A DNA stretch of 64,000 nt from Bauldia sp. (GTDB taxonomy: Bacteria; Pseudomonadota; Alphaproteobacteria; Rhizobiales; Kaistiaceae): NCBI GenBank assembly GCA_020442065.1, contig JAGRKZ010000014.1, positions 1 through 64,000 on the forward strand. Direction: 5' to 3'. Positions 1 to 64,000 of the stretch are shown here, in pieces. The position numbers were made by a program, and so were the translations under genes. Every line of letters starts with the position of its first letter. Positions within the stretch are counted from its first letter, which is position 1. The notes under the pieces were generated by a model that had not been told where the DNA came from, made no database searches, and worked only from the letters and a program-made list of their open reading frames with translations.

Positions 1-8
1 GGGCGTGC

Positions 9-893
9 TCACGCCACCCTCCTCGGCCCGACCTGGCCCCTGAGCATGTCGTTGAAGTCCTTGTAGCCCTCGTCGGGACGAGCGATCCGAACTCGCCGAC
101 CTTCGTGGACCCAACGGGCAGCGGCATCCCGCGCGGCGGCTTCTCCGGGCTCGTCCGCATCGGCGAGGACCACGACTTCCTCAACCAGGCGGGGCAGGAC
201 GAGGGTTCTTAGCCCCGAAGTCGACAATGCCGCCCACCCCGGGACGCCGGTCGACTGCATCACCGACAGCACCGTCTCGATGCCCTCGCCGACGACGATC
301 TTCTTCGCCGCCTTGGCAAGGCGGACAGCGCCGCCCCGGATCGGACCCAGCGCCATCTTCGCCGGCGACACAGGCGCCTTCCCCGATCCATCCCGGGCGA
401 GGAAGGTGCGGTGCACGCCAATTGGCTGATCGGCCGCGTCCCTCACCAGCCCAACCATCGCCGGCCATACTGTGCCGGTCGAGTGCGTCAGCGCCGTATG
501 GAAGCGAATGCGACCGGAGAACGGCAGGACGAGACCGCGCGACGATAGGTACGTCGCGACGGGGGTTCCGCGAGCGTCGTGGCTCGCGTCCCAGATCCGC
601 ACCGCCGCCGCGATCCGTTGCTCGGCATCGGGGTCCGTCGCGGGAGCCGATGATGAGGGACCAGGCCTGAGAGCAGATGGACGATCAGTCGAGTCCCAAA
701 GGCCACGTCGCCGGAGGACATCGATCACAGTTCGCTGGTCGCAGCCGGCGTGGCAATGAACGAGAACACGACCGTCGTCACCATCGCGAATGGCGAGGCT
801 CGGCTCTCGATCATCGTGGGCCGGGCAACAGGCCAGCCAGGTCCTTCCGGACCGACGGCCGCCCAGGGTCCGGGCAAGAGTCTCGGCGCTCAT
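9..893 (-). CDS. CHC2-like zinc finger and Toprim primase-like protein
   Basis: The 294-residue protein has Cys23/His26/Cys47/Cys51, spaced like a CHC2 primase zinc finger. A Toprim-like half follows, with a VGEGIET motif near residue 200 and an ADADEPG (DxD) motif near residue 245. Proteins of this kind make primers for phage, plasmid or integrative-element replication. Its start codon overlaps the stop of the upstream hypothetical gene by four bases (ATGA), so the two are probably translated together. No helicase domain is fused. A separate helicase gene could lie to the left of the window. The family call rests on motifs seen in the translation, and the element it serves is inferred from the HTH and recombinase genes nearby. 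Confidence 0.75.
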   Translation of the reverse strand: MSAETLARTLGGRRSGRTWLACCPAHDDREPSLAIRDGDDGRVLVHCHAGCDQRTVIDVLRRRGLWDSTDRPSALRPGPSSSAPATDPDAEQRIAAAVRIWDASHDARGTPVATYLSSRGLVLPFSGRIRFHTALTHSTGTVWPAMVGLVRDAADQPIGVHRTFLARDGSGKAPVSPAKMALGPIRGGAVRLAKAAKKIVVGEGIETVLSVMQSTGVPGWAALSTSGLRTLVLPRLVEEVVVLADADEPGEAAARDAAARWVHEGRRVRIARPDEGYKDFNDMLRGQVGPRRVA

Positions 894-1273
894 GACCGGC
901 CTCCCATGCCAGGGCGGGCCGATCGCCGCGGGCTACGGGCGCGGACGGCAACATAGCTGTAGTCGTTCGGACCGTGTCGACGTTGGACGAGATGCACGTC
1001 GCCGGCCTCGGCCATCGCCATCAACGCCGTGGCGACCCGGTCGAGTTCGCGACCCGCCTCCTCGCCGAGGCGACTGCCAACGCCGCGGTCCATCGCGAGG
1101 TAGCCACGGTGGTATTCCAAGCGGTCGCCGGGCTTGGCTTGGACGAGCCACTCGTCGACCTTGCCAATCGCGATGCCGACGCTTGGTGAAGACGCCGCGC
1201 CACGAAGGCCGCCGCGAGACTCGCTGCGGGAATCGGCGCAGTTGGGGTGGAGCGACAGCAAAACGCCCATCAC
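890..1273 (-). CDS. Hypothetical protein of integrated element
   Basis: This 127-residue protein is not recognised. Its middle part (around GDRLEYHRGYLAMDR, then a helix rich in Ala and Met) looks like a folded alpha/beta domain. The C-terminal 20 residues are Arg/Pro rich and basic. It overlaps the primase-like gene by four bases and is itself overlapped by the HTH gene upstream, giving a tight three-gene minus-strand run. The position suggests an accessory replication or control function for a mobile element, but nothing in the protein shows this directly. An ATG further in could be the true start. Confidence 0.5.
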   Translation of the reverse strand: MMGVLLSLHPNCADSRSESRGGLRGAASSPSVGIAIGKVDEWLVQAKPGDRLEYHRGYLAMDRGVGSRLGEEAGRELDRVATALMAMAEAGDVHLVQRRHGPNDYSYVAVRARSPRRSARPGMGGRS

Positions 1274-1524
1274 CGGACTCCGATGCCATCGGCTTCAGTG
1301 ACGTGACGACCGGCCTTCTCGAAGGCCTCAATATCTTCGAGCCGATAGGCCACTCGGCCGCCTAGCCGGAGATAGCAAGGTCCCTTGCCGTGCGAGCGCC
1401 AGCGTTCAAGGGTGCGGGCGGAAAGGCTCCAGCGGCGAGCGAGCTGGTCCTGGTTGAGATGACGCGCAAACAGCGCCGAGATCGCGGCCTCGGCGGAATC
1501 AACGGTTGGTTCGTTCTGGGTCAT
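1270..1524 (-). CDS. Small helix-turn-helix DNA-binding protein (AlpA/excisionase-like)
   Basis: The 84-residue product holds a MerR/AlpA-type winged helix: DQLARRWSLSARTLERW, then a GKGPCYLRLGGRVAYRLEDIEAF segment, which is the usual layout of helix_turn_helix_17 proteins. These proteins act as excisionases or as activators of mobile-element genes. I chose the ATG at 1524 because a GAGAG ribosome site lies six bases upstream. The TTG 30 bases earlier has no such site. The stop overlaps the next gene by four bases. The molecular type is clear, while the target DNA is unknown. Confidence 0.7.
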   Translation of the reverse strand: MTQNEPTVDSAEAAISALFARHLNQDQLARRWSLSARTLERWRSHGKGPCYLRLGGRVAYRLEDIEAFEKAGRHVTEADGIGVR

Positions 1525-1631
1525 GCTGGTCTCTCTTTTGGAGCGACAGAACAAACTCTGTCGCGCTACGAGGGACCCCAGCTAAGGCATGTCGGCTGCC
1601 CGAAAAACATGCCCGAAATTCAACCGATATT

Positions 1632-2972
1632 TCAATTTCGGGTAGGCGGAAAGTACTCGCGTCGTTGTTCGCGAAGTCGATTGGCAATGGTCTTCAGGGT
1701 TGGCGGGCTCCAAGAGGGGTGAGTCTTCACGAACCACGCGTGCAGCACTTTGGCTTCCCCGCCGACAGAACGAATTGCCTCACCCCGCGTAACACGAGCG
1801 TCGAACTCTTCGATAATCACCGACATCGATGTTGGTCTACCCGGTGCCCCGGTTCGCGGGGGCCCATCGCTTCCAAGGTCGAAGGGCCACCAAGTCGCGA
1901 CATCGGCCCTGCTGACCACGAGCTTCGACCAGATGGTCTTGCGTCGTTGGCGCAGGTCGTCGCTGAACTTCGCCCGCCAATGTTGCTTGTCAACGTATGG
2001 CGTGGCCCACAGATAAAGTTCGTCGTTATCGGCGTGATCGACTTCTTCCGAACTAAACAGATGATGGACCACAAGGTCGCTGAAAAGCGCCGGATCGAGG
2101 GGTTCGCTGCGTCCGCTTCTGAACTCCTTGCCGGTCACGGCGACGTCGCGTGATGCAATCCGGTCGGTGAGTCGAAGATAGGCATCATCCCACGCCACGA
2201 AGTCTGCGCCCGGATCATGCGCTCCGCCCTTCGTGGCGATCCATTGTGCCGCGGCCGACAACGGCATGTAGCCGGGACCTTCAGGCGCCATCAGCGGCGG
2301 GAGTGTTTCGGGCAGGATACGGTCCGGCCAGGCGTCGATGATCTGACACATGGGAAATCGGATGTCTCGAAAGCCCGATCGCGAGAGTGCGTCCTCCTTG
2401 GCGACGTCCGTGCCGAACTCGAAGTAGAGTTCGAGGTTCTTCCATGCCGATGCTTGAATTTCGACATTTTGCTTGGTGTCGAGGTCGATCGCGTCGGCTT
2501 CGATGTCCCCCTGCTGGAGTGCTTTCCACAGTTCCTCCAGGGCGTCGTGGGGAGATCGGGGCCGCCACGGCGCTTCCCGTGACCGTTCGCGCGGGTAGTT
2601 CTCGTTGAGAGCAAGCACTGGCCAGGTCGGGTTCGGAAGTGGACCAGGCTCGAAACCTACGCAGCGCCCATCTCGAAACACTTCGCGCCAACGCTCGTAG
2701 CCGATGATGTAGGCGTCCCAGCTCTCCCGCACGGCCTCGGGCGTGCGCCACACGATCCACGCGATGGTCATCGGGAGCGTCCAGCGATCCTGGCTCATGG
2801 GATCGAAGGCGGTCGGGTCCGGCTGATGGAGCAACGGGCGAAGGTGGAGTCGCTCGGCTTCGACTTCGGCCGCGGCGGGCGTCAAATCGCCATGGCACAC
2901 CGCCGCCAGCAGTCGTTGTCGGGGAGGCAGTTCCAACTCAGTCTTGAACGTTGCAGTCCGTCGTACAGGCAT
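1632..2972 (-). CDS. Hypothetical protein, 446 aa
   Basis: The protein is not recognised. The ATG at 2972 is preceded by AGGAGA seven bases away and is preferred over an earlier start 45 bases upstream. The chain is soluble, rich in Trp, acidic in the middle and basic at the C-terminus (PTLKTIANRLREQRREYFPP), where a short recognition-helix-like segment may bind nucleic acid. No membrane segment or signal peptide is seen. It is divergent from the DUF2924/recombinase run, with 193 bases between them, so it may be cargo of the same element. No function is proposed. Confidence 0.5.
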   Translation of the reverse strand: MPVRRTATFKTELELPPRQRLLAAVCHGDLTPAAAEVEAERLHLRPLLHQPDPTAFDPMSQDRWTLPMTIAWIVWRTPEAVRESWDAYIIGYERWREVFRDGRCVGFEPGPLPNPTWPVLALNENYPRERSREAPWRPRSPHDALEELWKALQQGDIEADAIDLDTKQNVEIQASAWKNLELYFEFGTDVAKEDALSRSGFRDIRFPMCQIIDAWPDRILPETLPPLMAPEGPGYMPLSAAAQWIATKGGAHDPGADFVAWDDAYLRLTDRIASRDVAVTGKEFRSGRSEPLDPALFSDLVVHHLFSSEEVDHADNDELYLWATPYVDKQHWRAKFSDDLRQRRKTIWSKLVVSRADVATWWPFDLGSDGPPRTGAPGRPTSMSVIIEEFDARVTRGEAIRSVGGEAKVLHAWFVKTHPSWSPPTLKTIANRLREQRREYFPPTRN

Positions 2973-3165
2973 GTGGCGATATCTCCTGTTGAAGGATGAT
3001 TCGCCCCCGCGTCTCACGGAATCGATTGTACGCCATTACGGACAGCTTCAAGCGGTCTGGTTCGCGATACCCAGTAATCCGCAGGTTCCACTAATCCCCC
3101 GCAGCGGTTCGCAGCGCGCAAAGTTGGCCTTTTCGATCTCGCCTACCGAGTGCATCACCATCGGA

Positions 3166-3372
3166 ATGGCGAGCACGAGATTACTGACCCCGGCATCAAA
3201 GGAAGCCCGCGAGCGCATCGCCGAGATCGGCGCGTTGCTGGCGCTCGGGCTGGTTCGGCTGCGGACGCGACAGTCAACGTCTTTATCTGCAGCGACCGGA
3301 GACAGTTCGGTGGACTGTGTTGGTACACCGAGCGGTCATGGCGGAACCGAACCGGAGACCGCCGCACGATGA
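3166..3372 (+). CDS. Small conserved protein preceding DUF2924
   Basis: A 68-residue open frame starts at ATG 3166 and ends with TGA inside the start of the DUF2924 gene (ATGA at 3369-3372), so translation is probably coupled. The middle EARERIAEIGALLALGLVRLRTRQS and a C-terminal Ser/Asp/Cys-rich tail resemble the short proteins that often precede DUF2924 and serine-recombinase genes in alphaproteobacteria. That recollection is family knowledge and was not searched here. The ribosome site is weak. It may be a small partner of the recombinase. The function is unknown. Confidence 0.5.
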   Translation: MASTRLLTPASKEARERIAEIGALLALGLVRLRTRQSTSLSAATGDSSVDCVGTPSGHGGTEPETAAR

Positions 3373-3839
3373 TCGACTACGCCAATCACCCCGCCACGCC
3401 CTCGGTGCTCACCCGCCTGGCAGCATTGAAGACGACGCCGACGGCCGAGTTGAAGCAGCAGTGGCGCGACCTCTTCGAGACGGAACCGCCACCCTACAAT
3501 CGCCGCTTCCTCGAAAGTCGGCTTGCCTACCGAATCCAGGAACTCGCCTATGGCGGACTCAAGCCCGAGACGATCGAGCGCCTTGAGGCGCTGGGGGAGC
3601 AGCTCGATGGCGGCAACGTCGTGCTCCGGCGCCTCCGCGTCGACGCCAAGCCGATCAGCGGTACGCGTCTGATCCGCGAGTGGCAGGGCGTCGAGCACTG
3701 CGTGACCGTCCGTGACCACGACTACGAGTACCAGGGTCGACCGTACAAATCGCTGTCGGCCGTCGCCCGCGCCATCACCGGCACGCGCTGGAATGGCTGG
3801 GTGTTCTTTGGCATCAAGAGCCGGCGGGCGCAGGCATGA
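3369..3839 (+). CDS. DUF2924 family protein
   Basis: The 156-residue product matches DUF2924: an N-terminal helical part (LTRLAALKTTPTAELKQQW), a central RLAYRIQELAYGGL segment, and a C-terminal basic beta domain ending in TGTRWNGWVFFGIK. The start at 3369 overlaps the preceding small gene by four bases. A longer reading from 3150 would give a low-complexity N-terminus and is rejected. The stop overlaps the recombinase start by four bases. DUF2924 proteins almost always sit beside large serine recombinases and may help them bind DNA, but the biochemical role is not established. Confidence 0.85.
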   Translation: MIDYANHPATPSVLTRLAALKTTPTAELKQQWRDLFETEPPPYNRRFLESRLAYRIQELAYGGLKPETIERLEALGEQLDGGNVVLRRLRVDAKPISGTRLIREWQGVEHCVTVRDHDYEYQGRPYKSLSAVARAITGTRWNGWVFFGIKSRRAQA

Positions 3840-5152
3840 AGAAGCCGATCGTGCGCAAGCTCCGCTGCGCCATCTATACCCGGAAGTCGAGCGAGGAAGG
3901 TCTCGACATGGAGTTCAACAGCCTCGACGCCCAGCGCGAGGCGTGCGAGGCCTTCATCGCGAGCCAGAAGTCGGAAGGCTGGGTGGAGCTGGCCGACCGC
4001 TACGACGATGGCGGGTTCTCCGGCGGGACGCTCGAGCGGCCGGCTCTGGAGCGCCTGCTCGCCGACATCGAGGACCGGCGCGTCGATGTGGTCGTCGTCT
4101 ACAAGATCGACCGGCTCAGCCGTTCGCTGATGGATTTCGCGAAGCTGGTCGACGTGTTCGATCGCGGCGGTGTCACGTTTGTGTCAGTCACGCAGTCCTT
4201 CAACACCACGACCTCGATGGGGCGGCTCACGCTCAACATCCTCCTCTCCTTCGCCCAGTTCGAGCGCGAGGTCATCGGCGAGCGCATCCGCGACAAGTTC
4301 GCGGCATCCCGGAAGAAAGGCATGTGGATGGGCGGCTTCGTACCGCTCGGCTACCGGGTCGAGAACCGCAAACTGATGATCGACGACGCCGAGGCAGCAA
4401 CGGTACGCATGGTCTTCGAGCGGTTCATCAAGGTCGGCTCCGCGACCGCGTTGGTCCGAGAATTTGCAGCCGAGGGCGTCCGGACCCGGCGCGGCCGGCC
4501 CGTCGATAAGGGCTTCCTCTACAAGCTCCTGAACAACCGGGTCTACGTCGGCGAGGCCGTGCACAAGGGAACGGCCTACCCCGGGGAGCACCAGCCGATT
4601 ATCAGCCGAGCGCTCTGGGACAAGGTTCATTCGATCCTGCGCGAGAGCCCACGCAGCCGCGCCGCGAACGCCCGCGCCCAGACGCCGGCTCTCCTCAAAG
4701 GCCTCATCTTCGGCCCGACCGGCTGCGCTATGACCCCGACCCACACGCGGCGCGGCGACAAGCTCTATCGCTACTATGTCAGCCAGGACGTGCTGAAGCG
4801 TGGTCGCGATGCCTGCCCCGTCGGACGCGTGCCCGCCGCCGAGATCGAGGCCGCGGTCGTCGACCAGCTGCGCGGGCTCCTCCGCGCGCCGGAGATCGTC
4901 GTCGGCACATGGCGTACGGCACGGCGTAACGTCGATGGTCTGACCGAGGCCGAGGTCAGGGAGGCCTTGGAGGGGCTGGATCCGCTGTGGGATGAGCTGT
5001 TTCCGGCCGAGCAGGCACGGATCGTTCAGCTTCTCGTGGAGCGGGTCGATGTTGGAACGGACGGCGTCGACATTCGCCTCCGAGTCGATGGACTGGCCCA
5101 CCTCGCGCGAGATCTCGGCGGCGTTGTCGATGGATCGCGGAGGGCGGCATGA
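3836..5152 (+). CDS. Large serine recombinase (resolvase/invertase N-domain)
   Basis: The 438-residue protein begins with the YTRKS signature, so Ser18 is the expected nucleophile of the N-terminal resolvase domain (about residues 9-150, with DRLSRS and the FAQFERE(V)IGERIRDK motif). A recombinase domain follows (GGFVPLGYR to about residue 260), then a YRYYVS region like the beta-ribbon domain of this group and a C-terminal helical part. Such enzymes cut and rejoin DNA at attachment sites and integrate or excise elements. It is short for the class but looks intact. It lies in a coupled run with DUF2924 and the next gene. Confidence 0.92.
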   Translation: MKKPIVRKLRCAIYTRKSSEEGLDMEFNSLDAQREACEAFIASQKSEGWVELADRYDDGGFSGGTLERPALERLLADIEDRRVDVVVVYKIDRLSRSLMDFAKLVDVFDRGGVTFVSVTQSFNTTTSMGRLTLNILLSFAQFEREVIGERIRDKFAASRKKGMWMGGFVPLGYRVENRKLMIDDAEAATVRMVFERFIKVGSATALVREFAAEGVRTRRGRPVDKGFLYKLLNNRVYVGEAVHKGTAYPGEHQPIISRALWDKVHSILRESPRSRAANARAQTPALLKGLIFGPTGCAMTPTHTRRGDKLYRYYVSQDVLKRGRDACPVGRVPAAEIEAAVVDQLRGLLRAPEIVVGTWRTARRNVDGLTEAEVREALEGLDPLWDELFPAEQARIVQLLVERVDVGTDGVDIRLRVDGLAHLARDLGGVVDGSRRAA

Positions 5153-5562
5153 TCGCCCGCAACAATGCCGCCGCTGACGCGCGCACGATGACCGTCCGAG
5201 TGCCTCTGACGCTCCGGAAGCGTGGAGGGCGGAAGGAGGTCGTGTTGCCGGATGGGGGAGCCTGGGGCGCGCCCCGGGCGCATGTCAACAACACTATGGT
5301 CAAGGCGATCGCCCGCGCGTTTCGGTGGCGGAGGCTGCTGGACAGCGGCCAGTTCACCTCGACCCGCGAATTGGCCCAAGCGGAGAAGATCAACGACTCC
5401 TACTTGGCGCGCGTCTTACGCTTGACGCTCCTCGCGCCCAGCCTTGTCGAGGCGATACTCGACGGGCAACAGCCACCTGAAATGACTCTGGCGACGTTGA
5501 TGGAGCCGTTTCCCGCGCAGTGGGACAAGCAGTGGCCGCGGCTCAAAGTCCAGCAACGGTGA
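5149..5562 (+). CDS. Recombinase-associated small HTH-like protein
   Basis: The start overlaps the recombinase stop (ATGA at 5149-5152). The 137-residue chain has a basic N-terminus (RVPLTLRKRGGRKEV) and a helical middle, FTSTRELAQAEKINDSYLARVLRLTLLAP, which reads as a ParB/KorB-like helix-turn-helix. The C-terminus ends PFPAQWDKQW. Proteins of this shape often follow DUF2924/recombinase pairs in alphaproteobacteria, so a role in DNA binding at the recombination site is likely. That role is inferred from context. Confidence 0.7.
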   Translation: MIARNNAAADARTMTVRVPLTLRKRGGRKEVVLPDGGAWGAPRAHVNNTMVKAIARAFRWRRLLDSGQFTSTRELAQAEKINDSYLARVLRLTLLAPSLVEAILDGQQPPEMTLATLMEPFPAQWDKQWPRLKVQQR

Positions 5563-5687
5563 AAACCTAGTCTAGAGGTCCGCTCTGCACCAAAATCGCA
5601 CTTCGGTTAGCGGGTACTCGGCGGAAATCTGAACTTGGCTGGGTGCCTTGCGTCGAGATCTCCTTCACCCCTCGGGTCGCCGCAGAA

Positions 5688-6575
5688 TCAGGGGTACATC
5701 GCTGCAACGAGCTCGTCGATCTCGCGGCGTGTGATCGCGTCGATCGGCACGGTCGGACTCCTGACCTTGGCAGTCCGGATCACCCCCTGGCGGACGAGCA
5801 GCTCCTTGTGCACGTGGTAGAAGACGTCGCCGCCCTGCGCGGCGAGCCGATTAACCGGCATGATGGCCCGGTCGAAGGCGGCGCGGGCTCCGCGCTCGTC
5901 GCCTGTACGGTAGAGGTTCCAGACTTCGACGAACGCCGCCGGCTGGCTGCAGAACGGCATGGTGCCAAGCGAGCCGCGCCGGAGCTCCTCGATGAAGTAG
6001 GTCCCACCGGCGCCGCCGAAGATGGTCAGCGCATTGCCCGCCGCGTTGACCATCTCAGACACCTTGGCCGTCACCGGCAGCGTCTCAACCTTGATGTAAC
6101 GGACATGCTCCGCGGCCTCAGCGATCCGCTTGGCGAGACCCGGCGAGATGGGAGCCGCGGGCGTATCCTGGAGGAAGATCGGAATCGACACGGCGTCCGA
6201 AATCGCCCGGTAGTAGTCAACCACCTCGTCGGGCCCCGCCGGTAGGAAAGCCGGCGGGATGATCATCAGCGCGTCGGCCCCGGCGTCCTCGGCTGTACGG
6301 CTATAGAACACAGCAAGGTCGGTGCCGCCGGCCCCGGTGTTGATCACCACCGGGACACGTCCCCGCACCTGGTCGATGACGATCCGCGTCACCTCGGCCC
6401 GCTCGGCCTCGTTGAACTTGAACATCTCGCTGCCGATCGCGACGCCGAGGCCATGCACGCCGGCGTCGAGGTTGAAGTCGACGAGCCCGCGGAGGCTCTC
6501 CCCGTCGATCCGCCCCTTGTCGTCGAAGGGGGTGACGAGAATCGGAAACACGCCTTGCATCGTTCCGTTCGGCAT
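5688..6575 (-). CDS. DapA-like (dihydrodipicolinate synthase family) aldolase or dehydratase
   Basis: The 295-residue TIM-barrel protein starts at ATG 6575 after GAGGACAA. The Schiff-base Lys is Lys162 (RYIKVET). The GAGGT stretch near residue 81 replaces the classical G-TT-E motif. The conserved DapA tyrosine (YNVP) position reads Gln136-Asp-Thr-Pro, so lysine biosynthesis is unlikely. Members beside sugar-acid dehydratases split or dehydrate 2-keto-3-deoxy sugar acids, the step after the enolase-superfamily enzyme encoded here. It is the last gene of the minus-strand operon starting near 12914. The exact substrate cannot be read from sequence. Confidence 0.85.
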   Translation of the reverse strand: MPNGTMQGVFPILVTPFDDKGRIDGESLRGLVDFNLDAGVHGLGVAIGSEMFKFNEAERAEVTRIVIDQVRGRVPVVINTGAGGTDLAVFYSRTAEDAGADALMIIPPAFLPAGPDEVVDYYRAISDAVSIPIFLQDTPAAPISPGLAKRIAEAAEHVRYIKVETLPVTAKVSEMVNAAGNALTIFGGAGGTYFIEELRRGSLGTMPFCSQPAAFVEVWNLYRTGDERGARAAFDRAIMPVNRLAAQGGDVFYHVHKELLVRQGVIRTAKVRSPTVPIDAITRREIDELVAAMYP

Positions 6576-6618
6576 TTGTCCTCGGTGCTGTTGTGGGCGG
6601 GTCGCGAGCGGCCGCGCC

Positions 6619-6921
6619 TCAGTCGATGTGGAAAGCTTCCTCGATCGGCTCCATCCACGGAGTGCCGTGGGTGTTGTACTCCATGTACGGCTCCATCATC
6701 TTCCACCAGCGGAGCACGATCGGATCGTGCGGCTGGCCTTCTGGCGGCGGCGCATCGCGCTCGAGATAGGCGAACAGGATGAGCCCGTAGCGATAGATCG
6801 AGTAGTTGCGCACGCCCTGCCGCTTCATCAGATCGACCAGCTCGGGCCAGATCTCGTCGTGCTTCTGCCTGTAGATCGCCTCGTTGCCGGGCTTCAGCTT
6901 CATCACCCACGCAAACCGCAT
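6619..6921 (-). CDS. rhaM: L-rhamnose mutarotase family protein
   Basis: The length (100 aa) and sequence fit RhaM/YiiL: MRFAWVMKLKPGNEAIYRQKHDEIW with Tyr17 and His21 at the expected active-site places, RNYSIYR, and a Trp-rich RWWKMMEPYMEYN segment. The enzyme interconverts alpha and beta anomers of L-rhamnose or a similar deoxy sugar. It lies between the IclR gene and the DapA-like gene in a sugar-acid operon, which supports import of a deoxy sugar. Family members in such operons may act on L-fucose or other sugars, so the substrate is less sure than the family. Confidence 0.85.
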   Translation of the reverse strand: MRFAWVMKLKPGNEAIYRQKHDEIWPELVDLMKRQGVRNYSIYRYGLILFAYLERDAPPPEGQPHDPIVLRWWKMMEPYMEYNTHGTPWMEPIEEAFHID

Positions 6922-6937
6922 CGTCTCAATCCCTGCT

Positions 6938-7729
6938 TCAGCCGGCTTTCCGTCGCGGCATCTCGGCAGACGCCAACTCGACCGGAGGCCACGCCCCGGT
7001 GTAGCCGAGCTTGCGACTCACCTGACCGCAGGCCGGCGCGAGTATCGCGACTAGCGCGTCGAGCTTCGGTCCCGGCTGCTTCGGCGATGGCCCGGAGATG
7101 CTGACCGCACCGACCGGGTGGCCGTTCCGGTCGAGGATCGGCATGCCGACGCAATGCACCCCCACCACCACCTCGTTATTGTCGAGCGAATAGCCGCGCC
7201 CGCGGATGATCGAGATCTCGCGACGAAGCATCTTGTGGTCCGTAATGGTGTGGGGCGTGAGCGGGACGAGCGGCGCCGCGAAGATGCGCTCCTGCTCGGC
7301 CTCGCTCATCGCCAGCATCGCCTTGCCCGCGCCACCGCAGTAGAGTGGCCCCCGCGAACCGATCGGCGCGTCGAGCTGCATCCCCTCGTTGCCGCGCACC
7401 TTGTCGATGCAGATGCCGAACCCGCCGGAAAGAGCTGAGACGTTCACCGTCTCGCGCGTCGCCTCCGCCATCTTCTCCGCGAAAGGTCGGATCAGGCGAG
7501 GCCACTGGATGCGGTCGAGCTGCCGGCCGGTGATCTCGAACAGCCGATGCGCAATGTCCCAGTCGCCATCGGCGTTGCGGTCGACGACATCCTCCCCGGC
7601 AAGGTCAAGGAGGATGCGGTGCACCGAACCGAGCGGCAGCTTCAGCTCCTTGGCGACGGCGCGCACGCCGAGCGGCCCGCGCCGTGCGAGCAGGTCGAGA
7701 ATCTGGACGGTGCGGCGCGTGCCTGACAT
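6938..7729 (-). CDS. IclR family transcriptional regulator (operon 1)
   Basis: The 263-residue protein has an N-terminal winged helix (RRTVQILDLLARRGPLGVRAVAKELKLPLGSVHRIL) and a C-terminal IclR effector domain (from about residue 75, with GPLYCGGAGKAML and a GVHCVGMPILDRNGHPVGAVSISGP motif). The start at 7729 shares one base with the stop of the enolase-superfamily gene (TGATG). A longer reading into that gene is rejected. Effectors are likely to be the sugar or sugar acid handled by the operon. It may bind the palindrome at 12929-12944 in front of the operon, or that site may belong to the second IclR protein at 39926. Confidence 0.9.
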   Translation of the reverse strand: MSGTRRTVQILDLLARRGPLGVRAVAKELKLPLGSVHRILLDLAGEDVVDRNADGDWDIAHRLFEITGRQLDRIQWPRLIRPFAEKMAEATRETVNVSALSGGFGICIDKVRGNEGMQLDAPIGSRGPLYCGGAGKAMLAMSEAEQERIFAAPLVPLTPHTITDHKMLRREISIIRGRGYSLDNNEVVVGVHCVGMPILDRNGHPVGAVSISGPSPKQPGPKLDALVAILAPACGQVSRKLGYTGAWPPVELASAEMPRRKAG

Positions 7730-8892
7730 CACGGCTTCACAAGGTTGTCGTTGATGTAGTCCCATTCGATCTCGTAGCCGAGGCCCGGGGCCTTTGGCAG
7801 CGTCACGTAACCGTCGGGATCGAGCTTGTCGCAGATCGACCTGAGATACGGGTGCGGCGCGTCGTAGTCGACGCCCGGCGCAAGCAGGCCCTTCTCGTAG
7901 TACTCGCTGGTGTCCTCCGACGTCGCCCCGCAGACCTGAAGATTGCCCCAGCCGGCCATGTGCATCTCGCAGCGCAGCCCGTAGGCCTCGCAGACGATCG
8001 CCGTCTTGCGCGCGCCGGTGATGCCGCCACGCACCACGTCGATCCGGCTCATGTCGGAGGCGCCGCGAAGGATCCATTCAGCGCGGGTGAAGACGCCGCC
8101 GGCCGTGATCTCCGGCGACAGGATCGGGATCGACAGCTCCCGGCAGAGGCGGACATAGCTCTCGACCCGATACTCGGGCATCGGGTGCTCGTACCAGTAG
8201 AAGCTAAGCTTCTCGAGTTCGCGGCCGACCTTTATCGCCTCTTCGAGCGTGTGATAGGTGCCCCACGGGTCGTACATCAGCACCATGTCATCGCCGACCG
8301 CCTCGCGGACGAGATGACAGGTCTCGATGTCCTCGGCGATATTCGACGGCCGCCCCGGCGATGGCGTCTCGGTCTTGGGATTCCAGAAGTAGTGCGGGTG
8401 GATCTTGTAGGCGAGATATCCCTCGGCCTTGCAGGCGAGCGCGTGCTCGGCATAGACGCGCGGCTGGCCGATATTGGGGTAGGTGCTGGCATAGGCCTTC
8501 ACGCGGTCCCGAGCGCCGCCCATCAGTTTATAGACGGGGAGGTTGGCGGCGCGGCCGGCGAGATCCCACAGCATCAGGTCAACGACCGAGGCTACGTTTT
8601 CGGAAAGGTTGGCGACCCACATCCACTTCCAGATCAGCTCGCGGTCGAACGGGTCCTGGCCGATCAGCAGCGAGCGGATGCGGCCGAGGAGCAGCGCCTG
8701 GTCGACGACGTTCAGGCCCTCCTGGTCGCCGTGCGAGCCGCCGCCGAAGTAGTAGCCCGAGATTCCCGCGTCGGTGTCGACGATCGCCACCGTCTGCATC
8801 AGCTCGGTCCTGGGTTTCGGAACGCCGTGGCCCATGTCCCAGCGGTCGGCATGTGTACGGAACGAAATAACGCGGATGTCGGTGATCTTCAC
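7729..8892 (-). CDS. Mandelate racemase/muconate lactonizing enzyme family sugar-acid dehydratase
   Basis: The 387-residue enolase-superfamily protein starts at GTG 8892 behind CGGAG. Metal ligands are Asp208 (MYDPW), Glu235 (YWYEHP) and Glu261 (SPEI). The base motif is Lys163-Ile-His165-Pro-His167, and His311 (EMHMAGWGN) sits where the acid/base His of the mandelate-racemase group lies. Such enzymes remove water from aldonic acids to give 2-keto-3-deoxy acids. The neighbours (mutarotase, DapA-like aldolase, ABC transporter) support a non-phosphorylated sugar-acid route. The KxHxH base motif differs from the common KxK, so the substrate is not assigned. Confidence 0.88.
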   Translation of the reverse strand: MKITDIRVISFRTHADRWDMGHGVPKPRTELMQTVAIVDTDAGISGYYFGGGSHGDQEGLNVVDQALLLGRIRSLLIGQDPFDRELIWKWMWVANLSENVASVVDLMLWDLAGRAANLPVYKLMGGARDRVKAYASTYPNIGQPRVYAEHALACKAEGYLAYKIHPHYFWNPKTETPSPGRPSNIAEDIETCHLVREAVGDDMVLMYDPWGTYHTLEEAIKVGRELEKLSFYWYEHPMPEYRVESYVRLCRELSIPILSPEITAGGVFTRAEWILRGASDMSRIDVVRGGITGARKTAIVCEAYGLRCEMHMAGWGNLQVCGATSEDTSEYYEKGLLAPGVDYDAPHPYLRSICDKLDPDGYVTLPKAPGLGYEIEWDYINDNLVKP

Positions 8893-8940
8893 GATGCACT
8901 CCGGGCTGCGAGGGAAACGACCTGAGGGGTTCTGGCCAAC

Positions 8941-9957
8941 CTACTCATAGGCGTCGCCCCCGCGCAGTCGGTCGAGGAGCACGGCGGCGAGCAGTAGCGC
9001 GCCTACGATGACGTTCACGTAGTAGGGGCTGATGCCGGATAGATCGAGGATGTTTGCGGCGCCGGCAATGACGAGGAATCCGAGCGCGCCGCCGACGGGC
9101 GCGCCGACCCCGCCGCGGAGGATCGAGTAGCCCCCGATCATGAGCGCCGCGTAGACTTGGAACTCAAGACCGAAGCCGAGAAGCCGCGACACCGCGCCGA
9201 GCTGTCCGACATAGAGGATCCCGCCAATCCCCGCGCCGAAGGCGGAGAGCAGCAGCGCGCCGGTGCGGACCCGCGCGACCGAAATGCCGGCGCGCGCCGC
9301 GGCGAGGGGATCCCCGCCGACGGCGCGCACATGGCGGCCCAGCCGCGTCTTGCCAACAATAAGCGCGGCAACGGCGGTTACGCAGAGCGCGATCAGGAAG
9401 ATCAGCGGCAACGACCAGGCCATCATGTTGGTGAAGGCGAAGAGACCCTCATGGAAAGCGAACAGCGATCCCGACTGGCCGAAGGCCTCGACAATCACGT
9501 AGGTGGCGCCACGAAGCCCGGTGAGCATGCCGAGGGTCGCTGCGATCGGATCGGCATTGAAGCCGACGATGGCGAGGGCGTTGATGCAGCCGAAGACGAG
9601 GCACGCCGCAAGGGTGATCGCCATAGCCGGCCAGATCTCCCAGCCATTGACGAGAAGGGCACCGATGATCGCCGCCGACACACCTGCCATTGAGCCGATC
9701 GAGAGATCGACCACGCCGGCGAGCAGGGCGAAGGCGGCGAAGGCCCCGATCAGTATCGGGATAGCCACGAACTGGCCGGCGATGGTGATGTTGCTCGCCG
9801 AAAGGAATCGCGGGCCGATGACGATCAGGCCCGCCGCGATCACGATGACGAGGGTGATCCCGATACTGCCGACCGGGCCGGTGAAGACTTCGCGAACCGG
9901 GTGGTGCGCGATGGGGGGCGGCGCGTCCTGGCGGCCCGTGGCGAGGGTATCCGTCAT
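8941..9957 (-). CDS. Ribose-type ABC transporter permease, second of operon 1
   Basis: The 338-residue membrane protein of the BPD_transp_2 (RbsC) family has about eight to ten hydrophobic segments. It carries the LLAGVVDLSIGSMAGVSAAI motif that follows the third helix in sugar permeases and the LGRHVRAVGGDPLAAARAGI coupling loop. Its start overlaps the upstream permease stop by four bases. With that permease it probably forms a heterodimeric channel for a sugar, powered by the ATPase at 12066. No unusual residues stand out. Confidence 0.9.
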   Translation of the reverse strand: MTDTLATGRQDAPPPIAHHPVREVFTGPVGSIGITLVIVIAAGLIVIGPRFLSASNITIAGQFVAIPILIGAFAAFALLAGVVDLSIGSMAGVSAAIIGALLVNGWEIWPAMAITLAACLVFGCINALAIVGFNADPIAATLGMLTGLRGATYVIVEAFGQSGSLFAFHEGLFAFTNMMAWSLPLIFLIALCVTAVAALIVGKTRLGRHVRAVGGDPLAAARAGISVARVRTGALLLSAFGAGIGGILYVGQLGAVSRLLGFGLEFQVYAALMIGGYSILRGGVGAPVGGALGFLVIAGAANILDLSGISPYYVNVIVGALLLAAVLLDRLRGGDAYE

Positions 9958-10946
9958 CGTGCCACCGACTTCTCGCGATAGCCGTCGATGGCCACGGCGA
10001 CGATCAGGATCGCGCCCTGGAAGATCGCCTGCCAGTCCGAGGTCAGTCCGAAGAAGACCAGCGCCGTCGGCACCGTCGACAGGAAGCCCACCGAGAGGAG
10101 GATCAGCCAGATGTTACCCCGCCCGCCGCCGAGTGACACTCCGGCGAGGATCGATGCCGCGATCACCGGGAGCAGGTAGACCGTGCCGCTTGCCGGGGTA
10201 AACGGCCCGCTCGAGGCGGCGAAGAGCAGTCCGGCGATCGCCGCGCAAACGCCGCTGGCGATGAAGATGGCGAACCTTGTCGCCCGGAGCGAAATGCCGC
10301 GCGCCTGCGCGGCGAAGCGGTTGCCGCCGACGGCAATGGCGTGGCGGCCGTAACGGGTGCGGGGCAGCAGGAATCCGACGACCAGCACCAGCGCCACCAT
10401 CGGCCACCAGATGTTGGGGAGGCCGAGGAACGAACTCCGGCCGAAGGCGCGGAAGGCTGAGTCGATCGGCGCTTCGGCGATGGCGAAAAGCAGGAAGAGC
10501 GCCGCGAGGCCGATGAAGTTGGTCGCAAGCGTGACGATCACTGGGTTGAGCTTGCCGTATACGATGATCAGCGCATTGAGCAGCCCCCACGCCGCGCCGA
10601 CCGACAGCGTGACGAGGATCGCGAGCACCAGGTCGAGGCCGAGCGCAAGCAGGCGCGAGGCGACCAGCGCGGTCAGGATCAGCGACGTCGGCTGGGAGAG
10701 ATCGAGGAACCCGCCACTGACTCCGACCAGCGCCTGGCCGACGGCGAGCACGCCGACGATCGACATGGTGAAGGTGATCGCGAGCACCGTCTGGTGCGAG
10801 ACGAAGTCGGGGCGGTTGATCGCCGAAATGGCGACCAGCGCCACCCACGCCAGCGCGACCACCGCGGCCGTCCCCCAGCCGTCCAGGCGGAACCTCATGC
10901 CCGGACGGCCGGCAGGAGCGGCGTGACCGATGGCGTGTTCGGCCAT
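9954..10946 (-). CDS. Ribose-type ABC transporter permease, first of operon 1
   Basis: The 330-residue integral membrane protein has the RbsC-family signature VGVSGGFLDLSQPTSLI and the coupling loop RYGRHAIAVGGNRFAAQARGI. I chose the ATG at 10946, ten bases after the binding-protein stop. The longer reading runs into that gene. About nine hydrophobic segments are visible. It is more divergent than usual (FLDLS instead of the common IDLS). It pairs with the next permease, since the two overlap by four bases. The sugar carried is not known. Confidence 0.88.
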   Translation of the reverse strand: MAEHAIGHAAPAGRPGMRFRLDGWGTAAVVALAWVALVAISAINRPDFVSHQTVLAITFTMSIVGVLAVGQALVGVSGGFLDLSQPTSLILTALVASRLLALGLDLVLAILVTLSVGAAWGLLNALIIVYGKLNPVIVTLATNFIGLAALFLLFAIAEAPIDSAFRAFGRSSFLGLPNIWWPMVALVLVVGFLLPRTRYGRHAIAVGGNRFAAQARGISLRATRFAIFIASGVCAAIAGLLFAASSGPFTPASGTVYLLPVIAASILAGVSLGGGRGNIWLILLSVGFLSTVPTALVFFGLTSDWQAIFQGAILIVAVAIDGYREKSVAR

Positions 10947-10956
10947 CTCACGACAC

Positions 10957-12021
10957 TTACTTGTTCGGGCAGAACAGCTCGTAGGCTGTGGTGCCGGGAG
11001 GTGCCTCAAGCAGAAGCTTCACGCGCTCCGGCATGTCCGGCACCTTCGCCGCCTCCTCGGCCGAGACCGGGCAGGGCTCGACACGCGAGGCGGGATCGCC
11101 CGCGGTGTCCTTCATCGGTGGTGGGTTGCCAGCGGCGATCGCATCGATCACGTCGCGGATCGCGTAAACGGCGTAGCCTTCGAGGAAGTAGAACACGCTG
11201 CCCGCGAGGTGCGGGTTTACGTTGTCGCCGGTGATGAAGGCGCCATCCTGGCCCCAGCCGATGATCTCGTCGGCTCGGCCGAGCTGCTCGGCGGCGTTGA
11301 TCGCGGCGAGCACGCCGCCGTCATTGAGACCGACCACCGCCATCTTCTTGGCGTCGGGGTGCGCGGCGAGGAGGTCACGCGCTGCGGGCAGGCCTACCGT
11401 CGCCTGACCCTGGGATTCGAACGACACCCACTTTTCGGCCGGGATGTCGGGGCAGACCTTCTTGAGTCCGTCCCGCATACCGCCGGTCCGCCACTCGTTG
11501 ACGATGCCGGCCGCGGCGCCCTCGGCAGAGATGACTAGATCGGGCTCGCAGTTCCATTTCTCCTTGATGATGTTGCCGAGCGCCTCGCCGCCAGCGAGAC
11601 CGGCCGCGAGATTGTCGATGCCGACGAAATAGAAGCCGGGCTGGGCGATGTCGTAGGTCACGACCGGGATATTGGCCGGTGCGAAGCGCTGGGCGAGCGC
11701 AGGATTAGCCGAGGGTTGGCCGTTGAACTGGATCACGGCGTCGGCGCCTTCCTGGATGAAGATGCCGGCGTTCTTAAGCGCGGTCGCGGCGTCGTCGTTG
11801 TTGCTGAGCTCGATATAGTCCCAGCCGCGCTGCTCGGCGATGGCGCGGGCAACGTCGCCTTGCGCCTTCATCCACTCGCAGCAGGGGTTGCCTCCCACCG
11901 CCATGCCGAGCTTGAACTTGTCCTGCGCGGCGGCGTCGGTGGCATAGCCCGCGCCGAGGACCGTGGTTGCCGCCGCCGCGACGGCCAGCGAACGGAACGG
12001 AGAGCGTGTCTGTCCTTCCAT
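10957..12021 (-). CDS. Periplasmic sugar-binding protein (operon 1)
   Basis: The 354-residue protein begins with a cleavable leader (hydrophobic stretch SLAVAAAATTVLGAGYA, cleavage near AAAQ at residue 34). The mature part is a type I binding fold of the Peripla_BP_4 group (KFKLGMAVGGNPCCEWMKAQGD at its start). Start 12021 is preceded by GGGAGGA. Mature cysteines occur in pairs (CC near residue 43, then C in WNCEPD, VCPDI and the C-terminal PCPVS and LFCPNK), suggesting disulfides in the periplasm. It feeds the two permeases just downstream. The ligand is unknown. Confidence 0.9.
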   Translation of the reverse strand: MEGQTRSPFRSLAVAAAATTVLGAGYATDAAAQDKFKLGMAVGGNPCCEWMKAQGDVARAIAEQRGWDYIELSNNDDAATALKNAGIFIQEGADAVIQFNGQPSANPALAQRFAPANIPVVTYDIAQPGFYFVGIDNLAAGLAGGEALGNIIKEKWNCEPDLVISAEGAAAGIVNEWRTGGMRDGLKKVCPDIPAEKWVSFESQGQATVGLPAARDLLAAHPDAKKMAVVGLNDGGVLAAINAAEQLGRADEIIGWGQDGAFITGDNVNPHLAGSVFYFLEGYAVYAIRDVIDAIAAGNPPPMKDTAGDPASRVEPCPVSAEEAAKVPDMPERVKLLLEAPPGTTAYELFCPNK

Positions 12022-12065
12022 GTTTTCCTCCCGGTTGGACTTGGTTTGTAGTTGATGCCGGCGGC

Positions 12066-12914
12066 TCACGCCGGGGTGGTGACGCGACGGGTCTCCTCTT
12101 CGGGGTCGGCGCCGATCGCGCCGGTGATCAGGCCGACGATCTCGGAGACCTGGGTGTCCTTGACGACGCGGGTAGCGACGGTGCGGCCCAGCCGCATCAC
12201 GGTGATGCGGTCGGCGATCTCCATGAGCTGCGCCATGTTGTGGCTGACGACGATGACGCTCACGTCATGCTTCCTTAGGTCTCGGATCACGTCGAGCACC
12301 TGCGCCGTCTCACGGACGCCAAGCGCCGCGGTCGGCTCGTCCAGGATGACGATCTTTCGCCCCCAAAGGATCGCACGCGCGATGGCCAGGCACTGGCGCT
12401 GCCCCCCCGACATTCCCTTAACGCTGACATTGATCGACGGAATCTTGACCGACAACGCGTCAAGTACCTCGCGCGAGCGCTTTCGCATCGCGCGGTCGTC
12501 TACGAGATTGAAAAGGCGAAGCAGCGGGGACTTCGCAAGCGGCTCCCGCCCCAAATAGACGTTTTGGTAGGCGCTCATGGTGTCGACCAGCGCAAGGTCC
12601 TGGTAGACGGTCTCGATCCCCGCCTCCATTGCGTCCTGCGCCCGCCGGATATGGATCTCGCTGCCCTCGAGCAGGATGCGGCCCGCATCAGCCTGCAGCA
12701 CACCGGACAGAATCTTGAGGAGAGTCGACTTTCCCGCGCCGTTGTCGCCGACGAGGCCGAGCACCTCATGCCGGCGAAGCGCGACCGAGGCATCCGCGAT
12801 TGCTACCACCGCGCCGAAGCGGCGCTCGACGTGCTGCGCCTCGAGCACCGGGGCATCGCCCGCGGCGGCAACCGGAGACGCTGTGACCGGCGACAGGCTT
12901 GCGGTTGGGTGCAA
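12066..12914 (-). CDS. Sugar ABC transporter ATPase, single-domain type
   Basis: The product has Walker A GDNGAGKST, signature MSGGQRQ and Walker B IVILDEPTAAL, then the switch His in VVSHN. Only one ABC domain is present, unlike the two-domain RbsA type encoded elsewhere in this window, so it probably works as a homodimer. An ATG at 12935 lies inside a palindromic operator and lacks a ribosome site. The TTG at 12914 has GGAGGTG six bases upstream and is my preferred start (282 aa). It is the first gene of the operon. The downstream binding protein begins 44 bases after its stop. Confidence 0.88.
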   Translation of the reverse strand: MHPTASLSPVTASPVAAAGDAPVLEAQHVERRFGAVVAIADASVALRRHEVLGLVGDNGAGKSTLLKILSGVLQADAGRILLEGSEIHIRRAQDAMEAGIETVYQDLALVDTMSAYQNVYLGREPLAKSPLLRLFNLVDDRAMRKRSREVLDALSVKIPSINVSVKGMSGGQRQCLAIARAILWGRKIVILDEPTAALGVRETAQVLDVIRDLRKHDVSVIVVSHNMAQLMEIADRITVMRLGRTVATRVVKDTQVSEIVGLITGAIGADPEEETRRVTTPA

Positions 12915-12928
12915 CGGACCACCTCCGT

Positions 12929-12944
12929 GTTCCATATATGGAAC
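12929..12944. promoter_or_regulatory. Perfect 16-bp palindrome, putative IclR operator
   Basis: GTTCCATATATGGAAC is a perfect inverted repeat with GTTCC/GGAAC arms and a 6-base spacer. It lies 15 bases upstream of the favoured TTG start of the ATPase gene and about 20 bases after the -10 of the proposed promoter. IclR-family operators usually carry TTCC/GGAA half-sites. Related sites occur at 29897-29914 and 39895-39912. Confidence 0.65.
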
Positions 12945-13478
12945 GTCCGTACCATGACTTGGACGGTATCAATCGAGGCGCGGCCCTGTCAATCGCGGGG
13001 TTCTCCATGACGTCGGCTTCGGGTCCAGACGCAGCCACTCAGACTGCCGACGTTAGCCTCACGCAAAATCAACGTGCATAGACAATCGGTCGGCGAAGAG
13101 GATGCCAAAAGAGCTCAATCGAGCATGTCTGATTTAACTTGGACAACAGACACTTAGACCGTCGTACCAATCTGGCCGCAGTCCACAGGTTCAGAGAATA
13201 TGGCGGAGAGAGAAGGCTTGGGACCGGATTTCCAAGCGAGGCAGTCCACAGGTCTGCACAACAAGCCCGCGGTTCCCGGGCGTTTCACCGCCGCTTCACC
13301 GAGCGGAGAACATTGAACTGGGTGTCGCTGGCGGAGGGAGAGAAACTCCCGGCGAACGTTCTCTGGCGAAATTGCGGAATTCTGAGTATTTTGGTGGCCC
13401 TGCTGCTGGTTCAAAACAGTGACACTGAACTAAGAATTCGCTCCACTAGGGATCCGGCTTGCCAGCGTTGGGAAGAAC
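12945..13478. other. Gene-free stretch with tRNA-Ser-like 3' end
   Basis: About 530 bases separate operon 1 from the next small gene. Apart from the promoter at the left edge I see no convincing coding frame. At 13313-13342 the sequence GGGTGTCGCTGGCGGAGGGAGAG reads, on the minus strand, like the last 14 bases of a bacterial tRNA-Ser (CTCTCCCTCCGCCA), but the rest of a tRNA is missing. It could be the scar of an attachment site. Confidence 0.35.
12965..12992 (-). promoter_or_regulatory. Putative sigma-70 promoter of operon 1
   Basis: On the minus strand a perfect -35 TTGACA (12992-12987) is followed after 16 bases by GATACC (12970-12965), a weak -10. The palindromic operator lies just downstream, where a bound regulator would block the start of transcription. 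The -35 is convincing and the -10 is not. Confidence 0.45.
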
Positions 13479-13922
13479 ATGACACAAAGAATCCGCCAGC
13501 GTCTGGGACGATGCCACTGCTGCAGCAATCCATTCGACAAGCTTCGCTGCGATGTCGCCGAAGTCGGCGAGCTGGCAGCTGGCCTTGGTGGACAATCCGG
13601 CATCGTTGAGTGCGATTCGCTTCTGAGCGACGTGAAGACGGCTGGTCGCGACATGCTCGTCGGTCTGCAGCAGGCCTTCGCCGCCGGCGAAGTGCCTCAG
13701 ATCGATCCAGCTTTCGAGCGGAGCGTGACGTTGTTCGGATCAGCCATTGAGCGCCTCGCCTCGACTCGGTCGGATGTCGCGGACTCAGGCGAGACGCTCG
13801 AACGGATGCAGAAAATGAAGGCCGCTCTGGAGGGCTTGGTGGAGAGTTCGCGTGAGTTCGTCGAAGAACTGGAGGCGCAGGCGCCTCAGCGCCGTCCTTA
13901 CCCCAAGGCATCCCGCGTATAG
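13479..13922 (+). CDS. Hypothetical helical protein
   Basis: A 147-residue frame starts at ATG 13479. The N-terminus carries a CHCCSNPF cysteine cluster. The rest is mostly charged helices (SAIERLASTRSDVADSGETLERMQKMKAALEGLVESSREFVEELEAQ) that could form a coiled coil. Codon use is plausible. The opposite strand in the same place gives an Arg/Ser-rich frame with no protein-like character. It stands alone between two operons and converges on the GH50-like gene. The protein is not recognised. Confidence 0.4.
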   Translation: MTQRIRQRLGRCHCCSNPFDKLRCDVAEVGELAAGLGGQSGIVECDSLLSDVKTAGRDMLVGLQQAFAAGEVPQIDPAFERSVTLFGSAIERLASTRSDVADSGETLERMQKMKAALEGLVESSREFVEELEAQAPQRRPYPKASRV

Positions 13923-13939
13923 AGGGGCTCTGTCGACGT

Positions 13940-15097
13940 TCATTTGATCAAGTCGTAGACCCCCTTGTTGAACCTGGTGAGCGGACCGGCGAAATCCTGA
14001 TAGGGTTCATCCCAAGGATCCTTGATACCCCATCCACGGCCGGTGTTCTCGACGTAGGCGCACCAATGCCAGCCAATGAACCACGGTTCCTTGACCAGAG
14101 GTGCTAGCGACTCCGCGTACTGGACGCCCCGGGCGGCCTGCGAGGCCAATCCCGTCTTGCGATTGGGATTGAGCTTGGTGGCCGTCCAGTTCCCTAGATC
14201 GGCGTTGATCACCGGCTTTCCCGTGATCTCCTGCCACTCGGCAAAGGACTTCCGCATTTTCTCGTGATCCGCGGCCGTCGCGCCGGAAAAGTACTGGATC
14301 GACAGCACGTCGACGAACGGCTTCATGGCCATCAGCGGTGGCGTGGGGATGCCCTTATTGCCGTTGTAGCGGTCCCCGAGGATCAGGTGGTTAGGGTCGT
14401 ACTGGCGGATATGCTTGGTGATGGTCTCGTAGTACTTGCTCGCGACGTCATAGAGCTTGGTGTCGTAGGCTTTGCCCGTCAGGCCGCTGAAGCCCGAGAA
14501 GAATCGGCCGCTTGCATGCGGAAACCACGAGGGGATGTCGACCAGGAAGTATCCGATGAGGTTGCGATTGTCGGCGTGATCGTAGCAGACGCTCCGCGCG
14601 AGGTATTCGCAGTAGACGTCGAAGTCGTGAGAATAGACGTCCGGAAAGGCTGGCTGGCCCTTCCAGTCCTCGATCTCGGCAACGCGGATTTGCAGGATGT
14701 AGGGCATGTCGGCGGTCTTGTAGTCCGCGGCCGACCACGGCGCGGTGGAATGTCCAAGGTCGATGGGGTCGCCAAACCAGTCGAGGGCGACGCCCCAGTC
14801 GCCGCTGACATACTCCTGCGTCCAGCCGATCGTGTTGAAGCCCCACGCTTTGAGGTCAGGGACGACGCCCTCGCGAATCCAATTGTCGCGGGTGCCGTAC
14901 TTGCGTTTCCAGATATCCCAGTTGTGGGGGTACTTGAGATTGGAGTCGTCGATGTGGTTGAGCCCGATCGTGAGCATCCCCGCTCCGTCGGGGTCGACCA
15001 GCCACCATCGGTCGCTGGTTCGCTCCACTCGAAAGAACCCGGTCCCATTCAACTTCACATCGATGTTTCCGCCGTAGCGGTCCAGCGTGGCCGGCAT
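13940..15097 (-). CDS. GH50/agarase-like TIM-barrel protein with altered active site
   Basis: The N-terminal WWLVDPDGAGMLTIGLNHID and the central NLIGYFLVDIPSW resemble beta-agarases of family GH50 and related clan GH-A enzymes. The ATG at 15097 has AAGGAGG eight bases upstream and gives 385 residues. Earlier starts lack this site. The usual acid/base Glu after GYF-xDN is not conserved here (the stretch reads L-V-Asp187-I-P), and the expected nucleophile Glu is Asp300 (PVINADLGNW). No signal peptide is seen, so it would act in the cytoplasm. It is the last gene of operon 2, after the second binding protein. It may bind or cleave a glycoside by a modified mechanism. Confidence 0.65.
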   Translation of the reverse strand: MPATLDRYGGNIDVKLNGTGFFRVERTSDRWWLVDPDGAGMLTIGLNHIDDSNLKYPHNWDIWKRKYGTRDNWIREGVVPDLKAWGFNTIGWTQEYVSGDWGVALDWFGDPIDLGHSTAPWSAADYKTADMPYILQIRVAEIEDWKGQPAFPDVYSHDFDVYCEYLARSVCYDHADNRNLIGYFLVDIPSWFPHASGRFFSGFSGLTGKAYDTKLYDVASKYYETITKHIRQYDPNHLILGDRYNGNKGIPTPPLMAMKPFVDVLSIQYFSGATAADHEKMRKSFAEWQEITGKPVINADLGNWTATKLNPNRKTGLASQAARGVQYAESLAPLVKEPWFIGWHWCAYVENTGRGWGIKDPWDEPYQDFAGPLTRFNKGVYDLIK

Positions 15098-15130
15098 TTG
15101 CTTCGCCTCCTTCGGGTCTTTCATCGGGAC

Positions 15131-15155
15131 GCCGTCAGGCACTCTGCCTGACGGC
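15131..15155 (-). other. Intercistronic hairpin after the binding-protein gene
   Basis: GCCGTCAGGCA and TGCCTGACGGC form a perfect 11-bp stem with a 3-base loop, between the binding-protein stop (15167) and the GH50-like start. There is no U-run on the minus strand, so it is more likely an mRNA 3'-end stabiliser or partial attenuator than a full terminator. Confidence 0.6.
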
Positions 15156-15166
15156 GCGGTCTCGGG

Positions 15167-16315
15167 TTACTTACAGCCGGTGTCCGCGACGCAGGCCGAC
15201 ACTAGCTCCTCCGGCGGATCCTCGTGGAAGACCTGCCGATAGGACTCGGTGAGGTTGCTCGGAAGGACGGGCACTGCCGGCAGAACGATCCACGGCGGCG
15301 GCTGGTTGCCGAGCAGCGTCTGCAGGGCGGCTTCAGCTTCCGCGACACCCTGGTCGTAAGGCTGCTGAGCCGCGATCCCCTTGATCAGGCCGCAGCTCGC
15401 GAGTTCGATGCCGGCCTCTATCCCGAGGTCGATGGTGACCACCGGCAGGTCCTTGCCCTGGGCGCGAAGGGCGCTTGCCACCTGCATCGCAGGCGCGTCC
15501 CACACCACGAAAAGCCCACTCACGTCGGGGTTGGCGGTTAGAAAGTTCGCGGCAACGTCGCCGGCCTTCGTGGTATCGACGAAATCGACCTGCTTCAGCG
15601 TCACGTCCGGCCGATTCTTCTCGAACCAGGCTCTCACCTGGCGGGTCCGCTCGTTGGTGGTGAAGAAGTCGACGCCGAAGTCCACGATCCCCACCACGCC
15701 GCCATCGGGGATGTGGGCGGCAAGGATCTGCGCCGCAACCTGGCCGTTGCCGCGATTGTCGGGAGAGATCACCGCCTGGTAGTCGTCCGGATACTTCAGC
15801 CCCTGCGGAACCTGGTGCATTAGGATCAGCTTGATGCCCGCGTCGGAGATCGTCTTGTAGGCGGCAGCAGTGGCCGTATTGTCGACGGGGATCGAAATGA
15901 TCGCCTGCGGCTTTAGCTGAATCATGTCGCCGATCTGTGCGATCTGCTTGTCCACTTGGAAGCTCGGATTGGTGACGCCGACCAACTCCGCGCCATACTT
16001 GCCGAGCGTGTCGGTGATTCCGGCGACGACCAGCTTCGACCAGTCGATGTCCATCGTCTGCATCACCACGCCGACCTTGAACTTGCCTGCCCGAGCCTGC
16101 TCGGCCTGCGCGTCGGTCAGCTTGACAGAATCGATGGTCGACGGCGCCTCGCCGAACGGACCGCTGCCGACGATGCCCGGCGGGATCAGCGACGCGACAT
16201 CGAGGGTGTTTGCGACATCGCAACCCGCGGCGTTGGCCGAGGTCAGGCTGCCAAACGAAATCAACGCGGCAGTGCCCAGCCACCGCGCCGCCCTTCCTGG
16301 TCTTCTCAAGTCCAT
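15167..16315 (-). CDS. Periplasmic sugar-binding protein, second of operon 2
   Basis: The 382-residue protein starts at ATG 16315 with AGGAGG seven bases upstream. A leader (WLGTAALISFGSLTSANAA, cleavage near residue 30) precedes a Peripla_BP_4 fold that starts FKVGVVMQTMDIDWSK. It is a clear paralogue of the proteins at 23036 and 26028, sharing QIAQIGDMI, DAIISIPV-type and PYDQG stretches. Cys32, Cys near ASCGLIKG and two Cys at the C-terminus may pair. It follows two permeases and is bracketed by hairpins, so it is probably made in larger amounts than they are. The ligand is unknown. Confidence 0.9.
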   Translation of the reverse strand: MDLRRPGRAARWLGTAALISFGSLTSANAAGCDVANTLDVASLIPPGIVGSGPFGEAPSTIDSVKLTDAQAEQARAGKFKVGVVMQTMDIDWSKLVVAGITDTLGKYGAELVGVTNPSFQVDKQIAQIGDMIQLKPQAIISIPVDNTATAAAYKTISDAGIKLILMHQVPQGLKYPDDYQAVISPDNRGNGQVAAQILAAHIPDGGVVGIVDFGVDFFTTNERTRQVRAWFEKNRPDVTLKQVDFVDTTKAGDVAANFLTANPDVSGLFVVWDAPAMQVASALRAQGKDLPVVTIDLGIEAGIELASCGLIKGIAAQQPYDQGVAEAEAALQTLLGNQPPPWIVLPAVPVLPSNLTESYRQVFHEDPPEELVSACVADTGCK

Positions 16316-16336
16316 GGTGCGTCCTCCTGGTTCTTA

Positions 16337-16356
16337 GGCAGGCACCATTGCCTGCC
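16337..16356 (-). other. Intercistronic hairpin before the binding-protein gene
   Basis: GGCAGGCA-CCAT-TGCCTGCC is a perfect 8-bp stem with a 4-base loop between the permease stop (16378) and the binding-protein ribosome site. With the hairpin at 15131 it brackets the binding-protein message. Confidence 0.5.
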
Positions 16357-16377
16357 GGCCTTTTCAACTTTTGGCGT

Positions 16378-17322
16378 TCAACCGCGGCTCATCGAGACCG
16401 ACAGCCAGATGATCAGTCCCTTCACGATGATCTGGATCGATGGATCGACGCCGATCAGCACGAGGCCGTTGCCGAGGATGCCGATGATCAGGCTGCCGAT
16501 GAGCGTGCCGATCACCGTGCCGCGACCGCCCGACAGCGCGGCGCCGCCGAGGATCACGGCCGTGATCGCGTCGAGCTCGAGACCGGCGCCGACGTCGGGC
16601 CGCGCCGCATGGGCCCGCGCGCTCAGCACAAGACCCGCGAGCCCGGCGAGAAACCCGGCGAGTGTCAGCGATATGACTTTGACCCGAATGACCGGGATGC
16701 CCGAATAGCGCGCCGCGGTCGGATTTCCCCCGGCCGCGTACACGGCTCTGCCGAACCCCGTGAAATGCAGCGCGATGATCCCGCCGAGAATGACCACGAC
16801 CGTCCAGACGATCGGCGTCGGCACGCCGAGGAAATGCCCCTCGCCGAAAATCGCGAAGTAGCTGCGGTTGGTGATAACGACCGGCCGGGTATCGGTGATC
16901 AGCATCACGATCCCCCGCGCGATGCTGAGCGAGCCGAGAGTGATCAGGAACGAGGGGATCCGAAGGCGCGTGGTGAGGATGCCGTTGAGCAGTCCGACCG
17001 CGGCGCCGGTAGCGAGACCGGCCAAGGCACCGATCGCCGCGTACTGCGCGATCTCCTTCATAGCGATCGCCGAAATCACGCCGGCGAGGGCCAGTGTGGA
17101 GCCGACGGAGAGATCGAACTCGCCGGAGACAATGACGAAAGTCATTCCCACAGCGATGATCGACACGAGCGCCGTCTGGCGGCCGATGTTCTCGAGATTG
17201 CCGAGCGTCAAGAACACCGGCGAGGCGATCGAGAAGAAGACGACCAGGGCGACCAGAGCACCGACCAGGAGGCCCTCGGCGCTGAAGGCGCGCGCGCGCA
17301 GCGTGGTGGCGATGCCGTCCAT
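16378..17322 (-). CDS. Ribose-type ABC permease, second of a tandem pair
   Basis: The 314-residue RbsC-family protein carries ISGEFDLSVGS-type (here VSGEFDLSVGSTLALAG), SFLITLGSLSIARG and GGAALSGGRGTVIGTLIGSL motifs and about eight to ten membrane segments. It is closely similar along its whole length to the permease immediately upstream, so the two come from a local duplication. Only three bases separate the genes. The pair probably forms a heterodimeric channel fed by the binding proteins at 15167 and 23036. Confidence 0.92.
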   Translation of the reverse strand: MDGIATTLRARAFSAEGLLVGALVALVVFFSIASPVFLTLGNLENIGRQTALVSIIAVGMTFVIVSGEFDLSVGSTLALAGVISAIAMKEIAQYAAIGALAGLATGAAVGLLNGILTTRLRIPSFLITLGSLSIARGIVMLITDTRPVVITNRSYFAIFGEGHFLGVPTPIVWTVVVILGGIIALHFTGFGRAVYAAGGNPTAARYSGIPVIRVKVISLTLAGFLAGLAGLVLSARAHAARPDVGAGLELDAITAVILGGAALSGGRGTVIGTLIGSLIIGILGNGLVLIGVDPSIQIIVKGLIIWLSVSMSRG

Positions 17323-17325
17323 GGA

Positions 17326-18294
17326 TCATCGTTTCCCGAGGGCGACCGCGAACCAGATTATGAGCCCCTTGACTGCAAGCTGCAGCGAGGGGTCGACGCC
17401 AACCAAGTTGAGGCCATTGTTGAGGATGCCAATCATCAGGCTGCCGATGAGGGCGCCGATGACGGTGCCACGACCGCCCGAGAGCGCCGCGCCGCCAAGG
17501 ATCACCGCCGCGATGACATCGAGTTCGATGCCCGCGCCTGCATCGGGTCGCGCGGCGTGGGAACGCGCCGTCAGGACAAGCGCGGCGAGTCCGGCGAGCG
17601 TTCCGGCAATGACCAGGCAGATCGTCTTGACGCGGCGCGTGTTGATCCCCGTGTAGCGGGCCGCGGTGGCGTTGCCGCCGGTAGCATAGATCTTCCGCCC
17701 GAAGGTCGAGAAGTGGAGGAGGACGATTCCGGCTAGGGCGACGACGATGGTCCACACGATCGGCACCGGAACGCCGAGGACATATCCTTCCCCAAAGATT
17801 CTGTAATAGGATTCGTCGACGATGTTGATCGGCCGCGTTCCCGTGACGAGGAGGGCCAGACCTCGCGCGATGCTAAGCGATCCGAGGGTGATCAGGAACG
17901 AGGGGATCGAGAGGAGGGTCGTGAGAAGCCCGTTGACAAGGCCAACCGCGGCACCGGTGGCAATCGCGACAACCGCCCCGACGATCCACACATCGCCAAG
18001 GCCCTGCATGGCGAGCGCCGCCGCGACGCCGGCCAGCGCCATCACCGATCCAACGGAGAGATCGAACTCGCCCGAGATAATCACCAGCGTCATACCGACG
18101 GCCATGATCGAGACCAGCGCCGTCTGCCGCCCGACATTGGCGAAATTCTCGGTCGTGAGGAATACTGGCGAAGCGATCGCGAAGATGACGATCAGGGCGA
18201 CGAAGGCGACGTAGAGCATACGCCCGGAGAGGAGCGTCGACCTCAGGACATCTGCGGCGCTTCTCGGGGGGCCCGCGGCAACGTCTGATGTCAT
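17326..18294 (-). CDS. Ribose-type ABC permease, first of a tandem pair
   Basis: Starting at ATG 18294, which overlaps the ATPase stop by four bases, this 322-residue protein shares ISGEFDLSVGSVMALAG, SFLITLGSLSIARG and GGAALSGGRGTVIGALIGSL with its neighbour. A longer upstream reading lies inside the ATPase gene and is rejected. About nine hydrophobic segments are visible. It is a sugar-transport channel subunit. Nothing in it shows the substrate. Confidence 0.92.
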   Translation of the reverse strand: MTSDVAAGPPRSAADVLRSTLLSGRMLYVAFVALIVIFAIASPVFLTTENFANVGRQTALVSIMAVGMTLVIISGEFDLSVGSVMALAGVAAALAMQGLGDVWIVGAVVAIATGAAVGLVNGLLTTLLSIPSFLITLGSLSIARGLALLVTGTRPINIVDESYYRIFGEGYVLGVPVPIVWTIVVALAGIVLLHFSTFGRKIYATGGNATAARYTGINTRRVKTICLVIAGTLAGLAALVLTARSHAARPDAGAGIELDVIAAVILGGAALSGGRGTVIGALIGSLMIGILNNGLNLVGVDPSLQLAVKGLIIWFAVALGKR

Positions 18295-19829
18295 CCTTGT
18301 GCCTCCTGGACGAGCTGGTGAAGATGTTCCTCGCTTTCGATCGCGGCGCGCTCGAACTCCGACCTGATCTGGCCGTCGACGACAATGGCGACCCGATCGC
18401 ACAGCATCGCCAGTTCGCCGAGGTCGGAGGACACGACCAGGACAGCCGAGCCCTGGCTGGCGGCTCGCCGGATCAGGTCGTAGATCTGGCCACGCGCACC
18501 CACATCGACGCCGACCGTCGGCTCGTCCAAGAGCAGGATCGCTGGCGTCGGATCGCGCCATTTGCCGAAGACAACCTTCTGCTGGTTACCGCCCGATAGG
18601 CCGCGGACGGGCACGCGGATTCCTGGCGTCTTGATCGAAAGGTCGTCGACCGCGTCGCGAGCCCGCCGGCTGGAGGCGTCCCGATTGAGAATCCCGAAAT
18701 GGGTGAGTTGCTTCAGCCTGGGCATCGCAATGTTGCGTTCGATCGAGTGGTCGAGCACCAGGCCTTGCAGGTGGCGGTCCTCGGGAACGAGCGCGATCCC
18801 GTGCCGGATCGCGTCTATCGAGCTGCCGAGGACCACTGGCTTGCCCCGAAGGCGGTATTCGCCGGAGCCAGCCCGGCGGAGCCCAAACACGGTCTCGAGG
18901 ATTTCGGTGCGGCCGCTGCCGATCATTCCGGCAAGGCCGACCACCTCGCCGGCTCGAAGCGACAGGCTCAGCCCCTTCAGCCGGTCATTGCGGACATCTG
19001 TGAGCTGGACAACCGCCGGACCTGGCTCCCCGGCCACTGGGCGCGGTACTGTTGTCTGCGCCGGCCGGGCCGACGCCGCAGGGCCAAGGATGGCGCTCAC
19101 CAGCGATGCGATGCTGCTGTCCTTGGTTAGGAAGGTCGCCGCGTTTTGCCCGTCGCGGAGCACCGTCACCCGTTGCGCCAGTCGAAAGACCTCGCCGAGG
19201 CGGTGTGTGACATAGATGACCCCTACGCCGCGCCGCGTCACTTCCTCAACGGCCTTGAAGAGGATTGCCTCCTCGCCTCCGGAGAGCGACGAGGTCGGCT
19301 CGTCGAGCACGAGGATGCGGACGTCCCCGAGCAGCGCCTTGGCGATCTCGGTGAGCTGGCGGTAGGCGAATGGGAGGTCGCCGACGATCGCCTTGGGGTC
19401 GAGGTGGAAGCCGTGCTCGTCGAGGAACCGTTTCGCCGACTGATGGATCTCGCCACGCCGCGCGATGCCGAACCGCCGCGGCTCGCGGTTGAGAAACAGA
19501 TTGTCGGCGACCGTCATCGACGGAACCAGGCTGAGTTCCTGGTAGACGACCGATATGCCCGCCGACCGCGCCCCCGATGGCGTGCGATAGTCTACATCGC
19601 GGCCGTCGACCGAAATCGTCCCGCCGTCGCGCGCCAGGACGCCGGCGAGGATCTTGATCAGGGTCGACTTGCCGGCCCCGTTCTGGCCGAGAAGTGCGTG
19701 GACTTCACCCGCCTGGAGCTCGAAGCTCACGTCGCGGAGCGCTCGCACCGCGCCGAAGCTCTTCGATATTCCCCGGAACGACACGATCGGAGGTTCGGGG
19801 GAACCCACGGCTGCGGCGGAAGCGTTCAT
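18291..19829 (-). CDS. RbsA-type sugar ABC transporter ATPase (two ABC domains), operon 2
   Basis: The 512-residue protein has two ABC domains. The first has Walker A GQNGAGKST, an LSG-like VGDLPFAYRQ signature region and Walker B ILVLDEPTSSL. The second has GLAGMIGSGRTE, a proper LSGGNQQK signature and LLLDEPTVGVD. As in RbsA and MglA, the first signature and the second Walker A are degenerate. The start at 19829 follows GGTGGGG. It is downstream of the Gfo/Idh gene and overlaps the first permease. It supplies energy for import of the operon-2 sugar. Confidence 0.92.
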   Translation of the reverse strand: MNASAAAVGSPEPPIVSFRGISKSFGAVRALRDVSFELQAGEVHALLGQNGAGKSTLIKILAGVLARDGGTISVDGRDVDYRTPSGARSAGISVVYQELSLVPSMTVADNLFLNREPRRFGIARRGEIHQSAKRFLDEHGFHLDPKAIVGDLPFAYRQLTEIAKALLGDVRILVLDEPTSSLSGGEEAILFKAVEEVTRRGVGVIYVTHRLGEVFRLAQRVTVLRDGQNAATFLTKDSSIASLVSAILGPAASARPAQTTVPRPVAGEPGPAVVQLTDVRNDRLKGLSLSLRAGEVVGLAGMIGSGRTEILETVFGLRRAGSGEYRLRGKPVVLGSSIDAIRHGIALVPEDRHLQGLVLDHSIERNIAMPRLKQLTHFGILNRDASSRRARDAVDDLSIKTPGIRVPVRGLSGGNQQKVVFGKWRDPTPAILLLDEPTVGVDVGARGQIYDLIRRAASQGSAVLVVSSDLGELAMLCDRVAIVVDGQIRSEFERAAIESEEHLHQLVQEAQG

Positions 19830-19855
19830 CGGCTGGCTACCCCACCTGGCGCGCC

Positions 19856-21025
19856 TCAGTTGCCGACCGCGACCCAGCGCTCGGTCGCTCCCGATTCGAG
19901 GATCGCGTCGGCAATCAGCGAAATGCGGTATCCGTCCTCGAAGTTGGGCGACGGCAGCTCGCCGCCGACGATGGCGCTGAAGAAGTCGAAGCATTCGATA
20001 ATCTTGGTCTCGCCGTAACCGATGCCGAGGCCGGGGATCGGCCAGAGGTTGGCCCCGTACGGATGGCTCGGGCCGGTGTAGACGGTGCGGAAGCCGCGCG
20101 CATCGCCCGCGTCCGACGCGAACATCACCTGCAACTCGTCGAGGCGCTCGTAGTTGAAGGCGATCGACCCCTCGGTGCCGTGTATCTCGAAGGTGAGGAA
20201 GTTGTTGCGTCCGTGGGCATTGCGCGTCGCCTCTATCGAGCCGACCGCACCATTTTGGAACTTGAGGAGGGTGATGAACTCATCGTCGACATCGACCGTG
20301 CCGCGCGGCCCTTCGCCCGACTTGTCGGACGCACCGAGCATATCGAACCCGCCGGACTGGATCGGGCGCGTCGGCACATAGTTCTGGACTATGGCATTGA
20401 CGGCACTGATTTCGCCGACGAGGTAGCGGGCGAAGTCGATGACATGGGTGCCGATGTCACCGAGGGCGCCCGAGCCGGCGACATCCTTCTGGAAGCGCCA
20501 GGAGAGCGGGCCGTTGGGGTCGGCTGACCAGTCCTGCAGGTAGGTTCCCCGGAAGTTCAGGATTCTGCCGATCCGGCCCTCGTCGATGTACTTCTTCGCG
20601 AGAGCGACCGCCGGCGTCCGGCGGTAGTTGAAGGCGACCATGTGGATCGCGCCGGATGTGCGCGCCGCGTCGAGCATGGTCTTGGCCTCGACACCATTCC
20701 GCGCCAGCGGCTTCTCGCAGATCACGTGCTTGCCGGCCTTCAGGGCGGCGATCGCGATCTCGGCGTGACGATCGTTCGGCGTGACGATGTCGACGACGTC
20801 TATGTCGTTTCGCGCGACAACGGTGCGATAGTCGGTCGCCGACTCCTCGAAACCGTAGCGCGCCGCACCGTCCGCCGCCAGCTCGGGCGTGACGTCGACC
20901 AGCACCTTCCGGCAGGCGAGCGCGGGCGCCGGCCAGAAGAACATCGGCATCGCCGCATAAGCCATCGAATGGGCCTTGCCCATGAAGCCGCCGCCGATCA
21001 TTGCTACGTTGAGTTGTCGGGTCAT
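19856..21025 (-). CDS. Gfo/Idh/MocA family NAD(P)-dependent sugar dehydrogenase
   Basis: The 389-residue protein has the Rossmann motif GGGFMG (residues 11-16), the EKP motif (Glu104-Lys105-Pro106) and a GDIGTHVIDFARYL segment, where Asp and His are the usual catalytic residues. Family members oxidise sugars, inositols or glycosides, often at C3 or C1. It lies between the IolE-like isomerase and the ABC ATPase in operon 2. A glycoside or inositol oxidase role is likely. The exact position oxidised is not visible. Confidence 0.9.
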   Translation of the reverse strand: MTRQLNVAMIGGGFMGKAHSMAYAAMPMFFWPAPALACRKVLVDVTPELAADGAARYGFEESATDYRTVVARNDIDVVDIVTPNDRHAEIAIAALKAGKHVICEKPLARNGVEAKTMLDAARTSGAIHMVAFNYRRTPAVALAKKYIDEGRIGRILNFRGTYLQDWSADPNGPLSWRFQKDVAGSGALGDIGTHVIDFARYLVGEISAVNAIVQNYVPTRPIQSGGFDMLGASDKSGEGPRGTVDVDDEFITLLKFQNGAVGSIEATRNAHGRNNFLTFEIHGTEGSIAFNYERLDELQVMFASDAGDARGFRTVYTGPSHPYGANLWPIPGLGIGYGETKIIECFDFFSAIVGGELPSPNFEDGYRISLIADAILESGATERWVAVGN

Positions 21026-21106
21026 GACGTGCTCATCCGTCGTGTTGAACTGAAGAAAAGGCGGCGACCGGCAGGGAGAAACCGGACGCCAGGGAGAGGA
21101 CGCGCC

Positions 21107-21934
21107 TCACCGTGAGCCGCCGAAGCTGCGCAGGAAGGCCAGGCTCTGGCGCGCCGCCCCCTTGGGGTCGGGCCAGCTATCGAGCTCTGTGGTCACCCAG
21201 CCGTCATAGCCGAGCGCCTGAAGCGTGCGGACGATCGCGCCCATGTCGAGCGTCCCCTGGTCGAGCGGCGTGAAGGCGAAAGGCTCCTTCTGCCAGCCTT
21301 TGAGGTGGACGTAGGAGATCCGGTCCTTATGCTCCTGAAGAAGCGTCGGGATATCGCCTCCCGCGGCGGCCAGGTGGGCGGTGTCGGGGCAGAAGTCGAT
21401 CGACGTCTCAGCGAAGACCTCGCGGACCTCGGCAGGACCCTCGACGATTGTCGTGAGGTGAGGATGGTAGTGGGCGGTGAGCCCTTTCGGCCTCGCGATC
21501 GCTACGACCTTCTCAAGCGCCGCACCCAGGCGCTTGATGTCATCGGGCTTCCGACCGGCGGCGCGCTTTGCGCCGCCGCCGACGACGAGATGCTCGGCGC
21601 CCAGCGCCGCCGCCGCGGCCGCCGCGCGCTCGATCCGGGCGAGTTCCTCGGCCAGCACGTCATCGAAGATGAAGTTGCCGCCGGAATAGACGGCGACCAG
21701 CCTGACGCCGGCAGCGCCAAGGACTGCAGCAAAATCCTTGATCCGGCCCTCATAGTCGAGGAGATTTCCGTCGAAGAGCTCGGTGCCGGTGTAGCCGGCC
21801 TCGCCAATCTCCCCGACAGCGCGCTCCATGTCGCCGAAGGTGCGATAGGTGAGCTGCGTTATTGATGTGACGCCAACCGCGTTTCCGCCAAGCGCGCCCC
21901 AGCAATTTGCGTGATAGGCCAGTTTCCACGACAT
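21107..21934 (-). CDS. Sugar isomerase/epimerase, IolE-like TIM barrel
   Basis: The 275-residue protein starts at ATG 21934 behind GGAGAG. It has the xylose-isomerase-like (AP endonuclease 2) fold: TGTELFDGN near residue 50, HYHPHLTTI near 155, FCPDTAHLAAAGGD near 183 and VTTELDSWPDP near 250. These carry the Glu, His and Asp metal ligands. Relatives dehydrate inosose (IolE), epimerise keto sugars, or act on 3-keto-glycosides. Its partner Gfo/Idh enzyme follows 81 bases downstream. The two would work in sequence on an oxidised sugar. Confidence 0.85.
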   Translation of the reverse strand: MSWKLAYHANCWGALGGNAVGVTSITQLTYRTFGDMERAVGEIGEAGYTGTELFDGNLLDYEGRIKDFAAVLGAAGVRLVAVYSGGNFIFDDVLAEELARIERAAAAAAALGAEHLVVGGGAKRAAGRKPDDIKRLGAALEKVVAIARPKGLTAHYHPHLTTIVEGPAEVREVFAETSIDFCPDTAHLAAAGGDIPTLLQEHKDRISYVHLKGWQKEPFAFTPLDQGTLDMGAIVRTLQALGYDGWVTTELDSWPDPKGAARQSLAFLRSFGGSR

Positions 21935-22056
21935 TCTCTTCTCTCCGCGTGCCCCTTGGCAAAGGCCGGCACGAGCCGATCCCCGATCGGCCCGGCGTAC
22001 CGGCCGATCTCACCGCGAAGCGACGGCTTCGCGCACAAATGGATGTCTGGTGCGCC

Positions 22057-22088
22057 GGGCGGGACCGGCTTCTACAGCGTTCCCGCCC
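22057..22088 (-). other. Intergenic hairpin downstream of the hydrolase gene
   Basis: GGGCGGGA and TCCCGCCC form an 8-bp stem with a 16-base loop, 18 bases after the hydrolase stop. A smaller hairpin (GCGAAG/CTTCGC) lies at 22015-22032. No U-run follows, so complete termination is doubtful. They may tune readthrough into the isomerase gene. Confidence 0.35.
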
Positions 22089-22106
22089 GTCACGGGTTAC
22101 CGAGGA

Positions 22107-22991
22107 TCAGTTCTTGAAGAACTTGATGTACTCGGCCGCGAGCTGCTCAGGGCATTCCTCCGCGAGCTGATGGCCGCGCGGCAGGATCACGCCCCGCACG
22201 TTCTTCGCCACTTCCCGCATCTGGCGCTCGTTGTCTTCAGCAATGAAATACTTGCTGCCGACCGCGAGCACCGGCATCTTCAGTTTCTTCTTTGCCGATT
22301 CCCGGTTCTGACGGCCGCTTTCGAGCGTGGCGCGGTAGATGTTGAAGCAGCAGCGAAGCCCGCCCGGCGACGAATAGCAGCGGATGTATTCGTTGAGATT
22401 GTCCTCGCTGATCGCCGTCGGATCGTGGCACTCGTGCTTGATGAAGTAGGTGAAATACTCTCGTTCCTTGCCGGTGATCAGAAGTTCTGGAAAGTCCGGC
22501 ACGTTGTAGAAATTGATGTGCCAGAGCCAGACATAGGTGCTCACGTTCTTCTCGGTGAGGAACGAGTAGTCCTCAAGGCCGTAGCCCGGGAGGATCATCT
22601 CCTGGTAGACGAGCCGCTTGACGCGGTCGGGATGGTTGGCAGCGAGCTGATACGCCGTCGACGCCCCCCAGTCCTCCCCGGCGAGGTTGAAGGTTTTGTA
22701 CCCGAGATGGGTGGCGAGCTCCGCGATGTCCTCGCCCATGTTCTTCATGTCATAGCCGACGACGGGGTGCTCGGAGTCGCCCAGCCCGCGAAGGTCTGGC
22801 GCGATGACGCGAAAATGCGGCGTCAGCAGAGGGATCACGTGCCGCCAATGATAATGGGTCTTCGGGACGCCGTGGAGGAGGAAGAGCGGCTCCCCCTCCC
22901 CGGCGGTCACATAGTGCAGTCGGACGCCATTGACCTTGGCTCGTCCGTGCTCCACCGGCTGGCCGGTGTGATCCACGATCGGTGCGGGCAT
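22107..22991 (-). CDS. Alpha/beta hydrolase of the epoxide hydrolase/haloalkane dehalogenase type
   Basis: Start 22991 has GGGAGGA seven bases upstream and gives 294 residues. The oxyanion motif His40-Gly-Val-Pro43 and the nucleophile elbow GED(107)WGAS show an Asp nucleophile rather than Ser. His274 in PRGHQLAEECPEQ completes the triad. Epoxide hydrolases and fluoroacetate or haloacetate dehalogenases share this layout. It follows the binding protein at 23036 and precedes the isomerase gene, which is odd company for this class and suggests an aglycone or ester-like part of the substrate. Confidence 0.85.
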   Translation of the reverse strand: MPAPIVDHTGQPVEHGRAKVNGVRLHYVTAGEGEPLFLLHGVPKTHYHWRHVIPLLTPHFRVIAPDLRGLGDSEHPVVGYDMKNMGEDIAELATHLGYKTFNLAGEDWGASTAYQLAANHPDRVKRLVYQEMILPGYGLEDYSFLTEKNVSTYVWLWHINFYNVPDFPELLITGKEREYFTYFIKHECHDPTAISEDNLNEYIRCYSSPGGLRCCFNIYRATLESGRQNRESAKKKLKMPVLAVGSKYFIAEDNERQMREVAKNVRGVILPRGHQLAEECPEQLAAEYIKFFKN

Positions 22992-23035
22992 GTTCCTGTC
23001 CTCCCTTTGGGCTTTTTTGTTGAGGGGCTGCGGCG

Positions 23036-24169
23036 CTACTTGCCGGCGCAGACCGGATTGCTGTCGCAGGCCTCCTTGAGGTCGTCCGGCACCGGCAGGT
23101 GGAAGACGGTGTCCCATGCCTGAAGGACGTTATTCTGGATCACGGGCACGGCGGCGTAGGCGAGGAAGGGGGGCAGCTCCTTGCCGAGCAGGCTGCCCAT
23201 TGCCGCATTGGCCTCGGTGATGCCCTGGTCGTACGGTACCTGCGAGGCCAGCCCCTTGATCATGCCGCCCTTGGCGAGTTCGATCGCGACGTCACCCTCG
23301 AGATTGATGGTGACGCTCGGGATGTCCTTGCCCTGGGCGCGGGCGGCCGAGGCCGCGTCGAGGCCCGGACCGGACCACTCAGTGAACAGACCGGCAATGT
23401 TGGGATTTGCGGTGAGAAAGCTTTCCGCCACCTTGCCAGCGTCGCTCGGGTTGAGGAATGGGGCTTCCTTGATCACGACATCCGGACGGTTCTTGGCCAT
23501 CCAGTCCTTGAAGCCCTTGGTACGCTCGTTGGTGACGTAGAAGGAGATGCCGAACCAGACGACACCGACCTCGGCATTCTCCGGAAGGTAGGGTGAGAGG
23601 ATCGCCGCCGACACCGCGCCGAGCCCCTGGCTGTCCGAGGAAACCACAGTCACGTAGTCCGTCCCGTGCTTCAGCCCCGCGGGGACGTTGTCCATCATCA
23701 CCAGCTTGATGCCGGCTTCCTGGATCTTCTTGTACGTCGCGGCGGTCGCGACATCGTCCACCGGGATCGAAATGATCGCGTCGGGCTTCAAAAGGATCAT
23801 GTCGCCGATCTGGGCGATCTGCTTTTCGACGGTGAAGTCGGGGTTGGTAACGCTGACGACCTGACCGCCGCAGCGCGCCAATCCATCGGTGATGCCGCGA
23901 ACCTGCTCCGTCGACCACTCGATGTTCATCGTCTGCATGACGATGCCGACCTTGAATCCCTTCTCCTTGGCGGCGGCGCACTCCTCATCCGTCAGCCACG
24001 CGAGCTTAGGGTCCGATGCGGTATCGCCGGCCTGGCTGGGACCGACGATGCCCTTGGGCACCAGGGTGGCAGCGTCGACCTTTGCCATCGGATCGTCCGC
24101 AAGCGCAGCCGTGAGGCCGACAAGGCACATCACGGCGGCTGACACCGAACTCAGAAAATGGGACTTCAT
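23036..24169 (-). CDS. Periplasmic sugar-binding protein, first of operon 2
   Basis: The 377-residue protein has a clear leader (SSVSAAVMCLVGLTAALA, cleavage near residue 24) and a Peripla_BP_4 fold opening with FKVGIVMQTMNIEWST. It is paralogous to the proteins at 15167 and 26028. Start 24169 follows GGAGGAAA. It is first in the presumed 10-kb operon that ends with the GH50-like gene, so one transporter may use two binding proteins. Two C-terminal cysteines (EACDSNPVCAGK) match a similar pair in the other paralogue. A promoter with an AT-rich operator lies just upstream. Confidence 0.92.
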   Translation of the reverse strand: MKSHFLSSVSAAVMCLVGLTAALADDPMAKVDAATLVPKGIVGPSQAGDTASDPKLAWLTDEECAAAKEKGFKVGIVMQTMNIEWSTEQVRGITDGLARCGGQVVSVTNPDFTVEKQIAQIGDMILLKPDAIISIPVDDVATAATYKKIQEAGIKLVMMDNVPAGLKHGTDYVTVVSSDSQGLGAVSAAILSPYLPENAEVGVVWFGISFYVTNERTKGFKDWMAKNRPDVVIKEAPFLNPSDAGKVAESFLTANPNIAGLFTEWSGPGLDAASAARAQGKDIPSVTINLEGDVAIELAKGGMIKGLASQVPYDQGITEANAAMGSLLGKELPPFLAYAAVPVIQNNVLQAWDTVFHLPVPDDLKEACDSNPVCAGK

Positions 24170-24192
24170 CGCAGTTTCCTCCGGTTTTTGTC

Positions 24193-24205
24193 TATTTCAC
24201 AAATA
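24193..24205. promoter_or_regulatory. Putative ROK operator
   Basis: TATTTCACAAATA has perfect 5-base inverted arms with a 3-base spacer, like the AT-rich boxes bound by ROK regulators such as NagC and Mlc. It overlaps the -10 of the proposed promoter of the binding-protein gene, and the ROK gene is divergent from it. Confidence 0.45.
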
Positions 24206-24232
24206 CTAATTCTGATAATATACAAAAGTCAA
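24203..24232 (-). promoter_or_regulatory. Putative sigma-70 promoter of operon 2
   Basis: On the minus strand TTGACT (24232-24227) and TAGTAT (24208-24203) are separated by 18 bases, 34 bases upstream of the binding-protein start. The surrounding 24180-24290 segment is far more AT-rich than the window as a whole. Confidence 0.55.
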
Positions 24233-24438
24233 TGGAAAATCACCATAATCGCAGATCGAGAGAAAAAATCGCGATTAATCAGTGTGTTGACCGCAACATG
24301 TCTTGCGATTTCGGGTGACGCGAGAGATTCTCGGCAGAAGGCCGCGGCCGTCATCCCCTTGTCGGCATGGGGACGCGTCCTTTAATCAGGGCAGGAGACT
24401 GCGTCGTCGCCCTTGTCTGAGAGGTGGGTCACCCAGCA

Positions 24439-25857
24439 ATGACCCTTGAACACGACACACTGGGGCTCCCGATTTTGGAGGGAGCGCGGCAACAGCGGCG
24501 CCCTCAGCGGATCGACGGCGAGCATTTCAGCCTTGCCTTGATCCTGAACTTGATCCGCTCGGGTCAGGCGACGACGCGACTGGAGATCGAACGCCAGTCG
24601 GGGCTCGGCCGTGCTGTCGTGATCGACCGTCTGGCAACGCTGATGGAAAGGGGACTTGTCGCTGAGGGCGACCTTGGCCCGACTACCGGAGGAAGAGCGC
24701 CCAGGAATTTTCGCTTCCGCAGCGAAGCCGGAATGCTGCTTGTCGCTGTCCTCGGGCCCTCGACGGTTGGTGTGGCGTTGGCGGATTTATCCGGACGGCT
24801 CCGAATCGAACACCACGAGTCGATCGACATGAGCGTCGGTCCAGCCCTTGTCCTCAGGCGGCTGCAGACGCTTTTCGACTGGATTATTGACCAGCAGGAC
24901 CAGAGCAGCCGCGAGGTCTGGGGCATCGGTCTGGCGGTTTCCACCCCGGTCTCGCCGGCACCCACGGGGCTGCTTAGCGCGGCAACCCTGCCGTCCGTTC
25001 CCGGCTGGGCGGACTTCCCATTCACGCAACATCTTGCTGTCCGCTATGGTGCGCCGGTCTGGGTCGGCAACCGCATCCACATGATGGCTCTCGGTGAGCA
25101 GCGAGCCGGAAGCGGCGTCGGCGTCAATGACATGGTCTTCGTCCATCTTGGCAGGCAGATTGGCGCCGGCATTATCACCGAAGGCCGCCTTCACAGCGGG
25201 GCTCAGGGCGGGGCCGGCCTAATCGGCCACATCGCCACCGGAGACGACAACCGCGCCATATGTCGTTGCGGCAATGTCGGGTGCCTCGAAACGGTTGCAG
25301 GCACCGATGCAATCGTTCGCCAGGCACTGCAGGCTGCGCAGGATGGTCGTAGCGCAATGCTCGCAGACTCGGTGGCCGCATCGCGCGGAATCGATGTGGC
25401 CGAGGTCGGCTCGGCGGCTCAGTCGGGTGACGCCTTTTGTGCTGAGCTGATGTCGCGCTGTGGACGCCAGGTGGGGACGGCTCTCTCGGCGGTCGTCAAC
25501 ACATTCAATCCGTCTCTGATTATTCTCGGCGGAGCAATCGCACAGACCAGCGACATGTTGATCGCCGCGATCCGTGAAGGAATCTTCCGGAAGTCCCATC
25601 CCTTGCTGTCGCGAGATCTGCGTATCGCGAGGTCTCAGATGGGAAGCTCGGCCGCCTTGGTGGGTGCCTCGATGACAATCGTCGATGATCTGTTGTCAAC
25701 CCCTTCGATCAGCCTGTGGGTGGATGATGGGTCCCCCCTAGCCCATTCCACGGTGGCAAACATTCTCGCCCTATCGAAACAGACAATCAGCATGAACGAG
25801 CCACGCCCGGCTCCCCCCGAGCCCCCGGCGCCACGCCGCCGGTCCCTTCGGCCATGA
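24439..25857 (+). CDS. ROK family transcriptional regulator
   Basis: The 472-residue protein (ATG 24439, with GAGGTG ten bases upstream; a GTG at 24424 is possible) has an N-terminal winged helix (ALILNLIRSGQATTRLEIERQSGLGRAVVIDRLATLMERGLV). A ROK domain follows with the zinc motif CRCGNVGCLE near residue 280 and GGAIAQT near 375. The DxGGT phosphate loop of ROK kinases is replaced by LGPSTVG, so it should be a regulator without kinase activity. The C-terminus is Pro/Arg-rich. It is divergent from operon 2 and upstream of a signal-less binding-protein paralogue. Confidence 0.9.
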   Translation: MTLEHDTLGLPILEGARQQRRPQRIDGEHFSLALILNLIRSGQATTRLEIERQSGLGRAVVIDRLATLMERGLVAEGDLGPTTGGRAPRNFRFRSEAGMLLVAVLGPSTVGVALADLSGRLRIEHHESIDMSVGPALVLRRLQTLFDWIIDQQDQSSREVWGIGLAVSTPVSPAPTGLLSAATLPSVPGWADFPFTQHLAVRYGAPVWVGNRIHMMALGEQRAGSGVGVNDMVFVHLGRQIGAGIITEGRLHSGAQGGAGLIGHIATGDDNRAICRCGNVGCLETVAGTDAIVRQALQAAQDGRSAMLADSVAASRGIDVAEVGSAAQSGDAFCAELMSRCGRQVGTALSAVVNTFNPSLIILGGAIAQTSDMLIAAIREGIFRKSHPLLSRDLRIARSQMGSSAALVGASMTIVDDLLSTPSISLWVDDGSPLAHSTVANILALSKQTISMNEPRPAPPEPPAPRRRSLRP

Positions 25858-26027
25858 TATCGCTATGGATGAACAATGCGAGCCAAAGCGGGCGCAAACG
25901 CCCATACTGCAGTCTGGATTCCAGCGCGGCGGGCGGCGGCAGGCTAGAAAAGCGGCGCACGTCTCGGGCGCGACGATAGCGCAGGGGAAAAGCAACGAGC
26001 ACTGCGCGTACAGGGGAAGAACGTCGG

Positions 26028-27029
26028 ATGGCCATTACGGGACTTGGGCCGCATGGTGAGCAGGCAGTCCCTCCGCACCACCTGCGACTCACGCACGCGG
26101 AGGCAGAGCTCGCCAGGAAATGCCAGTTCACTGTCGCCGTGGTGCTCCACACGACGAGCAGCGACTGGTCAAAACAACAGATTGCCGGAATTGTTGCAAC
26201 TCTGGGCGAATACTCCGCTGCGGTTATCGATGTTGTAGATTGCGGGTTCAGCGAGGCTGTTCAGAATAGTGCACTTGATCGTCTGACGCGGGACACTCCG
26301 GATGCGATCATCAGCATTCCTATTGGCAATGCTGCGGTTGCTGACGGGCATCGTTCAGTCTCTCGTGCTGGCGTGAAACTCATATTACTCGACAACGCCC
26401 CTACCGGTCTCCTTCCGGGCAAGGACTACGTCAGCGTGGTTTCTGCTGACAATTTTGGCCTGGGCCAGATCGGCGCTGAACTGCTGTCGCCATATGTTGA
26501 AGAGGGAGCTTCCATCGGGATCATTTCCTATGGTGTCGACTTTTTCGTAACAAACCAGCGTGAAATAGCCTTCCGGAAATGGATGGAGACGGAGCGGCCG
26601 GACATCAGAATGAGGTCCGCCCGCTTCATCGACGTCAACTTGGTGGCGCCGGTGGTCGACGGGGTTCTTGCAGCCAATGCCGACATCCAGGGTCTTTTTG
26701 CGGTCTGGGATGAACCCGCGATGCAGGCCGTCGCAGCCCTGAAGTCACGGGGGAGGCAGCTACCCCTGACCACCGTCGATCTCGGCAATGAGGCGGCGCT
26801 CGAACTGGGCAGCGGGGGCATGATCAAGGGGATCGGTGCTCAGCGGCCCTACGATCAGGGTGTGACCGCGGCAGTGGCGGCTTTGCAGGTCCTGGTCGGT
26901 CGGAGTCCGCCGCCGTGGGTAGCCTCGCCGGGCCTGTCTGTGACACGGCGCAATGTCCTCGAGGCCTACCAATTGATTTGGCATTCGCCGGCTCCGCAGC
27001 AGCTAATATCCGCTCGTCAGAGGGCGTAG
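26028..27029 (+). CDS. Cytoplasmic sugar-binding-protein paralogue without signal peptide
   Basis: The 333-residue protein aligns along its whole length with the periplasmic binding proteins at 15167 and 23036 (VAVVLHTTSSDWSKQQI, DAIISIPIGNAAVADGHR, SYGVDFFVTNQRE, GLFAVWDEPAMQAV, GIGAQRPYDQGV). It begins at the point matching GIVG in the mature proteins, so the leader and about 40 residues are absent. The frame is closed upstream by TAG at 25977, and no frame in the 170 bases before it encodes a hydrophobic leader. It lies directly after the ROK gene in the same direction, and GGGGAAG precedes its ATG. It may be a cytosolic sugar sensor. Decay is the alternative. Confidence 0.85.
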   Translation: MAITGLGPHGEQAVPPHHLRLTHAEAELARKCQFTVAVVLHTTSSDWSKQQIAGIVATLGEYSAAVIDVVDCGFSEAVQNSALDRLTRDTPDAIISIPIGNAAVADGHRSVSRAGVKLILLDNAPTGLLPGKDYVSVVSADNFGLGQIGAELLSPYVEEGASIGIISYGVDFFVTNQREIAFRKWMETERPDIRMRSARFIDVNLVAPVVDGVLAANADIQGLFAVWDEPAMQAVAALKSRGRQLPLTTVDLGNEAALELGSGGMIKGIGAQRPYDQGVTAAVAALQVLVGRSPPPWVASPGLSVTRRNVLEAYQLIWHSPAPQQLISARQRA

Positions 27030-27330
27030 CCCTACCGTTGATCGCGGACCCGGTGCGGCGAGTCGCAGCAGTACTGTGGCGGGCATCCGGGGGGACAGGC
27101 TGAGCAATCGATTGTGATCACGCAGGCAGAACTCGGTCAGCTCGCGAATGCGTCGCGTAAGCTGACTCTTTAGTTCGGCTTCCCCACGGCCAACCGCCAG
27201 CGCCGTTTCGCCTCCAACCCCATACGAATGGGTTCGGCTTCAACTCAAGCAGCGGCCCGCCCAAGCGCCCAAGCGCTGTGTCCAGCTCGCGGATGCGCCC
27301 CGGGGCCCCTCGTTGGTCATCTCGCTGGCG

Positions 27331-27641
27331 GTCTTCACCGAGACCTCGTGTGCCTGCGGGGTCTTGCGCCAACCGCCGCGGGTCCGCGACGAGCGAATAG
27401 TCTATCTCGACGCCGCCTTCGCGGCATCCGCCACGCCATCAATCGCGGCGTAGACATCCGCGGCATCTTCGTATGGACCCTGCTCAACGATTTCGAGGGG
27501 GACGCCGGGTTCGGCGCATAATACGGCATCACCTACGGTCGACTCTCCACCCAGGCGCGTATCCCCAAGAACAACGCGATGTGGCTGCGCGATGTCGCGG
27601 CAGCCAACGGCCTGATGCCGCTCGGCGAGGCCGAGGCCTGA
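27331..27641 (+). pseudogene. Decayed 3' end of a GH1 beta-glucosidase gene
   Basis: Three open pieces together read like the C-terminal third of family GH1. VFTETSCACG and then PPRVRDERIVYLDAAFAAS are in one frame. A frameshift near 27425 leads to HAINRGVDIRGIFVWTLLNDFE. A TAA at 27519-27521 is followed in the same frame by YGITYGRLSTQARIPKNNAMWLRDV up to TGA 27641. In intact enzymes these correspond to the TENG nucleophile strand (Glu retained here as TET), the AI..GVDvRGYFvWSLLDNFEW motif and the C-terminal RIPKdSa.WyrdVi helix. The N-terminal part is missing: the 300 bases upstream show nothing recognisable. Confidence 0.7.
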
Positions 27642-27686
27642 CCGGCCCGGCGCTAGCCAGAACGGGGGAAGTCGCCCAGGATCGAC

Positions 27687-28121
27687 CTAGGTGGACTGTT
27701 CGGGCGTCGGGCGATAAATGGGGCCCCGATCGATGACGGGTTGCAAAAGTCCATCTTGTAGATATTCCGACGGCGCGTCGGGGTCGATCGGGCGTCTCTC
27801 CTGTCCTGGATACCCGATGAGCTGCATGACCCGCGGATTCATATAGTAGGCTGCTGATGCGACGAGTCCGATAGTCGCGAGCGCCCCCGGGTCGGACTCG
27901 TTCAGCGCGCGGGCCGCACCTTCCGGCTCCTTGCCCGCCATGGCGGCAAGGCCGCGAATGAAGGTTTCGAGAAGGTCGTCCCGTAGCGTGAGAATCCGGT
28001 CCAGCGGCGCGCCTCCTACGTCAACCGTACTGGCTGCCGGCATTGCGCCATACGCCGGAATGAGAATGTCGGCAACCGCGACGAAGGTTTCGCGCAGTTC
28101 GTCGTCAATGATGCCACTCAT
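27687..28121 (-). CDS. Gluconate 2-dehydrogenase subunit 3-like protein (LacA-like), no Tat leader
   Basis: The 144-residue protein fits the small subunit of three-part GMC dehydrogenases: ETFVAVADILIPAYGAMPAAS at the start, a helical middle, and YYMNPRVMQLIGYPGQERRPIDPD near the end. The start overlaps the GMC gene stop by four bases. The usual subunit carries a Tat leader and drags the catalytic subunit to the periplasm. Here the chain opens MSGIIDDELRETF with no twin arginine or hydrophobic stretch, so the complex should stay in the cytoplasm. No cytochrome c subunit gene follows. Confidence 0.8.
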   Translation of the reverse strand: MSGIIDDELRETFVAVADILIPAYGAMPAASTVDVGGAPLDRILTLRDDLLETFIRGLAAMAGKEPEGAARALNESDPGALATIGLVASAAYYMNPRVMQLIGYPGQERRPIDPDAPSEYLQDGLLQPVIDRGPIYRPTPEQST

Positions 28122-29779
28122 GCTGCTACCTTCATGTTGCGGCGGTCAGCGATCAAATGCTTAACGCTGCGCAGCGCTACGGCACAGATTGTCCCGGTCG
28201 GATTAAATCCGGCGGATGTCACGAACACGCTGCCATCATAGACAAACAGGTTGGGGACGTCGTGAGACCGTCCCCATTGATTGACGACAGACGTACGAGG
28301 GTCGTTACCCATCTTGCATGTTCCCATGAGATGCCCGGTGGCGCGCAGGCTGGCACCGGTATTGTGCTCGCTCCGGTCGGTCATCAAGCCGCGCACCGTC
28401 ACCGATGTCGCGCCGGCCGCCTCCATGGCCTCTTTCGCCCGGGCAAGGTGGAACTCCGAGAGGCGCTTGGTGTTTTCCGAGTAGTCGTAGATGATCTTGG
28501 CGGCCGGAATGCCATCGCTGTCCGCGAGCTCCGGGTCCAGGACGACCCGATTCGCTTCTTCCGGCAAGTCTTCGGCCATGATGCCCCATTCGAACGAGCG
28601 GCCGAAGATGCGGTCGCGGTTCTGGTGGAATGCCGGACCCCAGGCCTCGTCGAACGGCCGGCCAGGGGCGGGCGGACCGCCCAACGGACCGCCGCCAGGT
28701 AGCACGTGCCACTTGGCGCCGCGCACAAACCCTCGGCTCGTGTCCGTCTCATAGAATTGCATCGACTGGATCGGCTGCCCCGCTGGTCCCAGCCAGCTCT
28801 CGAGCCAGTCGTCGAAATGCCCGACAACAGTCGAGTAAGGATGCAGCATCAGGTTCCGACCAACCAGGCCCGACGAATTGGCGAGCCCATCGGGAAAGAG
28901 GGACGACTTCGAGTTGAGAAGCAGCCGCGGCGTCCCGACACCATTGCAGCAGACGATCACTGCGCGCGCCAGCTGACGCCGTTCGCGACCGTTGCGGTCG
29001 ATATAGACCGCGCCGGTGGCAAGGCCCTGGTCGTTGACAAGGATCTCCCGCACGCGCGCCCCGGCCACCAACCTGAGGCCGTGCTTCAGCGCCGCGGGAA
29101 GATGGGTCACATCGAACGTCGCCTTGGCGCCCTCGACGCAGCCGTTCCGGCATGTGCCCCTGAGAGCACAGGGATTGCGGCCTTCAAATGACCGCGAGGC
29201 AATCGAGTTCGGCGCCGGCCACCAGTGCCAGCCAAGCTTGTTCATACCCTCGGCAGCCTTGCGTCCCATGCGGCCAATGGGCAGTGCCGGCAAAGGGGGT
29301 CCCTTGCCGGCCGGCAGTGCCGGATCGCCTCCGAGACCGGAGACGCCGATCTCCGCTTCCATTTCGTCGTAGTAGGGGGCGAGGTCCTCGTAGGTGAAGG
29401 GCCAGTCGTCCGCCACCCCATCAAGCGTCTGCACCCGGAAGTCGGACGGCATGAAGCGCTGCCAATGCGCTCCATAGACGATCGATGTCCCTCCGACAGC
29501 ATTGTACATCAGGATCGGGACGTCGGATTCCGAGGTGTTTACCGGATAGTCGCTTTCCAGATCCCGCACATTCGGATTGGGATGCCAGCGTTTTTGAATC
29601 ATCAGTTCGAACTCGGGCTTGTCGCCCCAGTAGCTGCCGTGGTCGACACGCTCGCCCTGCTCCAGGCAAACTACGTCGAATCCGCTCTGCGTCAGGTGCT
29701 TCGCGGCAACGAGCCCCGAGGGACCGGCGCCGACGATCAAGACTTCGGCGACTTTGGAACCCTTGTTCACCGATACCAT
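28118..29779 (-). CDS. GMC-type FAD sugar dehydrogenase, catalytic subunit (LacB-like)
   Basis: The 553-residue protein has the FAD motif VGAGPSG (residues 16-22), the GGTSIVYGAHWQRF segment of GMC enzymes and the C-terminal GHLMGTCKMG and FNPTGTICA motifs, which carry the catalytic His and Asn. Cys204, Cys210 and Cys214 (NPCALRGTCRNGC) match the cysteine-rich loop of sugar dehydrogenases that hold a small Fe-S cluster. Relatives oxidise gluconate or the C3 of glycosides. It is divergent from etfB, with a shared 260-base control region, so electrons probably go to that ETF. Confidence 0.88.
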   Translation of the reverse strand: MVSVNKGSKVAEVLIVGAGPSGLVAAKHLTQSGFDVVCLEQGERVDHGSYWGDKPEFELMIQKRWHPNPNVRDLESDYPVNTSESDVPILMYNAVGGTSIVYGAHWQRFMPSDFRVQTLDGVADDWPFTYEDLAPYYDEMEAEIGVSGLGGDPALPAGKGPPLPALPIGRMGRKAAEGMNKLGWHWWPAPNSIASRSFEGRNPCALRGTCRNGCVEGAKATFDVTHLPAALKHGLRLVAGARVREILVNDQGLATGAVYIDRNGRERRQLARAVIVCCNGVGTPRLLLNSKSSLFPDGLANSSGLVGRNLMLHPYSTVVGHFDDWLESWLGPAGQPIQSMQFYETDTSRGFVRGAKWHVLPGGGPLGGPPAPGRPFDEAWGPAFHQNRDRIFGRSFEWGIMAEDLPEEANRVVLDPELADSDGIPAAKIIYDYSENTKRLSEFHLARAKEAMEAAGATSVTVRGLMTDRSEHNTGASLRATGHLMGTCKMGNDPRTSVVNQWGRSHDVPNLFVYDGSVFVTSAGFNPTGTICAVALRSVKHLIADRRNMKVAA

Positions 29780-29890
29780 GCGGCGATCCTCCCGTCTTCT
29801 TTCGGTCCCCAGCGCGGACGATTCTTACTCGCGGCCCCCCGAACCGGATCGAAGCTTGCCAGAGGCATCCCAGCGATGCAATATGAAAGA

Positions 29891-29914
29891 GAACTTAGTT
29901 CCTAATTGGGAACT
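29891..29914. promoter_or_regulatory. Composite inverted repeat between the GMC and etf genes
   Basis: GAACTTAGTTCC (29891-29902) is followed directly by a second half, so that AGTTCC-TAATTG-GGAACT (29897-29914) is an inverted repeat with a 6-base spacer. The same 12-mer GAACTTAGTTCC occurs at 39850-39861 and the same GTTCC-N6-GGAAC layout at 12929-12944. It lies in the divergent promoter region and could control both directions. Confidence 0.6.
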
Positions 29915-30039
29915 GAATGAGAAAACTTAACCGACAGCCGCCGTGTTGCCTTGACCCGAGAAAGGTGGACGGCGGCCAAAAAATTCGGCGAGCCCGCGGT
30001 CACATTCTAAACAGTACCGCGATCGGGAGGTCTGCTGGG

Positions 30040-30816
30040 ATGCATATAATGGTCGTGCTGAGGCTGGTGGCGGATCTCGGAGGAGATATCGAGATCGCCC
30101 ACGGCGGAAAGGACATCGACCGCGAGTGGGTCGATCTCAAGCTCAATGAGTTCGACGATCATGCGCTCGAGGAAGCAATCTTCCTCAAGGAGATCGTGGG
30201 CGCCAAAGTCACCGCCATTATGATTGACGGCGACGGCGTCGAGAGGTCGCTCCAAACTGCGCTGGCACGCGGCGCGGACGAAGCGCGGCGAATCGCGGTA
30301 GACGATACTGATGGTCCAATCTCGTCGCGCGCCATGACGCCTGTGGTTGCGGCAGCCGCCGCCGAGCTTGGTGCCGACCTCGTGCTTACTGGCGTACAAA
30401 GCCCGGAAGACATATTCGGCCAGCTCGCACCCAGTCTCGGCGCTGTGCTCGGATGGCCTCAAGCCAGCGCTGTCAGCAGTGTGAAGCCCGACGACGGTTC
30501 GACCATCACCGTGCAGCAGGAGTATAGCGGCGGGGTCTCGGCGGCCATCCGCCTACCGCTGCCCGCCGTGCTCGGCGTCCAGACGGCGTCGCGTCCAATC
30601 CGGTATGTCACCGGCAGCAAGCTCCGGCAAGCAATGGCGGAAGAAATCCCTCGCATCGAGGCGACGGCAGCCGTCGCCATGCCGGATGTTGAGATCGTCG
30701 AGCTCCGCGTCCCGGACGAGGCCGGCGGAGCGGTGATGCTCGATGGTGATGCTGATGCGATCGCCGACGAAATCTTGAGGCTGCTGGCCGACCGCGCCTT
30801 GCTGCAGGTATGCTGA
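30040..30816 (+). CDS. etfB: Electron transfer flavoprotein beta subunit
   Basis: The 258-residue product (ATG 30040 behind GGGAGG) shows the ETF-beta pattern: IDREWVDLKLNEFDDHALEEAIFLKE near the start, GVERSLQTALARGADEARRI, then LVLTGVQSPEDIFGQLAPSLGAVLGWP, which carries the AMP/FAD-contact loop. The fold is typical in length. The two genes etfB and etfA overlap by one base (TGATG), so subunits are made in equal amounts. This pair resembles the ETFs associated with DgcB-type membrane proteins rather than the housekeeping ETF. Its donor here is most likely the GMC dehydrogenase. Confidence 0.9.
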   Translation: MHIMVVLRLVADLGGDIEIAHGGKDIDREWVDLKLNEFDDHALEEAIFLKEIVGAKVTAIMIDGDGVERSLQTALARGADEARRIAVDDTDGPISSRAMTPVVAAAAAELGADLVLTGVQSPEDIFGQLAPSLGAVLGWPQASAVSSVKPDDGSTITVQQEYSGGVSAAIRLPLPAVLGVQTASRPIRYVTGSKLRQAMAEEIPRIEATAAVAMPDVEIVELRVPDEAGGAVMLDGDADAIADEILRLLADRALLQVC

Positions 30817-31781
30817 TGAAAGACGTTCTGGTTTACATCGAGCTCATCGAGGACGGCGTTAGGCCATCCTCAAGGGAGGCGGTTTCGGCCGGCCGCGAGA
30901 TCGCTTCTGCGACCGGCGGGTCGGTCATCGCCCTGATCGCCTCCGGAGAGCCTGTGGGCGTCCCCACGCTGGATGGGGTCGACCGGATTATTCACGTCAC
31001 CCATCCGGCGCTCGGTGCTTACACTGCGGAGGCACACGCCGCCGTGCTCGCCGACATGATCGCCAAGCTTGATCCCGCGGCCGTGATGCTGGCCTATACC
31101 ACCGCGGGCCTTGACCTAGCCTCCGCCGTCGCCGTGACTGCAAGCTTGCCACTGGTCGCCTACTGCACAGACGTCACCGTCGCGGACGGCGCGTTGACCA
31201 CCACAAGTCAGATGTATGGGGGACGGCTGGAAGCCGTCGTCCGCGCGCCGCTTCCCGTGGTGGTGTCAATCATGCCCGGAGCCTTTCCGGAGGCGGTAAC
31301 GACCGGAGCAAGTCCTGAGATCATAGTCCAGGACGCGCCAAAGTCCCTCGACGCCCTCCGTTCCGTCTTCGTCGACGAGCAACGGCCGGCCCGCGGTAGC
31401 TTCGACCTTTCGCTCGCCGAACGCATCGTCTGCATAGGCCGCGGGATTGGCGCCGCGGACAGCATCGCTGTCGCTCGCGAGCTTGCAGATGCGCTCAACG
31501 CCGAAATCGCGGGCAGCCGGCCCGTAATCGACCAGGGTTGGCTGGAAAAGGAGCGCCAGGTCGGGAAGTCCGGCCGCCTCGTCAAACCCAGGCTGTATAT
31601 CGGTCTCGGAGTATCGGGTGCACCCGAGCATCTTGAAGGCATGCGTTCCTCCGACCTCATCATCGCGGTGAACTCCGACGCCGCGGCGCCAATCTTCACC
31701 GTGGCGCACTATGCGGCGGTATGCGACATGTTCGACCTCGTGCCGGCCCTCATAGAACGCCTGAAGGCCGGAACCCCCTGA
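30816..31781 (+). CDS. etfA: Electron transfer flavoprotein alpha subunit
   Basis: The C-terminal half carries the ETF-alpha FAD signature: SRPVIDQGWLEKERQVGKSG near residue 230, then LYIGLGVSGAPEHLEGM and DLIIAVNSDAAAPIFTVAHYA. I prefer ATG 30816 (321 aa), coupled as TGATG to etfB. An ATG six bases earlier is possible. The N-terminal half is the less conserved ETF domain I. One base separates its stop region from the membrane Fe-S gene, so the three genes are one operon. It passes electrons from a flavin dehydrogenase to that membrane protein. Confidence 0.92.
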   Translation: MKDVLVYIELIEDGVRPSSREAVSAGREIASATGGSVIALIASGEPVGVPTLDGVDRIIHVTHPALGAYTAEAHAAVLADMIAKLDPAAVMLAYTTAGLDLASAVAVTASLPLVAYCTDVTVADGALTTTSQMYGGRLEAVVRAPLPVVVSIMPGAFPEAVTTGASPEIIVQDAPKSLDALRSVFVDEQRPARGSFDLSLAERIVCIGRGIGAADSIAVARELADALNAEIAGSRPVIDQGWLEKERQVGKSGRLVKPRLYIGLGVSGAPEHLEGMRSSDLIIAVNSDAAAPIFTVAHYAAVCDMFDLVPALIERLKAGTP

Positions 31782-31782
31782 C

Positions 31783-33726
31783 ATGACACCCACGATCGTG
31801 CTCTGGCTGCTGCTCGGCGCGGCAGTCGCCGTACTCCTATGGCGATCATCAAGGCTGATAGGCCCGGTCATGATTTCCCAGCCGGCGATGCGGTTTGATC
31901 AGCCCGGAAGACGGCTTCAGGGCCTCCTGGCCGCCATCGGTCACCGCCGGCTTATTAGGAACCGCTACTCCGGCATCCTCCACGCCATGATCTTCGTGAG
32001 CTTCTTCGTGCTCGCTACCGCGATCGTCCAGTCCTTCGGCTCTGTCTTGTTTCCCGGATTCAGCCTCGCGCCAGTGGGCGGCGATACCTGGATTGCGCTC
32101 GCCCAGGATGTGTTCGCCATCGTCATGCTGACGGGCGTCGCTCTTGCCGCATGGCAGCGACTCGTTCTTCGACCCGCCCGGTTCAAAGGTTCGAACAATA
32201 CCGACGCCAACATCATATACATCCTGATCGTCATCATCGTTGTCACCATGCTGCTTGAGGCAGCGTTCGCAATCGTCGCCGGCAGTGGCGCCTCGGCGAT
32301 ATGGAGGCCGGTTTCTGCGACGCTGGGGGCCGCCTTCACCGCAATGAGAATGTCACCAGAGTTCGCCAGCCAAGCCCACGACGTCTTCTACTGGCTGCAT
32401 GTCGGAGCGATCCTCGCGTTCGTCGTCTACATTCCCGGTTCGAAGCATCGGCACATGTTGCTCGCCGCTCCCAACGTCTATTTCCGTAGTCTGAAACCGA
32501 TAGGGCAGATTCCGCGGCCGACGCCCGAAGTCCCGCCACCGCCACTGGCAGCAGCAACCGACTTCGCGTGGAAAGACATGCTTGATACCTACGCCTGCAC
32601 GGAGTGCGGGCGCTGCCAGGCGGCATGTCCGGCATACGCTTCCGGCCTGCCCCTGAGCCCGAAGCTCCTGATCACTGACCTTCGCGATCACTTCGTGACC
32701 CAACCGGCCGATGCGCCGATCGTCGGGCCCACGATCAGTGAAGACACGCTTTGGGCCTGCACCACATGCCGCGCCTGCATGGAGGTCTGCCCGGTCCACA
32801 TCGAACACTTGCCCAAAATTATAGGCATGCGACGGACGCTCATCGAAAACGGCAATATCCAGCCGATGCTTCAGACGGCCCTGTCGAACTTGCAGCGGGT
32901 CGGAAACTCGATGGGCACGGCCTCCAAGATGCGTGCGCGCTGGACCAAGGGACTTCCGTTCAATGTCAAGGATGCACGAAAGGAACCGGTTGACGTGCTT
33001 TGGTTCGTCGGGGACTTCGCCTCTTACGATCCGCGCGTACAGGAGATCAGCCGAACCGTAGCACTCCTGTTCCAGCGTGCCGGCGTCGACTTTGGTATCC
33101 TTTATGACAGCGAGCGCAACAGCGGAAACGACGTCCACCGCGTCGGCGAGGAAGGCTTGTTCGAGACACTTGCGCGCGAAAACATCGCGACGCTCTCGGC
33201 CTGTACATTCAAGCGAATCGTAACCACCGATCCGCACAGCCTTAACGCGCTGGCGCAGGAATACAGTGCTTTCGGAGCAACCTACGACGTCGTCCACTAC
33301 TCGGCCTTCCTCCTTGAGCTTGTCGAGGCCGGCCGACTGCCTCTAGGACCAACGGAGAGGCGAACTGTCACCTACCACGATCCGTGCTATCTCGGCCGAT
33401 ACAATGGCGGCTTCGACGCGCCCCGCGCACTGATTGCCAGGGCTGGGTGCGCGATCAACGAGATGGGGCGCTGCCGAGAGAATTCGTTTTGCTGCGGCGC
33501 CGGCGGTGGCCGCATCTGGCAAGACGATTCGGCCATGACCGAGCGACCGAGCGAGAATCGGATTCGGGAGGCCCTCGCGCTCGGCGACGCGGAGCTGTTT
33601 GTCGTCGCCTGCCCCAAGGACAGTGTGATGTACGGAGCCGCCATCGATGCCTTGGGGGTATCCGACCGTATCAAGGTCGTCGACTTGGCAGAGCTCGTCA
33701 TGTCGGCGGCAGAGACGCACTCGTGA
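31783..33726 (+). CDS. Membrane Fe-S oxidoreductase, ETF:quinone oxidoreductase of the EMO/DgcB type
   Basis: The 647-residue protein has five to six N-terminal membrane segments (residues 5-25, 65-85, 105-125, 145-165, 200-218) with His67, His206, His222 and His224 as possible heme b ligands. Two ferredoxin-type clusters follow (Cys272/275/278/282 and Cys326/329/332/336). The C-terminal heterodisulfide-reductase-like half has two CCG-type motifs (HDPCYLG and CCGAGGG). Such proteins sit beside etfAB and hand electrons from ETF to the quinone pool, or act with dimethylglycine demethylases (DgcB). Here no DgcA-like gene is present and a GMC enzyme takes that place. Confidence 0.88.
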   Translation: MTPTIVLWLLLGAAVAVLLWRSSRLIGPVMISQPAMRFDQPGRRLQGLLAAIGHRRLIRNRYSGILHAMIFVSFFVLATAIVQSFGSVLFPGFSLAPVGGDTWIALAQDVFAIVMLTGVALAAWQRLVLRPARFKGSNNTDANIIYILIVIIVVTMLLEAAFAIVAGSGASAIWRPVSATLGAAFTAMRMSPEFASQAHDVFYWLHVGAILAFVVYIPGSKHRHMLLAAPNVYFRSLKPIGQIPRPTPEVPPPPLAAATDFAWKDMLDTYACTECGRCQAACPAYASGLPLSPKLLITDLRDHFVTQPADAPIVGPTISEDTLWACTTCRACMEVCPVHIEHLPKIIGMRRTLIENGNIQPMLQTALSNLQRVGNSMGTASKMRARWTKGLPFNVKDARKEPVDVLWFVGDFASYDPRVQEISRTVALLFQRAGVDFGILYDSERNSGNDVHRVGEEGLFETLARENIATLSACTFKRIVTTDPHSLNALAQEYSAFGATYDVVHYSAFLLELVEAGRLPLGPTERRTVTYHDPCYLGRYNGGFDAPRALIARAGCAINEMGRCRENSFCCGAGGGRIWQDDSAMTERPSENRIREALALGDAELFVVACPKDSVMYGAAIDALGVSDRIKVVDLAELVMSAAETHS

Positions 33727-33748
33727 CGGGGCGCGGTGCGGGAGACAA

Positions 33749-33795
33749 GCAGGGCCCGGTGCGATGACCGGGCCCTGCGACGGCGCCTTGTTTTG
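33749..33795 (+). terminator. Terminator between the convergent etf and AKR operons
   Basis: GCAGGGCCCGGT and ACCGGGCCCTGC form a perfect 12-bp stem with a 6-base loop (33749-33778), followed on the plus strand by a TTGTTTT stretch. It lies between the stop of the Fe-S gene and the stop of the aldo/keto reductase gene, and could serve both strands. Confidence 0.75.
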
Positions 33796-33825
33796 GACGA
33801 AGGGAGGTATCCGCCAGGCGCTTCG

Positions 33826-34767
33826 TTAGATCACGCCGCTCCGTCCGGGCTCAATGAACGGCCGGAGCTCCGCCCACAGCGTCTCGTCGATAGGGTGGTC
33901 GAGCAGCGCGAGGGTCTCGTCGAGGCGGGCCGGAGTGGACATGCCGACGATGGTCGAGGCCACCCGCGCGTCCCGCGTCGAGAACTGGAGCGCCGCAGCA
34001 GCGAGCGGCACATCGTGCGCCTTGCACAGCGCCTCCATCGCCCGGACGCGGGTGAGGGTCGCCGCGGATGCCGGGGCATAGCAGTAGCGCGGAACCGCGT
34101 CCGGACCCTTGACGAGCATGCCGCCGCCATAGGGGGCGGCGTTGACGAAGCCGACATCGCGCGCCATGCAGGTCTCGATCAAAGGTTCCGCCGATTGGTC
34201 GACCAGCGTATAGCGGTTGTGGCTGATGATACTGTCAAAGAGGTCCGTCGAAAGATACCGCAGCATCAGGTCGATTGGTCCTCCGGCCACGCCGAGATGC
34301 GCGATGACCCCCTCGTCGCGCATCTTCACCATCGCCTCGACGGCGCCGCCAGATGCCATACCTGCTTCGAAGGTCATCTTCTCGGGATCGTGGAGATAGA
34401 CGATCTGGAGCCGCTCAAGGCCAAGTCGCTCGAGGCTTTCCTCGACCGAACGGCGCACACGGTCTCCGGAGAAATCGGAGCTGCCCGGGAGCGGATCGAC
34501 CTTGGTCGCTAGCACGAAGCCCGGTGGCAGGCCGCCCGCCTCGCGGATCGCTATGCCTATGCGACGCTCGCTGTCGCCGCCATGACCGTATTCGTTCGAC
34601 GTGTCGATGAAGTTGATAGGGCCGGCGAATGTGCGGCGAATGGTTGCCACGGCCACATCGGTGCCGACCGCGTAGCCGTACTGCTCCGGGAAGCTGCCGA
34701 GGGCGCTCGTACCGACGCAGAGCGGGGTGACCGGCAAAGAGGTTCGACCGAGGGTACGCTTCTCCAT
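33826..34767 (-). CDS. Aldo/keto reductase, aldose (L-fucose-type) dehydrogenase-like
   Basis: The 313-residue protein (ATG 34767 with AAGGAA nine bases upstream; a TTG 9 bases earlier is less likely) has the AKR tetrad Asp55, Tyr60 (FIDTSNEYG), Lys89 (ATKVD) and His126 (YLHDPE). The sequence style and the GG near residue 211-213 (APYGGGMLVKG) resemble D-threo-aldose or L-fucose 1-dehydrogenases, which make aldonolactones with NAD(P). It is the last gene of the ABC/nitrilase operon. It could feed an aldonic acid to the dehydratase of operon 1. Confidence 0.82.
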   Translation of the reverse strand: MEKRTLGRTSLPVTPLCVGTSALGSFPEQYGYAVGTDVAVATIRRTFAGPINFIDTSNEYGHGGDSERRIGIAIREAGGLPPGFVLATKVDPLPGSSDFSGDRVRRSVEESLERLGLERLQIVYLHDPEKMTFEAGMASGGAVEAMVKMRDEGVIAHLGVAGGPIDLMLRYLSTDLFDSIISHNRYTLVDQSAEPLIETCMARDVGFVNAAPYGGGMLVKGPDAVPRYCYAPASAATLTRVRAMEALCKAHDVPLAAAALQFSTRDARVASTIVGMSTPARLDETLALLDHPIDETLWAELRPFIEPGRSGVI

Positions 34768-34833
34768 CTGTGGCAATTCCTTACTATTGGCGGCGGGTTG
34801 GAGCGCAGGCCGGAGGACGGCGTCGCTGCATTT

Positions 34834-35898
34834 TCACGGTCCGGTGCGCCGCTTGCCCCGCAGCGAAGACACCGCCGCCGAGATTCGTTCGACGCCGCCC
34901 GCACTCGAGAGGAACACGGCGACAAGAATCACCGCTCCCTTGATGACGAGCTGGGGCTCGGACGAGATTCCGACAAGGTTCATGATATTAATGATCGTGG
35001 CCATCACGAACACGCCGATAACGGAATTGACCGGATTGCCCTTGCCGCCAACAAGCGACGCGCCGCCAACCACGACTGCTGCGATCGCATCGAGCTCACT
35101 CCCACGCCCGACCAGCGAGCTGCCCTGAAGAAGTTGCGCGGCAGCGACAAGGCCGGCAAGACCGGCGAGAAAACCGGACAGCGAATACGTCACCAGCAAA
35201 TCGCGGTTGACCGGCAGTCCCGAGAGGCGCGCCGCTTCGCGGTTGCCGCCGATCGCATATAGGCGTCGGCCAAATGTCGAGTAGCGACTGACTATCGCTG
35301 CGGCGACGGTCACGAAGAGAAAGATCATGACTGGATTGGGAATTCCCAACACGCGACCGTCGGAGAACCAGGTTACGAACGTCTGGTTCTGAATGTAGAT
35401 CAAGCTGCTCGACTGGATGATGTAGCTGAATCCCTGGACGACGCTCATCATCGCCAACGTGGCGATAAAGGGTGGGATCCGCACCCAGACTACGAGAAGC
35501 CCGTTGCCGAGGCCAAAGCCGGCGCAGACCGCGAGCGTGAAGACAACGGCGATGCCGGCATCGACGCCGGTCTGAAGGGTGAGGGCGACGACCACGGTCG
35601 CCAGCGCGAGGATCGCGCCGACCGAGAGGTCGATGCCGCCCGTGACGATGACGTAGAACTGGCCGACCGCAAGGATAGCGACAATCGACGAGAAGGAGAC
35701 GACGTTGCTGAAGTTGCGTACCGTCAGGAAATTCGGCGAGACTAACGCGCCGACGATGACGATCAGCACGAGTACCAGGATCAGGTAGCTCTGCGGCAGG
35801 AGACGCCGGAGGGCGCCGGATACCCCACCACGGCCCGATGCGGTATTCCCGGCTGTCGTTGCCCGTGGCGGTATCTCGCCCTGTGCCGTCGCATTCAT
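34834..35898 (-). CDS. Ribose-type ABC transporter permease (operon 3)
   Basis: The RbsC-family protein has VTGGIDLSVGAILALATV, FIATLAMMSVVQG and FGRRLYAIGGNREAARLSG motifs and about nine membrane segments. I prefer ATG 35898 (354 aa), which has GGGGAGAG six bases upstream. An earlier ATG at 35937 overlaps the ATPase stop by four bases but has no ribosome site. Only one permease gene is present, so the channel is probably a homodimer, unlike in the other two operons. Confidence 0.9.
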   Translation of the reverse strand: MNATAQGEIPPRATTAGNTASGRGGVSGALRRLLPQSYLILVLVLIVIVGALVSPNFLTVRNFSNVVSFSSIVAILAVGQFYVIVTGGIDLSVGAILALATVVVALTLQTGVDAGIAVVFTLAVCAGFGLGNGLLVVWVRIPPFIATLAMMSVVQGFSYIIQSSSLIYIQNQTFVTWFSDGRVLGIPNPVMIFLFVTVAAAIVSRYSTFGRRLYAIGGNREAARLSGLPVNRDLLVTYSLSGFLAGLAGLVAAAQLLQGSSLVGRGSELDAIAAVVVGGASLVGGKGNPVNSVIGVFVMATIINIMNLVGISSEPQLVIKGAVILVAVFLSSAGGVERISAAVSSLRGKRRTGP

Positions 35899-35933
35899 GG
35901 CCGCTCTCCCCGTCCCGTTCGCCGCCGCCCTTG

Positions 35934-37490
35934 TCATGCAAAGTGGCGGATGATTTCCGCGCCGTCGCTGCCCACGTCGTCGTGCGCGAGTTCGGCGACC
36001 ACCCGGCCCCGCGCCATGACCAGTACGCGGTCGCAGAGGACGGCCTCGGATATCTCCGAGCTTGCAATGATCACCGTGCCCCCGGACCGCGCGAAGTCGG
36101 AAAGCAGCGCGTACATCTCCTCCTTGGCGCCGACATCCACGCCCCGGGTAGGTTCGTCGCAGATCAGGATGCGCGCCGAGCGCACCAGCCAACGCGCCAG
36201 GATTCCCTTCTGTTGTGTGCCGCCGCTCAGGGTCTTCATGGACTGGTCGACGCCGGAGATGCGCATCTCGAGCCGCGCGGCGATGTCACGTGCGGTCTGG
36301 CCAATTCGGCGGTCGTTCAGCATGCCAAGACGGCTGAACATCGGCAGGCTTGCGAGGCTCATGTTGTCCGCCACGCTCATGTCGGGGACGAAGCCGTGCG
36401 CTTTCCGATCTTGCGGCAGCAGCCCGATACCGAGCCGGATCGCGTCACGTGGCGAGGCGAAGTTGACGGGCTTCCCCTCAAACGCGATCGTGCCGGAGGT
36501 GCGCTGACGCGCGCCGGCAAGCAAGCTGACAAGGGTCGACTGTCCGCTGCCGACGAGGCCCGTTACGCCCAGGACCTCGCCACGGCGCAGTTCTAGGCTC
36601 GTTGGTTCGACCTTCCCCGTCTCGGCAAGTCCCTGTACCGAGAGGATGACGTCACCGACCTCGCCTGTCCCCAGCCGCGGATGCGTTCCGCCGCTCAGCG
36701 AGGCCTCCTGAATCGAGCCCTTAAGCGCCTTGCCGAGCATCGCGGAAATGACATCGGCCGGGGTTGTCTCCGCGGTCGACATCGTGGCGACGCTCTGGCC
36801 GTCGCGAATCACGGAGACCGTGTCGCAAAGCTCGTACAGCTCGTCCATGCGGTGCGAGATGTAGATCATTGTCTCGCCCTCCTGCGCGAGCGCTTTCAGC
36901 ACGCTGAAAAGGCGGTCCACATCCGGAGGCGGAAGTGCCGAGGTCGGCTCGTCGAGAAGGATGACGCGCGCCCGTTTGCGCAGCGCCTTGGCGAGTTCGA
37001 CGGCCTGCTGCTCGGCGACCGAAAAGGATGACACCGGCTTTCGCACATCCATCTCGAAGCCAATGCGGGCCAGTGCCTTTTCGGCCTCACGGTGCATCTG
37101 CCGCCAGTCGACGACCGGCACCGGCGCACGGCGCGGCAGCATGCCGAGGAAGATGTTCTCCGCGACTGACAGCTCCGGCACCAGGCTGAGCTCCTGGTAG
37201 ATCGTCTGTATGCCGGCCGTCTGCGCGTCGATCGGTGAGTGAAGATGAACCTGCTTGCCACCGAGCAGGAGCCGGCCCTCGTCCGGAATCTCGGCGCCGG
37301 AGAGAATCTTGACGAGCGTCGACTTGCCCGCGCCGTTCTGGCCGGCCAGGGCATGAATGCTGCCGGCGCGGACGCTGAGGCCGACACCATTCAGCGCACG
37401 GACGCCCGGATAGTACTTGACAATACCCTCAGCAAGCAGCTCAGGCTCCGGCCTACCTTGCCGCACGACGGCTTCCGCTGCTTGGTTCAT
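35934..37490 (-). CDS. RbsA-type sugar ABC transporter ATPase (operon 3)
   Basis: Two ABC domains are present in 518 residues. The first has GQNGAGKST, then VAEQQAVELAKAL in place of a full signature, and VILLDEPTSAL. The second has GLVGSGQSTL, the signature LSGGTQQKG and LICDEPTRGVD. This pattern, with a degenerate first signature, is normal for RbsA and XylG. ATG 37490 is chosen because the longer reading adds unrelated sequence. It lies between the binding protein and the permease. Confidence 0.92.
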   Translation of the reverse strand: MNQAAEAVVRQGRPEPELLAEGIVKYYPGVRALNGVGLSVRAGSIHALAGQNGAGKSTLVKILSGAEIPDEGRLLLGGKQVHLHSPIDAQTAGIQTIYQELSLVPELSVAENIFLGMLPRRAPVPVVDWRQMHREAEKALARIGFEMDVRKPVSSFSVAEQQAVELAKALRKRARVILLDEPTSALPPPDVDRLFSVLKALAQEGETMIYISHRMDELYELCDTVSVIRDGQSVATMSTAETTPADVISAMLGKALKGSIQEASLSGGTHPRLGTGEVGDVILSVQGLAETGKVEPTSLELRRGEVLGVTGLVGSGQSTLVSLLAGARQRTSGTIAFEGKPVNFASPRDAIRLGIGLLPQDRKAHGFVPDMSVADNMSLASLPMFSRLGMLNDRRIGQTARDIAARLEMRISGVDQSMKTLSGGTQQKGILARWLVRSARILICDEPTRGVDVGAKEEMYALLSDFARSGGTVIIASSEISEAVLCDRVLVMARGRVVAELAHDDVGSDGAEIIRHFA

Positions 37491-37637
37491 GGAACACGCC
37501 AGTGAAGATCGAGGTCGAGGAAGGCTAGTCCCTATTTCCGCCCGATGCGACACCCGCGAGACGGACGGAAGGGCCTAGGGGGCACTCCCGACGGAAGCGC
37601 CCCTGGGGTTCCGGCGAAAACACGCCCGGCGCGGCGG

Positions 37638-38690
37638 CTAGTCGCCAGCGCGCATGTAGGTTTCGTCGGCCTTGTAGTACTGGGCCGCGGTCTCCGGCGT
37701 CACCACCGAAGTCTCCACGTAGTTCGTCTTGTCGGGGCAGGCCGAGGTATCGTTGTTGTAGGCCGCGACCGCCATCTTGACGGCGAGGACCGCCTGGTCC
37801 CACGGCTGGTTGGAGGCGACCGCCTGCATGGGGCCAGTCGGATCATCCATCATCTGCTTGAGCACGACCATGCCGCCATCGTAGCTGCCGATCAGCAGTC
37901 CGTCGCCCCACACGCCCGCCTGGCGGAGGCCCTGCGTGATGCCGCCGTTCATGACGTCGCTCATGCTGAACAGGATCTTGAGGTCGGGATTGGCCGTGGC
38001 CATGTCGCGGATCGGGGTAAGGGCCTTGTCCGGCTTCCACTCGCCGAACTTCATCGGCAGAATGTCGAGCGTGATGTTCGGATACTGGTCGAGAACGCTC
38101 TTCAGTCCCTTCATGAAGCCATTGAAACGCAGGTCGCTGATGACGTCGCCGGGAAAGCCGCCGATGCTGCCGAGCTTCCAGGTGCCGCTGTCGCCGAACT
38201 TCTCGATGGCCTTCCGCCCGATGATCTCGCCAGCCAGCGCGCCCGTCGCCTCCTGGTCCTCGGCCACGTAGCAGAACATGTCGCCGACGAGCTGCGGGTC
38301 GAGGTTGGAGTTCACCGTCACGAGCGGGATGCCCGCCTGCTTCAGCGCCTTGACCGAGGCAGCGACACCGATCGGATCATTGGCATTCATGATCACGACG
38401 TCCACGCCCTTGCTGATCAACGTCTGGACATCCTGGTTCTGGCGGGTCGTATCGCCATTGGCGTCGAGGACGTCGATCGTGGCGCCGATTTTCTGGGCTT
38501 CCGCCTCGCCCCCGGCGATCAGCGTCTTCCACCAGTCGCTGCCCGACAGGCCGCGCTGGCTCCAGCCGATGACCAGACCCTCGCCCGTGGATTTGTCGGC
38601 CGAGGCGGGCGAGATGAGCGCGCTACTCGCCAAGGCGGCGAGAGCGAAGAGCGAAATCGCAGCGCGGCTGCGCCGTTCCGTGCAGTTCAT
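37638..38690 (-). CDS. Periplasmic sugar-binding protein (operon 3)
   Basis: The ATG at 38690 has GGGAGAAG six bases upstream and gives 350 residues. The leader (RAAISLFALAALASSALISPASA) ends near residue 31, and the mature part opens GLVIGWSQRGLSGSDWWK. The fold is the Peripla_BP_4 type (VVIMNANDPIGVAASVKALKQAGIPLVTVNSN). It is not a close paralogue of the three related proteins in the operon-2 region. A cysteine pair (MFCYVAED and SACPDKTN) may form a disulfide. The ligand is unknown. It might be an amide-bearing sugar, given the hydrolase just upstream. Confidence 0.9.
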   Translation of the reverse strand: MNCTERRSRAAISLFALAALASSALISPASADKSTGEGLVIGWSQRGLSGSDWWKTLIAGGEAEAQKIGATIDVLDANGDTTRQNQDVQTLISKGVDVVIMNANDPIGVAASVKALKQAGIPLVTVNSNLDPQLVGDMFCYVAEDQEATGALAGEIIGRKAIEKFGDSGTWKLGSIGGFPGDVISDLRFNGFMKGLKSVLDQYPNITLDILPMKFGEWKPDKALTPIRDMATANPDLKILFSMSDVMNGGITQGLRQAGVWGDGLLIGSYDGGMVVLKQMMDDPTGPMQAVASNQPWDQAVLAVKMAVAAYNNDTSACPDKTNYVETSVVTPETAAQYYKADETYMRAGD

Positions 38691-38729
38691 GGCATCTTCT
38701 CCCATTTGCTTGTTCTTCTCACTCAGGCG

Positions 38730-39815
38730 TTATGCATTCGAGGGCGGCGTAAACACGCCCCGGTTTACGAGCTCCTTGATGGCGTTGGCGCGGGTCGTCT
38801 CCTCGCGCTTGAGCCAGCCTTCCGCGGGAGGCCGGTCGAGGTACTGGTTCTTGGGATAGATCGGCTTCTCGTAGATCGCCGCGTACTGCTCCGTGCGCAG
38901 GTCCTTGAACTGGTTGTAGAGGCCGTTGGCGATCCGGGCGCGCCGGAGGGCCTCGACGTCGATCACCGTGGTCACGAACGAGTCGCCCGACGTCCAGCCA
39001 CGCTGCTCAGCGACGATTGCGCCGCGATTGTTGACGATCATCGAGCGGCCCCCGAACAGATCCTGGATGCCGCCATCCTTGAGGATCTCGGGGCCGAGAT
39101 TGGGGGCAACGACATAGACCTGGTTGAACATCGCGTGTGCGCGGTTCTGCAACTCCCACATTCCGTTCATCACCGCGGGCTCGATCAGCGTGGGGCGGAT
39201 AATGATCTCCGCGCCGTTCATAGCAAGGCCGCGCACGATCTCCGGGTAGACGCCCTCGTGGCAGATCGCGATGCCGATGTTGCCGATCTCGGTCCGTGCC
39301 ACCGGGAAGATCGCATCCATGACGCTGCCATTGCCGCGCTTGGCGATGAACTCGTCCCACACGTCATGCGGATTGGCGTTGCCGAGCATGCCGCCCTCAT
39401 AGGCATCGCTCGTCGCCTTGTAGCGCTTGTAGATGATCTCACCCTGCGGCGACACGATGAACGCGACATTGAAGTACACGTCGGGGAAATCAGCATCGCG
39501 AACCATGTAGAGCTCGGCGGCGATGTGAGCGTTGATCGCTTTGGCCTTGCGGCAGAGCTCATCGGTCTCCGGCCCGGGGATCTCCATCGCGTATTTCGCT
39601 TCGGCGGCACGGTTGCCAGGGGTGTTCGCGATTAGACCCTGGATCGCCATTTCCGGGATTACGACAAGACGGGCGGGAGCACCTTCCCACGCGCCGACCA
39701 TACATGCCGTATCCATGAAGCTGCAGATGCGTTTGACGTTCTTGAGCGCGTCCTCGCGCTTCTCGATCGTGAACGTCCGAGGCGAAAGCGCCACGACGGC
39801 GTACGGTTCGATCAT
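38730..39815 (-). CDS. Nitrilase-superfamily carbon-nitrogen hydrolase
   Basis: The 361-residue protein has the Glu-Lys-Cys triad: Glu55 (VVIPEMA), Lys133 (KRYKATS) and Cys185 (AICHEGVYPE). The Trp/Arg-rich C-terminal part is typical of aliphatic-amidase and formamidase-like branches. It should hydrolyse an amide or nitrile to acid and ammonia in the cytoplasm. Start 39815 follows GGGGAGGG at ten bases. It is first after the IclR gene and precedes a sugar ABC transporter, and two candidate IclR boxes lie in its promoter. The substrate may be an amide of a sugar acid, which is inference. Confidence 0.88.
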   Translation of the reverse strand: MIEPYAVVALSPRTFTIEKREDALKNVKRICSFMDTACMVGAWEGAPARLVVIPEMAIQGLIANTPGNRAAEAKYAMEIPGPETDELCRKAKAINAHIAAELYMVRDADFPDVYFNVAFIVSPQGEIIYKRYKATSDAYEGGMLGNANPHDVWDEFIAKRGNGSVMDAIFPVARTEIGNIGIAICHEGVYPEIVRGLAMNGAEIIIRPTLIEPAVMNGMWELQNRAHAMFNQVYVVAPNLGPEILKDGGIQDLFGGRSMIVNNRGAIVAEQRGWTSGDSFVTTVIDVEALRRARIANGLYNQFKDLRTEQYAAIYEKPIYPKNQYLDRPPAEGWLKREETTRANAIKELVNRGVFTPPSNA

Positions 39816-39848
39816 GGGATTTTGGTTCCCTCCCCTATCATCGATATT

Positions 39849-39861
39849 GGAACTTAGTTCC
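39849..39861. promoter_or_regulatory. Putative IclR operator, proximal
   Basis: GGAACTTAGTTCC is a near-perfect inverted repeat overlapping the proposed -10 of the nitrilase-type gene. Twelve of its bases (GAACTTAGTTCC) are identical to 29891-29902. Confidence 0.6.
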
Positions 39862-39878
39862 CAAAAAAATCGAGTCAA
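39851..39878 (-). promoter_or_regulatory. Putative sigma-70 promoter of the nitrilase/ABC operon
   Basis: On the minus strand TTGACT (39878-39873) is followed after 16 bases by TAAGTT (39856-39851), which is only a fair -10. The start codon is 36 bases downstream. The promoter is flanked by two inverted repeats. Confidence 0.45.
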
Positions 39879-39894
39879 CCAAATAATGGAAATC

Positions 39895-39912
39895 AGTTTC
39901 CATATAGGAACT
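39895..39912. promoter_or_regulatory. Putative IclR operator, distal
   Basis: AGTTTCCATATAGGAACT is an 18-base inverted repeat with one mismatch, upstream of the -35. Its core TTCCATATA is shared with the perfect palindrome at 12929-12944. Confidence 0.55.
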
Positions 39913-39925
39913 GGCTGAGAGTTCG

Positions 39926-40810
39926 TTATTCGTCGCCGCGAGAGGTTGCGCGAGACGGCACGCCGGCCAATGTCTCTTCGACCTCTTTCGCTGCCGCCAT
40001 CAGCGGGCGGGCAAGCTCGCGCAGCTTTTCGAACGATCCGCGCTGGAGCGGCAGAGAAAACGACATGCTCGCCACAGGCCAGCCGGGCGCGTCGATCGCC
40101 ACGCCGACGCAACGGACGCCAGCATAGGCCTCCTCGCAATCGAAGGCGTAGCCCGCCTGACGGATCTCCGAAAGCCGCGTAACAAGTGCCTTTCGGGTCC
40201 TTATCGTGTTGGGCGTGCGTGGCGTCAGGCGATCGGGCAATAGCTGCAGGGCGGCTTCGCCGCGAAGGGCGAGTGCCGCGAGCCCGCCGGAGGTACAATA
40301 GGCCGGATGGCGCCGGGCGATCGCCAGCCGCACAACCTGTTGGGGGGGGTCGATGCGATCGATGATGATCTCGTCGGTTCCATCGAGCACGCCGATGTGT
40401 CCAGTCTCATTGTACTTGGCGACCAGCCGCCGCATCACCGGGGCAATGACAGTGAGCACGTCACCCGGACGAGTGGTGGTCCCCGCGAGCTCATATGTCG
40501 ACCAACCGACCGAATACCGTCCGGTCTCATCCCGACGAAGGAAGCCGAGCGTTTCGAGCGTGAACAGGAGCTTGTGAAGCGATGCCTTCGGCAGCTTCAT
40601 TTTCAGCTGCAGATCGACGAAGCTCTGTGACGCGCCGCTGCGCGACACGTCGACAAGGATGTCGAGCGCCCGCGCGACGCTTCGATTTATGCCGCGGCCA
40701 GAAGCCTTGGGCGTGCTGTTCGGCCCAGCTTTTGGTTCAATCCGGCCAAAGCCCTCCTCGCGCACGCGACGCGTCGCAGGAGCGGAAGTCGTGGGTCTCA
40801 CCGTGGGCAT
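39926..40810 (-). CDS. IclR family transcriptional regulator (operon 3)
   Basis: The ATG at 40810 has AGGAG eight bases upstream and gives 294 residues. A low-complexity N-terminus of about 45 residues precedes the winged helix (SVARALDILVDVSRSGASQSFVDLQLKMKLPKASLHKLL). The effector domain begins near residue 125, with HIGVLDGTDEIIIDRID and AGVRCVGVAIDAPGWPVASMSFSLP. The boxes at 39849 and 39895 sit between its stop and the next gene, so it is a strong candidate for binding them. It may also bind the related sites at 29891 and 12929. Confidence 0.88.
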   Translation of the reverse strand: MPTVRPTTSAPATRRVREEGFGRIEPKAGPNSTPKASGRGINRSVARALDILVDVSRSGASQSFVDLQLKMKLPKASLHKLLFTLETLGFLRRDETGRYSVGWSTYELAGTTTRPGDVLTVIAPVMRRLVAKYNETGHIGVLDGTDEIIIDRIDPPQQVVRLAIARRHPAYCTSGGLAALALRGEAALQLLPDRLTPRTPNTIRTRKALVTRLSEIRQAGYAFDCEEAYAGVRCVGVAIDAPGWPVASMSFSLPLQRGSFEKLRELARPLMAAAKEVEETLAGVPSRATSRGDE

Positions 40811-41049
40811 TGAACAACTCCTGCTGAGGCGTGACGACGAATATATTGGTGAGGCCTGAATTACAAACGTATCCGCCGCGTTCACCGCTACCGAGCGGGA
40901 CGATGCCTCCCGGCTCGGCTTCGCCTGCGCCGCGCGGCCAAGTCCGGCTCTGACGTCCTTTTTTTTTGATCCAGCCGCCGGGGGAAGGCGATAATGGCCC
41001 TCCGTCTACCGGTTCGCCGAAAAACGATTGCTCAGCATGCCTCTCACTT

Positions 41050-41243
41050 GCTTGCAGCCGCACGCGCATCATGGCCTTTCGATGTCGACATCGGGTGTCG
41101 CCGGCAACCACGCGAACCACGACCGCGCGATAGAGGTAAGCGGGCTCGGTCGGGATGTCCTCGGCGTAAGCAGACATTATAGGCTGCAGCACAGCCAGAA
41201 TTGTCGCGAACACCAGGCTCAAGGCTCGAACAACGACTATCAC
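41050..41243 (-). pseudogene. Decayed thermonuclease (SNase-like) gene with signal peptide
   Basis: A GTG at 41243 with GAGGAG five bases upstream opens a leader (ALSLVFATILAVLQPIMSAYAED), then YLYRAVVVRVVAGDT, which looks like the first strand of staphylococcal-nuclease-type proteins (VVRVVDGDT). After the GDT the frame breaks. Pieces reading DVDIE and HDAR are in the other two frames. The remaining frame to 40737 has no protein-like character. A T9 run near 40960 and the 40811-41049 stretch hold nothing else that I can support. Confidence 0.4.
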
Positions 41244-41351
41244 CGGCTCCTCGTCCGAAACGCATGGCTTTGCACGCAGGGGGCTCCGTTGTCACGCTCC
41301 AGACGCCGGGGGCTCCGAATGCGGCTGAGTGTCCGGCCCGCGTCGCGACCG

Positions 41352-42101
41352 TTAGAACGTGCCGCCATCGAGCGTCACGCCGTCGATGCTCCCACCGGTG
41401 ATCGCGACATTGTTGGCTTCTTGTACGGCTATCGAACCGAGGCTCAGGTTGCCGCGAGCCGCGCCTACATCGGCAAGGTCGGAGAGGTTCGCGGAGATCG
41501 CGAGCTTGCCCGACAGGCCGTTGGTCACGGTCGCGGCAAAGTCCGGATCGTCGCCCAAGGCCGCGGCGAGTTCGGAGAGCGTATCCAGCGCCCCCGGCGC
41601 AGCGTTGATCAGCGCGCCAACCGCGGCCGCCACGAAGGCGGTCGTGGCGATCTGGGTGGAGCTGGTGCCGCCCGCCGCGGTCGGGGCCGTGGGGACCCCA
41701 ATGAGCGCCGGCGACACCAGTGGGGCCTTGGCATCGAGCGCAGCCTGAAGGCTCGTGATCTCGGCGATCGCGTGCCCGTGGGTGGCCGCGGCCTTGGTGG
41801 AAAGCCCGCTATCCAATTGCAGTTTTCTGACCAGATCCGTATCGGCTGCGGCATCTTCGGCTGATGCCGGAGCGACCGAGAACGTCTTCTTGCCGCCCAC
41901 GGTCTGCGCACTCGAGCGATCAACGAAGGCCCCTTTGCCGGCGAGCGCGATGACGCTTGTCGCGTTGCCGCCGCCGTCATCCCCCTTTCCGACATAGAGC
42001 GTGTCATCGACCTCGTTGTGGGCGAGTTCGGCCGACTTGAGCGCGACGGGCGCGCCAGCAGCACCTGAGACGCGCCGCTTGATGCGAATGATGTTCGCCA
42101 T
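41352..42101 (-). CDS. Phage tail-fibre-like protein, C-terminal DGGTF
   Basis: The 249-residue protein has an N-terminal adaptor-like domain (RIKRRVSGAAGAPVALKSAELAHNE, then TLYVGKGDDGG) that is also found in the protein at 55651. A middle part resembles phage fibre repeats (GKKTF, HGHAIAEITSLQAALDAKAPL). A repetitive Ala/Leu region follows, and the last residues are VTLDGGTF. The gene lies after the lysis genes, away from the other fibre genes. It is likely to be part of a fibre or fibre tip, but the receptor is unknown. Confidence 0.7.
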   Translation of the reverse strand: MANIIRIKRRVSGAAGAPVALKSAELAHNEVDDTLYVGKGDDGGGNATSVIALAGKGAFVDRSSAQTVGGKKTFSVAPASAEDAAADTDLVRKLQLDSGLSTKAAATHGHAIAEITSLQAALDAKAPLVSPALIGVPTAPTAAGGTSSTQIATTAFVAAAVGALINAAPGALDTLSELAAALGDDPDFAATVTNGLSGKLAISANLSDLADVGAARGNLSLGSIAVQEANNVAITGGSIDGVTLDGGTF

Positions 42102-42119
42102 GACTATCCTTCCCTGGCG

Positions 42120-42341
42120 TCAAAAGTTCCCGCCGTCGACGACGATACCGGCGTCAAGGTTGCCGGGTGGTCCAACCGGTCCAGGCACGCCAGCGGCGCC
42201 CGGCACGCCGTCGGGGCCGGGCATGCCGAGTAGGCGTACAGAAACCGGAGCCGTTCCGATCCGTAGAGCCACTCCTTCGCTGGACGAGACGCGAACGCGG
42301 ATCGGGCCCGTGGTGGTGGTGAGCTCGATCCGCTCGGTCAC
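42120..42341 (-). CDS. Short collagen-like tail protein, C-terminal DGGNF
   Basis: The 73-residue protein has a compact N-terminal beta part followed by a Gly-X-Y run (GMPGPDGVPGAAGVPGPVGPPGN), which can form a collagen-like triple helix. It ends VVDGGNF. The start overlaps the next gene's stop by four bases. Collagen-like stalks are common in phage fibres. The short length suggests a trimeric spacer or tip. It is not recognised beyond this. Confidence 0.6.
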   Translation of the reverse strand: MTERIELTTTTGPIRVRVSSSEGVALRIGTAPVSVRLLGMPGPDGVPGAAGVPGPVGPPGNLDAGIVVDGGNF

Positions 42342-42688
42342 GGCGACAGGCCTCGGGTCACCGGCAAGACCACCGGGATTTCAAGAAAGAACGAGAGGTG
42401 GCGCGGAGGGACAAGGTCGGTGCGCACCACGTCGACCACGACACTGCCGGGACCAAGGCCTGCCGTCGCCTCGGGCGCGATCACCAACTCCACTATGGCC
42501 TCCGAGAGTCTCAGGATCCCGCCATTGGACGTGGTGAGCGTCGCGATCACCGATGTGGCCGAGACCTTGGATCGAACCTGCGCCGCAAGAGCGGCGCCGT
42601 CCGGGAACAGTGGACTGTCCGCCTCGATCCGGAGCCGGTAGGGATAGCCGGCAACGATGGCCGGCCCGTCAACGACCTCGACGCTCAC
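42338..42688 (-). CDS. Hypothetical tail-module protein
   Basis: The 116-residue protein is mainly predicted beta strands (VEVVDGPAIVAGYPYRLRIEADSPLFPDGAALAAQVRSK) and has no leader or membrane segment. It resembles small baseplate or fibre-associated proteins of phages by composition only. It is coupled to the collagen-like gene by a four-base overlap and lies just downstream of the endolysin. No function is assigned. Confidence 0.55.
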   Translation of the reverse strand: MSVEVVDGPAIVAGYPYRLRIEADSPLFPDGAALAAQVRSKVSATSVIATLTTSNGGILRLSEAIVELVIAPEATAGLGPGSVVVDVVRTDLVPPRHLSFFLEIPVVLPVTRGLSP

Positions 42689-42706
42689 TGTGGTGTCGCC
42701 CGCGTA

Positions 42707-43639
42707 CTATGGCGTCTTTCCGGTCCGATAGTCCTCGATCCGTGCCGCCCGGGCCCGCCAGGCAAGGACAATGACGACGGCGAAGATCGCAATCCCAACG
42801 AACGGCAGGAACGGCGCCACGAACTCCGTCAGGTTGAGAAGCCCGATGGTGCGCTCGGTCATGTCCTTGGCCTGCTCGGCCGCCTCGATCACCGGTGCGA
42901 TGGCGACGCCGGCGACGCTGATAGCGCCCATCAATCCTGTGGCAATCTGGGCATTTGCCGCGCTGACGATGCGGGACGCCTGCGGCTTGCCGTTGGCCCG
43001 CTCGGGCGCGATGGCCCGCGGTGGCGCCTTCTCCAGCGCGGTGGTGAAGCCGACGTCGATGTCGGGCGTCAGGGGTAGGCCGTTGTCGGCCTTGAAGGCG
43101 AGGGCGGCCGCGCGGGTCCGGGGGCCGAACAGTCCGTCGATGGCGCCGACCTCGTGGTAGCCGAGATCCCTCAGCTTCTGCTGGACGGCACGGAGCGAGG
43201 GCTTCGCGCTGGATGCCACGCCGATGGGGCGCCGGATGCCGAGCAGGCGGCTCCGCGGGTAGCGGGCGATGGTGACCCCATTGGACTGGTTGCCGCCCAG
43301 CACCTCGATCTGGGTGGCCGTCGCCTTGACGAAGAAGGCGACGTGCCCCTGCCAGGACGAGGAACCGCGCTCGAACACGGCGATATCGCCCTCGCGCGCG
43401 TCGGTGACCGCAACTGGTTCCCCGAACCCGAGGTAGGAGCGGGCATTGAGTGCCCGCGTCGACCGGATGCCCGCCTTCTCCAGGCAGTGACCGACGAAGG
43501 CGGCGCACCAGGCGGTTTCGTCGTGTTCGACCCAGTCGTGACCGACCGAGGCGTACATCTCCATGATCTTCGGATTGTCGCGCGGCCCGGCGACTTCCTT
43601 GATGCCGAGGTAGCTCTTGGCGATGTCGAAAGCGGTCAT
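42707..43639 (-). CDS. Endolysin-like cell-wall hydrolase with C-terminal membrane segment
   Basis: The 310-residue protein opens with a CHAP/TIGR02594-type domain: Cys45 in AWCAAFVG, GHVAFF with His99, and GGNQSNGV. A peptidoglycan-binding domain follows at about residues 147-190 (AVQQKLRDLGYHEVGAIDGLFGPRTRAAALAF). Near the C-terminus (about 265-295) there is a hydrophobic helix followed by Arg-rich residues. The enzyme should cut peptidoglycan at host lysis. The anchored tail is unusual and may give self-delivery or holin-like behaviour. It follows the holin-like gene at 43751. Confidence 0.8.
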   Translation of the reverse strand: MTAFDIAKSYLGIKEVAGPRDNPKIMEMYASVGHDWVEHDETAWCAAFVGHCLEKAGIRSTRALNARSYLGFGEPVAVTDAREGDIAVFERGSSSWQGHVAFFVKATATQIEVLGGNQSNGVTIARYPRSRLLGIRRPIGVASSAKPSLRAVQQKLRDLGYHEVGAIDGLFGPRTRAAALAFKADNGLPLTPDIDVGFTTALEKAPPRAIAPERANGKPQASRIVSAANAQIATGLMGAISVAGVAIAPVIEAAEQAKDMTERTIGLLNLTEFVAPFLPFVGIAIFAVVIVLAWRARAARIEDYRTGKTP

Positions 43640-43750
43640 GCAAATGCTCTCCCGCGCCGGAAGGCGGATGCCCGCCGGCGTCTTTCTGGTGATGAAGAGG
43701 GGTTGGTTGGTTATGCTTCCCGCGCCGAGGCGCGGGATGAGGCTCCGTCG

Positions 43751-44065
43751 CTACGACGGCAGCTTGGTCAGGCGCTCGAGGACGAAGTCGTAGAGCTTGT
43801 CGATCTTGCCCTCGAGGCTGTCGAAATGCCGGGCGATCGAGGGATGGTCGATCCGGGCGATATCCAGCTCGAGCATGCCGACCCGGGCGCGGATGTCCTG
43901 AATGTCCGACTTGATCGTCGAGATGTCCCTTCCGAACTGGGCGTGACGATCCGGCACGAACGCCTCCCAGAGCTTGACGATCGCAAGGACGGCGCCAGCC
44001 AGCGCGCCGACGCCGATGACAAAGGTGACCACGATCGGCAGGTTAACCGTCCAGTCGTTGCTCAT
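43751..44065 (-). CDS. Small membrane protein, holin- or spanin-like
   Basis: The 104-residue protein begins at ATG 44065 with AGGAGG six bases upstream. It has one N-terminal hydrophobic segment (NLPIVVTFVIGVGALAGAVLAIVKLW) and then a helical, coiled-coil-like tail (ISTIKSDIQDIRARVGMLELDIARID). A longer reading from 44278 runs into the D gene and is rejected. Lysis genes often have this shape. Placement between the D gene and the endolysin supports a lysis role. It is inferred from shape and context. Confidence 0.6.
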   Translation of the reverse strand: MSNDWTVNLPIVVTFVIGVGALAGAVLAIVKLWEAFVPDRHAQFGRDISTIKSDIQDIRARVGMLELDIARIDHPSIARHFDSLEGKIDKLYDFVLERLTKLPS

Positions 44066-44075
44066 GGTGGTCCTC

Positions 44076-45086
44076 CTATCGCGGGTCTTGCCCCGCACCG
44101 TCTTGAGGCTGGCGGAGCTCGAGTTCGGTGATGAAGCCGCCGCCGCGGGAGTAGCGGTGGGTGACCGTTTCGATCCGGTAGGCGCCATCGATCCCGGGCC
44201 TGGCGCCGGAGACGATGCAGAGCCCGTCCGGAATCGCACCGGTGTCGCCCTCGATGGTGACCGAGCCTTCGCCAGCATCGCGCTCGCTGGTGGCCCTGTC
44301 GGCTACCGCCTGCTCGCCGGCCTCGCCTTCACTCGCTCTTCCGTAACGGTGGTCGTGGCGCGTCTCGGCGCCGAGGCTGGTCGACTCCTCGGTCTCCATC
44401 CAGGCAGCCTCCGCCGGATCGTACCAACGCGCCCGGACCTTGCCGTACTGGGCACGACCGAGCGCCGGGGAGATGTCCCAGGCATGCAGGTTCCGGCCTG
44501 CGACCGCCGCGACCGAGGCGGGGTAGAGGGCGCCGCGCCTGCTCATGGTGGCCGTCGTGCCCTGGATGCGGAAATTCCCGCCGATCTCGCGGGCGAGGCG
44601 CTCTCCCATGTGGATGAAGCTCTCGTCGCGCATCTCGAAGTAGGTCCGGGTGATCCTGGCAAGCGCAGGATCAACCTCGACCTCGGTGATACTGGCGGAG
44701 CTGCCTGCCTCCTTCAGGATGTCCTCGACAGTCTTGTGGTCGAAGTGGCGCTGCTGGGGCTCCTTTGCCTTCCCGGTCGTGTCGACGCCCTTGGCCGAGA
44801 TCGACAGGGTTCGTCCGCCGCCCCGCGAGCCGGAGGAGCGGACTTCGTCGACGGTGCCGGTGAAGACGACGCGGACACCGCCACCCTCCCAACCGAGGGC
44901 GACGATGACGGGCGCTCCGATCTGCGGCAGGACGATACGGCCGTCGGTATCGTCGATATCAAGGGAGGCAGTATCGGCATGGGTGCCGACCTTGTCGGAC
45001 ACGGTGAGCGAGATCAGGACTGGCAGGAGCGGCGCGGTGATGTTGGTCCCGGCGATCGTGACCATGAAGACCGCACGCCTGGACAT
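44076..45086 (-). CDS. P2 D-like late control/baseplate hub protein
   Basis: The 336-residue protein matches the Phage_GPD family: ITAPLLPVLISLTVSDKVGTHADTASLDIDDTDGRI near the start, an internal region around AKEPQQRHFDHKTVEDILKEAGSS, and DESFIHMGERLAREIGGNFRIQG. The C-terminal part has the GAYRIETVTHRYSRGGGF motif. In P2 the D protein forms the hub that connects the tube and spike. An ATG at 45065 is a possible alternative start. It ends the structural tail run before the lysis genes. Confidence 0.88.
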   Translation of the reverse strand: MSRRAVFMVTIAGTNITAPLLPVLISLTVSDKVGTHADTASLDIDDTDGRIVLPQIGAPVIVALGWEGGGVRVVFTGTVDEVRSSGSRGGGRTLSISAKGVDTTGKAKEPQQRHFDHKTVEDILKEAGSSASITEVEVDPALARITRTYFEMRDESFIHMGERLAREIGGNFRIQGTTATMSRRGALYPASVAAVAGRNLHAWDISPALGRAQYGKVRARWYDPAEAAWMETEESTSLGAETRHDHRYGRASEGEAGEQAVADRATSERDAGEGSVTIEGDTGAIPDGLCIVSGARPGIDGAYRIETVTHRYSRGGGFITELELRQPQDGAGQDPR

Positions 45087-45089
45087 GGG

Positions 45090-45317
45090 TCACCACAGCC
45101 GGATCGGATCGAGAAGGACCGGCGCCCGTGGCGTCGGGATCGGCATCGCGAAGCTCGTACCCACGGGGAGATAGTTCCCGAGATCGGCAAGCCCCGGATT
45201 GAGGTCGTGGATCGCCTCGACCAGCCCCGGCATTGGCCGCTTGAACCGACGCCAGACGATCAGGGACACCGTGAGCAACTCACCCTCGACCGTCACCGTC
45301 TCGACGACCGGCGTCAT
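45090..45317 (-). CDS. Phage tail protein X-like
   Basis: The 75-residue protein fits the LysM-like tail protein X family, with ELLTVSLIVWRRFKRPMPGLVEAIHDLNPGLADLG and a C-terminal VLLDPIRLW. It overlaps the U-like gene by four bases at 45314-45317 and is followed by D. In P2-like phages it sits between the tail completion gene and D, as here. Confidence 0.82.
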   Translation of the reverse strand: MTPVVETVTVEGELLTVSLIVWRRFKRPMPGLVEAIHDLNPGLADLGNYLPVGTSFAMPIPTPRAPVLLDPIRLW

Positions 45318-45736
45318 GTGAACAGCCCCGAGAACACCGCGAAATAGGAACCGTTGGACGGACCGGCCGCGCGTCGGACGCTGATGTCGACATCGACAAC
45401 CCGGCCGATACCCTTGCCATCGAGGTAAGTGGAGCGCTCCGTCACTCGCTCGATCACCACCCAGCCCATCAGGGCGCCATCGCCCCGCATCAGGTACTGC
45501 GGACGTCCCGAAGCGCGGGCCTGGTGGAGCTTCTTCAGGTCGCCGAGGCCGCCAAACCGATGCGGAAAGAGCCGGGCGTGGATCGCCCAGGTCTCGGGAC
45601 CCTCGCCCACCCATTCGAGCGGCGGCGCTGCGCCAACCACCGGCTTCTCGGTGAAGCCAGCTTCGTGGGCATGGTCGTAGTCGGTGGCATTGAACGGCTG
45701 GACCTCGAACTGGATCGGTCCGAGGGTCATCAGCAT
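45314..45736 (-). CDS. Phage tail protein U-like (tail terminator)
   Basis: The 140-residue protein fits Phage_P2_GpU: MLMTLGPIQFEVQPFN, GFTEKPVVGAAPPLEWVGEGPETWAIHARLFPHRFGGL and the later RGDGALMGWVVIERVTER. It caps the tail tube. It shares one base with the tape measure stop (TGATG at 45734-45738) and overlaps X by four bases. Confidence 0.88.
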   Translation of the reverse strand: MLMTLGPIQFEVQPFNATDYDHAHEAGFTEKPVVGAAPPLEWVGEGPETWAIHARLFPHRFGGLGDLKKLHQARASGRPQYLMRGDGALMGWVVIERVTERSTYLDGKGIGRVVDVDISVRRAAGPSNGSYFAVFSGLFT

Positions 45737-48201
45737 CAGGCAAACCTTAGCCCTGTATCGGCATAGACCCCACGGAACAGTTCACGGACTTCCCGGCGGA
45801 GCGCGCGGCGCACCTCCGCGGCGACCACCTCGGCGTCGGCGGCTCGGGTGTTGTTGAAGTGGAAGACCGGCGCGACGGTGATGCCCTGGCCCGGCGCAGG
45901 CCCGGTTCCGGATGGATGGACGTATCCCGAGCGACTGGGCGTGATCAGCTCGGGCCCCTCCTCGCCGACGATGTAGCTCCCGCCCGCCGACACCGGACCG
46001 CCTCTCGCCCGAAGTGCACCGATGCCGAGTTGCTGAGCAAGATCGCCTTTGGCTGCTCTGTTCGGCCTTTCGGTCTCCCCGCCGCCAAAGCCGAAGAAGT
46101 CACGAACGGCATTGGCGGCATCGTTGATCGGCGCGAGGACCTCGGCGATCTTGCCGTCGATCCACGCCACCAGGTCGGCGAAGACTTGGACCATCCCGTC
46201 CCACAGCGCCTTGATGAGGTTATAGCCGGCGGTGAAAAAGTCGGCGGTGAAACGGACGATGACATCGACGGCGCCGGAGATCGCGGCCGCCACCCGCGTC
46301 GGCAGATCGATCAGAGCCGCGAGGAAGCCGCCTGGGCCGAATACGCCGGTGATGGCAGAAAGAATGGCGGCGATCCGCTGGTCGATGCCCGCCTTGAGAC
46401 TGGTGAAGACTCCGATCATCCCGTCCCAGAGGGCCTGGACGAGCTTGCCGCCGGCCTCAGAGAATGCCGTCACGTATCCGGAAAGTGTGGCGACGGAGTC
46501 TGCGATCGCCGCTCCAACCTTGCCGGGCAGTTCGACCAGGAGCCGTAGAAACCCTCCGACGGCTTCACCCGCGGCACGCCCCCAACCGCGCCATTCCTCG
46601 CTGGTGGCATTGATCGGCCCGAGCAAGTCATTGATGGCGTTGAACAGCGAGCGGAACAGATCCACGATCGGCTCGACGATGGGAGCGACCGGCGCGAAAG
46701 CAGCGGCGAAGCCTTCGGCAAACCCGGCGAAGAACGACTTGAGGCCCTCCCAGTTGTTCTTGATGAAGAGCACGGCTGCGCCGATCGCCGCGACCGCGGC
46801 AGCGACGGCAGCCAAGGGAACAGCACCGACTGCGGCGATGGCGCCCAGGGCAACGCCCATGCTCCTGACGGCCGAGACGGCGGCGAGCAGACCGCCCTTT
46901 CCGAGCAGCCCGACAAACGACAGGGCCGAAATCGATCCCCTGAGCGCGATGAAGCCGGCGGCGGCGGCAAACACGCCGCCGGTCAGTTCAGAGAATTGCT
47001 GGATCAGCCGGGTGATGCCCTCAAGGATCGGCAGAAGCGCCGCGGCGACGGCATTGAGCGCCGGGATCAGCGCGGCCCCAAGGGTCGACTGGAAATTCGC
47101 CCAGGCGATCTGGAAGCTCTTCAGCTTCTCCTCGTTGGTCGCCATCATCCGCTCGAAGTCGGCATCGATCACGCCGGAGGCGCCGGTCACCTTGTCTCGA
47201 AGCGCGATGTAGTCGTCCATACCCTGAAGCAGCGGGATCAGGCCTTTCTGGACCTGGGCATCGGCGAAGAGCGTGCCGAGCTTGGAGAGGTCACCATCGA
47301 TCGCCTTGTCAATGGCACGAAGCGCCGCCTCAAGCGGGCTTGCCCCCTCGGCGACCGCTTCCTTCAACACCGCGTTGATGTCGATGCCGTACTTGGCAAA
47401 GTTCTTGATGGCGTCGTTGGCGTTGATCTTCTGGAGGATGTTGTTGAAGTTGGTCGCAGCCTCCGACCCATCCGCTGCGGTGCGACGAACGATCTGGAGA
47501 GCGGCGGCGATATCGGCGAGGCCGCTTGCGCCGGTCAGTCCCTTCGAGCCGGCCAGACCGGTGATCGCCGGAAAATACTGCGCCATGTCCTTCAGCTCGA
47601 ACCCGCCCTCCTTGCCGGCGAGCGCCATCATGTCAAAGGCTCGGGTCAGCTCCTCAGGCGCAAGTCCGAGATTGGAGATTGCCGCGTAGCCCGCCTTTGA
47701 CAGATCGAGGATGTCGGCCTTGGTCGCCGTTGCCGCCTTGCCGATCGCCGGCATCGCCCGCGCGGCCCGGTCGAGATCAAGGCCCATGCCGACGATGAAG
47801 TCCTCGGCCCGGATGATGTCGGCGGTAAACTGGTTGACCTCGCGGCCAACAGTCTTGGCCGCCTCGCCGACAGCACGAAGCTGGTCCTCGGACAGGTTCG
47901 CCTTGGCGCCCAACTCGGCAAGCGCGGTCTCCAGGGCATTCGCCGCCTGGATGGGCGCGCTGATCGCCGACCTGAGCACGTAGAAGGCGCCGACCGCGTC
48001 CATGACGCCGGCGCGAGCATTGGCGATGGCACGGTTGTTCCGCGCGATAGCGGCGTCGAGGCGGTCGCTGAAGGAGATCGGCGCATTGTTGGCGCCGCGA
48101 ACCGCGCCCGAGATGCCACGCAGGCTGTTGGCAACGCCGCGGGCCGGCCCCGACACCTTGTCCAACAGCTGAACGATCAGCTGCGAGGTGAGATTGGCCA
48201 T
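45736..48201 (-). CDS. Tail tape measure protein
   Basis: The 821-residue protein starts at ATG 48201 behind GGAGAG. An N-terminal helical region (LIVQLLDKVSGPARGVANSLRGISGAVRGANN) precedes the phage tail tape measure core (residues about 80-400) with ALETALAELGAKANLSEDQLRAVGEAAKTVGREV. Several hydrophobic helices lie near 410-520, and Pro/Gly-rich repeats near 590-700. The product sets tail length. A longer frame up to 48378 has no ribosome site. The interval up to the Crp gene (48202-48395) shows no gene. This is where the cargo cluster has split E' from T. Confidence 0.9.
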   Translation of the reverse strand: MANLTSQLIVQLLDKVSGPARGVANSLRGISGAVRGANNAPISFSDRLDAAIARNNRAIANARAGVMDAVGAFYVLRSAISAPIQAANALETALAELGAKANLSEDQLRAVGEAAKTVGREVNQFTADIIRAEDFIVGMGLDLDRAARAMPAIGKAATATKADILDLSKAGYAAISNLGLAPEELTRAFDMMALAGKEGGFELKDMAQYFPAITGLAGSKGLTGASGLADIAAALQIVRRTAADGSEAATNFNNILQKINANDAIKNFAKYGIDINAVLKEAVAEGASPLEAALRAIDKAIDGDLSKLGTLFADAQVQKGLIPLLQGMDDYIALRDKVTGASGVIDADFERMMATNEEKLKSFQIAWANFQSTLGAALIPALNAVAAALLPILEGITRLIQQFSELTGGVFAAAAGFIALRGSISALSFVGLLGKGGLLAAVSAVRSMGVALGAIAAVGAVPLAAVAAAVAAIGAAVLFIKNNWEGLKSFFAGFAEGFAAAFAPVAPIVEPIVDLFRSLFNAINDLLGPINATSEEWRGWGRAAGEAVGGFLRLLVELPGKVGAAIADSVATLSGYVTAFSEAGGKLVQALWDGMIGVFTSLKAGIDQRIAAILSAITGVFGPGGFLAALIDLPTRVAAAISGAVDVIVRFTADFFTAGYNLIKALWDGMVQVFADLVAWIDGKIAEVLAPINDAANAVRDFFGFGGGETERPNRAAKGDLAQQLGIGALRARGGPVSAGGSYIVGEEGPELITPSRSGYVHPSGTGPAPGQGITVAPVFHFNNTRAADAEVVAAEVRRALRREVRELFRGVYADTGLRFA

Positions 48202-48395
48202 ACGCACTCTCCGCTTCACGGTCGGTTCGGTTTCGCTTTGAGCTGCTCCGCTCGCGCAGAGGTCTCGCGGCCTCCACCGGAGTCTCGCGGGCTGAATGTC
48301 TCCGACCGGTCGACCTTCGGTTACGGGGTCACACCTAGGTCGCCAGCGCCCCACTCTGCCGCTTTGGCATTGCCGCACTGTTGGGTACGCTATGG

Positions 48396-49136
48396 TTAGC
48401 CTTCATCGACGAGTTGCTGAAGGCTCGAGGGAGCGCACACGACGATGCCTCGGTAGTCGGTCTTGATGTACCCTTTCGCCGCCAGCTTCCGAAGGATCGC
48501 GCCTGTGGCGTTGCGGGAGAGGTTGGTCGCCTCGGCAAGTTCGGACTGGGTAACCTCAAGGCGAAGCTGCTCCGCGCGGTCCGCGTAGCGTCCGCGCAGC
48601 CCAGCGAAGCGCAGGATGGTCGCCGCGAGGCGGCGGTCGGATTGGCGGATCAACAGGTCGGACGCGATCATCGCGCTGATGTCGCCATACTCGGCAAGCA
48701 GGCGCATGAAACAGCGCCACCAACGGGTGGTCTCGTCCAGCAGCGGAAGGATTCTCGCCTTCGGAATCACAGCGATCCACAGGTGTGTACGGGCCACAAC
48801 CGTCACGTCCCTTGGCCGCCCCAGGAGGAGGGGACCATAGCCCATCCAGAAGACGGAATGACCCATGTGCATAGTGGGGGTTCCGGCCTCGCCAAGCGTC
48901 GACGAAATTGCGACGGTGCCATCCGCGAGCCCAATGACATCGTCCTCCTCTTCGCCGCCCAGTGTGACCGTGACCCCGCGATCAACGGAGCGCCAGCGGG
49001 CCCCAGACAGGAACCGCTTCCGGAACTCTGGCGGCGTATCGGCAAGCCAGCCCCGGGATGCAAGAATTGACAGTCCTTCCTCCCGCTCCACGGCTCGTGG
49101 GCCCTCGTCGCTCACAGGAACGAATAGTTCAAGCAT
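48396..49136 (-). CDS. Crp/Fnr-family transcriptional regulator in tail-module cargo
   Basis: The 246-residue protein has an N-terminal beta-rich cyclic-nucleotide-type domain (about 25-140), a long helix, and a C-terminal winged helix (VTQSELAEATNLSRNATGAILRKLAAKGYI). No four-Cys FNR cluster is present. The usual cAMP-contact motif is not obvious, so the effector is unknown. It has no clear ribosome site and may be leaderless. It is divergent from the sulfatase-like gene, with a 22-bp inverted repeat at its start, and is the likely controller of that pair. Confidence 0.85.
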   Translation of the reverse strand: MLELFVPVSDEGPRAVEREEGLSILASRGWLADTPPEFRKRFLSGARWRSVDRGVTVTLGGEEEDDVIGLADGTVAISSTLGEAGTPTMHMGHSVFWMGYGPLLLGRPRDVTVVARTHLWIAVIPKARILPLLDETTRWWRCFMRLLAEYGDISAMIASDLLIRQSDRRLAATILRFAGLRGRYADRAEQLRLEVTQSELAEATNLSRNATGAILRKLAAKGYIKTDYRGIVVCAPSSLQQLVDEG

Positions 49137-49155
49137 TGCACAAAATTGGTCAATG
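49134..49155. promoter_or_regulatory. Candidate Crp-type inverted repeat
   Basis: CATTG-N12-CAATG overlaps the start codon of the Crp-like gene. The arms are only five bases long, so it is a weak site. Its place between the regulator and its divergent neighbour fits self-control. Confidence 0.3.
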
Positions 49156-49301
49156 CCGAAGCGACCGCCGTGGGACTCTTGCGCCTGATCAGGGTCCGCA
49201 TCGCCGCCTGCTGGCAGGCCACCACGCGACCCGTTCTGGGATGTTCGAGTTCAGAGCTACCAAGGACGCGACGAACGCGACTGTCAGACTGGGATGGAAA
49301 G

Positions 49302-51401
49302 ATGACGACCAGACGAGAATTGCTCACTGCGATCCCGGCGATCGGGACCGCGTTCGCCATCGGCGGCACTATGCTGGGCGAGGGCTCCGCGCAGGCGCAG
49401 GAGGCGCCCCAGCCGCTTGCAGGACATTTCCACCCCAAGGGCAAGGCGCCTTCGGTCCATACCGTGCGGGTGTTGGAGGAGGCACGCGCGCGGTTGCCCT
49501 TCGGCGACGAGAGCGACTTCGCGGAATGGGAACGCGGCTTCATCGGCGCCCCGCCCGAGATGCAGATCATGGCCGATGCCGGCAATGTCGCGGTCGACAT
49601 GGCGGCTTTCAGGTTCCTCGATCAGGACGCGCCGTTCGACAGCGTCCACCCCTCCCTGCAGCGCATCTCGCGGCTCAACAACAACTTCGGACTCTACGAA
49701 GTCGCACCCCGGGTCTACCAGACCCGCGGCCTGGACCTCGCCAACATGACCTTCGTTCGGGGGCGGACGGGATGGATCGTCGTCGATCCGATCACCACCA
49801 CCGAGACCGCGCGCGCCTCCTGGGAGCTTCTGCAGGCGCATGTCGGGGAGGGACTACCGGTCTCGGCGGTGATCTACACCCATACCCATATCGATCATTG
49901 GGGCGGTGTGCGCGGCATCCCGCTCGACGTCGGCGATGTCGCGGCGGGTCGAGTGCCAATCATTGCGCCCGAGGGTTTCCTCGACTTTGCCGTCTCCGAG
50001 AACGTCTATGCTGGCAACGCGATGGGCCGGCGGCTCTTCTACCAGTATGGCTCGCTTCTTCCGCCCGGCCCGCATGGCTTCGTCGGGGTCGGACCCGCGG
50101 CCCTGACGCCTGCCGGGGCGACCGGCCTGATCGTCCCCACGCGCCTGGTCTCGGACAAGTTCGAGGAAGTGGAAGTCGACGGCATCCGCGTCGTCTTCCA
50201 GAACGCGCCGAACACCGAGGCGCCGCGCACGATGAACGTGTTCTTTCCCGATCTGAAGGTGCTCTTCGTCGCCGACATGATCTTCGCCACGCTGCACAAT
50301 CTCTACACGCTCAGGGGCGCGCAGGTGCGCGACGGGCTCGCGTGGTCGAAGTCGCTGAACGAGACACTGCAGCGCTTCGGCCCGGGGACCGAGGTGATGT
50401 GCGCCGGGCACAACTGGCCGCGCTTCGGACGCGAGCGGGTGGCCGAGGTTATCCGGGCGCACCGCGACATCTATGCCAATCTCAACAACCAGGTGCTGCA
50501 TCACGCCAACCAGGGCGTGACGATCAATCAGATCCACAATGTCTACAGGCTGCCGCAGTCGCTCGAGGACAAGTGGTTCGTCCGCGGCTATCACGGCCAC
50601 GTCACCCACAATGCCCGTGCCGTCGTGCAGCGCTTTCTCGGTTTCTGGGATGCGAACCCGGCGACCCTCGTACCGCTCTCGCCAGAGGGCTCGGCGCCGC
50701 TCTATGTCGAGATGATGGGCGGGGCGGATCGGATCCTCGCGCGCGGGCAGGAGCTCTTCAACGCGGGCGACTACCTTCTGGCGATGGAGATCGTGAACAA
50801 GCTCGTCCTGGCCGAGCCGGAGAACCAGGCGGGCAAGGACCTGCTCGCGGACATTTTCGAACAACTCGGCTACCAGTCCGAATGCGGTGGTCACCGCAAC
50901 GCGTATCTCGCCGCGGCATACGAACTGCGCTCCGGCATCCCAGAGGGGGCGGTGGTGGGCGCCAGCGCCGATGTGGTCCGCGCCATGTCAACCGAGCTGT
51001 TCCTGAACTTCCTCGGCATCAAGATGGACAGCAGCCGGGCCGAGGGCCTGAGCTTCACCATGAACCTCGTTACGCCCGATACCGGCGAGACCTTCTTGGT
51101 GGAGCTCTCGAACGCCACGCTCAACAACCTCGCCGGATACCGCTCGGACGAAGCCGACCTGACGCTCACGATCGATCGTGCGGATCTGGAGCGGGTCATG
51201 GCCGGCGATGCGATGCTGGACGCGCTTCTCGCGGACGGCACGGCGCGTGCGGAGGGCGACGTCGGCATCCTCGGTCAGATGGCGGGCCTCATGGTCGAGT
51301 TCGATCCCCGTTTCGAGATCATGCCGGGCACGAAGGTCCGGACCGAGATTCCGGACAGTGCCCCGTTCGAAGGCGAAATAGGGGCCTTGATCCCTGAATG
51401 A
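49302..51401 (+). CDS. Alkyl/aryl-sulfatase of the metallo-beta-lactamase fold, secreted
   Basis: The 699-residue protein has a twin-Arg leader (TRREL at residues 3-7, hydrophobic to about 25, cleavage near AQAQ). The metal motif HTHIDHWGG gives His194, His196, Asp198 and His199. Later domains fit SdsA1-type enzymes: a helical dimerisation domain (about 400-560) and a C-terminal SCP2-like domain with TLNNLAGYRSDEADLTLTIDRADLERV. Such enzymes hydrolyse sulfate esters such as dodecyl sulfate. ATG 49302 is chosen over an earlier frame start because the leader begins there. It is plus-strand cargo in the tail module. Confidence 0.85.
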   Translation: MTTRRELLTAIPAIGTAFAIGGTMLGEGSAQAQEAPQPLAGHFHPKGKAPSVHTVRVLEEARARLPFGDESDFAEWERGFIGAPPEMQIMADAGNVAVDMAAFRFLDQDAPFDSVHPSLQRISRLNNNFGLYEVAPRVYQTRGLDLANMTFVRGRTGWIVVDPITTTETARASWELLQAHVGEGLPVSAVIYTHTHIDHWGGVRGIPLDVGDVAAGRVPIIAPEGFLDFAVSENVYAGNAMGRRLFYQYGSLLPPGPHGFVGVGPAALTPAGATGLIVPTRLVSDKFEEVEVDGIRVVFQNAPNTEAPRTMNVFFPDLKVLFVADMIFATLHNLYTLRGAQVRDGLAWSKSLNETLQRFGPGTEVMCAGHNWPRFGRERVAEVIRAHRDIYANLNNQVLHHANQGVTINQIHNVYRLPQSLEDKWFVRGYHGHVTHNARAVVQRFLGFWDANPATLVPLSPEGSAPLYVEMMGGADRILARGQELFNAGDYLLAMEIVNKLVLAEPENQAGKDLLADIFEQLGYQSECGGHRNAYLAAAYELRSGIPEGAVVGASADVVRAMSTELFLNFLGIKMDSSRAEGLSFTMNLVTPDTGETFLVELSNATLNNLAGYRSDEADLTLTIDRADLERVMAGDAMLDALLADGTARAEGDVGILGQMAGLMVEFDPRFEIMPGTKVRTEIPDSAPFEGEIGALIPE

Positions 51402-51466
51402 CGGAACTTGGGGCCGTCCTCGCAGCTCCGGACCCGAGAATTCGAGCACCGAGAGGAATACTGACC

Positions 51467-52867
51467 ATGCAACCGATCCGCCAATTTGTCGTCGCAACCC
51501 TTCTGGTTCTGGTCGGACTCGGGTCATCGCTGATGCCCGCCAGCGCTGCCGAGCCGGCGCAGGACGAGAATCTCGCCTACGCCATCGGGATTCAGGCCTA
51601 CATCGACGGCTTCCCGATGATGGACCTCTACCGGACGCTATGGGAAACGTCCTTCGACCCGGATCGTGGCCACGACCGGACGCTCAACGAGTTCTTCACC
51701 TTCGGTCGGCTCGTCACCAGCGATGACGACTGGGTCATCACGCCCAACAACGACACGATCTACAGCCGTGCCTTCCTCGACCTCCGCGCCGAGCCGGTCA
51801 TCCTCGAGATTCCGCCGATGGGCGATCGGCAGTTCTGGTTTCCCGTAGGCGACATGCACCATGACTTCGACGCCAACCTGTCCTGGGACACCATCGGCTC
51901 GCAAGGCGGCGCTTTCGCCTTCGTCGCGCCCGGGTGGACCGGCGTTCTGCCCGAAGGCGTCCAGAGGATCGAGGCGAGTACGCCGATCATCTGGACGCTC
52001 GGCCGCTTCGCCGTCAGCGGTGCCGACGACTTGCCTGCCGCCGTCGCGCTTCAGAACCTGTCCCGGCTCGTCCCGCTCAGCCAGTGGGGCGCCACCGATG
52101 TGCCCCGGCCGCGGCCCGATCCGGCCGACTTCCCCCGCTTCACCCGTGACGACCTCACCGATGCGAAGGCCTATTTCACGACGATGAACGCGCTCCTGCG
52201 GCTGATGCCGCGAACCGCGAACCCGATGGATGCCGCGCTGGCCGCTTGGCTGCACGAGGTCGACATGGACGCGGCGACCGGATTCGATTGGGATGCGCTC
52301 TCGCCGCCGACGCGGCGCGGCCTCGAACGGGCAGTGACAGACGCCCATCGGATCATCGCCGCCCGCATGCAACGCGCCGTACCCATCGTGAATGAGTGGC
52401 AGATCGCCCGCCTCGACAAGCGGATCAGCGGCGACCCAGTTTTCGCCGCCGCCGCCGCGATGCTCGGCCTCCTGTGGAACCCCAGCGAAGTCAGCACCTA
52501 CGACGTCGCGTTCACGGACGGAACCGGCGCGGCGCTTGACGGCCGCAACAAGTACATTCTGCGCTTCGCTCCCCCGCCGCCGGTCAACGCATTCTGGTCG
52601 GTGACGATGTACTCGGCCGACGACCAGCTCTTCGTTGCCAACCCCATCGACCGATATTCCCTTGGCGACCGCACGCCCGGTACGGTCTACGGCGCGGACG
52701 GTTCGATCGAAATCCATCTCCAGGCGGAGGAGCCGACCGATCCGACCGAGCGGGCGAACTGGCTTCCAGCTCCGGCAGGGCCGTTCTACCTCGTGACGCG
52801 CCACTACTCGCCGCGCGCCGAGATCCTGACCGGCGACTGGTTGCCGCCACCGATCGAGAGGCGCTGA
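51467..52867 (+). CDS. Secreted DUF1254/DUF1214 protein
   Basis: The 466-residue protein starts at ATG 51467 with GAGAGGAA upstream. It has a leader (FVVATLLVLVGLGSSLMPASAA), then a DUF1254 domain (AYAIGIQAYIDGFPMMDLYRTLWE, TPNNDTIYSRAFLDLRAEP) and a C-terminal DUF1214 domain (PPPVNAFWSVTMYSADDQLFVANPIDRYSLGDRTPG). Pairing with a sulfatase-type enzyme suggests joint action on a secreted or envelope substrate, but the family has no firm function. It converges on the phage E/E' gene end at 52908 with 40 bases between. Confidence 0.82.
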   Translation: MQPIRQFVVATLLVLVGLGSSLMPASAAEPAQDENLAYAIGIQAYIDGFPMMDLYRTLWETSFDPDRGHDRTLNEFFTFGRLVTSDDDWVITPNNDTIYSRAFLDLRAEPVILEIPPMGDRQFWFPVGDMHHDFDANLSWDTIGSQGGAFAFVAPGWTGVLPEGVQRIEASTPIIWTLGRFAVSGADDLPAAVALQNLSRLVPLSQWGATDVPRPRPDPADFPRFTRDDLTDAKAYFTTMNALLRLMPRTANPMDAALAAWLHEVDMDAATGFDWDALSPPTRRGLERAVTDAHRIIAARMQRAVPIVNEWQIARLDKRISGDPVFAAAAAMLGLLWNPSEVSTYDVAFTDGTGAALDGRNKYILRFAPPPPVNAFWSVTMYSADDQLFVANPIDRYSLGDRTPGTVYGADGSIEIHLQAEEPTDPTERANWLPAPAGPFYLVTRHYSPRAEILTGDWLPPPIERR

Positions 52868-52907
52868 CTCGCGCGGCAAGTCAGCGACTGGCTTCGCGTC
52901 ACGGTCG

Positions 52908-53308
52908 TTAGCGAGCCCGGGCAAGCCGAGCAGCTTCGCCGTGCCACAGCACGACTTCGGCCCAATCCATCTCGTCGAAAGCGGGAAGTGGGGTCGACAG
53001 AATATGCGCGATGTCGGCTACGACGCCGCGCCAGTTTCGGGCACCGGGCCCACGGGCAAAAAACCAGCGATCACCTCCGAGACCGTCGCAAAATCGACGG
53101 CATCCATCTCGTTGATGACCTCGATCGGGAGTTCGGTCAGGAGGGCAGCCATGGCGACACCCTGATCGATCTGGCTTGCCGCGTTCGTGGTGTCACGCTC
53201 CATGGCGCGGAGATCCTTGACCTTCGGACGGCGGACCTGAACATCCGTGACGGATTTGCCATCCCAGGCGATCGGCTGGCTCAGGCGAACAATCTTCGGC
53301 TTACTCAT
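52908..53308 (-). CDS. Tail assembly chaperone E-E' (-1 frameshift product)
   Basis: After the slip at Leu84 the -1 frame reads on for 49 codons to TAA at 52908-52910, giving a 133-residue fusion. The extension contains VVADIAHIL then PAFDEMDWAEVVLWHGEAARLARAR, which fits the GpE' family (ADIAxxF...W...EMDxxEvvxW). In P2 the E and E' products are both needed to assemble the tail around the tape measure. The frame is open and family-like, so the fusion is likely real. Confidence 0.85.
53018..53308 (-). CDS. Tail assembly chaperone E (zero-frame product)
   Basis: The 96-residue product MSKPKIVRLSQPIAWDG followed by VTDVQVRRPKVKDLRAMER fits the P2 E-type tail assembly chaperone. It lies directly downstream of the tube gene FII, as in P2. 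Near its end (residue 82-84, Gly-Phe-Leu) the codons GGT TTT TTG contain a -1 slippery site. A fraction of ribosomes should continue into the overlapping E' frame. Confidence 0.85.
   Translation of the reverse strand: MSKPKIVRLSQPIAWDGKSVTDVQVRRPKVKDLRAMERDTTNAASQIDQGVAMAALLTELPIEVINEMDAVDFATVSEVIAGFLPVGPVPETGAAS
53057..53063 (-). other. Programmed -1 slippery heptamer TTTTTTG
   Basis: On the minus strand the zero-frame reading GGT TTT TTG gives T TTT TTG, the same slippery heptamer that phage P2 uses in gene E. It lies 37 bases before the zero-frame stop. Confidence 0.85.
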
Positions 53309-53322
53309 GATGGTTCCTTAGG

Positions 53323-53859
53323 TCAGGCGCCGGTTGGGATGCGCAGGATGCGGCGCTCGTCGTCGTTCTGGGACACGCCGTCGAGCCGCCAGTCGGTCGA
53401 GAAGAAGTCCCAGAAGAGCTTCTCCTTGTCGCCTAGCCAGAGCTCGTAATGCATCACTTCGTTGATCGCGTATTCGTGGCCCATGATCTCACCGCGCTGG
53501 AAGGCATCGGCCTCGATCTTGCCGAGGCGTCCCTCGATGATTGCCTTGGCCTCGTGAGCGATGCCGGTCCGCTTGTCGCGGACCACGCCGTAGGCGGTGA
53601 AGACCTTGGCGCGCGACGCACCGAGACCGAATTGGGTGAGGAGATCGGGATCCCAGCCGTTGAGCTTGAAGGTCGGCTCGAGCTTCTGGATGCCGACGGC
53701 CACCTCGATCTGGACGCGGGAGCCGCCGGGATGATGGTCCTGGTACATCTCCTGAAGCGGCGGCAGCTTGAGCTCGACCAGCGTCAGGTGCTTCGAGGCG
53801 GAGGGGTCATGATCGCCGCAGAATAGGTTCGCGGCCTCCATAACAAAAATCGTGGTCAC
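53323..53859 (-). CDS. Major tail tube protein FII-like
   Basis: The 178-residue protein matches the Phage_tube (FII) family: TLVELKLPPLQEMYQDHHPGGSRVQIEVAVGIQKLEPTFKLNGWDPDLLTQFG, and later GIAHEAKAIIEGRLGKIEADAFQRGEIMGHEYAINEVMHYEL. Its product stacks inside the sheath. It sits 29 bases after the sheath gene, in the standard P2 order. Confidence 0.9.
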   Translation of the reverse strand: MTTIFVMEAANLFCGDHDPSASKHLTLVELKLPPLQEMYQDHHPGGSRVQIEVAVGIQKLEPTFKLNGWDPDLLTQFGLGASRAKVFTAYGVVRDKRTGIAHEAKAIIEGRLGKIEADAFQRGEIMGHEYAINEVMHYELWLGDKEKLFWDFFSTDWRLDGVSQNDDERRILRIPTGA

Positions 53860-53888
53860 GGATTGTTTCTCCTTGCTCGGTTCGACGA

Positions 53889-55136
53889 TCAGCCGGTGAC
53901 CGCGTCGACTTGGGCGAGGAGGTCGTCGAGGAGCGCGTCGAGCGCCGGCCGGTAGCGAGCGGACTGGATGCCGAGGTAGCGGAGCACCGGCGCTTCCTCG
54001 GCGGCGAAGTTAATCGTGAACTTGCCGAGACGGAGCTGCTCCGGGCTGTTTTGGTCGCGGGTGAACTTGACCTCGTAGCCAAGGATGTCGCCGTCGGCCT
54101 TCAGATCCCGGAGGGCGAAGCTCATGGTGTTGACCACCGCCTGCACCGTTTGGCCGGTGATGTTGAAGCGGCCGAGGTAGTAGCGAAGGGTCCGGAGGAA
54201 CATGAGGTGGATGAAGTCGCGGCCGCGGGTGACGTTGTAGAAGCGCCAGAGGTCGTCCTCGCCGGCGTTGTCGGTGCCGACGAAGACGAAGCCTCCGGAG
54301 GCGATCGCCGTCTCGACGCCCATCTCGCCCCGAAGGAGCACGCCGACGTTGCCGGCGAGCAGTCTCTGGCCTTCGGTCGCACCATCGGTAAGGGAGAAAT
54401 TGATAGGTCGAGACGGTCCGACGATGCCGTGGATCGGTTGGTTGGCCCAGGAATGGAACGGCCTGCCCTGCTTCTCGTGATCGCGCCGGACGGCGATACC
54501 GATCACGGCCGGCGACATCGGGACCACGGTCTCGGCCGCGCCGCTGAGGATTTTGACCGCCGGGTCGACCGGGATCAGCCGGTCGCTTGAGAGCGTCTCC
54601 CGCCAGTCGAGCGCCGCCTGCTCAGTCGTCGCTGGACCGTCGACCACCGCATGGGCAAGGAGCTTGGCGCAGATCGCCGGCAGCGCCGCGCAAACGGGGT
54701 TGGCATTGCTGCCCTCCCGCTGGCTGGTGAAGCCGGGAGCGCAGAGAAGCCGAGGGATGACGCCGAGCAGCGGTCCCGCTTCGACGAAGGCCGCCAGACC
54801 CGTCCTGGTACCGTCGCCGACGATGTTGACGATCGTTTCGTCGGCATCGGCACCCTCGGCGACCCGCACCACCACCACCTTGGCGGCGACCTGGAACTCG
54901 CCGAGCTGGGCGTTGATCAGTTTGATCGCGCCAGCGATCGTTCCTAAAGCCCCGAGTGCGGTCCGCTTGGCGGCATCGTCGGAATACATGAACACCGGCG
55001 TATCGACGGGGAAATCGTCCGCGTCGGCGTCGGGCGCGGTGCCGATGATGCCGACCACCGCCATGTCGCTCCAGACGGCAGGGCGCGGTTCGTTGTCGAC
55101 TCGTGTAATGGAAATGCCGAAGGTCGGTTCGCTCAT
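53889..55136 (-). CDS. Tail sheath protein FI-like
   Basis: The 415-residue protein fits the contractile sheath family: an N-terminal GISITRVDNEPRP (donor-strand region), a domain around PVFMYSDDAAKRTALGALGTI, and the C-terminal core (RDFIHLMFLRTLRYYLGRFNITGQTVQAVVNTMSFALRDLKADGDILGYEV) with YLGIQSARYRPALDALLDDL at the end. A terminator lies just upstream, so sheath, tube, E and beyond may have their own promoter. Confidence 0.9.
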   Translation of the reverse strand: MSEPTFGISITRVDNEPRPAVWSDMAVVGIIGTAPDADADDFPVDTPVFMYSDDAAKRTALGALGTIAGAIKLINAQLGEFQVAAKVVVVRVAEGADADETIVNIVGDGTRTGLAAFVEAGPLLGVIPRLLCAPGFTSQREGSNANPVCAALPAICAKLLAHAVVDGPATTEQAALDWRETLSSDRLIPVDPAVKILSGAAETVVPMSPAVIGIAVRRDHEKQGRPFHSWANQPIHGIVGPSRPINFSLTDGATEGQRLLAGNVGVLLRGEMGVETAIASGGFVFVGTDNAGEDDLWRFYNVTRGRDFIHLMFLRTLRYYLGRFNITGQTVQAVVNTMSFALRDLKADGDILGYEVKFTRDQNSPEQLRLGKFTINFAAEEAPVLRYLGIQSARYRPALDALLDDLLAQVDAVTG

Positions 55137-55153
55137 GGACGAGCCTCCTCAAA

Positions 55154-55180
55154 TGAAAAGCCCCGCATGCGGCGGGGCTT
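55154..55180 (-). terminator. Rho-independent terminator before the sheath gene
   Basis: AAGCCCCGC and GCGGGGCTT form a 9-bp GC-rich stem with a 5-base loop (55158-55180). On the minus strand a CTTTTCATTT tract follows. It lies after the 55205 gene and ahead of the sheath start, so it separates fibre and sheath transcription. Confidence 0.7.
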
Positions 55181-55204
55181 ATGGACGGATGGGTCTAACG
55201 CCCC

Positions 55205-55645
55205 TTATTCGGGCGCGAGAATTTCGATCGGGTCCGCACCGATCGCGGTGAGCAGCGTCACGGCATCAGGATCATCGTGTGGGATCGTTCCCGCCGTATA
55301 GAAGCGCCGAAACAGGATCGGCTGGGCATCGAGGGCGGCATCGGCCGCCTCGATCAGGCCGACCTCCTCGAGCCGTCGGACAATGCGGTAGGTGGATACT
55401 CGCCATGGCGCAGGCGGCGCGTCCGGGTCGGGCTCCGGAACGACCTCCGGGTCCGGCTCTGGTGCGACGTCGTACTGCCCGCCGTACTGGCGAACCACCA
55501 CCTCAACAACGGGATCCGCGGTCGGAGCCGGCACGTCGATGGTGAAGCGATGCGCTTCGATGGCGGCTGCGAAGTCCGCGACCGCCTCCGCGAACGCCGC
55601 CTCGCCGCCAAGGCGTAGAATGTCTGCACGGCTGATCGTTGGCAT
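55205..55645 (-). CDS. Tail-fibre-linked hypothetical protein
   Basis: The 146-residue protein has a helical N-terminus (GGEAAFAEAVADFAAAIEAHRFTIDVP), an acidic linker of Pro, Glu and Asp (PEPDPEVVPEPDPDAPP), and a C-terminal helical part. It comes straight after the collar-domain fibre gene. A fibre-assembly chaperone is possible, but the protein is not recognised. Confidence 0.6.
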   Translation of the reverse strand: MPTISRADILRLGGEAAFAEAVADFAAAIEAHRFTIDVPAPTADPVVEVVVRQYGGQYDVAPEPDPEVVPEPDPDAPPAPWRVSTYRIVRRLEEVGLIEAADAALDAQPILFRRFYTAGTIPHDDPDAVTLLTAIGADPIEILAPE

Positions 55646-55650
55646 CCTGC

Positions 55651-56538
55651 TCAGGCTCCGGCGTAGATCATGTAGTTGAGCACCAGTGTCGGCTGGACGT
55701 TGTTGTGCGGCGACCCCGAGCCGGCGTTCCCCGAATTGAACGCTGGGATATCGACGGTATGGGTGTGCGAGCCGACCGTGCTGGTGGTCTCGGTGTATCC
55801 GGTGTGCGTCAGGTCGGAGACCTCCTGGCCGTCACCGGACTTGGCGCGCTGGCCGTAGACGAAGCTGTGGCTGTGCGAGCCACCTGAGCCGGTGTTGATC
55901 GGCACACCCATGTCGACCAGATGGTCGTGGGTTGCGAGTTGCGCCTCGGTGAGCGTGTGGGTCTCGGCGCCGCCGGCCGAGCCAAGTAGATCGCCATCTA
56001 CCCCGCCGCTCTGGCCGGTGAGGCGGTTGGCCGATGCGCCGCCCATGTCGTCCTGACCTGCGACGACACGTCCGCGGAGGTCCGGCAACGTGAAGGTCGT
56101 GGTCCCATCGCCAGCGCCGTAGGTGGTCGAGATGGCCGCGAAGAGGGCAGCGTAGGTCGTCCGGCTGACATTCTGTCCGAAGCAGAAGAGCCACCGGGGC
56201 GGCGCCGAGAGCCCGGCGTATGGAATGACCGCGCCGATCGGCGTCAGCGATGCAGCGAGATCAGCCACGTCGGCAATCGCCAACGCAACCGCGCCGGTTC
56301 GACCGGCGACAGAAGTCACCGATCCGGCAATATCGGCGACGGCTAGGGTGACGGCGCCCGTCCGGCCGGCAACCGAGGTGACAGGCCCGACCTCCAGAAT
56401 GGAAGCCGCTCCATCGTCCTTCTTGAGGTAGAGCTTGCCGTCATTGGTATTGACGGCGAGCTCACCGAGCTGGAGATCCGAGGCGAGCGGGACCTTCCCC
56501 GCGGTCGCCGAGCGCTTCAACCGGATGGTGTTCGGCAT
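55651..56538 (-). CDS. Tail fibre protein with phage collar domain
   Basis: The 295-residue protein begins with the same adaptor domain as the one at 41352 (IRLKRSATAGKVPLASDLQLGELAVN, GKLYLKKDD). It then has a duplicated VTSVAGRTGAVTLAVADIA repeat and the collar domain (GAVIPYAGLSAPPRWLFCFGQNVSRTTYAALFAAI, DLRGRVVAGQDDMGG) with a His-rich C-terminal section (HDHLVDMG, HSHSF, HTHTV) and the usual PTLVLNYMIYAGA end. His clusters in collar domains may bind metal. It likely forms a short tail fibre. Confidence 0.85.
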   Translation of the reverse strand: MPNTIRLKRSATAGKVPLASDLQLGELAVNTNDGKLYLKKDDGAASILEVGPVTSVAGRTGAVTLAVADIAGSVTSVAGRTGAVALAIADVADLAASLTPIGAVIPYAGLSAPPRWLFCFGQNVSRTTYAALFAAISTTYGAGDGTTTFTLPDLRGRVVAGQDDMGGASANRLTGQSGGVDGDLLGSAGGAETHTLTEAQLATHDHLVDMGVPINTGSGGSHSHSFVYGQRAKSGDGQEVSDLTHTGYTETTSTVGSHTHTVDIPAFNSGNAGSGSPHNNVQPTLVLNYMIYAGA

Positions 56539-56562
56539 GGGATCCTCAGCGCGCTCAGGCGA

Positions 56563-57369
56563 TCAGTAGGCGCCGCCGTCGAAATTGGTGATCTGGCTCT
56601 GTAGGCCCGTCAGGGTCGTCTGCAGGTTCGACACCTGGGCGATCGAATGGCCGTGATTGCTGTCGGCCTTGGCGCCGATGGCAGCGACGAGATTAGGAAT
56701 ATCGGCCATCCCAAGCGAAACCGGGCCGGTCTTGCCGTTGACCGAGGAGACCGGGCCATTGGCAATGATCTGAACGGCGGTGGCCGCCGCGGCCTCGGCC
56801 GTCGCTGCAGCATCTTGCGCGGCATCAAGCGTTGCTCCCACCTCGCCAGCAACCTCGAGGATCGTCTGGGCAAGCCCAGCGCTGGCCGAGACAACCCAGT
56901 CATCATGCTCGACACCGGTCAGACCGCCGTGGACGGCGACAACGCTGAAGGCAAGCCCACCATTGGCGCGATCATAGGCTTGGACGCGGAGCATGGCCCA
57001 GTCGTCGAGCGCGTCGTCGGCCTGTCGCGACAGGATCACAAAGGGCGTCGGCGCGAACAGGGACCGTGCCGGCGAGTCTTCGACCACGAGGGTCGTCTCT
57101 AGTCCAACCGAGAGGGACAGCGGCGTGGACGACGTTGCCACCAGGAAGCCGCTCGCTGCCGCGGCCTGGGCCTGTGCGAGGGCTGGGCCCAGAACCTCGT
57201 TGACGCGATTGAGACCGAGGGCCACGAGGCGGCCTGTAGCGCCACTGACGTTGGCGAGTTCCGCATCGACCTGCGCCAGACTCTCTGCGATCAGCCGGAA
57301 TCGCCGGTTGAAGAAGTCACGATCGAGAACCTGCTGATCCCGCACTCGGAGATCCTCGAACCTCAGCAT
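56563..57369 (-). CDS. Tail fibre protein with C-terminal DGGAY
   Basis: Starting at ATG 57369 (268 aa), this protein has an N-terminal helical part (LRVRDQQVLDRDFFNRRFRLIAESLAQVDAELANVSG), a central beta region, an Ala-rich coiled-coil stretch (AQDAAATAEAAAATAVQ), a VSSVNGKTGPVSLGMADI repeat and HGHSIAQVSNLQTTLTGLQ, then FDGGAY at the end. The ending matches the DGG-x-aromatic ends of the fibre proteins at 41352 and 42120. A longer reading from 57489 lies inside the next gene. Confidence 0.75.
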   Translation of the reverse strand: MLRFEDLRVRDQQVLDRDFFNRRFRLIAESLAQVDAELANVSGATGRLVALGLNRVNEVLGPALAQAQAAAASGFLVATSSTPLSLSVGLETTLVVEDSPARSLFAPTPFVILSRQADDALDDWAMLRVQAYDRANGGLAFSVVAVHGGLTGVEHDDWVVSASAGLAQTILEVAGEVGATLDAAQDAAATAEAAAATAVQIIANGPVSSVNGKTGPVSLGMADIPNLVAAIGAKADSNHGHSIAQVSNLQTTLTGLQSQITNFDGGAY

Positions 57370-57373
57370 CGGT

Positions 57374-57544
57374 TCAAGCCTGGCTGATGGGACTGACCGA
57401 CGCCACGGCATCGGGAGACGCGCGTTTGACCGCGTCGTACATCGCGGCCTTGACCTGATAGCGCGCACCCGGCCGGAAGCGGACGCCATCGACCTCGACC
57501 GGCCGGTTGACGGTGAGTTCGTAGTGCGAGGGTTTCTTGGCCAT
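57374..57544 (-). CDS. Small tail-module protein, 56 aa
   Basis: A 56-residue frame starts at ATG 57544 with GGAGAG five bases upstream: MAKKPSHYELTVNRPVEVDG, then VRFRPGARYQVKAAMYDAVKRASPDAVASV. It ends five bases before the next gene's start. The longer frame in another phase of the same interval is not protein-like. The beta-turn-beta pattern with a C-terminal helix looks like small phage baseplate or fibre adaptor proteins. The function is unknown. Confidence 0.65.
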   Translation of the reverse strand: MAKKPSHYELTVNRPVEVDGVRFRPGARYQVKAAMYDAVKRASPDAVASVSPISQA

Positions 57545-57619
57545 CGGGTCTCTCCTCGCTTCGGTTGGTTGGGTGTGACCGCGGACGCGCTTGTAGGCGG
57601 CGCCCGGACACGCCGCCGA

Positions 57620-59926
57620 CTACGACTGTGAGAACTCGATCAGCTCGCCGACATGGAAGAGCGCTGCCGCACTTGTCGTGGCGCCTACGATCTTCACCGC
57701 GTAGCTGCTGACCGCCGAGACGTTGAAGATCGCGGTGCGACGGAGCGAGCCGTCCGGCAGGATGACATCCTCGACCACGTCGGCGGTCTCCGTGCCGGCC
57801 AGTGCCGGCCCGGTGAGGAGCGAGACGGTGCAGTCGTGCGTCGCTTCCTCGTAGGCCTGCAAGTCAACGATGACCTTGATGCTGTTGCTCGGCGAGCCAA
57901 GGGTCCGCGTTGCCCCGACCCAGGTGAACGACGTCCTTGGCCGGCTGACGATCGCCTGGGAGCCGGTCAAACCGAAGCCGGGCATCAGGTCGGTGGTACC
58001 GGTCAGGGTCACTCGGAGCGGCAGGATCGCCGGGAGGCCGGCGAGATTGGGGCCATTGGGCGCGCCGTCGAGCGGCACCCAGGCGCCGTTCACCTGGACC
58101 TCGAAGTCGGTGCGACAGGCAGGTGGCGTGATCCCCTCATTGAGAATGTCGATGTCGAGGATGCCACCAGCAAGCTGGAGCGCGGTCAGCTCCACTGAGA
58201 GGCGCGTGCGCTCGAACTTCGCGAAGTAAAGTCGGAGCTTGAGATCATCGGTCAGGTTGCCGGCGAAGAAGGCGCCGTCGGTCGAGACGAAGAACGTGCC
58301 CTGCACCACGCCGTTGTCGGTGTTGGTCATCGCCACATAGTGGTCGCCGGTGGTCACGCAGACGAGCGCATAGCGGCGGCCGGCGACGAGGTAGGTGGGC
58401 GGCAGCACGATCCTGGTCTCGACCAGGGACGGCAGCCCGATGCCGCCGGAGACAGATCCTACCTTGACCTCCGCTACCGGGACCGTGGTTCGCGACAGGA
58501 CCCGGGTCAGGTCGGGCATGCCGAACGACGTCTCGCAGATGAGCATCGTGATGTCGCCGGTCGCCGCCTTCCGCGAGACGAAGAGTCCGACCTGGGTCAG
58601 CCAGCCATCCTGCGAGTTGAGGAAGGTCTGGGCGATCTGCTGGCCGTTGATCGAAGCCGTGGACGTGACCCGCTCCCAGTAAGGCTCCTGGTAGATGTCG
58701 ATCCAGAACTGGCGGACCCGGACCCAGTGGACGTTGCCGTTGGGAATCACCTGTCCGTTGGGCATGCGGTCCGGAACGCCGTTGATCACCTCCCAGGTCT
58801 CGCCATTCAGACGGAAGACATTGTGGGCCATGTCATAGGTGCCCTGGCGCCACCAGGTCCCGTTGGTGCAGACCTCGCGGGTGGCGCCATAGCGGCGGCG
58901 CTCGCGGGATCGGGTCAACTGCCGGATCTCGGTGGCCTCGTAAGTGTACTGCGCCATCCGGGTCTCGCCGGAATACCCGGTGAGGTCCATCCTGAGGCCG
59001 TGGCCGTACTTCGGCAGGACGAAGCCGTTCGTGAGGGTGACGTAGACGTTGTTGGGGTTGAGGAGCGCCAGGGTCGACGTCGCCGATCCAGCCTCGGGGA
59101 AACGGATGCCTTCGCCCACCACGGCATCAAAGCTGGCGTGGTCCGGGTTCGAGCCCTCGTCGGTCAGGAAGTGGTCGGTGCCGTAGTAGATATAGGCACC
59201 GGGTTCGTAGACCTTGTTGCGAAGGTCCTCGAGCTGCTGGGTGAGGTCGACAACCTCGTTCTTGAGGGCGAAGGCAAGCATGCGGTCGGCAAGCGCCGAC
59301 AGATCGGTCCGGAGTGTGTCGACCTGGCCGCTGATCTGGCCGCGCCACTGCTCGAGCGCGGTCACACGATTGGCGACGAGCCGGAGGTTAGGCAACTGCG
59401 TCGCCGCCCACTGCTCGATCGCGACGATGCCGGTGGTGTCGAGGAGAACATAGGCGATGACGGTGACGTTCGCGTCCGTCGCCGGATAGGACGGATCGGG
59501 GCTTTCGGTGCCCGCGACGCTCGACACCTCGCAGCGCCGATGGCTCTCCATGGCGACCGACTGCGGCTCTGTGGTGCCGAGCTGGGCGTCGATCAGGAAG
59601 TCGCGTGGCTGCACATCGGTGTCGACTGATTGCCCGAAGGCCACGAGCGCTATCCGCTTCCGGGTGACCAGCGGCAGGGCGTTGAAGAGGTCGACCAAGA
59701 CATCATCGTTCCGGGCGAACACAGCGCCGCCGGCGTATAGGCGCCCGGTGCTCAGCGTTACTTCGGTGGCGGCGGTCTTGGTGGCGAAGAAGCCGACGTA
59801 GCCCTTGCCAACCTCGATCGCGTCCCTGACCACATGGTCGAGGGAGGCGCGCGCAAAGTCTTGCGCATTGTTGAGGTCCGCGGACTGGAGCTCCTGCCGG
59901 TCGCGGAAGAGAACCGTGCTTTCCAT
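57620..59926 (-). CDS. DUF4815 tail-fibre or baseplate protein
   Basis: The 768-residue protein fits the DUF4815 family: MESTVLFRDRQELQSADLNNAQDFARASLDH at the start, a long beta-rich body, a YGTDHFLTDEGSNPDHASFDAVV segment, a WVRVRQFWIDIYQEPYWERVTSTASINGQQIAQTF segment, and C-terminal beta domains. In P2-like tails of alphaproteobacteria it lies after the I gene and may form the main fibre or its base. No enzyme motif is visible. It is the largest fibre-region protein here. Confidence 0.75.
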   Translation of the reverse strand: MESTVLFRDRQELQSADLNNAQDFARASLDHVVRDAIEVGKGYVGFFATKTAATEVTLSTGRLYAGGAVFARNDDVLVDLFNALPLVTRKRIALVAFGQSVDTDVQPRDFLIDAQLGTTEPQSVAMESHRRCEVSSVAGTESPDPSYPATDANVTVIAYVLLDTTGIVAIEQWAATQLPNLRLVANRVTALEQWRGQISGQVDTLRTDLSALADRMLAFALKNEVVDLTQQLEDLRNKVYEPGAYIYYGTDHFLTDEGSNPDHASFDAVVGEGIRFPEAGSATSTLALLNPNNVYVTLTNGFVLPKYGHGLRMDLTGYSGETRMAQYTYEATEIRQLTRSRERRRYGATREVCTNGTWWRQGTYDMAHNVFRLNGETWEVINGVPDRMPNGQVIPNGNVHWVRVRQFWIDIYQEPYWERVTSTASINGQQIAQTFLNSQDGWLTQVGLFVSRKAATGDITMLICETSFGMPDLTRVLSRTTVPVAEVKVGSVSGGIGLPSLVETRIVLPPTYLVAGRRYALVCVTTGDHYVAMTNTDNGVVQGTFFVSTDGAFFAGNLTDDLKLRLYFAKFERTRLSVELTALQLAGGILDIDILNEGITPPACRTDFEVQVNGAWVPLDGAPNGPNLAGLPAILPLRVTLTGTTDLMPGFGLTGSQAIVSRPRTSFTWVGATRTLGSPSNSIKVIVDLQAYEEATHDCTVSLLTGPALAGTETADVVEDVILPDGSLRRTAIFNVSAVSSYAVKIVGATTSAAALFHVGELIEFSQS

Positions 59927-59931
59927 TGGAT

Positions 59932-61188
59932 TCAGACCTCGATGAGCTGGCCGAGCATTGAGCTACCGACAGGAAGGCGGTCGCCGGCGCGGGGAGAACG
60001 CCAGGTGCGGGTGTCGATCAGGATCCGATCGCGTAGCGACTTCGCGACTCGGATCGCCTCGCGGACGTCGGCAATGGGCTTCCGGTTGCCCGCGACCAGG
60101 TGGCCGTCGACGAAGAGGCCGGCCGTGCGCGGCGGCCGGCGGCCGATGATCCGCGTCTGGACCTCGGCGTGATAGGGCGGCATGCCGAGGCGGGTGAACC
60201 CGAGATGCGTCGCGCGTTTTCGCTCGTCCGGGACCCGGTCTGGATCGTGGATGTGCCAGCGCTCGTAGAGGTACTGCCAGGCAATGGTCGGCGGCAGGCA
60301 GTGACCCGCGATGAACTGGCGTCCCGTGGCGTAGAGGGCGGTTGGCTGCCCGGCATGGGCCTCGGCAACCGCTTCTGGCCGGACATCGATCAACTCCGCA
60401 TTGGGCCAAGTGGTGGTGTAGGTCTCTCGCCCGAGCCGGAAATCGTAGCTGGCGTCGCGCGGGATCCGAATGATGCGCTGGCGGACGCCGAAATCGTCGA
60501 CGAGGAACGCCCTGACCTTCGGCGGTGCGTTGAGGTGCACTGCGGCCGTCGGCTTACGCGCTAGGACCACTTCATCGTAGGCTACAGCATCGACGCGACC
60601 GACGGCTTCAGCAGAGGCCGTCCGGATGGTCAGCGTCGTCTCGACACCGCGGTCCAACAGCTTGGCCGTCCTGACGAACCGCGACCAAGCGCCGACGTCC
60701 TTGACCATGGAGGCGCCGAGATAGGCCTTCTCCCGCCCGAACGCCTTGCTGGTGAAATGAGCGAACCGGTAGGTCCCCCGTGCGACGTAGGGATAGACCC
60801 GGAGCTGTGGAAACCGTGCGAGATAGGCCGCCCGCTCCTCCGGCGTGAACGACGGCACCATGAACGTCTTCGCCGGCGGCACGATGAAGCGACGCGGCTC
60901 CGCTCCCATGATCCGGACGTGCTCGGCGATCGATGCCGTAGTGCCCTTCCGGGCGTGCATCGGCAGAGCGCGCGCCGTGAGAAGCCGCCGCTTGTCCTCC
61001 GGCCAAGTCGAGTCCCACAGATCCACCGACAGCGCCCAAGCGAGCCACGGGAGGTGGGGCGCCGGGATCTCGTAGGGACGAACCAGCTTCGGCAGATCGA
61101 CAGGCAACTCGTCGATCCGGGCGCCGGTCAAGTCCGCGGCCGTCTCAAACGATGTCCGGTTCGGCGGGAGTAGGACGTCCCGGGCCAT
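59932..61188 (-). CDS. Phage tail protein I-like, extended
   Basis: The N-terminal 120 residues fit the P2 I family (ELPVDLPKLVRPYEIPAPHLPWLAWALSVDLWDSTWPEDKRRLLTARAL). At 418 residues it is more than twice the usual size. The extra C-terminal region is beta-rich and ends in basic helices. It follows J by four bases, as in P2. It links the baseplate to fibres, and the extension may be a fibre-holding domain. Confidence 0.82.
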   Translation of the reverse strand: MARDVLLPPNRTSFETAADLTGARIDELPVDLPKLVRPYEIPAPHLPWLAWALSVDLWDSTWPEDKRRLLTARALPMHARKGTTASIAEHVRIMGAEPRRFIVPPAKTFMVPSFTPEERAAYLARFPQLRVYPYVARGTYRFAHFTSKAFGREKAYLGASMVKDVGAWSRFVRTAKLLDRGVETTLTIRTASAEAVGRVDAVAYDEVVLARKPTAAVHLNAPPKVRAFLVDDFGVRQRIIRIPRDASYDFRLGRETYTTTWPNAELIDVRPEAVAEAHAGQPTALYATGRQFIAGHCLPPTIAWQYLYERWHIHDPDRVPDERKRATHLGFTRLGMPPYHAEVQTRIIGRRPPRTAGLFVDGHLVAGNRKPIADVREAIRVAKSLRDRILIDTRTWRSPRAGDRLPVGSSMLGQLIEV

Positions 61189-61192
61189 CGGA

Positions 61193-62053
61193 TCAAGCGT
61201 CCCGCGTCGAGGCGGTGGTGATGGTCATGCCGGCGATCGCGTAGACCTCCGTTTCGTCGAGGAGGATGTCTTCCGCCGGCGAGACCAGCTCGACCGAATG
61301 CACACCCTCCCGATGAAGCCGCGCGAAGATTGCCGAGCGCGGGAGGTTCATCCCGAGCATGCGGTTCCTTTCGAGCCAGTCTCCGAGTGCGGCCGTAGCG
61401 CGGCTTTGGACAACGCCGGCATCCGGCCCGGGATAGAGGGTGAGCCGAGCTTCAATCGTCACGGAGCGAACCGTCGGCGGCAGGACCTGGACGACATCGG
61501 TCAATGGCCGGATCGCCTCGTCCCGGAGGTGAACGCGAATCGTCTCGCGTTCGGCCTCGGTGGGGACCGGATCAGTTCCGGAGCGGAGCACGGTCACCCG
61601 CACCACGCCAGGGTGGGTCATGATGGCCGAGACGTCGCGTGCCCACGGCGCGACCGTGAGGACGTGGTACTGGTAGGCGCCCTCGGGCCCGGCCACCGAG
61701 AACGCCTCGGGGGCCAGCTGGACCCGCCGCCTCAGCCGATCATCGTCCTCGCCCTCCTGCCGCGTGGTGCCGAACAGAGCGGCGAGATGGTCGAGGTTCG
61801 TGCCGAACGATGAGGCGAGCAGCACGGCCCGCGCGCCGTCGTTGATCCGCGCCCGAAGCCGGAACTCTCGATAGGCAAAGGCCTCGATCAGTTTCCGCGC
61901 CGGCTCGGTTTCGAGATCGATGACGCCGGCGATCAACGGAAACCGGGCGACGAGATCGTCGCGCATGTCCTTGACGATCGCCTCGTAGTCGAGGGTCTCG
62001 ATGATGTCGGGCGGCGTGAGCGCAGACAAATCGATCGCGGAGAACCGGCTCAT
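61193..62053 (-). CDS. Baseplate assembly protein J-like
   Basis: The 286-residue protein fits the Baseplate_J family: LVARFPLIAGVIDLETEPARKLIEAFAYREFRLRARINDGARAVLLASSFGTNLDHLAALFG, then PGVVRVTVLRSGTD and RPLTDVVQVLPPTVRSVTIEARLTLYPGPD. It overlaps the W gene by four bases. It forms the wedge of the contractile baseplate. Confidence 0.92.
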   Translation of the reverse strand: MSRFSAIDLSALTPPDIIETLDYEAIVKDMRDDLVARFPLIAGVIDLETEPARKLIEAFAYREFRLRARINDGARAVLLASSFGTNLDHLAALFGTTRQEGEDDDRLRRRVQLAPEAFSVAGPEGAYQYHVLTVAPWARDVSAIMTHPGVVRVTVLRSGTDPVPTEAERETIRVHLRDEAIRPLTDVVQVLPPTVRSVTIEARLTLYPGPDAGVVQSRATAALGDWLERNRMLGMNLPRSAIFARLHREGVHSVELVSPAEDILLDETEVYAIAGMTITTASTRDA

Positions 62054-62472
62054 GACGTCAGCCTCTCCTCGATCAGCAGTCCGTCCGGGTTGGCGTAGGC
62101 ATCGAGCCGGCGCGCACCCTCGACCGTGAAGTCACCGAGGATCGCCCGCGGTCGATACTCGCCTTCGAGGAAGACGTGCAGCTGCCCGTCGCGGGTCACC
62201 TTCACCACCTCGATCCGGGTAACGCGAAAGCGCGGCTCCCACTGCTCGATCGCCGAGGTGATCGCCGCGAAGTACGGGGTGACCTCGTTTGGCGTGATCA
62301 GCCGGCCGAGCAGATTGGGCACGAAAGAGCCGTACCACTCGCGCATGATCCGCGATCCGAAGCGGGTATCGAAGATGTCGCGGAGCGACTGGATCACGTG
62401 TTCCCAGCCGGTGACGATGCTCCCCGTCGCCCCATCGATCCCGACTGAGGGATCACGAAGATTGATCGGCAT
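62050..62472 (-). CDS. Baseplate assembly protein W-like (gp25/lysozyme-like family)
   Basis: The 140-residue protein shows the gp25-like pattern: GWEHVIQSLRDIFDTRFGSRIMREWYGSFVPNLLGR, then EVTPYFAAITSAIEQWEPRFRVTRIEV. It lies before J, in the standard order. Members lack lysozyme activity and are wedge components. Confidence 0.9.
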   Translation of the reverse strand: MPINLRDPSVGIDGATGSIVTGWEHVIQSLRDIFDTRFGSRIMREWYGSFVPNLLGRLITPNEVTPYFAAITSAIEQWEPRFRVTRIEVVKVTRDGQLHVFLEGEYRPRAILGDFTVEGARRLDAYANPDGLLIEERLTS

Positions 62473-62484
62473 GGATGATGTGGC

Positions 62485-62748
62485 TTACGGCTTGCCGCGG
62501 CGCCCCTTGCGGGTCGCTTCGGCGGCGGGGCCAGCGGCCGCAGAGGGCTCTTCCTGTGAGGAGGCATCCGCCGGCATCGCCGTAGACGGATCGGATAGCT
62601 CAGGCGATGTGTCGAGCGCAACGAGGGAGCCGAGGCGAAGCTCGTGCTCGGCCTGCTTCTCGGTCAGCTCGAGCACCGTGCCGACGCCGGTGTTGCGATT
62701 GGCCGCGACGAAGCGGCCCGCCTTCTCTGTGATGGCATAGCGGGGCAT
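62485..62748 (-). CDS. Small hypothetical tail-module protein
   Basis: The 87-residue protein (ATG 62748) has a short beta-like start (MPRYAITEKAGRFVAANRNTG), then TVLELTEKQAEHELRLG and an Ala/Glu/Ser-rich, basic C-terminus (ATRKGRRGKP). Such small basic proteins appear beside W genes in rhizobial P2-like phages. The function is unknown. It lies between W and the cytochrome cargo gene. Confidence 0.6.
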   Translation of the reverse strand: MPRYAITEKAGRFVAANRNTGVGTVLELTEKQAEHELRLGSLVALDTSPELSDPSTAMPADASSQEEPSAAAGPAAEATRKGRRGKP

Positions 62749-62842
62749 GGGAGGCTCCGGTTTGTGGTGCCGAGTTTGGCGCGCGTGACTATGCTCGGGC
62801 CGAGCCCCGACCATTTCCGGAACCGGGAGAACGGCGAACCTG

Positions 62843-63172
62843 ATGAAGACCTTGCACCTGGCGGCCATCGCAATCGCCGCGCTATGTTGGGCGTATCCGA
62901 CCAAGGCCGATGACGCTGCGGCGCGTGGCGAGAAAGTCGTGGATCAGTGGTGCCGCCTGTGCCACCTCCGCGCAGCCGACCCGCCCAATCCGGATATGGC
63001 GCCGCCATATGAGGAGATCGTCGAACGTCCCGGCCGCGACGAGGCCTACTTCGTCCGGTTCCTGGAAGAGGACCACTTCCCGATGACGATCTACCGCCTC
63101 TTCGACGACGAGAAGCGCGATGTGGTCGCTTATCTTCTGTCTCTGAAGAGCCAAGAGCGCCGGGCTCCCTAG
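62843..63172 (+). CDS. Small secreted c-type cytochrome in tail-module cargo
   Basis: The 109-residue protein has a leader (AAIAIAALCWAYPTKA) and a heme motif Cys37-Arg-Leu-Cys40-His41. Met81 (HFPM) is a likely axial ligand. The C-terminal helix (DEKRDVVAYLLSLK) is typical of class I cytochromes. The ribosome site is weak. It is on the plus strand against the tail genes, between the W-linked gene and the hypothetical gene at 63357. It is cargo with no visible tail role. Confidence 0.7.
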   Translation: MKTLHLAAIAIAALCWAYPTKADDAAARGEKVVDQWCRLCHLRAADPPNPDMAPPYEEIVERPGRDEAYFVRFLEEDHFPMTIYRLFDDEKRDVVAYLLSLKSQERRAP

Positions 63173-63356
63173 CTGCCTCCCTGGACCCCGAAGGTCGATA
63201 CGGCGCAAGCATCGACCTGTGACAGAGCGGTCCGACTATTGCCGTATCGGTGGCAGGGCGCATAGCATCTGCAAACAGACGAGCCAGAGCCTCCTCTACG
63301 TGAAGCGGCCGCGCTGTCTCAACGAACTCTGACGACGGACAGAGGAAGGCTTGGCA

Positions 63357-63626
63357 ATGACGGACGACGATCCGAAGATCATCATGTCGCCGCTATCGCA
63401 GATGTTCACGGCAGACGGGATAACGGTGTCAGTCGCGATCTACAAACTCGAGACGTCCGAAGGCTGGTCGCTCGAACTGGTCGATGAGGGTGGCAACTCG
63501 ACTGTTTGGGAAGACGTCTTCCCGATCGATCAGGCGGCCTGGGACGTGTTCACGCTCGGTGTCCAGGAAGTTGGGCTGGCGAGATTGATTCAGCCAGAAG
63601 ACAACCCGTCGAACACCGTGCACTGA
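63357..63626 (+). CDS. Hypothetical protein in tail-module cargo
   Basis: The 89-residue protein starts at ATG 63357 with AGGAAGG seven bases upstream. It has no leader and looks like a small acidic alpha/beta domain (MTDDDPKIIMSPLSQMFTADG, YKLETSEGWSLELVDEGGNSTVWEDVF, QAAWDVFTLGVQEVG). It reads in the same direction as the cytochrome gene, 184 bases after it. It is not recognised. Confidence 0.6.
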   Translation: MTDDDPKIIMSPLSQMFTADGITVSVAIYKLETSEGWSLELVDEGGNSTVWEDVFPIDQAAWDVFTLGVQEVGLARLIQPEDNPSNTVH

Positions 63627-63715
63627 CCTCCGGTGGAAGCCGGACTCGCGGTTGCGGAAAGACAATGGTCTGTACGGGGTGGCATCCAGGACAAAGGACT
63701 TGGGAGCCCATCGAG

Positions 63716-64000
63716 CTAGTATGCCGGCGCCTCCGTCTCGGCGGTACCCAATGTAACGCCGCCATGTGTGTGGGTCGCGCCGATGTTCCTGCCGTCGTGC
63801 TTGATCTCACCGCCGATGATGGCAAGGCCGTCGCCGGTGAGTTCAAGGGTGACCCCGGCGGCTCTGATTTCGAGGCGGCCGTCGTTCAGGGTCACACGAA
63901 CGTCGCCGAAGGTAAGGACGTTCTCGTCGCCGGCGTTTGAGGGCGACGGGTTCTGGTTCGACCAGGTGAAGGGCAGTGCCACAGCCTGCTGCCAATCGCC
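63716..64000 (-). CDS. Baseplate spike protein V-like, 3' part (cut by window end)
   Basis: The open frame continues past the right edge (the last codons in the window read Gly-Asp-Trp-Gln-Gln-Ala), so only the C-terminal part is present. It contains the repeated beta strands DENVLTFGDVRVTLNDGRLEIRAAG and the GEIKHDGRNIGATHTHGGV tip. The His-Thr-His matches the HxH metal site at the apex of P2-type spikes. The next genes leftward (cargo, then W and J) fit the P2 order V-W-J. Confidence 0.82.
   Translation of the reverse strand, partial: GDWQQAVALPFTWSNQNPSPSNAGDENVLTFGDVRVTLNDGRLEIRAAGVTLELTGDGLAIIGGEIKHDGRNIGATHTHGGVTLGTAETEAPAY

Follow-up and report, generated by a model that had tools for sequence, protein, structure and literature searches.

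A gene for a ROK-family repressor is followed on the same strand by a gene for a sugar-binding protein without a leader in the window (the whole 64,000-nucleotide stretch of Bauldia DNA that was analyzed), and we give roughly three chances in four to the reading that the two products form a split sugar-responsive repressor. The more specific proposal is that sensing has been handed from the ROK protein to a copy of the importer's binding protein that stays in the cytoplasm, making a two-protein levoglucosan repressor; this is likely too, with somewhat less assurance. What can be read from sequence is a conserved pairing, the loss of the leader, a sugar pocket that one partner retains and the other has lost, a conserved palindrome in the control region, and a levoglucosan context. 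We know of no earlier case of a ROK protein with a binding-protein co-sensor.

The gene pair and its relatives

The two genes are these:
24439 to 25857, plus strand: ROK-family repressor with a winged-helix N-terminus; sugar-site Asp replaced by Arg and Glu by Leu, His and zinc cysteines kept
26028 to 27029, plus strand: leaderless Peripla_BP_4 protein of 333 aa, candidate cytoplasmic levoglucosan sensor (from the ORF, Pfam, AlphaFold and orthologues)

An earlier note on this DNA had described a leaderless binding protein 3' of a same-strand ROK gene, and both open reading frames and both domains are confirmed, with Pfam giving ROK (PF00480) at 2e-44 for the first product and Peripla_BP_4 at 1.1e-30, covering the whole domain, for the second. 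The AlphaFold2 model of the 26028 product has a pLDDT of 94 and a ribose-binding-protein fold (VIA-align Z = 33), and domain and model together make it a type I binding protein. The ROK model, with a pLDDT of 84, is close to Lmo0178 and Mlc; the PF00480 match, the N-terminal winged helix and the Mlc-like fold all place this protein in the ROK family. The closest proteins to the 26028 product in the window are the exported binding proteins encoded at 15167 (45%) and 23036 (38%), and the alignment to both does start at their mature GIVG region, as the note had it. Its statement that no upstream frame could encode a leader also holds. An in-frame stop lies 5' of the ATG at 26028 with just 16 charged residues between them, and neither a signal peptide nor a lipoprotein leader is present. 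A leader hidden in another frame was considered and rejected, as there is none in the window translations or in any orthologue. In the records examined, the leaderless protein is annotated as a plain substrate-binding protein, so a sensor of this kind is easily mistaken for a transport component.

Related genomes and GTDB species contigs were searched, giving 40 rows including the window (Bauldia litoralis is counted twice, as L009 and L038), with orthologues about 47 to 61% identical. The hosts are Mesorhizobium, Bauldia, Gemmobacter and other Rhodobacterales, Agrobacterium-like bacteria, Lichenifustis, and unnamed Alphaproteobacteria, with one row being a metagenome-assembled genome labelled Chloroflexi. 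The protein starts 4 to 17 residues before the motif GLGPHGE (in which H is once R) in 40/40 rows, and the peak N-terminal hydropathy of these proteins is mostly below 0.7 with a maximum of 1.33, compared with 1.6 to 2.8 in 29 exported relatives. Absence of the leader is a property of the whole family, and secretion, which the earlier note had named as an observation that would speak against a sensor, is at the level of sequence indicated in none of its members.

The same note had proposed looking for the pair in related genomes. A same-strand ROK gene is found directly 5' in all 39 of the loci that have readable upstream DNA. The two genes overlap by 4 bp (ATGA) in 11 of these loci, which argues for one transcript, and where the overlap occurs the arrangement suggests that their translation is probably coupled; in the window they are separated by a gap of 170 bp. 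Among the matches listed, plasmid sequences at more than 49% identity have an adjacent ROK gene in at least 11 of 13 cases. In the trees, the leaderless proteins form one clade (98/98), as do the partner ROKs (100/99). Decay in close relatives, another observation that was to count against the idea, is not seen, since dN/dS for the leaderless gene is 0.04 to 0.12 there, indicating purifying selection. On contig C150 the window's genome carries another complete pair (61% identical), and dN/dS between the window gene and this second full copy is 0.16. Also on C150, at L110:2609-2842, there is a truncated leaderless copy that matches at 65% over the first 80 residues and then runs into unrelated sequence; it is a decayed third copy.

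The sugar sites of the two partners

Pocket columns in the binding proteins were mapped through E. coli RbsB, using what we take to be its pocket positions. The leaderless proteins read H, S, W, x, I/L, D, N, R, x, W, V/I, D, Q, and the exported binding proteins of levoglucosan clusters read H, N, W, x, I, D, N, R, x, W, (variable), D, Q, so that H41, D46, W47, D122, N123, R178, W227, D251 and Q272 of the leaderless protein are the same as the exported columns. The pocket difference is S45, fixed in the leaderless clade, versus an Asn fixed in the exported group; other fixed differences are T42, C72, R85, W185, R190 and F200. Conversely, K75, K78, E232 and D244 (window numbering of the aligned columns) are fixed in the exported proteins, and the leaderless clade is free at these positions. 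The window's own exported proteins, at 15167-16315 and 23036-24169, have Gln for the His and Ile for the Asn, and the leaderless protein keeps the His. The window leaderless protein thus has the usual levoglucosan-type pocket while both window exported proteins are partly different, which suggests that the local substrate is perhaps not exactly levoglucosan; judging by these residues it could be a levoglucosan derivative.

The ROK sugar site consists of an Asn-Asp pair and an ExGH motif, and both are visible in the alignments of Mlc and of a Vibrio Mlc homologue. None of the 29 partner ROKs retains the sugar-site Asp, the position being taken by Ser, Gly, Ala, Arg, Lys or Glu. The acidic ExGH residue is lost along with it in 28 of the 29; the remaining one, from L041, is the deepest paired ROK and has Asp in the Glu position, so the Glu itself is lost in 29/29. 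The ExGH His is missing from 13/29 and the zinc cysteines (CxCGxxGC) from 17/29, and the window ROK keeps both of these. Among 32 other ROKs, by comparison, Asp is present in 25 and the cysteines in 28, and both acidic residues are lost in 1. The tree sister of the partner ROKs is encoded in a levoglucosan cluster of Arthrobacter agilis where the leaderless gene is absent, and this lone ROK has the Asp, an Asp-x-Gly-His and the zinc cysteines all intact. An Agrobacterium plasmid (CP039912.1, L134) carries a ROK gene divergent from an exported binding protein gene, with Asp and Glu lost and no adjacent leaderless partner, so pocket loss alone is no proof of partnership. The pairing and the pocket loss each lie on one branch, so their association, although logically strong, counts as a single evolutionary event.

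The levoglucosan cluster and its control region

Divergent from the pair is an operon whose genes, together with the elements in between, are:
24205 to 24229, no strand: imperfect 25-bp palindrome, ACTAATTCTGATAATATACAAAAGT, candidate ROK operator, between the ROK gene and the divergent operon
24203 to 24232, minus strand: sigma-70-like predicted promoter of the divergent operon, TTGACT-18-TAGTAT, overlapped by the palindrome
23036 to 24169, minus strand: exported Peripla_BP_4 binding protein, first gene of the operon; pocket partly unlike other levoglucosan-cluster binding proteins
22107 to 23117 (ORF limits; true start perhaps further downstream), minus strand: alpha/beta hydrolase, with an 85% identical gene in L035
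21107 to 21934, minus strand: xylose-isomerase-like TIM-barrel protein of 275 aa, LgdB1-like
19856 to 21025, minus strand: levoglucosan dehydrogenase LgdA (Gfo/Idh)
18291 to 19994 (ORF limits), minus strand: sugar ABC transporter ATPase
17326 to 18561 (ORF limits), minus strand: sugar ABC permease
16378 to 17322, minus strand: second sugar ABC permease
15167 to 16315, minus strand: second exported Peripla_BP_4 binding protein (from the ORF, Pfam and pocket alignment)

The 19856-21025 product passes the NCBIfam equivalog model for LgdA (NF052479.1) with 707.6 bits against a cut-off of 650, and hence we read the cluster as one for levoglucosan use. Its best solved relative is PDB ID: 6a3f (3.5e-192), and 6a3i, from the same entry series, is the levoglucosan dehydrogenase structure discussed in the available text of PMC10066097. 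The 275-aa neighbor of LgdA matches, in size and place, LgdB1 as that text presents it. Among 385 genomes sampled from the class, LgdA (E < 1e-120) was found in 3, and the pair in the same 3. The arrangement of LgdB1-like gene, exported binding protein, LgdA, ATPase and permease divergent from the ROK and leaderless genes recurs from Rhizobiales to Rhodobacterales. In four loci (L044, L050, L052, L053) a GMC oxidoreductase gene lies further on, with LgdA absent from the fetched stretch and the LgdB1-like gene, importer, ROK and leaderless gene present; these clusters are possibly for an alternative oxidation of the same sugar. The leaderless gene is absent from the non-alphaproteobacterial levoglucosan clusters in the stretches read, namely a Klebsiella plasmid with LacI, Metabacillus, Deinococcus, and Arthrobacter with its lone ROK.

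Some remnants and neighbors were seen along the way. At L034:3917-4243 there is a mere fragment of the exported binding protein (48% to the 23036 protein), for which relatives have a full gene. Just 3' of the window leaderless gene, a plus-strand frame at 27390-27570 is a stop-containing remnant, DIRGIFVWTLLNDFEGDAGFGA*YGITY..., that by eye looks like the C-terminal portion of a GH1 beta-glucosidase. Beyond it, at 27687-29779 on the minus strand, a GMC oxidoreductase is encoded beside a small protein of unknown family; the two may be a glucoside 3-dehydrogenase and its small subunit.

The palindrome search covered intergenic DNA upstream of ROK genes only. GCAAAAG/CAAAAGT is strongly enriched there, and inverted repeats of ACTTTTGC with a 9-bp spacer and at most 5 mismatches are found in 37 of 43 control regions versus 4.7% of shuffles, with no other spacing equally prominent. 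The alignment built from related loci has the consensus ACTTTTGCnGATTTAnnGCAAAAGT, and a recognizable version, ACTTCCGCACGCGACATACATAAGT, is found in the Arthrobacter cluster. In the window, the palindrome coincides with the independently called promoter of the divergent operon. A clear overlap with the -35 box is found in only 5 of the 37 loci, the window included, so we do not claim promoter occlusion for the whole family. When eight genomes were scanned more widely for operator sites, the counts did not rise above a reversed-pattern control.

Mechanism, alternatives, and known systems

The idea of the earlier note that the protein serves as a soluble sugar sensor acting with the regulator gains support from the conserved pair, the lack of decay, the missing leader and the kept pocket, and by these sequence criteria the leaderless protein is probably the sensor for the ROK protein. 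Support that goes beyond the note comes from the loss of the sugar site in the partner ROKs and from the conserved palindrome in the shared control region. In the mechanism that we propose, the ROK protein would bind the 25-bp palindrome and repress the divergent operon for levoglucosan transport and breakdown, itself being presumably no longer able to bind sugar. The leaderless protein, which is paralogous to the exported levoglucosan-binding protein, would remain in the cytoplasm and close on levoglucosan, or a closely related compound, after import; by direct contact it would alter the grip of the ROK protein on its operator, so that the operon is induced. What we infer is the ligand, which is probably a sugar, the physical contact between the partners, a repressing and not an activating role, and the state, ligand-bound or ligand-free, in which the sensor touches the ROK protein. 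With its 1,6 bridge and its hydroxyls axial, levoglucosan is probably of the wrong shape for a ROK glucose pocket, which would make that pocket a poor starting point, while the binding protein of the importer probably accommodates the sugar already.

It is unlikely that the leaderless protein is instead a cytoplasmic buffer or delivery protein supplying ligand to the pathway enzymes, merely sharing a transcript with a ROK protein that senses something else. Its pocket is conserved and its gene is always in a catabolic cluster, as such a role would have it, but the gene tracks ROK and not LgdA (the four loci with no LgdA in the fetched stretch keep the pair), it is absent, in the stretches read, from levoglucosan clusters with LacI or an intact ROK, and the loss of the ROK sugar site would be left unexplained. 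That loss also bears on whether the ROK protein might still sense a ligand such as glucose or a keto-sugar through an altered pocket, with the leaderless protein as a second input or for fine-tuning. The His and zinc cysteines kept by the window ROK are in favor, as is the occurrence of altered motifs without a partner, as in L134; however, the varied replacements of the Asp and the many losses of His and cysteines suggest relaxed constraint and not a new fixed pocket, and we regard continued sensing by the ROK protein as decidedly unlikely.

Being a paralogue of the transporter's own binding protein, the leaderless protein might act on the transporter from inside, by inducer exclusion or uptake feedback, and not on the ROK protein. 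Binding proteins dock on the outer face of the permease, the leaderless clade is free at residues such as K75, K78, E232 and D244, as expected when permease contact is absent, and the gene overlap is with ROK, not with a permease; an action on the transporter is highly improbable. Barely credible is that the 26028 frame is an exported binding protein copy in decay, or a mis-annotated one. Its third-position GC is below that of its window neighbors, a decayed GH1-like remnant lies just downstream, and the genome has a truncated leaderless copy at another place. Against this, the frame is intact with a full domain and an invariant pocket, every orthologue is leaderless, and dN/dS is low both between relatives and to the other full copy. 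The GC3 difference between the leaderless gene and LgdA is mostly small at other loci, and for the family, selection and conservation rule out decay despite the low GC3 of the window copy.

If the split repressor is real, the ROK family, limited by its inherited sugar pocket, would have gained a new inducer through a copied importer binding protein minus its leader, which would be a natural route for regulators to acquire new ligands. As the sensor would be a separate module, it offers a natural template for biosensors. Levoglucosan is a sugar found in smoke and char, and a regulator and sensor for it would be relevant to post-fire carbon cycling and to the biotechnology of pyrolysis sugars.

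Compared with solved regulators, the window ROK shares its fold, with winged-helix and ROK domains, with E. coli Mlc (1z6r, 3bp8) and Listeria Lmo0178 (5f7q). Mlc is also controlled by protein contact, in its case with the EIIB domain of the glucose PTS (complex 3bp8). The pair differs from Mlc in the loss of the Asp and Glu, in having no PTS protein, and in its partner, a binding-protein paralogue whose gene is adjacent. With RbsB-type (CUT2) binding proteins, the leaderless protein shares the fold and the pocket positions, and it is unlike them in that no member has a signal peptide, a repressor gene is paired with it, and several residues fixed in the exported group are lost. The cluster as a whole is like known levoglucosan dehydrogenase clusters in having LgdA, an LgdB1-like enzyme and an ABC importer, and ROK-type regulators are noted among the cluster neighbors there, but the available text of PMC7676230 and PMC10066097 describes neither an additional binding protein without a leader nor a connection of such a protein with ROK. 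A literature search for ROK proteins with a leaderless binding protein, in which subscription journals were mostly outside coverage, gave nothing relevant.

AmiC is of another binding-protein family than the leaderless protein, its ligand is an amide and its partner AmiR is an antiterminator; the likeness is in the periplasmic-binding-protein fold and in a cytoplasmic place, where AmiC senses the inducer as is proposed for the leaderless protein. In the amidase operon of Pseudomonas aeruginosa, AmiC is the cytoplasmic sensor that controls AmiR by complex formation, according to the passages of PMC9602780 and PMC3795266 that cite O'Hara et al. 1999. The premise of the earlier note that binding proteins are normally useless in the cytoplasm needs qualifying, as AmiC and NasS are exceptions (PMC3795266). 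NasS, from nitrate assimilation in Paracoccus and Azotobacter, is a leaderless paralogue of an ABC nitrate-binding protein with the ligand residues retained; its gene adjoins that of the regulator NasT, for which it serves as cytoplasmic sensor (PMC3795266). The present pair is of the same kind, a leaderless binding protein with its ligand residues adjoining the gene of its regulator, and the difference lies in the regulator and the ligand: NasT is an ANTAR RNA-binding antiterminator and that system's ligand is nitrate/nitrite, as against a DNA-binding ROK protein and, probably, a sugar in the present pair.

What the first reader, a model, noticed from the sequence alone, without database searches (positions are those of the whole stretch)
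27687..33726. A sugar-type GMC dehydrogenase apparently wired to a dedicated ETF and quinone-reducing membrane protein
Seen: a GMC dehydrogenase with a Cys204/210/214 loop, a small gluconate-dehydrogenase-type subunit that lacks the Tat leader, and, divergent on a shared control region, etfB, etfA and a membrane Fe-S protein. Known: LacAB/gluconate-dehydrogenase-type enzymes usually are periplasmic and pass electrons to a cytochrome c subunit, while ETF works in the cytoplasm. No cytochrome subunit gene is next to these genes. Inference: the dehydrogenase is cytoplasmic, and ETF replaces the cytochrome. That pairing would be a new electron route for sugar or glycoside oxidation.
Basis: partly seen in the sequence, partly recalled or inferred. 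Interest (0 to 1): 0.8.

Follow-up and report, generated by a model that had tools for sequence, protein, structure and literature searches.

The report
ETF-linked cytoplasmic sugar-type GMC dehydrogenase
A bacterial enzyme of the glucose/fructose-dehydrogenase kind, which normally works outside the cell membrane and passes electrons to a cytochrome, appears here to work inside the cell and to feed its electrons through a dedicated electron-transfer flavoprotein and a membrane iron-sulphur protein into respiration, a pairing that recurs in distant bacteria but that I found described nowhere.

Summary
In detail: a GMC dehydrogenase with the three [3Fe-4S] cysteines, an overlapping small subunit without Tat leader, and divergent etfB-etfA plus a membrane Fe-S protein. 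That protein is an EtfD/DgcB-type ETF:quinone reductase. The GMC's best structural matches are fructose and FAD-glucose dehydrogenases. No leader fits, no cytochrome c gene lies within 20 kb, and the cysteines of the periplasmic disulfide are missing. Loci chosen by the GMC alone carry etfAB nearby in 17 of 40 rows of its subclade (15 of 37 loci); chance would give 1-2%. Three ETF lineages are involved, with two unrelated quinone exits (EtfD; ETF-QO in Rhizobium ruizarguesonis). The EtfD clade nearest the window's sits only beside this GMC; other EtfD clades sit beside other dehydrogenases. A palindromic site found only twice in the genome ties the GMC/ETF genes to an amidase/ribose-type ABC/aldo-keto reductase operon beside an IclR gene, so a sugar-like substrate taken up whole is likely. 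Nothing was shown biochemically, the exact substrate is unknown, and many family members lack a neighbouring ETF. New variant of a known kind.

The parts
27687..28121 (-). Small subunit (Gluconate_2-dh3-like 'hitchhiker' without leader), 144 aa, no cysteine
   Evidence: ORF; 23/50 family members match PF13618, best 4e-8; helical model pLDDT 92; no Cys, no TM or leader
28118..29779 (-). GMC dehydrogenase with [3Fe-4S] motif C204-x5-C210-x3-C214 and His483/Asn526 pair
   Evidence: Pfam GMC N and C; PDB FAD-GDH E 9e-56, fructose DH 2e-53; fold Z 40.6 and 42.2, next family 32.9; Cys invariant in 34
29890..29914 (.). Palindromic operator-like site AGAACTTAGTTCCTAATTGGGAACT in the 260-bp divergent control region
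   Evidence: RGAACTTAGTTCC occurs only here and at 39849 in the whole genome; similar element in Afifellaceae L022
30040..30816 (+). etfB, electron transfer flavoprotein beta subunit
   Evidence: PF01012 4e-26; closest solved beta subunit: ETF of trimethylamine dehydrogenase, E 2.6e-26
30810..31781 (+). etfA, electron transfer flavoprotein alpha subunit with FAD domain
   Evidence: PF01012 2e-31, PF00766 7e-30
31783..33726 (+). EtfD/DgcB-type ETF:quinone reductase: five TM-like segments, two [4Fe-4S] motifs, CCG domain
   Evidence: E 3.9e-90 to M. smegmatis EtfD 9ojn; cluster cysteines conserved; TM plot; only copy in the genome
33826..34776 (-). Aldo/keto reductase, end of the transporter operon; orthologue next to EtfD in L022 (73%)
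   Evidence: PF00248 2e-43
34834..38705 (-). Ribose-type ABC transporter (permease, ATPase 35934-37553, binding protein 37638-38705)
   Evidence: ORFs; orthologues beside the GMC in L022, related sets in L023, L026, L047, L052, L057, L058
38730..39815 (-). Nitrilase-superfamily amidase, first gene of the transporter operon; homologue (57%) beside a GMC in Sphaerisporangium L039
   Evidence: PF00795 2e-27; start codon read
39849..39912 (.). Second copy of the site (GGAACTTAGTTCC at 39849-39861, and AGTTTCCATATAGGAACT at 39895), 34 nt upstream of the amidase start
39926..40885 (-). IclR-family regulator, candidate regulator of both operons
   Evidence: ORF; 29% match to a Pfam-confirmed IclR protein beside a GMC/ETF locus in L041; role inferred from position

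Best explanation
The GMC protein and its small subunit form a cytoplasmic dehydrogenase for a sugar-like alcohol that is brought in whole by the ribose-type ABC transporter. Hydride goes from substrate to FAD, then single electrons go through the surface [3Fe-4S] cluster to the FAD of this EtfAB, as trimethylamine dehydrogenase does through its [4Fe-4S] cluster. ETF then reduces the membrane protein EtfD, which reduces quinone. So ETF plus EtfD take the place of the tri-haem cytochrome c subunit of FAD-GDH and fructose dehydrogenase. Shown by computation: gene identities, cluster ligands, absence of a leader, recurrent and specific gene linkage, shared control site. Inferred: protein contact and electron flow, cytoplasmic location, substrate class.
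For: Identity and fold. Cytoplasmic: no possible leader; small subunits of the family start directly before the first helix; both partners of the periplasmic Cys213-Cys152 disulfide are missing; ETF is cytoplasmic. Linkage: loci selected by GMC similarity have etfAB within the flanks in 17/40 subclade rows vs 2/44 elsewhere (Fisher 4e-5); against a 1-2% background the binomial tail is below 1e-15. Adjacent or divergent in 11 loci; co-directional GMC-sub3-etfB-etfA-(Fe-S) in Agrobacterium and Conexibacter. Convergence: at least three ETF lineages, and ETF-QO instead of EtfD in R. ruizarguesonis (etfB-etfA-GMC-sub3-ETFQO). Specificity: the 8 EtfDs nearest the window form a 100% clade, all with this GMC; other EtfD clades sit with OYE/TMADH-like, DgcA or TcuA-like dehydrogenases. 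Of 23 genomes with such a GMC, only the two with the linked cluster hold EtfD, beside the GMC. Substrate: KDPG aldolase and PfkB kinase (L041), MR/MLE or ilvD dehydratases and sugar ABC systems beside relatives. Regulation.
Against: No biochemistry. 23 of 40 subclade rows have no ETF within the flanks read (up to 8-10 kb); they may use an ETF encoded elsewhere or another acceptor. The window's small subunit does not itself hit PF13618, and its model found no match to the FAD-GDH gamma chain; hhalign with the Tat-bearing paralogue was insignificant. Transporters beside relatives are of several types, so the substrate is probably not one compound.
Confidence: 0.78

Rival explanations
1. The ETF/EtfD cassette serves another flavin dehydrogenase encoded elsewhere (DgcA-like, acyl-CoA dehydrogenase), and its place beside the GMC is accidental.
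For: ETF usually serves acyl-CoA, dimethylglycine or trimethylamine dehydrogenases (established knowledge); sister EtfD clades sit with OYE-type dehydrogenases.
Against: The genome has its own housekeeping ETF and ETF-QO. The same GMC-ETF pairing recurs with three ETF lineages and two quinone exits, and in the Agrobacterium operons no other ETF-type dehydrogenase is present. EtfD is missing from 21 of 23 genomes that have a GMC of this family without the cluster.
Confidence: 0.1
2. The GMC is a cytoplasmic dehydrogenase that passes electrons to something else (quinone directly, oxygen or a small cytochrome), and the ETF is only an auxiliary or alternative acceptor.
For: More than half of the subclade lacks a neighbouring ETF; pyranose oxidases of the same fold class use oxygen (established knowledge).
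Against: The invariant [3Fe-4S] ligands point to a one-electron protein acceptor; no other acceptor gene was seen to recur beside the family (and annotated plasmid loci).
Confidence: 0.09
3. The ETF runs an energy-coupled reaction (bifurcation or confurcation), as in lactate dehydrogenase-Etf complexes, rather than simple transfer to quinone.
For: EtfA's best solved matches are subunits of the caffeyl-CoA reductase-Etf and lactate dehydrogenase-Etf complexes.
Against: The N-terminal extension of those subunits is absent here (matches start at residue 68-70 of them; Pfam gives only the two ETF domains); EtfB is closest to the TMADH ETF; the cassette ends in a quinone reductase gene.
Confidence: 0.03

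Closest known systems
Burkholderia cepacia FAD-glucose dehydrogenase (gamma-alpha-beta) and Gluconobacter fructose dehydrogenase
   Same: GMC fold (Z 40.6 and 42.2), C-x5-C-x3-C [3Fe-4S] ligands, His/Asn pair, a small subunit encoded beside it
   Different: No Tat leader, no cytochrome c subunit, no inter-subunit disulfide cysteines, no His105-type flavin-contact residue (V101 here); ETF and EtfD genes instead
Dgc system (DgcA-DgcB-EtfA-EtfB) and the TMADH-like OYE-EtfD-EtfBA cassettes
   Same: Same exit module: EtfAB plus EtfD/DgcB-type membrane Fe-S protein encoded beside the dehydrogenase; the sister cassette's OYE has a TMADH-type 4Fe-4S motif
   Different: The dehydrogenase is a GMC enzyme with small subunit, not an OYE-family protein; separate EtfD and EtfA clades
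Mycobacterial EtfD (PMC13083937, 9ojn)
   Same: Homologous over the whole length; two [4Fe-4S] motifs and D2 cluster residues
   Different: Lacks the four D1 (linear [3Fe-4S]) cysteines, as reported for FadF and DgcB, and has Asp613 where EtfD has the last D2 cysteine

Membership tests
FAD-GDH/fructose dehydrogenase complexes | GMC catalytic subunit with surface [3Fe-4S] bound by C-x5-C-x3-C | tested here: met
   (ligands present; the cluster itself was not measured)
FAD-GDH/fructose dehydrogenase complexes | Small hitchhiker subunit of the same family | tested here: inconclusive
   PF13618 matched by 23/50 relatives, not by the window protein; structure searches gave no gamma-chain match
FAD-GDH/fructose dehydrogenase complexes | Tat signal on the small subunit, periplasmic enzyme | tested here: not met
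   no room for a leader; positive control paralogue has one
FAD-GDH/fructose dehydrogenase complexes | Tri-haem cytochrome c subunit encoded with it | tested here: not met
   no multi-haem ORF in the window
Electron transfer flavoprotein | EtfB with ETF domain and EtfA with ETF and FAD domains | tested here: met
EtfD/DgcB ETF:quinone reductases | Five TM helices, two [4Fe-4S] motifs, CCG domain with D2 cluster residues | tested here: met
   the last D2 cysteine is Asp613 here, shared with the GMC-linked and most OYE-linked relatives
EtfD/DgcB ETF:quinone reductases | Electron transfer from ETF to quinone | not testable with these tools
   needs purified protein
Dgc dimethylglycine system | OYE-family DgcA dehydrogenase beside the ETF genes | tested here: not met
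   none beside these genes in the window; separate clades

The most novel reading that the evidence does not exclude
A widespread class of cytoplasmic GMC sugar-type dehydrogenases has independently recruited at least three ETF lineages and two unrelated ETF:quinone reductases, giving a cytochrome-free [3Fe-4S]-to-ETF route for sugar oxidation; these would be the first ETF-reducing members of the GMC superfamily.
Probability: 0.7. Interest if true: 0.7.

Novelty: new variant of a known kind. Interest (0 to 1): 0.63.

Why it matters
ETF is known to collect electrons from acyl-CoA, dimethylglycine, trimethylamine and a few hydroxyacid dehydrogenases (own knowledge). A GMC sugar-type donor would widen that list to a large and biotechnologically used enzyme family (FAD-GDH is a glucose-sensor enzyme), explain how its leaderless relatives connect to respiration, and give a soluble partner protein that can be tested at once. 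It also gives a function and a test to many genes now annotated only as 'GMC family oxidoreductase' and 'hypothetical protein' on rhizobial plasmids.

Tried and rejected
Small-subunit model vs PDB: no significant match, so its kinship to the FAD-GDH gamma chain rests on Pfam hits of relatives. Considered and dropped: mycofactocin-linked MftG (NCBIfam score 78.6 against a 387 cut-off); a direct link to the levoglucosan cluster 7 kb away (LgdA not conserved beside the other GMC loci); the housekeeping ETF as the window's ETF (separate lineage). Streptomyces loci L027/L030, where etfBA lies 4.5 kb off behind aldehyde dehydrogenase, permease and arginase-family genes, were kept in the 17 but are weak cases. 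Paper searches for a GMC-ETF link gave none; most subscription papers are not covered.
Full report
OBSERVATION. The window (contig 124 of a 5.36-Mb, 277-contig genome) holds exactly what was described. Reading leftwards from a 260-bp control region lie the GMC gene (28118-29779) and, with an ATGA overlap, the small subunit (27687-28121). Reading rightwards lie etfB (ATG 30040), etfA and a 647-aa membrane Fe-S protein, packed without gaps. Neither GMC nor small subunit can carry a leader: the open frame before the GMC start is 15 codons, and the small subunit already uses the first start after a stop.

IDENTITY. The GMC protein is closest among solved structures to B. cepacia FAD-GDH (E 9e-56) and Gluconobacter fructose dehydrogenase (2e-53). 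Its AlphaFold2 model (pLDDT 80.6) fits these at Z 40.6 and 42.2, with pyranose oxidases next at 32.9. Cys204, 210 and 214 align to Cys212, 218 and 222, which bind the surface [3Fe-4S] cluster in FAD-GDH (PMC6719666). They are invariant in 34 aligned sequences, as is His483; Asn526 is nearly so. Cys213 of FAD-GDH, disulfide-bonded to the small subunit in the periplasm, is Ala205 here, and the window's small subunit has no cysteine at all. The membrane protein matches M. smegmatis EtfD over its length (9ojn, E 3.9e-90), the protein shown to carry electrons from ETF to the quinone pool (PMC13083937). It lacks the D1 cluster cysteines, as the paper reports for the homologues FadF and DgcB, and keeps the D2 site except for Asp613 in place of the last cysteine. 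The genome has a second, housekeeping etfBA pair (plus one partial ETF match on another contig) and one ETF-QO, but only this one EtfD.

COMPARATIVE TEST. Relatives were fetched by GMC similarity alone, and their flanks were scanned for the other genes. etfBA lies in the flanks of 17 of 40 rows in the supported subclade that holds the window (15 distinct loci of 37), and in 2 of 44 other rows. With two or three ETF pairs per 5-Mb genome, chance would give about 1%. In eleven loci the two sets are neighbours with no gene between. In Agrobacterium plasmids they form one reading direction GMC-sub3-etfB-etfA-(Fe-S), and likewise in a Conexibacter MAG. In Shinella it is GMC-sub3-etfB-etfA behind a sugar ABC system. 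In R. ruizarguesonis it is etfB-etfA-GMC-sub3-ETF-QO, the last confirmed by PF05187 and PF21162: a different ETF and an unrelated quinone reductase around the same dehydrogenase. The EtfA tree places the GMC-linked ETFs on at least three separate branches: the alphaproteobacterial one, an actinobacterial one, and the housekeeping type. Repeated recruitment of unrelated ETFs by one dehydrogenase family is hard to explain unless ETF is its acceptor.

RECIPROCAL TEST. Starting from EtfD, the hits over 50% identity on plasmids are all beside this GMC. EtfD is rare: 19 of 385 alphaproteobacterial genomes and 9 of 101 relatives. The other EtfD clades sit beside their own dehydrogenases: OYE/TMADH-like enzymes with a TMADH-type 4Fe-4S motif, DgcA, or a TcuA-like flavoprotein. 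The eight EtfDs nearest the window form a 100% supported clade, all GMC-linked. Among 23 genomes with a GMC of this family only the two with the linked cluster have EtfD. So the cassette is a portable exit module normally encoded with the dehydrogenase that feeds it, and here that dehydrogenase is the GMC protein.

SUBSTRATE AND CONTROL. The divergent control region has the palindromic element AGAACTTAGTTCCTAATTGGGAACT. RGAACTTAGTTCC occurs just twice in the whole genome: here and 34 nt before the amidase that opens the amidase/ribose-type ABC/aldo-keto reductase operon, beside an IclR gene. The pattern was taken from the site itself, so its rarity is supportive rather than a blind test. ABC and AKR orthologues flank the same genes in an Afifellaceae MAG, and ribose-type transporters accompany the GMC in several distant loci. 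Relatives sit with KDPG aldolase and a PfkB kinase, and with MR/MLE or ilvD dehydratases, aldolases and sugar ABC systems. A sugar-like or sugar-acid-like substrate taken up intact is thus likely; the exact compound is open.

MECHANISM. Substrate alcohol to FAD (His483/Asn526), to [3Fe-4S], to ETF, to EtfD, to quinone. The step from an Fe-S cluster to ETF has a precedent in trimethylamine dehydrogenase (established knowledge), and this EtfB is closest to that enzyme's ETF. Shown: genes, ligands, linkage. Inferred: contacts, direction, location.

LIMITS. No protein was tested. More than half of the subclade lacks a neighbouring ETF. The small subunit's kinship is indirect. The trees are quick ones with SH-aLRT support only. 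The literature search covers open papers only and found no GMC-ETF pair.

Noticed in passing
window 15167-21934: Levoglucosan dehydrogenase (NF052479, 707.6 bits, cut-off 650) beside a xylose-isomerase-like TIM barrel and a ribose-type ABC transporter: a probable levoglucosan catabolic cluster (pathway in PMC7676230).
   Followed up: partly
window 5688-12945: DHDPS-type aldolase, L-rhamnose-mutarotase-like protein, MR/MLE aldonate dehydratase and ABC transporter, with a near-copy of the palindrome (TGTTCCATATATGGAACG) at 12928 in front.
   Followed up: partly
window 31783-33726, residue 613: GMC-linked and most OYE-linked EtfD relatives have CPKD where EtfD and DgcB have CPxC, so the non-cubane D2 cluster would have an Asp in place of its last Cys.
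   Followed up: partly
L061 11931-13559: A second, choline-dehydrogenase-like GMC gene lies directly before etfB-etfA in a relative of the same family, hinting at more GMC-ETF pairings.
   Followed up: no
L069 9525-11607: Same genome: a classical periplasmic-type pair with CCGNASCIPIC motif and a Tat-leader small subunit (PF12318 FAD-SLDH), an internal contrast to the window's pair.
   Followed up: yes
L023 8001-12174: Two tandem GMC-small subunit pairs behind one etfBA-EtfD set.
   Followed up: no
window 13940-15142: 400-aa protein with no Pfam or NCBIfam match, between two sugar ABC systems.
   Followed up: no
window 41352-62472: Long run of mostly leftward genes that look like phage tail or prophage structural genes, not checked by search; a one-haem cytochrome c ORF at 62843-63172 follows.
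   Followed up: no
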